Below, piece by piece: positions 1 through 22,746 of a stretch of 22,746 bases of DNA. The stretch's first letter is position 1. The number at the start of each line of letters is the position of its first letter. The DNA comes from a virus. The notes under the pieces are model-generated. The model was given only the letters and a program-made list of their open reading frames with translations, did not search any database and had not been told where the DNA came from. The stretch covers positions 1-22,746 of the IMG/VR virus record IMGVR_UViG_3300012920_000296; one strand, 5' to 3'. Position numbers and translations under genes: made by a program.

Positions 1-66
1 TACATACAGCAGAACAAAGAGATTCTAAAAGAACAAAAGAAAGAAAGGATTGATTATAATGAGTAG
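1..66 (+). CDS. C-terminal end of an unidentified upstream gene (partial)
   Basis: Frame 1 is open from the left edge and encodes 21 residues ending at TAG 64-66. The tail is very hydrophilic and rich in Lys, Glu and Gln (for example KEILKEQKKERID), as expected of a charged helical C-terminus. The stop overlaps the ATG of the next gene by 8 bases (ATGAGTAG), the same tight overlap seen between other genes here, which supports a real gene end. Too little remains to identify the protein. It is also possible that the frame is open only by chance, because 66 bases is short. Confidence 0.55.
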   Translation, partial: YIQQNKEILKEQKKERIDYNE

Positions 67-445
67 TGTAGTGATATTGTCGATAGTATTAGCAGTTTCG
101 TTGGTCTTCAACGGACTCATGTATTGGTATTCACGACAACTCACACAGAAACTTTCTTTCATATATGATAACATTAGTGATGTGTCCGAGCTTATTACTA
201 ATTATCGAGTGCATCTAAAGTCTGTCTATTCCATGGAAATGTTTTATGGGGATGAAACATTGAAGTTCCTTCTCGACCACACAAGGTCGATTGGTGTTCT
301 ATTGGAAGATTACGAAGATCCTGAATTCTTTGTCGAGGAATTTGAGGAAGATGCGCCACAACAAGAGGAACTAAATAATGCCGAGACGCCGCAAATCGAA
401 CAAGAGAATGTATTTTACGCAGGTACACGAAGACGCGATACTTAA
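59..445 (+). CDS. Small membrane-anchored phage protein, unknown function
   Basis: 128 residues from ATG 59. I prefer this start over TTG 50 because AAAGG at 44-48 lies 10 bases upstream of the ATG but would touch the TTG. Residues about 3-24 (VVILSIVLAVSLVFNGLMYWY) form one hydrophobic segment at the extreme N-terminus, read as a signal anchor with no clear cleavage site; the rest should be soluble. The middle has a recognisable block, YSMEMFYGDETLKFLLDHT (about 57-75). I recall similar short proteins beside gene 55 in marine T4-like phages, from memory and unchecked. The C-terminal third is acidic (EDYEDPEFFVEEFEEDAPQQEE), then turns basic (TRRRDT) where it shares DNA with the next gene. 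The last 68 bases overlap the sigma factor gene in another frame. No function can be assigned; membrane association is inferred from the anchor. Confidence 0.85.
   Translation: MSSVVILSIVLAVSLVFNGLMYWYSRQLTQKLSFIYDNISDVSELITNYRVHLKSVYSMEMFYGDETLKFLLDHTRSIGVLLEDYEDPEFFVEEFEEDAPQQEELNNAETPQIEQENVFYAGTRRRDT
363..370 (+). promoter_or_regulatory. Ribosome binding site that fixes the sigma factor start
   Basis: AAGAGGAA lies inside the 3' end of the preceding gene, with its AGAGGA core 8 bases before ATG 378. It favours ATG 378 over the in-frame ATG at 408, which has only a weak purine run before it. The sigma factor is therefore probably translated independently from within its neighbour. Confidence 0.6.
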
Positions 446-1067
446 GTACGCTTCATCTGGCTGTCGCAAAGAGAAAACAGATCTCTATGTAAAGCTAATT
501 CAACCAGCTTTTAATGAAATGGTTGACAAAATTGTATTCACATACAAGTTTACAACACTCCCTAACATTGATGAGTTAAGGGATGATTGCAAAGTATGGC
601 TTACTACTATACTAGGAAAATACGATCCAAATCGCAAATCTAAAGCTTTTTCCTATTTTAGTGTGATTACCAAGAACTGGTTCATTCATCAAGTGAAGAA
701 GAATGCCAAGAGAGCAAAGCGTGAGGTTGATTACGAAGATGCTCTCAAAGAGTTAACGTTCGATAAGATTGTCTACTACAATCCTTATCACGAGAATAGA
801 GAGAAGAAAGAGTTCTGGAATAAGCTTGAGATTGAGATGGACGGCTGGGGAACTGATGATATGAACGATAACGAAAAGAAAGTATACAACGCTATTCGAA
901 TCCTTCTCAATTCTGTTGAAGACATTGAGATCTTCAATAAGAAGGCAATCTATTTGTATCTCCGCGAGATCACCGGAATGAATACCAAGCAAATCGTAAC
1001 CCAGCTTAACAAGTTCAGAAAGAAGTATAAACTCTTCCGTGACGATTGGTATGACTCAAAAATCTAG
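378..1067 (+). CDS. 55: gp55-type sigma factor for late transcription
   Basis: 229 residues, a little longer than T4 gp55 (about 185). This family replaces the host sigma factor on RNA polymerase and recognises the minimal late promoter (TATAAATA in T4), switching on virion genes during replication. Residues about 34-115 fit the sigma region 2-like core: an amphipathic helix (LYVKLIQPAFNEMVDKIVFTYKF), an acidic helix (LPNIDELRDDCKVWLTTIL), then KYDP followed by AFSYFSVITKNWFIHQVKK. The aromatic SYF-x-x-I-x-K-x-(W/Y)-(F/L)-I block and the following Lys/Arg stretch match late sigma factors of marine T4-like phages. Residues about 166-217 form a second helical unit (NKKAIYLYLREITGMNTKQIVTQLNKFRKK) that looks like a helix-turn-helix; T4 gp55 has none there. 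The N-terminus is strongly basic (PRRRKSNKR) and lies in the overlap with the preceding gene. I see no T4-like clamp-binding SLDFLYE tail. The family call is from sequence pattern recognition. Confidence 0.85.
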   Translation: MPRRRKSNKRMYFTQVHEDAILKYASSGCRKEKTDLYVKLIQPAFNEMVDKIVFTYKFTTLPNIDELRDDCKVWLTTILGKYDPNRKSKAFSYFSVITKNWFIHQVKKNAKRAKREVDYEDALKELTFDKIVYYNPYHENREKKEFWNKLEIEMDGWGTDDMNDNEKKVYNAIRILLNSVEDIEIFNKKAIYLYLREITGMNTKQIVTQLNKFRKKYKLFRDDWYDSKI

Positions 1068-1085
1068 AGGAAATCTAATTATTGT

Positions 1086-1373
1086 ATGAGTAAAAAGATA
1101 GACGACTACCTCAAAGAGGCCATAGATAATATACGAGAAGACCGAGAAGTAACTCGTGAACTTCTCGATGATGCCATCAAATATGTTGCAAAAGATGAAG
1201 CTCGCCATAAAGAGGTGGGCATCATCCTCTCCAAATATGTTGAGACCCTTCAAAGATCAAACGAGCAACTTGTAAAGATTGCCGGCCTTATGTCCAAGAA
1301 CGAAAAGACCGATGGCTTGTCCGAAGGAGACATGGAAGACATCTATTCGATGATCAAGAAAGAGGATGAATAA
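1086..1373 (+). CDS. Small all-helical phage protein, unknown function
   Basis: 95 residues, highly charged and predicted almost wholly helical, with no membrane segment and no cysteine. The central block KYVETLQRSNEQLVKIAGLM (about 50-69) has heptad-like spacing and suggests dimer or oligomer formation. The N-terminal IDDYLKEAIDNIREDREVTRELLDDAIKYV is similarly amphipathic. I have seen short proteins with this helical pattern in marine T4-like phages but know no established role. AGAGGA at 1066-1071 overlaps the stop of the sigma gene and sits 14 bases before ATG 1086, a long spacing; there is no in-frame alternative start between them. The stop overlaps the next ATG by one base (TAATG), implying translational coupling to the lysozyme gene. 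A small scaffold, chaperone or regulator would fit, but the sequence does not decide. Confidence 0.8.
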   Translation: MSKKIDDYLKEAIDNIREDREVTRELLDDAIKYVAKDEARHKEVGIILSKYVETLQRSNEQLVKIAGLMSKNEKTDGLSEGDMEDIYSMIKKEDE

Positions 1374-2488
1374 TGTCTTTCAATTTCTTTACAGCATTTC
1401 ATAGAGCCCTTCAAGACCCAGAGGGCTACTTTTCATTTCAAAAGGAGATGAACTCCAAGGCTGTTGAACAAACGTTCTTCAATTCTTTATTAGGGAAAGG
1501 GACCTTTGATGCCGTTGTTCTTCCGGAGAATCTAAGTAGTACAACATATAGTCCCGGCAATAGTGTACTTAGAGTGCGACCCTTGGAGATTCATGACTTT
1601 ATAATACCCGAGCCCTGTCAATACAAAGGAGACTTGGATAAGATAAGAAAAATAATTTCATTACACCCAGTTGCATATCCGGATAGCGAGATACCTTTTA
1701 ATGTTGGAAGCGAGACCACTCCTCAAGCACAATTCCACGCGGGTCAAATCGTAGAGTGTTTTTTCTTGGTAGGACCACAAGGAGCCGGTAAGATGCGAGG
1801 CCTTCGATATCGTAATGCGAAGTTCACCACAGTAAACAACCTAGACTTAACTTGTCTAGGAGGTGGAGAGAAAGGAGCCAAAGCAGCTTTTGCTGATGGC
1901 ATCGAAAACCCACCAAGAACAGATGTACCCATCAGCAAAAGCTCAGCGCAAAAAATTGAGAACTTCATTCAGAAAATAAAGAAGTCGCCTTCTTTCAAAG
2001 GATGGTCAGGTCAAACAATTGCCGGGGTAGTTGCAAACGCTCAGGCCGAATCAGCTTTCAAACAACTGGCTAATGGAGATTCTGTTAAGTTCTATAAAGG
2101 CACAAGCGTAAGTAAAAAGAGAATGGATAATGTACGCAAAAGAAACATTAACGGTAAATGTTCATGGGGCTATTGGCAACTTAACATATGCCCAGACGAT
2201 GGTTCCGGAAAGCAATTAGCAGATAGTAAAGGAATTGACACCAGTACACAAGAAGGTAAAGAAGCTTTTGTAAAATTACTTGAGAATGATGAAGAACAGT
2301 TTAAATGGGTATCCCAGAAGATGTCAGCGATTCTTTCGAAGGGGATTACTAGTACTGATGCTTACCAAGCAGGATATGATATAACAGTCAACTTCGAAAG
2401 ACCTCAAGATAGGTACAACAAAGGCGTTGGTCGAGGGAATTTAGCAGCGTCAATTTACAAAAAATTTCAATCTATATTGGATGCATAA
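1373..2488 (+). CDS. Baseplate hub-like domain fused to tail lysozyme
   Basis: 371 residues in two parts. Residues about 45-155 are beta-rich (VLRVRPLEIHDFIIPEP, HPVAYPD, AGQIVECFFLVGP, GLRYRNAKF) and resemble the OB-fold-like hub domain found ahead of peptidoglycan hydrolases in marine phage tail proteins. A Gly/Ala-rich linker follows (about 160-185). Residues about 188-370 fit the phage tail lysozyme family, which cleaves the glycan strands of peptidoglycan: IAGVVANAQAESAF with Glu226 as candidate catalytic acid, SWGYWQLN (264-271) where the family has its substrate-cleft Gly/Trp/Gln block, and ITVNFERP (337-344), the typical C-terminal signature. There is no signal peptide or transmembrane segment, so it is likely carried in the virion as a cell-puncturing enzyme like T4 gp5, not as an endolysin. 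AGAGGA at 1361-1366 lies 6 bases before the start. GPQGAGK (134-140) resembles a P-loop but lacks the following Ser/Thr. Confidence 0.8.
   Translation: MSFNFFTAFHRALQDPEGYFSFQKEMNSKAVEQTFFNSLLGKGTFDAVVLPENLSSTTYSPGNSVLRVRPLEIHDFIIPEPCQYKGDLDKIRKIISLHPVAYPDSEIPFNVGSETTPQAQFHAGQIVECFFLVGPQGAGKMRGLRYRNAKFTTVNNLDLTCLGGGEKGAKAAFADGIENPPRTDVPISKSSAQKIENFIQKIKKSPSFKGWSGQTIAGVVANAQAESAFKQLANGDSVKFYKGTSVSKKRMDNVRKRNINGKCSWGYWQLNICPDDGSGKQLADSKGIDTSTQEGKEAFVKLLENDEEQFKWVSQKMSAILSKGITSTDAYQAGYDITVNFERPQDRYNKGVGRGNLAASIYKKFQSILDA
1840..1866 (+). other. Inverted repeat overlapping an internal Shine-Dalgarno-like sequence
   Basis: CCTAGAC (1840-1846) and GTCTAGG (1854-1860) are perfect 7-base arms with a 7-base loop. 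The right arm overlaps AGGAGGTGG (1858-1866), a near-perfect anti-16S match. It lies in the lysozyme gene at about codons 156-165, at the boundary between the hub-like and lysozyme parts. No in-frame start codon follows at usable spacing, so an internal start is not supported. Any role, such as ribosome pausing, is speculation. Confidence 0.4.
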
Positions 2489-2490
2489 CA

Positions 2491-3417
2491 ATGTCAACAC
2501 AAAACTTTAAAAAACTATTAGACTTATCAAACATAACAGACAGCAAGACTCGAGAGCAAGTTGAGTTGGGCGTAGGCTCCTTCTTCTGTGCTAACGTGCT
2601 TGAAAAAGTTCCTTTATTCGATAAGGCACCATGTGAGCACGTATATCGTGGCTCTCACAACTCAGAAATCGTTCTGGGAAGAGACCGACATGAGAGTTGG
2701 GCTTCTGGTGCTGGAGGTCATGGGCTTTTGCAGTCTGGAATGATAGATCTTGTCGCTGGTCGTGGCCAACTTGTCATGGCAGCAAACCAAAAGAACAATG
2801 CTCCCAACCCCTTGGAAGGAGTTGAGCTAACAGGCCCCATGTTCCATGCTGATGCTGCTCGTGTATATATAACTCAGAAGTCAGAGGACATTGATCAATA
2901 CTTTGGTCTCAAGCCATCTAGAGGGCCGTCACCAGAGATGAAGTCCGCCATCGCAACAAAAGCAGATCACATTCGAGTTATTGGTCGAGAGAAGATAAAG
3001 ATATATTGTGGACAAGGCAACTTTGAAGGCTTTGAGCCGGGAATAGGCGAAACGAATTCGATAGGGCAAAGACTGTCGAATCAGGTTATTGAATTGCAAG
3101 TCGGAAGTTTAGAGTCTCATCCAATGGTTCTTGGCAATAACCTTGTGAAATATCTCAAGAAGCAAAACGAAAACCAGAGAAAGTTACAGAAAGCTTTGTT
3201 TAATATCCAACTCAACCTTACAGCGATAAACACAGCCTTAGCCGTCCTAACAGCAGGTGCTCCACCATTTAGTGTCATGACAAAAGATAGTATCCAAGGT
3301 GTTGCCGAATCTATAACAGAATCAATAAACAGCTTCATCGGGGATCTTAATGCTTTGGACAACGAACTCATCCCCGGACAAGATCATATTCTAAGTCAAA
3401 CTGTATTTACAACGTGA
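2491..3417 (+). CDS. Virion structural protein, probable spike or hub component
   Basis: 308 residues, no signal peptide. Residues about 59-175 are a run of short beta strands and turns: IVLGRDRHESWASGAGGHG, GMIDLVAGRGQL, ADAARVYITQKSEDIDQYFGL, SAIATKADHIRVIGREKIKIYCG. This series of blocks (GRDR, GGxG, IDLVxGR, ARVYITQK, KADxIRxIGRExIKI) is one I recall from structural proteins of large marine myoviruses, always in baseplate gene clusters. Near residues 210-222, HPMVLGNNLVKYL resembles the LGxxLxxxL turn of phage spike proteins. The rest is helical (NQRKLQKALFNIQLNLTAINTAL, then VAESITESINSFIGDL), suggesting oligomerisation. It starts 2 bases after the lysozyme stop with only a weak GGA before it, so translation is probably coupled. 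A role as partner of the lysozyme protein in a central spike is inferred from position and strand pattern; another baseplate role is possible. Confidence 0.7.
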   Translation: MSTQNFKKLLDLSNITDSKTREQVELGVGSFFCANVLEKVPLFDKAPCEHVYRGSHNSEIVLGRDRHESWASGAGGHGLLQSGMIDLVAGRGQLVMAANQKNNAPNPLEGVELTGPMFHADAARVYITQKSEDIDQYFGLKPSRGPSPEMKSAIATKADHIRVIGREKIKIYCGQGNFEGFEPGIGETNSIGQRLSNQVIELQVGSLESHPMVLGNNLVKYLKKQNENQRKLQKALFNIQLNLTAINTALAVLTAGAPPFSVMTKDSIQGVAESITESINSFIGDLNALDNELIPGQDHILSQTVFTT

Positions 3418-3424
3418 GAGAAAC

Positions 3425-6400
3425 ATGGCAGAATCAAAATTTAAGCAACTCCAAGAAGAGGTATGCTACAAAGAACCCGAAGAAATATCAGAACCGGACA
3501 AAATATGTCCGACATGTATACCAGATCCCAGCTTCAATCCTCCTGATTGGCGGACAACAAGAGTTCCTTATCTAGACAAGAACAATTGTCTGTACAAGGT
3601 CAAGGTCGACATCAACATTGATGGCGATGTATATTATGCTTCTGCAAACGTTCAAGAGTTGGATCCTAAGCAGAGATTAGGGATGGTTCCAATTAGCAAC
3701 TCTCCCTATGATCAAAACGTTCTACTAAAGTCTTACATACGTCCTGCTGTACGCAAGATGCTGAGATACTATGGCAAGCTTGAAACAGACGAGATCGTTT
3801 GTGCTAAACCTCCACAGAATCCGGGCGAGATATGCCAAGGGATTCATGGAGTTGACTACGAAGAGTTCATAACTCAGACGACACAACAAACTGATGAAGC
3901 TATTCCGAACATCTTTGAGATCATAGGAATAGATAGTGAAAACTTGCTGAATATCACCAATATTACAAACCCTGACGCGCTTGAATTGTTCGCAAGGGTA
4001 GAAGACTATGACTACCTAACAAACGCAAGAATTTTGTCTGTTTTGATAGGAATACCGGCATATAAGTTTGATTCCATTCCAAACGCACCCGATCTAGGCT
4101 CAGTCAATACATCAACCGATAAGATCGTAATCAAGCCAGCAGAGTTTATGAACAACATCATTAAGTTCAAATCTGCTATGAAAACATTCTCCAGCTATCA
4201 GGCTTTCTTTAAGCAGCAAGAGAACGGTAGTATATACTTTGAAGAGACTGGGGATCCGTACTATATCAAGTTCTTCTCCGATGCTGGAGGAAGGATAGAG
4301 AAGTTCCTCGAGCGCTTTGAGTCTTTATTGAATCAAAACCTATTCAGTGTCAGGGGACTGTTAGACACAGGCACTGATGTTCCAAACATAGCTTATGAGA
4401 TCGAGATTTCATTTGATAAGTCGTTCGAAACCAGTCCATTTACCATTCAAAACGTAAGAGCTAGAAAGAGAAACTGTCCTTATGTGGAGTGTAGCGTAGG
4501 CTTAGCAAGCTTCATAGACTACTCCAAAAGAGATCAAACAATGTTTGGATACTTTGCGAATATAGATAGCATTGGATCTGCTCTGTCTTTTAACAAGACC
4601 CCTCCATGGATTGACTTTGTAGTTTCTAATACCTTCCCACAGCTAGCTGTTAACTACGGAAGCGCTGGTAACTTCGAAGATACATGCGTCAATAACGACC
4701 TACAAGACTTGCAAGACTTCATTCTTAAAGAAACTGTCGACGCTTTCAAAGCGATAGAGTATCGTTACAATCAGAACCGATGTAAGAAACCAGAAGACAT
4801 CCGAGATTTCAATCAGACCCTCACGACATTCTTGATTGAGGACGGCTCTGAGCAAGCTTTTAATGACTTCTCCGATGCGTTTGCTGAGAGAGCTAGACAG
4901 CTAGATGCTCTACCTAAGAAAATTTTAGATATTCGAAAGAACCTTGGGGAAACCTTTGGTGATATTGGAGCGTCCATCAAAGCGTTTATTGGTAATCTTA
5001 GTCCATGTGGTATCAAAGCGAGCATGTCGGCTTCTATTAAGTGTATCATGGCTGGTCTTAGCGCTGAGGAAGCGTATCGTGCAATCATCAAGCAAATAAT
5101 CTCATCAGCAGGAGAAGAAGCGATAGAGACGATACTACAATCATTACCGGCAAATCAACAAGAAAAGATACGAAAAGAAGTGGAGAAGCAGTTTGGAGAC
5201 ATGCCGTACCCATGGGAACCCGGCTGGGAAGCCGGTGACCTCGGTAGTGCTGTTGATCGTCAAGCTAGAGAAAACATCGAAGCTAAAGAGGAGAAAGCAA
5301 AGACAGCCGAAGAGAACAGTGCGTCTTTGGAGACCCAGATCGCCGCTATCGATGAGAAGATAGCCACAGTCCGTGAGAGATATTTTGATGGTATGCGCGG
5401 AGAGAAAGTAAGGCTTGAAACAGAAATCAGAGAATTAGAGGCGGATCAACAAAGAATTATAGCACTAGCGTCAATAATAGAGGGCATCAAGGCTAGTATA
5501 GCAGACACAAAAGCTAGAATACAGCAGATTCTAGATACAATAGGGGATATAGGCTCCACAATTCAAGACCTAAGAAGCACGGAGAGAGCGCTAACTGAAC
5601 AGTTAACCGATAGACAAACAGAACTGCAACGACTGCAAAGCAGAGTGGCAACTCTTCCCTCAGTCAGATCAGAACTTTCTAGAGTAGATAGTATCTTGGC
5701 AACGGAGAGTGACTTAACAGGAGATACAGAGGCTAATCAAGCAATCTCGCAAGAAAAGGCTAAGTTAGTGGAAGAAGGGCTTAAATTGATTAAGAAGCAA
5801 TCAAAAGAAGATGATACTGCTCAAGATCTGCTTGAATATAAAAATTTTGCTGATCTTTCTCCAGAAGACCAAGCAGAGATGATTGAGAAGCAAAAGGAAA
5901 AGACGTTCCTTGTCAAGATAACTCCGGAAGATAAAATACAGCAAGGCACTCTCGGAAGAGCACTAGGGAACATACAGAAGGCTTTAACTCAAGCCTATAT
6001 TGATGAGATAATGAAAACAGCAACCATTGGAGACCTTCAGAGGGCATTTGAGAACATTCCAGGCTCAGATCTCCTAGGGTCAATAATAAGTCAGTTTAAG
6101 TGCCCCGGAGGAGCATCAATCTATCCTCCTATCGATTCATTTCTCAGCACCCTAACGCTTGATCCATGTAAAGGGACAGCGCCAAAGCTTGCGCTACCAC
6201 CTATACCAGAGATTCCAATTAGTTGGAATTGGCTAGAGGTTTTAGGTGAAGCATTTATGTTTGGAATCAAGCAAGCGTTATCGGCGGTTCTTGTTGCTCT
6301 TATGCGGAAGGTAGCCGAGTTGATAAATACAGATCTCTGCAAACTCACTGGTAATCTACTTAGAGGTGCTGCTGATGGTGGACTCGAAGGTGTTATAGCG

Positions 6401-9400
6401 GAGCTCATATGTGATGACCCAAGGCCTGGAGACACACAAGACAAGATTAATCAAAAGGTTCTAGAGGCAGGTGGAGCACGTAAGAGAAACCCAGATGATT
6501 ATAAGGCTGTAGCCAGTGTTCTCTCGGTCTCAGCCACTCAACGTGAGATCAAAGCAGCCATGGTTGGAAGAGCAGACCAAGATTTCCTAAATAACATGTC
6601 TTCGATTGTAACAGCAGTTGTTCCAAACTTTGCGGATCTATTTGGTGACCCATCCTCTGTTGCAAATTACTTCTCTCAAATGGGCAACCTATTGACACAA
6701 GACCAAAGAAACACTATCAATGATCAGTTGAACAGTCCTTTCGATGACGATTACCCTGTTGAAACAAGTATCTGTTTAACTAAAGAGCAGAAAGAGCAAT
6801 GGGATCAAGAGCGAGCTGCGGCTTTCCAAGACCCAGATTTAGGCCGAGAGTTTGTCAATAAGCAAAATGAAAAAGCCCTTGGTGATTTGTCCGATGCCGC
6901 TGATCTTCTCCTTAATGGCCCAGATGGAGCTCTGCAAGACGTCTTAGACAAAGCCCTGAATCCGAAAGATCCAGACTGTAAGACCAACACTGGTGTCATT
7001 CCCGGGTTTCAGGATCTGCCACAAAACAAGCAGAAATCAGTCCTTACAGCCACAGAAGGCATCTTCAAGAGATTAGAGAGAGCCTTCATCGATGACACCG
7101 TAGAGGCCAATCTATTTGAGATTGGAGATCCTATAGGAATACTCTTAGAGATTTTATCTGATCGTGCTAATCGTAACATGTACTTCCATTTATTGATCAA
7201 GAACAACCCATTCCTCAGCTTCTTGTTTGGTGGCGGTGCTGACCTTCCAGATACGGTTGGTATAAGAATGAAGAATCAAATCGACGAGATCTCCGGTGAC
7301 TATGCTATTAGACCTTCTGTTTCCGACCCAGCATTCACTCTTACATTCAACAACGGCAAGGAAGGCACAAAGGCCTTCTCTGATGTGGTGACCATTGAAG
7401 ACAATACAGCAAATGATTCAATTAGAATCGAAGATCAGTTTCAAGAGATAAACGTATCTTACAATCTCGAAGTACCAGAGATATTTGCTGTAACAAATGA
7501 AGAGTCCCAAGTTCTCGATAGCTCTCGAGCAGCTATGTTGAAGAAGCTTTTAGAGCATAACTGGTCTCAATTTGAAGATGCTGAGATAGACGAAGACATA
7601 GTGATTAACATATACCAAGACATCAACAACACAATTTACAACGGCTTTATAAAGAAAATGATTTATCGTAGAGAGGGCGAGATGTCCGAAGGATTCAGAT
7701 ATGGTAAAGAAGGAACAGAGATTGTTGAAGATCAAGATCTGGTTTACGTTGGGCCAAATGGCGAAGAGCCATATGAGGACTTCTACAGTGAAGTGGACAA
7801 GGTTCTCGGCAAGAGTAAAACAAACAATCCTAGAGTCCACTTCTTGGACCCCTCTAAATATGGTGGGACCTACATGAAGCCTCAGATCTACATTGAAGAA
7901 GCTGATCACAAAGGCTGGCTAAACTTCTCTAAAGTTGTTGTACCAGATCCAACTGGTTGTGATCCTAAGAACTCTAACTTCCTGATGTTAGATTCCATTA
8001 TGAAAGACATCGAGAGCAACAAGAGCAAGATAAAAAACCACGAACTGCTACAATATGCGCCCGAGTGTACTCCGGAGTTACCATTCGACAAGATAGCCAA
8101 CTCTGATACCTTATCTACCTTGGAAGGCATCGTCCGTGCAACTATTCGAGTTTACTTAACAGAGTTTATGACACAGACATATTCAATATTCTCAAACATA
8201 GATCTCACAGACAGAAACTTTGACAACACTTTGTCCGAGTACATAGCTGAGTTCATGATTCGCGGAATAAAGGATCAGAGAGCTGTGTTTACTTCAACCT
8301 ATGAAGGCTATACTTATCTATTACTGTTTCTAGAGCAAGTTGTTCAGATAGTACATCGAAGAGTTCGAGACGCTAGAATGGAGAGTAATGATGAGATTGA
8401 AGGAGTATTAGAGACGTGTAACACAGCGCAAGAGAGCCACATTATAATCAACACAACTGATCTTAATCACATTAAACTGTGGGAAGGTGTATACGCGAGA
8501 ACAATCGAAGCAATATTACCTATAAATATTCAATGGACAGAGGACGTTGAAGTCAAAATTGATGTTATCAAAAAGGGAATAAGCATACTCTCCGGAGAAG
8601 CAGACGAAGGGTTCGACTTCTTATCGTTTTTACAAGGTGTTACATTTGATCTTACCACGATATCGCTAGAAGATGCAAGATTTGCTAGCAAAGTTGCAAC
8701 AATAGATTCTGTTTACTTTGAGATCAAAAAGCTTTTAAAGTATCTTGTAGCTGAGGAACTCGAGACTTACAAGACTAAGCTGAGAGATGAACTCTCGCCG
8801 AGACCTTATATTTATGACACGTCTAAGTTCTTCATCGGAGCCTCAAACATGCTTTATGGAAAAAACATCGACGCTGGTACGTTCGACACAGAACTACCCA
8901 TTGGTGGAGGTATTGGTAACTTCCCCTACGGAGACATCTTGAACTGTGCAAGATCCCACATGAACCATCCACTCGATGGCTCAAGACTCACAGCAGAGGA
9001 ATCAACAAAATTATCAGAAGAAGGAGGGTTCTATCTGGAGAAGTATCTCGTAGTTACTCCAAAAGAGAATCTGAGACCTTCTATAACAATACCCGATACA
9101 GTTGTTGGTACAACATCTATCCCTGAACTCAAGAATTTTTTAACCAATTATGCTTTTCAATTTGACCAAACAAAAAGTATATCTGATTACTTTGGTGACG
9201 CAATCCTCAATGAAGAAGAGACCAACTATGAAGGAACTATAGGCATTAAGTATGGCGTAAGGTTGTGCTATGTGCCCAAATTAGGCTTTGAACCTATAGG
9301 AAATACTGCTGAGAACCGCGCATTAGCTAAAGCAAATAGAAGTTATATTCATAACCTGACGAACCTGAATGGTAAAATCTCCAAGTATACCTTCCCCGTT

Positions 9401-9940
9401 GCTTCGTATGAACAAGACCTAACTGATGTGACCATCAAAGAACTAATCGAAAGTAACGACAACTTAAACCAAGATCTTAAGTGCTATATTGACAAGCTAA
9501 GCGAAACACAAGAGTTCCGTCATCTGATGGACAACGTATTGTCAATCACCAAGATACCTTCATTGTTGATGATTTATTCCTTTAATTTCTTTCTCCCTTC
9601 TCTTGGAGACTCTTCCGAGAGGGACAGCGGGGATGATCAAGAAGTCATATCACCGAGTGACATCGGCAAGGTGATGAACGATAGCAAAGCCGAGGCTAGA
9701 AAGCTCTTTGTATCCTTCTATAAGAACAACGACAGGCATCCTCCAAATGAAGAAGAAAATGTTGATTTTGTTTCTCAGATACAGAAGCAAACGCTTTCTA
9801 AACTTTCGTTCGTAGAGTTTGATACCACTCTGTCCTTCGATATACGAAGGCGCTTAAGGAAAGACAAACCGTTTGATAAGAACGGAGAAGAGTGTAAAAA
9901 TAATTTTGGCAAGTTATTTAAGATAGGAGGAACATCATAA
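3425..9940 (+). CDS. Giant (2171-residue) probable baseplate structural protein, unrecognised
   Basis: One uninterrupted frame of 2171 residues; I do not recognise a known domain with confidence. Near the N-terminus is CPTCIPDPSFNPPDW (28-42), a CPxC motif with further Cys at 55, 126 and 137, a pattern I recall from giant marine phage tail proteins. Other Cys-containing turns recur along the chain: CPYVEC near 350, SPCG and IKCIMAG near 525-545, KCPGG near 893, DPTGCDPK near 1510. Residues about 612-765 are a long charged helix with heptads (SLETQIAAIDEKIATVRERY, LETEIRELEADQQRII, ALTEQLTDRQTELQRLQSRV), a probable coiled coil. Residues about 932-973 are a hydrophobic amphipathic segment (FMFGIKQALSAVLVALMRKVAELI). 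The C-terminal half is mixed alpha/beta and acidic. It lies between the spike and gp25 genes and its stop overlaps the gp25 start by one base, so a baseplate hub or hub-to-wedge connector is likely. It does not look like a tape measure: composition is mixed and there is only one long coiled coil. GAGAG at 3416-3420 is a weak binding site. Confidence 0.8.
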   Translation: MAESKFKQLQEEVCYKEPEEISEPDKICPTCIPDPSFNPPDWRTTRVPYLDKNNCLYKVKVDINIDGDVYYASANVQELDPKQRLGMVPISNSPYDQNVLLKSYIRPAVRKMLRYYGKLETDEIVCAKPPQNPGEICQGIHGVDYEEFITQTTQQTDEAIPNIFEIIGIDSENLLNITNITNPDALELFARVEDYDYLTNARILSVLIGIPAYKFDSIPNAPDLGSVNTSTDKIVIKPAEFMNNIIKFKSAMKTFSSYQAFFKQQENGSIYFEETGDPYYIKFFSDAGGRIEKFLERFESLLNQNLFSVRGLLDTGTDVPNIAYEIEISFDKSFETSPFTIQNVRARKRNCPYVECSVGLASFIDYSKRDQTMFGYFANIDSIGSALSFNKTPPWIDFVVSNTFPQLAVNYGSAGNFEDTCVNNDLQDLQDFILKETVDAFKAIEYRYNQNRCKKPEDIRDFNQTLTTFLIEDGSEQAFNDFSDAFAERARQLDALPKKILDIRKNLGETFGDIGASIKAFIGNLSPCGIKASMSASIKCIMAGLSAEEAYRAIIKQIISSAGEEAIETILQSLPANQQEKIRKEVEKQFGDMPYPWEPGWEAGDLGSAVDRQARENIEAKEEKAKTAEENSASLETQIAAIDEKIATVRERYFDGMRGEKVRLETEIRELEADQQRIIALASIIEGIKASIADTKARIQQILDTIGDIGSTIQDLRSTERALTEQLTDRQTELQRLQSRVATLPSVRSELSRVDSILATESDLTGDTEANQAISQEKAKLVEEGLKLIKKQSKEDDTAQDLLEYKNFADLSPEDQAEMIEKQKEKTFLVKITPEDKIQQGTLGRALGNIQKALTQAYIDEIMKTATIGDLQRAFENIPGSDLLGSIISQFKCPGGASIYPPIDSFLSTLTLDPCKGTAPKLALPPIPEIPISWNWLEVLGEAFMFGIKQALSAVLVALMRKVAELINTDLCKLTGNLLRGAADGGLEGVIAELICDDPRPGDTQDKINQKVLEAGGARKRNPDDYKAVASVLSVSATQREIKAAMVGRADQDFLNNMSSIVTAVVPNFADLFGDPSSVANYFSQMGNLLTQDQRNTINDQLNSPFDDDYPVETSICLTKEQKEQWDQERAAAFQDPDLGREFVNKQNEKALGDLSDAADLLLNGPDGALQDVLDKALNPKDPDCKTNTGVIPGFQDLPQNKQKSVLTATEGIFKRLERAFIDDTVEANLFEIGDPIGILLEILSDRANRNMYFHLLIKNNPFLSFLFGGGADLPDTVGIRMKNQIDEISGDYAIRPSVSDPAFTLTFNNGKEGTKAFSDVVTIEDNTANDSIRIEDQFQEINVSYNLEVPEIFAVTNEESQVLDSSRAAMLKKLLEHNWSQFEDAEIDEDIVINIYQDINNTIYNGFIKKMIYRREGEMSEGFRYGKEGTEIVEDQDLVYVGPNGEEPYEDFYSEVDKVLGKSKTNNPRVHFLDPSKYGGTYMKPQIYIEEADHKGWLNFSKVVVPDPTGCDPKNSNFLMLDSIMKDIESNKSKIKNHELLQYAPECTPELPFDKIANSDTLSTLEGIVRATIRVYLTEFMTQTYSIFSNIDLTDRNFDNTLSEYIAEFMIRGIKDQRAVFTSTYEGYTYLLLFLEQVVQIVHRRVRDARMESNDEIEGVLETCNTAQESHIIINTTDLNHIKLWEGVYARTIEAILPINIQWTEDVEVKIDVIKKGISILSGEADEGFDFLSFLQGVTFDLTTISLEDARFASKVATIDSVYFEIKKLLKYLVAEELETYKTKLRDELSPRPYIYDTSKFFIGASNMLYGKNIDAGTFDTELPIGGGIGNFPYGDILNCARSHMNHPLDGSRLTAEESTKLSEEGGFYLEKYLVVTPKENLRPSITIPDTVVGTTSIPELKNFLTNYAFQFDQTKSISDYFGDAILNEEETNYEGTIGIKYGVRLCYVPKLGFEPIGNTAENRALAKANRSYIHNLTNLNGKISKYTFPVASYEQDLTDVTIKELIESNDNLNQDLKCYIDKLSETQEFRHLMDNVLSITKIPSLLMIYSFNFFLPSLGDSSERDSGDDQEVISPSDIGKVMNDSKAEARKLFVSFYKNNDRHPPNEEENVDFVSQIQKQTLSKLSFVEFDTTLSFDIRRRLRKDKPFDKNGEECKNNFGKLFKIGGTS
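5220..5235 (+). other. GC-rich hairpin with GNRA-type loop inside the giant gene
   Basis: CCGGCT, GGGA, AGCCGG gives a perfect 6-base stem with a GNRA-type tetraloop (GGGA). It encodes PGWEAG just before the coiled-coil region of the giant protein. No T-tract follows, so it is not an intrinsic terminator. It may be chance. Confidence 0.35.
9925..9931 (+). promoter_or_regulatory. Strong ribosome binding site for the gp25 gene
   Basis: AGGAGGA, 8 bases before ATG 9940 and inside the end of the giant gene, is the best Shine-Dalgarno match before any start in the window. It would allow the gp25 gene to be translated at a higher rate than the 2171-residue gene before it, fitting the greater copy number expected of a wedge protein. 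Confidence 0.7.
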
Positions 9941-10350
9941 TGCCAACAAACGTATTAGCCGTACAATTTCCACTTAAGATAAATTCCGAAACAGGAGCAC
10001 TGCTTGTGTATACCATGTCGGAATTGCAGTCTGTTATAGAACAAAACATCAAGATGATACTTTTAACAAACCCCGGAGAAAGACTGTTCAATGACAACTT
10101 TGGAGTTGGCCTCTCAAGATATCTATTCTTGCAGGAGTCTCAAATCCTCAATGGTGTTCCCGGAGATGATAGATTTCCGCCACTTAGACAGTATATAAGA
10201 ACGCAGCTACAAGCCTATATGCCCTACATAACAGTAGAAAACATCCTGTTATCAACAAAACAGAACTTATTGAATGTGCAATTCAAGTACTATGTTAATA
10301 ATTCAGCCACAGCTTTTGAATTTGATTTGACGATTAGCGATGTAAGTTAG
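9940..10350 (+). CDS. 25: Baseplate wedge protein, GPW/gp25 family
   Basis: 136 residues, matching T4 gp25 (132). The protein sits in the inner wedge of contractile tails and makes the contact from which the sheath is built; its relatives in type VI secretion (TssE) act likewise. The family signature is clear: LQSVIEQNIKMILLTNPGERLFNDNFGVGLSRYLF (29-63), with the conserved NPGER at 44-48 and the FGVGL turn at 54-58. RQYIRTQLQAYMPYITVENI (83-102) is the usual second helix and strand, and the end alternates beta strands (NVQFKYYVNN, FEFDLTISDV). TAATG joins it to the giant gene before it. It is followed by the gp6-like wedge gene, its direct structural partner. This is one of the surest calls in the window. 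Confidence 0.94.
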   Translation: MPTNVLAVQFPLKINSETGALLVYTMSELQSVIEQNIKMILLTNPGERLFNDNFGVGLSRYLFLQESQILNGVPGDDRFPPLRQYIRTQLQAYMPYITVENILLSTKQNLLNVQFKYYVNNSATAFEFDLTISDVS

Positions 10351-10394
10351 TAAATTAATAGGGAAACTACTTATTTTAGTTATGAGGGATGTAT
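10351..10394 (+). other. Short intergenic gap with the gp6-like ribosome binding site
   Basis: At 44 bases this is the longest non-coding stretch in the window. GAGGG at 10384-10388 touches ATG 10389 but lies 6 bases from ATG 10395, so the second ATG is taken as the start. A weak 5-base inverted repeat (AACTA 10365-10369, TAGTT 10377-10381) precedes it. No convincing late promoter (TATAAATA) or terminator is visible. Confidence 0.5.
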
Positions 10395-12194
10395 ATGCCA
10401 AAGAATAAAAATATAATGGTGAAATACACCAGTCGAGACTTCGAGAGCATAAAAAGTGATCTTATTGATCATGCCAAGAGGTATTACCCCGATGGTTATC
10501 GCGATTTCAGTGAAGCCTCTTTTGGTTCACTTATGATAGATTTAGTTTCCTATACTGGTGATATTCTATCATATTACTTAGACTATCATGTCAATGAAAG
10601 CTTTTTAGATACTTCATTAGAATTTGACAACATAAGGAAGCATGCTCGAGCATTAGGATACAAGTTTGCTGGGTCTCCTTCTTCTTTTGGAATAGTATCT
10701 TTGTTTATCCTGTGTCCGGCGAACACTGATGGTACCGACCCAGATAGAGACTATCTTCCAATTTTGAAAGCCGGAACAACATTCTCTACTGTTGATGGTG
10801 GTAACTTTTCGTTAACTGAAGATGTCGACTTCTCTAACAGCACTGTCGACACTGTTGGCGCTAGGATTGATTCAACCAGTGGTCAAACAACCTACTTCGC
10901 TGTTCGTGCATACGGTCAAGTCAAATCAGGTATACTCCAAAGAGCTACGGTAGATCTCACTAACTCTACATTTGAGAAGTTTAAAAGAGTAAGAGTTGGC
11001 GGCACTAATATATCCGAGATTGTCTCCGTCTACGATTCAGATGGCAATCGCTACTATGAAGTTGATAATCTTTCTCAAGAAGTTGTTTTTGTTGACACAA
11101 CAAACAAGAACGCTCAGACAGATGGTGTTAGATCAATTCTTAAGCCATTCGCGACAACACGTAGATTCACAGTCGAACAAGACGACACAGGAACTTATCT
11201 TCAGTTTGGGTTTGGATCCGATGGGGAAGACGATCAAGGTCTAACAGATCCTTCTCGTGTAGCCTTGAAGATGTCAGGTAAAGATCATATATCTTCTAAG
11301 TCATTTGATCCTGCTAAGTTGATTTCAACCAACAAGCTTGGCATATCACCGTACAACACAGAATTGTCGATAATATTTAATTCAAACTCTCCGGAAGCTT
11401 CAAACGTCGCTGCAAATAGCTTGAACACTGTGGTGGGTAGTTCCTTTGTCTTTCAGGACTTAAACGAACTTATAGCTAGCGAGAGAGACTTTGTAGTAAA
11501 CTCTTTAGAGGTTAGCAATGACAACCCAATAACCTCAATAAACGTTGACATTTCAGTTGAAGAGCTCAAACAGAGAGCAAAGTCACATTATGCGATGCAG
11601 AATAGAGCAGTGACAAAGCAAGATTATGAGTCCTTAGTCTACAACATGCCAAATAAATATGGTGCTGTAACAAGGGCAAACATAGTGAATGATCCATCAT
11701 CTAGTAACAGAAAGATCTCTTTGTATGTTATCTCGCAGAATAACGATGGACATCTCGCAGAGACTAACATGGTCACGAAACAAAACATTAAAAATTGGCT
11801 TAACCAATACAAGAGTCTCAACGATCAGATTGAGATCTATGATCCTAAGATTGTAAACATTGGAATTGAGTTTGTTGTTATGATTGACAAGAGATTCTCT
11901 CAAGATGCTGTTCTTCAAGAGTGCATCGACGAGGTCAAGGAATTACTAGCAGACAAGCTATACATCGGCGAACCACTGTATCTTACTAGAATATACGAGA
12001 GACTCAACAGAGTTGATGGAGTTGTTGATGTGAGAAAAGTAATGTTTGACAACAAGAGTGGAGGTAACTATTCATCAATATCGATGGACTTAGATAAGAT
12101 ACTCTCCAAAGATGGGACCTACCTCAAGACACCAGATAACGTGATCTTGGAACTCAAGTTCCCAGACTTAGATATTAAAGGGACGGCAAAATAA
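10395..12194 (+). CDS. 6: Baseplate wedge protein, gp6/baseplate-J-like
   Basis: 599 residues from ATG 10395; ATG 10389 would add MY but abuts the ribosome binding site. The protein is about the size of T4 gp6 (660), which forms the dimeric ring holding the wedges around the hub. The N-terminal block VKYTSRDFESIKSDLIDHAKRYYPDGYRDFSEASFGSLMIDLVSYTGDILSYYLDYHVNESFLDTS (9-74) is the hallmark of this family in marine T4-like phages. Residues about 386-550 match the J-like fold: VEELKQRAKSHYAMQNRAVTKQDYESLVYNMP, then GAVTRANIV, ISLYVIS, TKQNIKNWLNQYKSLNDQIEIYDPKIVNIGIEFVVMID and PLYLTRIYERLNRVDGVVDVRKVMF. The middle third (about 100-380) is beta-rich and less conserved. It follows the gp25 gene, its known wedge partner, and overlaps the next start by one base. 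Confidence 0.87.
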   Translation: MPKNKNIMVKYTSRDFESIKSDLIDHAKRYYPDGYRDFSEASFGSLMIDLVSYTGDILSYYLDYHVNESFLDTSLEFDNIRKHARALGYKFAGSPSSFGIVSLFILCPANTDGTDPDRDYLPILKAGTTFSTVDGGNFSLTEDVDFSNSTVDTVGARIDSTSGQTTYFAVRAYGQVKSGILQRATVDLTNSTFEKFKRVRVGGTNISEIVSVYDSDGNRYYEVDNLSQEVVFVDTTNKNAQTDGVRSILKPFATTRRFTVEQDDTGTYLQFGFGSDGEDDQGLTDPSRVALKMSGKDHISSKSFDPAKLISTNKLGISPYNTELSIIFNSNSPEASNVAANSLNTVVGSSFVFQDLNELIASERDFVVNSLEVSNDNPITSINVDISVEELKQRAKSHYAMQNRAVTKQDYESLVYNMPNKYGAVTRANIVNDPSSSNRKISLYVISQNNDGHLAETNMVTKQNIKNWLNQYKSLNDQIEIYDPKIVNIGIEFVVMIDKRFSQDAVLQECIDEVKELLADKLYIGEPLYLTRIYERLNRVDGVVDVRKVMFDNKSGGNYSSISMDLDKILSKDGTYLKTPDNVILELKFPDLDIKGTAK

Positions 12195-13693
12195 TGGCAA
12201 TAAAAAGATATTTCGCAGACGCAGACAACACAATAACCAATGCTTTCCAAGACAACCTCACCACAAGAGGAACAGGTTCTAATATGGGCCAAGCAGATAT
12301 TCTAGAGGTGTTTTCGATATACGCTCAACAGAGCGCAACCTCAACAGAAGCAGCTCGTTTTCTTATTAAGTTCCCAGTCATAGAGCAAATTAGCGCCGAC
12401 AGAACTGCTGGCTTGATTCCTAGCAATGGAGATGTAAGTTTCTATCTCAAGCTATACAACGCACGTCATCCGTTTACACTTCCAAAGAATTACAAACTAG
12501 ATGTTCTCGCTGTCTCGTCTTCGTGGGAAGAAGGCAACGGACTCGATATGGAGAACTACTCAGATGAGACATATGACGGCATAGGGTCTAACTGGATCAA
12601 TGCTTCCTCTGGCACTCCATGGACGACGGAAGGCGGTGACTACCATGTTTCACCCGCTTTCACTCAAAGCTTTGACAAGGGAGATGAAGATCTCGAAGTG
12701 AACGTGACCTCGCTTGTTGAAGAGTGGATCGCTGGAGACAAGAATAATTACGGCTTTGGTATCAAACTCTCGGCATCCTATGAAGCCTCTTCCTCGCTGA
12801 ACCCAGATGGCGCCGAATTCTCTTATTACACCAAGAAGTTCTTCGCTCGTTCCTCTGAGTACTTCTTCGACAGACCTGTTCTCGAAGCAAGATGGGACTC
12901 AACACGCAAGGACAACCGAGGGAATTTCTACTTCAGTTCCTCTTTGGCTCCTGCTGCTGAGAATCTCAACACACTTTGGATGTACAACTACATTAGGGGA
13001 AAACTCCGTGATATTGCTGGAGATTCCAACGCACGACCCGTTTTAAACCTCTATGCCTCCTCCGGGTCTGTTCCGGAAGGTGACGCGCTTTATTTCCGCG
13101 ATTCTTCCAATAATGCGGTAAATTTTCTCTCAGCCTCTCGAGAGTCTACAGGAGTATATAAGGCTTCCTTCTCTGTAACCGGTGGTGCCGTGACAACGGT
13201 TCGCCCTTACCTCCAAGATGTTTGGACGATGAGTGGAAGTGAATTGCACACAGGGTCAGTCATAGTTCCCAAGGACCATAGTTTCTCCAACTATAATCCA
13301 AACAGCAAACACGTTGTGGCAATTACGAACCTTAAACCGAGGTACACAACAGGACAGACTGAGAGATTCCGACTATATGTCCGAGAGAAGAATTGGTCTC
13401 CAAACATTTATACAGTAGCTAAGAGCACACCAGCAAACCTTCTTATCGAGAGTGCTTCTTATCAACTGACAAGACTTTCGGATAACAAGATAGTTATACC
13501 ATACAACACAGGCTCAGATTCAGCCACAATGCTTTCTTATGACGTTTCTGGTAACTACTTTGACTTGGATTTAGATATGCTAGAGGCTGGGTACACTTAC
13601 GGCCTTAAACTCTCTTTTTATGAAGATTCTATGTCTTCATATCGAGAGCAACCATATACATTCAAGATTAGAGTAGAACAAGATGAGTATTAA
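12194..13693 (+). CDS. Virion structural protein with CBM96/DNRLRE-like domain
   Basis: 499 residues. Residues about 10-235 read as a beta sandwich of the DNRLRE/CBM96 type: DNTITNAF at the start, RFLIKFPV (56-63), VSFYLKLYNA (81-90), LDVLAVSSSWEEGNGLDM (102-119), NWINASSGTPWTTEGGDY (133-150), and LEVNVTSLVEEWIAGDKNNYGFGIKL (167-192). The spaced W-E-G, W, GGD and V-x-x-W-x-x-G elements are typical of that fold, known from secreted and cell-wall proteins and often sugar-binding. Then comes DNRGNFYFSSSLAPAAENLNTLWMYNYIRGKLRDI (240-274), a block I recall from large marine phages. The C-terminal half is again beta-rich, with RFRLYVREKNWSPNIY and DVSGNYFDLDLDMLEAGYTYGLKLSFYED. It is placed like T4 gp7 or gp8 after gene 6, but no homology to those is visible. 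AAGGGA at 12178-12183 serves as binding site. A peripheral baseplate role is inferred; the sugar-binding idea is unproven. Confidence 0.75.
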   Translation: MAIKRYFADADNTITNAFQDNLTTRGTGSNMGQADILEVFSIYAQQSATSTEAARFLIKFPVIEQISADRTAGLIPSNGDVSFYLKLYNARHPFTLPKNYKLDVLAVSSSWEEGNGLDMENYSDETYDGIGSNWINASSGTPWTTEGGDYHVSPAFTQSFDKGDEDLEVNVTSLVEEWIAGDKNNYGFGIKLSASYEASSSLNPDGAEFSYYTKKFFARSSEYFFDRPVLEARWDSTRKDNRGNFYFSSSLAPAAENLNTLWMYNYIRGKLRDIAGDSNARPVLNLYASSGSVPEGDALYFRDSSNNAVNFLSASRESTGVYKASFSVTGGAVTTVRPYLQDVWTMSGSELHTGSVIVPKDHSFSNYNPNSKHVVAITNLKPRYTTGQTERFRLYVREKNWSPNIYTVAKSTPANLLIESASYQLTRLSDNKIVIPYNTGSDSATMLSYDVSGNYFDLDLDMLEAGYTYGLKLSFYEDSMSSYREQPYTFKIRVEQDEY

Positions 13694-16600
13694 AAGTTTA
13701 TTTGACAACAAAACCAAAGTTATTCAGAACGCGACTTCCGCATCTGCTGAAGTTGAATCCAAGGGCTATATCCTAGAAAGAATAAAGCGAGATGAAACCT
13801 TCATTCCTTATATCGACTTTGCCTCCGCATCCAACTTTGCAAAGTTCGGATCAGCCGAAGAGTATTACAAGAAGGCTATCGAGAGAATCCACGATGACTA
13901 TCCTTACGATGGATCTCAGAAAGAGAAGCTTCAGTTTGAGCTTTCGTCCTCTTATCTGGACAAATACATCTTTGACAAGCGTTACCCCAAGACAAATGGC
14001 TATATCAACTTCTCTTATGGAGGTTGGGGAACTCGACAGAGTTTGGTAGACGGTTATGGCCGACCATTTGCTGCTGAGAGAGAATATATCTTCTTAAAAG
14101 GAGGTATACATGCTGCTGATGGTATGAGTACACAGCCACTTAGGATTAATTTTGATAAGTCTATAAAATATGACCAAGCAAAAGATAGAGTTTCAAGTCT
14201 CCTAATTGACCCAATAGAAGGACTCACAGTGGAATTTTGGCTTAAGAAAGACGGATTTGATTTGACCAAGACAGAGAAAGAGGTTATCCTAGACCTATGG
14301 AACAACGAAAACTCATCTTCTGCGGATTATGGTCGCTTTACCTTAGCATTATCAGGTACTACTTCTGGTGAGGATACCTTTATAGTAACCCTACAGTCTG
14401 GATCTAATGGCTTCTATGAACAAGCAATAGGCACTTCAACCGTTACGACCTCCTCCTTATCTTCTTGGCACCACTACGCCCTTTCGTTCGTCTCTGCTTC
14501 ATCAGCAATAACTGGTCGCTTATATGTTGATGGAGATCTCAACGAGAGTAAATCATTAGGCTCAACCGGTCTCAATACAATCGGTGGCTTAGTCAATGGT
14601 TACATTGGTGCTCTAATCGCCAATCCTTCAGGCAGCTCTGCACCAGTGAAGTCAGGTAAACTAAGTGGCAGCCTAGATGACTTTCGCTACTGGAAGACAC
14701 GGAGAACATCAAAGCAAATATATGATAACTGGTATCGTCATGTTGGTGGTGGTACAAATACAGATGATGCTAATACAAAGCTAGGTGTCTATTACAAATT
14801 CAACGAAGGTGTAACAGGGAACAGCGCAACAGATGCTACGGTGCTAGACTATTCTGGTCGCTTAGTCAACGGAACTTGGACAGGATATTCTTCTGGTGCT
14901 CGCTCCACAAACTCTGCATTCGTTGAATCCGGACTGTTAACCTCTGAAGAACAAGACCCAATTATCTATAGTACCCATTCAGATGTCTCCTCTTTGAAGA
15001 CAGAACTAATGGCCCTAGGCAATACACATGACAATAATAACCCAAGCTTCTTGTATGCCAAGATCCCTCAGTGGATCAGAGATGAAGATCCCGCTACCGA
15101 CAATACCACAAAGAACATGATACAAATCATGGCTAGCTATTTTGATACCCTACACGTACAGATTAGCGCCTTACCTCATCTTAAGAACAAAGTATATCCA
15201 AGTTCAAGCTATAAACCACTACCGTTTGCACGAAACTTACTTGAAGACAAAGGACTTATAACAGCAAATCTTTTTGCTGACTCTACAGTTCTCGAGATGT
15301 TTGAAGATCGTGATGTTAATCAAGTGAAGTTTGAAGAGAAAATTACAGACGTAAAGAATCAAATCTATACTAACATCTACAACAACCTAGAAGCAATCTA
15401 TAAGCATAAAGGAACAGAAGGATCTGTTCGTAATATGCTCCGTTGCTTTGGTATAGATGACGAGATCGTCAAGCTAAACATCTATACTGACGAAGGAACT
15501 CACTACTTCTCTGATGCCTTTAAGTACACAAACGTCAACAAGAAGTTTATAGATTTTAATTCAGCCCAACGTAACAGTGCTACTGTTTTTAACGAAACCT
15601 CTTCGATCAACAGTAATAGCTTTATATCTGGATCTGGTGCTGAAAAACTTGAGCAGTTTAACGCGCTCACATCTGAAGTATCGATTATTGTACCGAAGAA
15701 ACTAGGATTCTTCGATCCCGGATACTACAAGACAAGCTTCCTTTCCTCATCTATTTTTGGACTTCATCAAGCAACAACAGCCTCTGGATACACTTGGGAC
15801 TCCCCAGACCTAGCCAACTTGCAAGTATACTTGGTTCGTGATGAGATTGAATCTCCAAATGCTAAGTTTGTGTTGAAAGATTATGGTGGTAATATCAACC
15901 TTGAAACCGATACCTACAAAGAGATTTACTCCAATGAACACTGGAATCTCGCAGTAAGAGTTAAACCTGAAGACTATCCGATAGCCGGTAATGTTGTTAC
16001 CTCCTCCAATAGGAGTTACACACTAGAATTCTACGGAGTGTCTCATACTTTTGACACTGTCAAAGAAGAGTTCTTGTTGACCGCTAGTCTTAACTATGAT
16101 ACAGGCTCAGCCTACCTAAGTAATCCAAAGAGGTTCTATGTTGGAGCTCATCGTACAAACTTCTTTGGAAGTGTTCTAGAGCAGAGTGATATTAAAGTTG
16201 GCAAGCTAAATGTGTGGCTTGATTACGTTGATAACGACACCATCAAGCTTCACAATAAAGATATTACGAGCAAAGGAACATACAGAACACATAGACCTTC
16301 TACTTTATTCGGAAAGGATCTGTCGCAATATGAAGTACCTTCATATGAATTGGCCATATTAGACTGGGATTTTGAGTCAATCACAACATCTGACGGCTCG
16401 GGAGAGTTTACAGTAATTGATACGACAAGTGGCTCAACAGATTCTCGCTATGGTTGGGTTGACGGAGTTACTAGGCGACTACACAACGGTGTTGGCCGTG
16501 GCTTCCCCGCTTCTTCCAATGTTATCTCAAACGAGATTGTCTACGCTTCTAAGAAGGAACTACCTGAAATCTCCTATTCTTCTGATGGTGTAACTATCAA

Positions 16601-19412
16601 AGGGGAACAAGAGCAGTACTTCATCGAAGACGAAGACGTGTCGGACAACTTCTATGCTCTCGAAAAGAGCATGAACCAAGTCGTTTCCGAAGAGATGATG
16701 AGAACCTTATCGACTGCACAAGAAATGTCTAACCTTATGGGTGAAGCTGTTGAGCGATATCGCATGAACTATAAGAAGCTAGACAATGTTCGTCGTATGT
16801 TCTTTGAAGACGTTGAAACCGATCCGGACTTTGATCGCTTCACCGAGTACTTCAAGCTTATCGATTCTGCAATGTCCTTCATGATATCCCAGTTATTCCC
16901 TGTATCTGTACGTTTCTCAAAGGGAATCTCTGACGTGGTTGAGTCTCATCTATTCGAGAGAAACAAATATCAAAACAAATTTCCTCTCATTACAACACAT
17001 ACAGCGACAGAAGGTTCGGCATTTGGCATCGGACAGTCAAAATATCGTTGGGAGTTTGGTCATGCTCCGTTAAGCGGAGACGACAATGATAGTTGTCTGT
17101 GGCAAAAGACTCGAGCTGAAAGATCTGATATCACTCAACGCGAGACCATCAAGGACATAATCAATAACAGAAACAATGCTACAGCAACAACCTTAGCCAA
17201 ACAAGATAGGTCCACTTATACCAGATCAACTTACGGTATAAGAAACTTCTCAAAACCTGTTGACATGAAGGCTGTTATCTCTCAAACCTTCCACCCCGGA
17301 ATCAATTACTCTTTGCAGAAAGACAGAGATTACGTATGGTCTGCTGTTAATAGACACTCTGAATTAACATCAATTGGGGTGCCAAAGAATGTCTTGATCG
17401 TTGGAGCCGGGCCCGGTCAGGGAATTGAACTACCGGTTGACTGCAATGATGTTGAGATTCCAAATCAAAAGAAGAAATACAATACTACCGTATATGTTGG
17501 TAAGCAAGCTGCTGGTGCACCCGGAGGGTCATTCTCACCGATCAACGACAGCGCTTCGTATACATACGCCGTTAGAGGTAAAAACAAGCTTCCATTTGAT
17601 ATTTTCTCTGGCTCGATTACTACTGGGTACAACTCTAGTATAGCCTCTGGGTACCGCTCAGATGCTGTTGTTACAAACCTACATACAGACACTACAAACT
17701 TCTCAAATGATTTGCCCTTGCAAAGTCCTTTCACTCAGCAGTGGGTTGGAGGACACCAAGCTCGCCACGTAGATCTTAATCGCTATGATACGACTCTGTT
17801 TGATGAAGAGACCGGGGCCGCTCCTACAAACAATCTAGACAACCTTCATACACGAGCAGAAGCATGGCTAATAAAAGTTGTAGAATCAGGAGGTTCTTCT
17901 GATGGTGCTATCGGTCTAGTAGATCCTCAGTATGGAGTGACAGCGATTTCCGGACATCCCAATAACGGGAAGTACCCCGATGTTGCTAAAAAAACAGCCA
18001 CATTGTACAGAGATTTACGTACTAAGAGACCTGTAAACGTTTCCAACATACAAACCACTACATCAAGCGCAAACCACGGAAATTATTCAAAAACTTATGA
18101 CATTATAAGTGTTGCTGGTGGTGTTCACGAGAACAATTTTTATCTTCGTAAAAATCCAGAGCAAACAAATTACTTGCCGCAAAGCATAACTAATGCTTTA
18201 CCGGAAACAACCAACCCCATGACGCTTTTAGCGCAATCTCCGTATTTTAACGGCAATATATTTGGAACTTATGGAAATAATAGACAACCAGATGGCGAAT
18301 CAGTGTTGCCGGTATATAATTATGCCTCTGGGAGTTTCACAATAAGTGGAACAGCAGGGGTCAACGATGGAACACTATTGCAAATAGGAAACCCAGAGTC
18401 TATTATAGAGTTTGATAAGAATGGTTCAACCAACCCTAGTAACATTGTAATAGAAGCCACTTCTTCAGATGCTAGATTGTGGCAAGCTTTGGCAGATGCT
18501 ATTAAAAACCAGGTGGGCTGGTCAACCGGTTCGTTACCATACGCAGTTAATGGTGACGGAACAGCAACATTTGCAATAACCTCTAGTATTCGCGGTCCAT
18601 CGCAGAATGGAACAATTATTATTAGAGATCTTTTCGGTTCGTATCTGGTAATCGATGATTCCGGAAGTGGAGGGGATACATTGTTATCCACTACCACGGC
18701 AAAAGATATTGTGATTCCTCGTATCACCTCTTCTGTTTCTGATTTGGTCTTCACAACAAGATTTTCTGCACCGGGTGGCATTGAAGCGCAATCTTATGGC
18801 TATCTAGATGCTTATGCTCATGAATACTCTGTTTACAATAGTCTCAATTACAGAAACCTCACGGTTCGTGGTATTGGTGTTCGTGTTTCTGCTTCTGCCG
18901 ATGGCTCTGAATTCTATGCTTTTGGCGGATCAGGTGAAGCAACGACAATAAGGATCAACAATCAACTTAATCAAAGGGATGGACTAAAATCACTATTGAC
19001 AAGACATTGCGGAAAGTTTGGAACGGACTCTAGAAATGTGCCGTATAGCAGAACCACTGATTCCAATCTATCCGAGACAGAGTTTCAGATTGATGCTGGT
19101 AAACCTTCATTCCATAAACAACAAAGAAACGAGAACAGGAGACCAAGTGATACTTCAACTGTTTTAGTTCCTGTTCTTGTAAAGAGACACGATAATATGT
19201 ATATCAACTCTCCAATTCCAAGATCTGACTTTCAATATAAGTGGGTAACTTCTTCCATTGGAGATAATTATAGTATAACAAGTGGAAAGCAAAGAATGTA
19301 TGGATACGCACACCCATCAGGGATCATGAGTTCTTCCGTTGAGATAGATGGAGATTCCGGTTTCGTTCCTGCAATAACTTTCCCGACAGCCTCAGAGATA
19401 TTTGGAGAGTAG
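13683..19412 (+). CDS. Giant (1909-residue) virion protein with LamG-like domains
   Basis: 1909 residues starting 11 bases inside the previous gene, with a weak AGAG before it. Residues 41-117 (DFASASNFAKFGSAEEYYKKAIERIHDDYPYDGS, SSSYLDKYIFDKRYPKTNGYI) are a conserved opening block of large marine phage baseplate proteins as I recall them. Residues about 180-400 are a LamG/concanavalin-like sandwich: LTVEFWLKKD, SSWHHYALSFV (260-270), GRLYVDG (278-284), SLDDFRYWKTRRTSKQIYDNWY (330-351). Residues about 665-865 look like a second such sandwich (NEHWNLAVRVKPEDYP, RFYVGAHRTNF, VGKLNVWLDYV). Residues about 979-1105 are helical (ALEKSMNQVVSEEMMRTLSTAQEM, RYRMNYKKLDNVRRMFFEDV, ESHLFERNKYQNKFPLI). 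About 1548-1674 is an apparent inserted module. The end carries SFHKQQRNENRR and INSPIPRSDFQYKW. It probably forms the outer baseplate or short-fibre layer; LamG folds suggest surface glycan contact, which is inference. It is far longer than any T4 wedge protein (gp7 about 1030). Confidence 0.82.
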   Translation: MSIKSLFDNKTKVIQNATSASAEVESKGYILERIKRDETFIPYIDFASASNFAKFGSAEEYYKKAIERIHDDYPYDGSQKEKLQFELSSSYLDKYIFDKRYPKTNGYINFSYGGWGTRQSLVDGYGRPFAAEREYIFLKGGIHAADGMSTQPLRINFDKSIKYDQAKDRVSSLLIDPIEGLTVEFWLKKDGFDLTKTEKEVILDLWNNENSSSADYGRFTLALSGTTSGEDTFIVTLQSGSNGFYEQAIGTSTVTTSSLSSWHHYALSFVSASSAITGRLYVDGDLNESKSLGSTGLNTIGGLVNGYIGALIANPSGSSAPVKSGKLSGSLDDFRYWKTRRTSKQIYDNWYRHVGGGTNTDDANTKLGVYYKFNEGVTGNSATDATVLDYSGRLVNGTWTGYSSGARSTNSAFVESGLLTSEEQDPIIYSTHSDVSSLKTELMALGNTHDNNNPSFLYAKIPQWIRDEDPATDNTTKNMIQIMASYFDTLHVQISALPHLKNKVYPSSSYKPLPFARNLLEDKGLITANLFADSTVLEMFEDRDVNQVKFEEKITDVKNQIYTNIYNNLEAIYKHKGTEGSVRNMLRCFGIDDEIVKLNIYTDEGTHYFSDAFKYTNVNKKFIDFNSAQRNSATVFNETSSINSNSFISGSGAEKLEQFNALTSEVSIIVPKKLGFFDPGYYKTSFLSSSIFGLHQATTASGYTWDSPDLANLQVYLVRDEIESPNAKFVLKDYGGNINLETDTYKEIYSNEHWNLAVRVKPEDYPIAGNVVTSSNRSYTLEFYGVSHTFDTVKEEFLLTASLNYDTGSAYLSNPKRFYVGAHRTNFFGSVLEQSDIKVGKLNVWLDYVDNDTIKLHNKDITSKGTYRTHRPSTLFGKDLSQYEVPSYELAILDWDFESITTSDGSGEFTVIDTTSGSTDSRYGWVDGVTRRLHNGVGRGFPASSNVISNEIVYASKKELPEISYSSDGVTIKGEQEQYFIEDEDVSDNFYALEKSMNQVVSEEMMRTLSTAQEMSNLMGEAVERYRMNYKKLDNVRRMFFEDVETDPDFDRFTEYFKLIDSAMSFMISQLFPVSVRFSKGISDVVESHLFERNKYQNKFPLITTHTATEGSAFGIGQSKYRWEFGHAPLSGDDNDSCLWQKTRAERSDITQRETIKDIINNRNNATATTLAKQDRSTYTRSTYGIRNFSKPVDMKAVISQTFHPGINYSLQKDRDYVWSAVNRHSELTSIGVPKNVLIVGAGPGQGIELPVDCNDVEIPNQKKKYNTTVYVGKQAAGAPGGSFSPINDSASYTYAVRGKNKLPFDIFSGSITTGYNSSIASGYRSDAVVTNLHTDTTNFSNDLPLQSPFTQQWVGGHQARHVDLNRYDTTLFDEETGAAPTNNLDNLHTRAEAWLIKVVESGGSSDGAIGLVDPQYGVTAISGHPNNGKYPDVAKKTATLYRDLRTKRPVNVSNIQTTTSSANHGNYSKTYDIISVAGGVHENNFYLRKNPEQTNYLPQSITNALPETTNPMTLLAQSPYFNGNIFGTYGNNRQPDGESVLPVYNYASGSFTISGTAGVNDGTLLQIGNPESIIEFDKNGSTNPSNIVIEATSSDARLWQALADAIKNQVGWSTGSLPYAVNGDGTATFAITSSIRGPSQNGTIIIRDLFGSYLVIDDSGSGGDTLLSTTTAKDIVIPRITSSVSDLVFTTRFSAPGGIEAQSYGYLDAYAHEYSVYNSLNYRNLTVRGIGVRVSASADGSEFYAFGGSGEATTIRINNQLNQRDGLKSLLTRHCGKFGTDSRNVPYSRTTDSNLSETEFQIDAGKPSFHKQQRNENRRPSDTSTVLVPVLVKRHDNMYINSPIPRSDFQYKWVTSSIGDNYSITSGKQRMYGYAHPSGIMSSSVEIDGDSGFVPAITFPTASEIFGE

Positions 19413-19413
19413 A

Positions 19414-22400
19414 ATGGCAAAACATTATTTAGACTTTGTTGGATTAAATACGTTTATATATGAACCTGTTGGGTACGATCCGGACAACCAGATTGCTGAT
19501 GATAAAACCAGCAGAGAAGCAAATGCAACAGCGGCTGGGCAACTGTTTGCCGTTGAATTAAATACGTTTAGTGCTGAACCTGTGATCTTTGTGGTGCAAA
19601 AAGGTCAATTACAATATTATAAAAATAGACACTTCTCTCACAATCTTCCAACAACCGCCTCATTCTTTCCCGCTCTTATGCTCAAAAGAAATGGCCCATA
19701 TGGATATCCAACTTGGAAACAGATAAGGTTAAGCGAAAACCCATTGTCTCGCAAACAAAGAAAAGAAAACATATTCACAATCGTTGAAGAACCCGGCCCC
19801 GAAACAACATTTCGTAGAGATGGAAAGATCACAACTATTCGAGGAAAATACGGATCAATTCTTAAATACGATGAAGTCCCCATCACATCTAGGCATAAGC
19901 CATTCATCGTCGTTGGTCAAGTCATAACGGACGAAGGAGAGCTTGAAAAATTCCAACTCAAGGCTTCTTATGGCAACGAAACTAATTTCTTTGAGAACGA
20001 TGCTCTCGATAAGAAACTTGGCTTGAGAGTTCAAAAGTCTCGCCAATATGATACGGTAAGCGGTTTCTACCTTAATGGCGGACTCAATGATGATGGCTCC
20101 CCAATCGACGTGTTTGAAAGTTTCATGTATCGTGAGTGCGTGTGGCCTCCTCGTGTCTATACTCATAAGAAATATGTGAGACAAAGAACAACATTTTCGT
20201 TTCCTTGGAGAGATTTGAGGGAAGATAGAAATGAAGAAGTTGATGAAAATGGTTTTGGATCTGCTGTTACACAAAGTGTGTGGGCATTAGATGCTTATAA
20301 AACTTGGAACACTGAGCCCGTTATGGCAACTAGTACAAACTACAGACTATCTCGATCTTATGGATTAAATAGAAATGATGACACCATATCAGATTATGGT
20401 ATCTTGCAGAATCAATATACATTTGCGAACTTATTAGTCCCATCTTCTTTAGCTTTTTCAAACCCGGGTGGTGAAACACTATCCACTTTGCTTGCTGTGG
20501 GCCCACAATATAATAGAAAACATATGCTGGTTCCTTCTGAATCAGTTGTGTCTCCAAGCGGAATGAAGATTGAAGGCATAAACTATGGAACTCAATTTAG
20601 TGATCTAGACTATAATGCAAACCCATCTGGTGAAGCTAAGTGGGAAGCCGGATCTCAATCTGGTCTTAATCCTTTCTACGATACTTATGATAATTACATC
20701 CAAGAAGTGAAGCAGTATGGTAAAGACTACTCAATCATACCGGAGTTTCGCATAAGCGACCATGTTTCAACATATCAATCTAAAGGCTTAACAGAAGAAG
20801 TAAGTGATCTATTCTCTTTAACCGGCGCTTTAGAGGCCACAACAGACTCTTCAAAGACAAACTTCTACAAAATCTACTCAACATCTGACTTCATGAAACA
20901 CTTTGAGATGATTAAAGAAGACCACAAGGATTTTGTTTCTCCTAACTCTATAACACTTAAATGCAAAGCAGTTAAGAAGTTTCTTCCATATGAAGGTTTC
21001 TATCCAGCACAGAGATCTGTTGATTTGGCCAAGCAGTTCCACAGTTCCTATAAAGACTTTGTTTCCCCTTCTGGCTCTTCCAATGCGTTCGGGCTGGCTA
21101 GTGACTCGGAATATTTGTTCCAAAACCTCATGGTTCCGACATTTGCTCCCGGTATTTTCTTCAATTCAATAAAAGCTGGTGTTGCCTGTGACTATCCACT
21201 GATCGATTCAAATGTTTCCTTAGACAATAAACATATCGTACAAAACACAGATGATTATTATCTTTCGACCGGTAGTACACCACAATTTAAAATATTTGAC
21301 CGTAGAATACCGTTTGAAGCAATTGTAGAACCAGAAAAACATTTAAGTGACTTTAGAATTTATTGCAATGAACCTCATTTATACGCTAACAATTCTGGTT
21401 CAATCTTATGGGATGGAAATGGAGACAATTTGTACAAACTGATGGCGCAGAATTTTACAGCAGAGATCTCAGATTTCTTTCTTAAGGGCAAAAACTTTAC
21501 CTCAATAATATCACAGCCTTCGAGTAATCCTGATGTTGGAAACGCTGAGGGAGGAAAAACATATATGATGAGAGTTAAGATGTATAAGAGTAAAGATTCT
21601 GTTACTGTTCCATTTATAACCGGCACCTTGGGTGCTTACATGGTGCCACAATATTATGACTCAAATGAAACCTTTACAATGTATTCACGACCAACAGCCT
21701 TTGGCCCTCCCTCACAACCAGTAACACATTCTGGGATATTTAGCTATCCAGGCAATCGATCAAGTATTGGTGAAAACTATCCGTTTACTCCTCCATACTA
21801 TAATGGTCAAGCTTGGTGCGATATTACCTTCAGGGCTACGGAGAGCAAAAAATATTCTCTTCAAGAAATAATAGCAGATTCTTCGATAAGACAGTGGAGA
21901 TACGCCGACAATCGCAATGACTTGGGTTTATCAAAGCAAAAGTTTCTGAACGGAGACATAACAACCAATGAAGGAGTAGAGGGGGATGCTATGCCTCTCA
22001 ATTCTTCTGTCAATATTTTCGCTCAAGTTGTTGACGAAGAAAACTCTGTTGATCCAAATAGCCCTGCCACTCGTTGGGCTATTCAAACAAAGTTTGAGAC
22101 TCCAATGCTCAACTTTAACCATCTCTCTGCTTCGGATAGTATAGCGCTTCCAAACAACGCGTCTCAATCTGTTCCTCGAGGAATGTGGCACCAATATGGC
22201 CTGATCGAAGAAGATCCATCAAAAGGCATCTTCCTTCAAGTAGACGATGTGCCCTCAGAATGGATAGATTCTTTCTTGGAGGCAGACTCGACAACAACCG
22301 GCTCTCTTGTTGATCTTTGTGGATTCTCAACCGAAGCTGTGAAGCTCGGTCAAGTTGCTGATGAGAAGAAGGTTTATGAAGCTGTTATCGCTGTTCCATT

Positions 22401-22746
22401 CATTGAAGAAGATGGAGAGCGTAAGTTCTTCCGAATACCTCGTGAAGACATCAGAAATGCTCAAGATCCAGCAAACGATTTCTTGGTTGGAGAATCTGTT
22501 AAGAGAATGGCGAACAGAATGCAACGCTATGTTATGCCTCCACCAATGGACTTCTTAAATAACACAACGATTGATCCATTCGCTATGTACATCTTTGAGT
22601 TCTCTCACACATTCAAGAAGCAGGATCTCGCCAACATGTGGCAAAACTTATATCCGGAGATCGGACAAACCTTCGAGACACAAACCTCAACTCTATCTCA
22701 TGAACTTCTTGCTCATGAGCTTCTTGGAGGTGGAGCAAAAAAGACA
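19414..22746 (+). CDS. Giant virion structural protein, 3' end beyond the window
   Basis: The frame from ATG 19414 stays open for 1111 codons to the right edge, so the gene is partial. It starts one base after the previous stop, with GGAGAG at 19404-19409 before it. Residues 86-124 contain PALMLKRNGPYGYPTWKQIRLSENPLSRKQRKENIF, a block (NGPYGxPTWKQIR) I recall from large structural proteins encoded beside the LamG giant in marine myovirus contigs. Later blocks include YRECVWPPRVYTHKKYVRQRTTFSFPWRD (about 230-258), KFLPYEGFYPAQRSVDLAKQF (about 516-536), FETPMLNFNHLSASDS (about 896-911), PRGMWHQYGLIEEDPSKGIFLQVDDVPSEW (about 923-952), and a C-terminal stretch with MANRMQRYVMPPPMDFLN and FEFSHTFKKQDLANMWQNLYPEI. 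There is no signal peptide, transmembrane helix or enzyme motif. The role is unknown; position and family memory suggest an outer baseplate or fibre-base protein working with the preceding giant. Its full length cannot be seen. Confidence 0.8.
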   Translation, partial: MAKHYLDFVGLNTFIYEPVGYDPDNQIADDKTSREANATAAGQLFAVELNTFSAEPVIFVVQKGQLQYYKNRHFSHNLPTTASFFPALMLKRNGPYGYPTWKQIRLSENPLSRKQRKENIFTIVEEPGPETTFRRDGKITTIRGKYGSILKYDEVPITSRHKPFIVVGQVITDEGELEKFQLKASYGNETNFFENDALDKKLGLRVQKSRQYDTVSGFYLNGGLNDDGSPIDVFESFMYRECVWPPRVYTHKKYVRQRTTFSFPWRDLREDRNEEVDENGFGSAVTQSVWALDAYKTWNTEPVMATSTNYRLSRSYGLNRNDDTISDYGILQNQYTFANLLVPSSLAFSNPGGETLSTLLAVGPQYNRKHMLVPSESVVSPSGMKIEGINYGTQFSDLDYNANPSGEAKWEAGSQSGLNPFYDTYDNYIQEVKQYGKDYSIIPEFRISDHVSTYQSKGLTEEVSDLFSLTGALEATTDSSKTNFYKIYSTSDFMKHFEMIKEDHKDFVSPNSITLKCKAVKKFLPYEGFYPAQRSVDLAKQFHSSYKDFVSPSGSSNAFGLASDSEYLFQNLMVPTFAPGIFFNSIKAGVACDYPLIDSNVSLDNKHIVQNTDDYYLSTGSTPQFKIFDRRIPFEAIVEPEKHLSDFRIYCNEPHLYANNSGSILWDGNGDNLYKLMAQNFTAEISDFFLKGKNFTSIISQPSSNPDVGNAEGGKTYMMRVKMYKSKDSVTVPFITGTLGAYMVPQYYDSNETFTMYSRPTAFGPPSQPVTHSGIFSYPGNRSSIGENYPFTPPYYNGQAWCDITFRATESKKYSLQEIIADSSIRQWRYADNRNDLGLSKQKFLNGDITTNEGVEGDAMPLNSSVNIFAQVVDEENSVDPNSPATRWAIQTKFETPMLNFNHLSASDSIALPNNASQSVPRGMWHQYGLIEEDPSKGIFLQVDDVPSEWIDSFLEADSTTTGSLVDLCGFSTEAVKLGQVADEKKVYEAVIAVPFIEEDGERKFFRIPREDIRNAQDPANDFLVGESVKRMANRMQRYVMPPPMDFLNNTTIDPFAMYIFEFSHTFKKQDLANMWQNLYPEIGQTFETQTSTLSHELLAHELLGGGAKKT
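19443..19583 (+). repeat. In-frame short direct repeat at the start of the last gene
   Basis: ATTAAATACGTTTA occurs at 19443-19456 and 19557-19570, and GAACCTGT follows each copy at the same distance (19462-19469 and 19576-19583). The offset is 114 bases, exactly 38 codons, giving LNTFIYEPV and LNTFSAEPV. The sequence between the copies is not otherwise repeated. It may mark an old partial duplication or a recombination footprint. Confidence 0.65.

Follow-up and report, generated by a model that had tools for sequence, protein, structure and literature searches.

Within the window, that is the whole stretch of 22,746 nucleotides analysed here, lies the entirety of a 22.7-kb virus record, probably a genome fragment. 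A preliminary description had placed a single 2171-residue ORF between spike and gp25 genes, and we confirmed this arrangement, with a spike-like gene upstream and gp25 downstream (Table 1). A gap of 7 nt lies between the 308-aa gene and the giant ORF, the stop of which shares 1 bp with the start of gp25. Upstream of it, the genes follow in the order late-sigma-like gene, small gene, spike/lysozyme gene and 308-aa gene, the last being called spike-like because a 625-aa protein at the spike/lysozyme position of another contig, L026, is matched in part by its profile (96%). The late-sigma-like gene sits within the baseplate operon and stays adjacent in relatives and outgroups. Full-length homologues of the giant, with 22-53% identity, were found in independent contigs, indicating that the ORF is not due to chance. 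It is, as first described, larger than any T4 hub protein, since the largest T4 baseplate gene seen was gp7 (1032 aa), and no segment reached the usual threshold for a membrane helix (best 1.52). The setting is that of a T4-type contractile baseplate operon (gp5 spike/lysozyme, gp25, gp6): gp25 and gp6/Baseplate_J homologues adjoin the giant in this order, a spike lysozyme is encoded upstream, and contigs related to the window carry sheath, tube, gp26-like, portal and capsid genes. Two of the sheath genes (G003:C1:103846-107169 and G004:C1:120702-123650) encode about 980-1110 aa, T4 gp18 having 659 aa. Among the downstream genes, p1909 has relatives reaching 2654 aa, and outgroup phages carry related genes of 1265-1400 aa; no match of p1909 to gp7 of T4 or S-SSM7 was detected.

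Table 1. Genes of the window and features of the giant protein
Feature	Position	Strand	Remarks
Late-sigma-like gene	378-1067		phrog_234, weak at 0.011
Spike/tail lysozyme gene (Phage_lysozyme2)	1373..2488	+	4.3e-14
Spike-like gene, 308 aa	2491..3417	+	directly upstream of the giant wherever the flank is covered
Giant baseplate-operon protein	3425..9940	+	2171 aa from an ATG without internal stops; homologues in independent contigs
N module, residues 1-605	3425..5239	+	stand-alone ORF in L178 (622 aa) and L142 (592 aa)
Candidate metal site, C14, C28-PT-C31, C55	3464..3589	+	in 31-34 of 32-35 aligned members
Coiled-coil-like stretch, residues 606-840	5240..5944	+	53-422 residues across the family
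Middle module, residues 841-1190	5945..6994	+	stand-alone 583-aa ORF in L178
Variable linker, residues 1191-1420	6995..7684	+	228-512 aa across the family
C-terminal region, residues 1421-2171	7685..9937	+	holds C1512, C1548, C2020, C2157
gp25 baseplate wedge (GPW_gp25)	9940..10350	+	1e-7; T4 gp25 at 97.7%
gp6/Baseplate_J wedge	10389..12194	+	phrog_219, 1e-22
p499, 499-aa baseplate-operon gene	12194..13693	+	no T4 match
p1909, 1909-aa baseplate-operon gene	13683..19412	+	conserved in giant-bearing relatives
p1115, further giant gene, >1115 aa	19402-22746		same operon

We then looked at the distribution of the giant. A search of IMG/VR with the giant profile returned 54 loci, and a scan with a gp6 profile, read from the 80 best of at least 599 matches, added many further ones; giants missed by the first profile were mostly recovered by an iterated profile. 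The family comprises about 100 uncultured viral contigs, with members of about 2,200 residues. In nearly every qualifying locus, meaning one with the flank covered and a gp6 at least 39% identical to that of the window, the gene order was spike-like gene, giant, gp25, gp6, p499 and p1909, and the giant amounted to 1291-2863 aa as one or more ORFs. Wherever the flank was covered, the spike-like gene, the giant and gp25 were nearly contiguous or overlapping. Tblastn against 50,697 phage records gave no match to the giant of the window, and none to four further queries, which were divergent members or portions of such members. Likewise, no relative was found in the GTDB genomes scanned, and no credible match in Pfam, PHROGs or PDB sequences; a lysozyme match (5i8l, 8.8e-5) was rejected as the sum of two non-significant repeats. 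Compared with about 180 proteins from outgroup phages, the tail operon and the window, the giant gave no match above 1% probability. As judged by these searches, the giant is an undescribed family of its own, restricted here to uncultured viral contigs. Regarding the hosts, psbA was sought in 14 contigs and not found, and Shine-Dalgarno sites are in use, which argues against a Bacteroidota host. Relatives of gp6 in MAGs were scattered over unrelated taxa; three close ones, in bins called Actinomycetes, Maricaulis and Flavobacteriales (L232, L233 and L234, respectively), are probably mis-binned phage contigs.

The cassette itself is more widely distributed. Mel-JY01 (Microcystis), immuto (Flavobacterium) and the uncultured phage LR756508 have a g229-like gene, a spike region, gp25, gp6 and a p499-like gene as here, and their gp6 is 30-33% identical to that of the window. 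They differ in that a gene of 139-223 aa replaces both the 308-aa gene and the giant, and the giant profile found nothing anywhere in their records. The same search was negative for the full records of T4, S-PM2, S-SSM7, P-SSM2, HTVC008M, PAU, RM378, PhiW-14 and phiM12, so that T4 and the T4-like phages tested differ from the window in having no relative of the giant. Together with L026 and L196-L206, Mel-JY01, immuto and LR756508 form the outgroups (gp6 identity 26-34%), which share the cassette with the giant-bearing loci and have only smaller genes ahead of gp25. In the gp6 tree, every giant-bearing virus falls on one side.

The preliminary description had proposed that the giant may have arisen by fusion and stand in for several hub or connector genes of T4 (gp27, gp48, gp53, gp54). 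To look at this, the giant profile was compared by hhalign with T4 gp3, 5, 5.4, 6-12, 15, 25-29, 48, 51 and 53, gp54 being left out. Against the hub and wedge proteins, including gp27, gp29, gp48 and gp53, the probability was at most 2.6%, a value to be read with the limited sensitivity of T4 entries that are single sequences; the controls nevertheless ranked their own T4 counterparts first (gp25 97.7%, gp6 24%). Thus, while the general genomic setting resembles that of T4 gp27/gp29/gp48/gp53/gp54, similarity to those compared was undetectable. Moreover, related contigs hold a separate tail operon with a sheath of about 1000 aa, tubes, a gp26-like gene and a LysM/gp53-like gene. The gp26-like gene (PF12322, 2e-15) was found in 4 of 12 contigs that carry a giant, each of which may be a fragment, and the LysM gene, whose best T4 match is gp53 (11%), in 8 of 14. 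One gp26-like protein (G003:C1:108290-109141, L090:8290-9141) shows weak zinc-ribbon matches at its C-terminus. The LysM gene lies between two genes, of 187-373 aa and 890-1532 aa, neither of which has a T4 match; they offer a natural site for tube-cap and hub proteins. At G019:C1:28543-29679, the 187-aa family occurs in two adjacent copies, possibly a gp48/gp54-like pair. Since a separate gp53-like gene exists in these relatives, gp53 was not replaced in them; gp27, gp48 and gp54, sought by sequence in the same contigs, were not recognised. The search for separate hub genes thus answers for gp53 alone, and the lack of a recognised gp27, gp48 or gp54 may be counted on the side of fusion, as may the position of the giant next to the spike. 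Altogether, with gp26-like and gp53-like genes elsewhere, a fusion of T4 hub genes is not supported.

Fusion could also be suggested by the modular build of the protein, as some relatives have stand-alone modules. In L178, the place of the giant is occupied by genes of 622, 583 and 568 aa in a row, the first two matching residues 1-600 and 850-1180, and the third corresponding to the C-terminal region by position and iterated profile. Two genes (592 and 1316 aa) are found in L142, and in L179, L150, L161 and L170 the C-terminal part is separate, with 566-612 aa; window residues 1960-2123 are homologous to these stand-alone genes (iterated profile, 2.6e-32). Frameshift errors are unlikely, since each part has its own ATG and the junctions show short spacers or 4-bp overlaps like ordinary phage genes. 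In the gp6 tree, split forms occur in two separate places within the unsplit clade, making fission of one ancestral gene simpler than fusion. Self-comparison revealed no internal repeat (best 19% probability). The earlier idea of fused ancestral units thus stands as far as modularity goes, parts of the giant being adjacent genes in some relatives, whereas duplication was not found and fission is the simpler history. Taking both sides together, we regard replacement of T4 hub genes by fusion as quite improbable, and the data point to a new baseplate component. Between the modules lie a variable linker and a charged, coiled-coil-like stretch; the latter had been described as a central coiled coil of about 150 residues, and its character is retained while its length comes to about 235 residues (~606-840). 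Weak matches within it were to coiled-coil families only.

The Cys motifs noticed at first are present, namely CPTC (residues 28-31), CPYVEC (351-356), SPCG (527-530) and KCPGG (892-896). 'Cysteine-rich' would be an inexact label, as Cys makes up 1.15% of the residues of the giant against 0.9-1.0% in the proteomes of the relatives, and the unusual trait is conservation. We aligned 40 non-redundant members, the most distant pairs being about 15-20% identical. Of the 25 Cys of the window giant, 19 were near-invariant among them, despite 20-30% identity. Cys was by far the most conserved residue type in the giant (mean 0.85; Trp, at 0.62, and Pro, at 0.54, came next), so the importance given to these motifs is borne out by strong constraint. 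In the extended family, C28 (45/45), C893 (50/50), C972 (66/66) and C1117 (70/70) were invariant among aligned members, and the middle module, which contains the last three, is the most widely conserved part. Within the N module, C351, C421, C453, C528 and C540 are near-invariant, and C126, C137 and C356 co-vary with C-terminal Cys. Indeed, the six Cys of the window giant that vary fall into three co-varying pairs, 126-1841, 137-1948 and 356-1665; for the first, both Cys were present in 23 members, one in 2 and neither in 10. Certain clades have additional pairs of their own, namely 281-1897, 1028-1066 and 1131-1140. A partner at phi of at least 0.85 was found for 15 of 20 variable Cys columns, with means of 2-49% for other residues. 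When the tree was taken into account, 12 of 21 Cys columns were paired against a null mean of 4.8, a level reached in 2 of 2000 simulations, and columns of some rare residues (His or Trp, for example) at times did as well as those of Cys. Co-variation of Cys thus exceeds branch-length chance, only moderately once the tree is considered, which is good evidence but not proof. Since pairs 126-1841, 137-1948, 281-1897 and 356-1665 all connect the N region (126-356) with the C region (1665-1948), their pattern suggests that the two regions touch. For the near-invariant Cys, co-loss in the extended family does not separate the partners, and their odd total (19) counts against the stapled-scaffold interpretation given below.

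The metal-binding role first put forward for the Cys motifs could hold for the N-terminus, where CPxC with C14 and C55 resembles a four-Cys metal site. These four Cys are absent at the aligned columns in L024, and C14 and C55 vary in more divergent members. Could all the conserved Cys be buried free thiols or a set of zinc sites, without disulfides? The C14-CPTC-C55 arrangement does recall zinc knuckles, and phage proteins fold in a reducing cytoplasm. Past residue 55, however, the Cys are single and widely spaced rather than CxxC, and their gains and losses tend to be paired. We therefore consider this explanation unlikely.

A contractile-tail baseplate held by disulfides is known from Agrobacterium phage Milano, in which disulfide bonds link many tail proteins (PMC10811340). 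The window resembles Milano in combining a contractile-tail baseplate with Cys, the Cys of Milano being functional and the disulfides of the giant predicted. It differs in that the conserved Cys are nearly confined to the giant: two were counted in the 308-aa gene and one or a few in gp6 and p1909, while gp25 and p499 lacked them altogether. For gp25, gp6, p499 and p1909, a network spanning the baseplate as in Milano was thus rejected, and that of the giant would be internal.

Our preferred interpretation, held with slightly better than even confidence, is that the giant would be a lineage-specific structural protein of the T4-type baseplate, a Cys-stapled scaffold linking spike/hub to wedges. 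Its synthesis may be coordinated with that of the spike and gp25, and it may be part of the virion, where it would most likely form a rigid scaffold from the central spike/hub to the gp25-gp6 wedges, built of the N module, the variable coiled coil, the middle module, the variable linker and the C-terminal region. The N and C regions would probably pack together, and the near-invariant Cys would staple the modules by disulfides arising after release from the cell, and/or by a four-Cys metal site, the N-terminal one probably existing besides the disulfides. Position in the operon does not, by itself, give the place of the giant in the particle. It could instead belong to a peripheral host-adsorption apparatus, such as a tail-fibre base, skirt or receptor-binding scaffold, rather than to an inner hub-wedge connector. 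Its large size, strong divergence and variable coiled coil and linker would fit such a role, and external phage proteins often use disulfides. Contrarily, conserved positions run along the entire giant with no repeat found, its gene is always coupled to those of the spike and gp25, and the downstream giants p1909 and p1115 are alternative candidates for adsorption, so a peripheral role seems to us rather unlikely. Returning to the scaffold, a more detailed version, in which a three-part Cys-stapled scaffold of one to three chains would be a baseplate component of a new class that joins spike and wedges and its long-range bonds form on release and set the tail trigger, is offered as speculation that we think doubtful.

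T4-type baseplates have been treated as a conserved set of parts, to which a large uncultured lineage adds a giant with no known relative. Its gene stands between those for the spike and the wedges, so these viruses may contain a major structural element that has gone undescribed. Module borders can be read from the naturally split forms and used in expression and structural studies, and the network of conserved Cys yields testable predictions on how such tails may be held and triggered.
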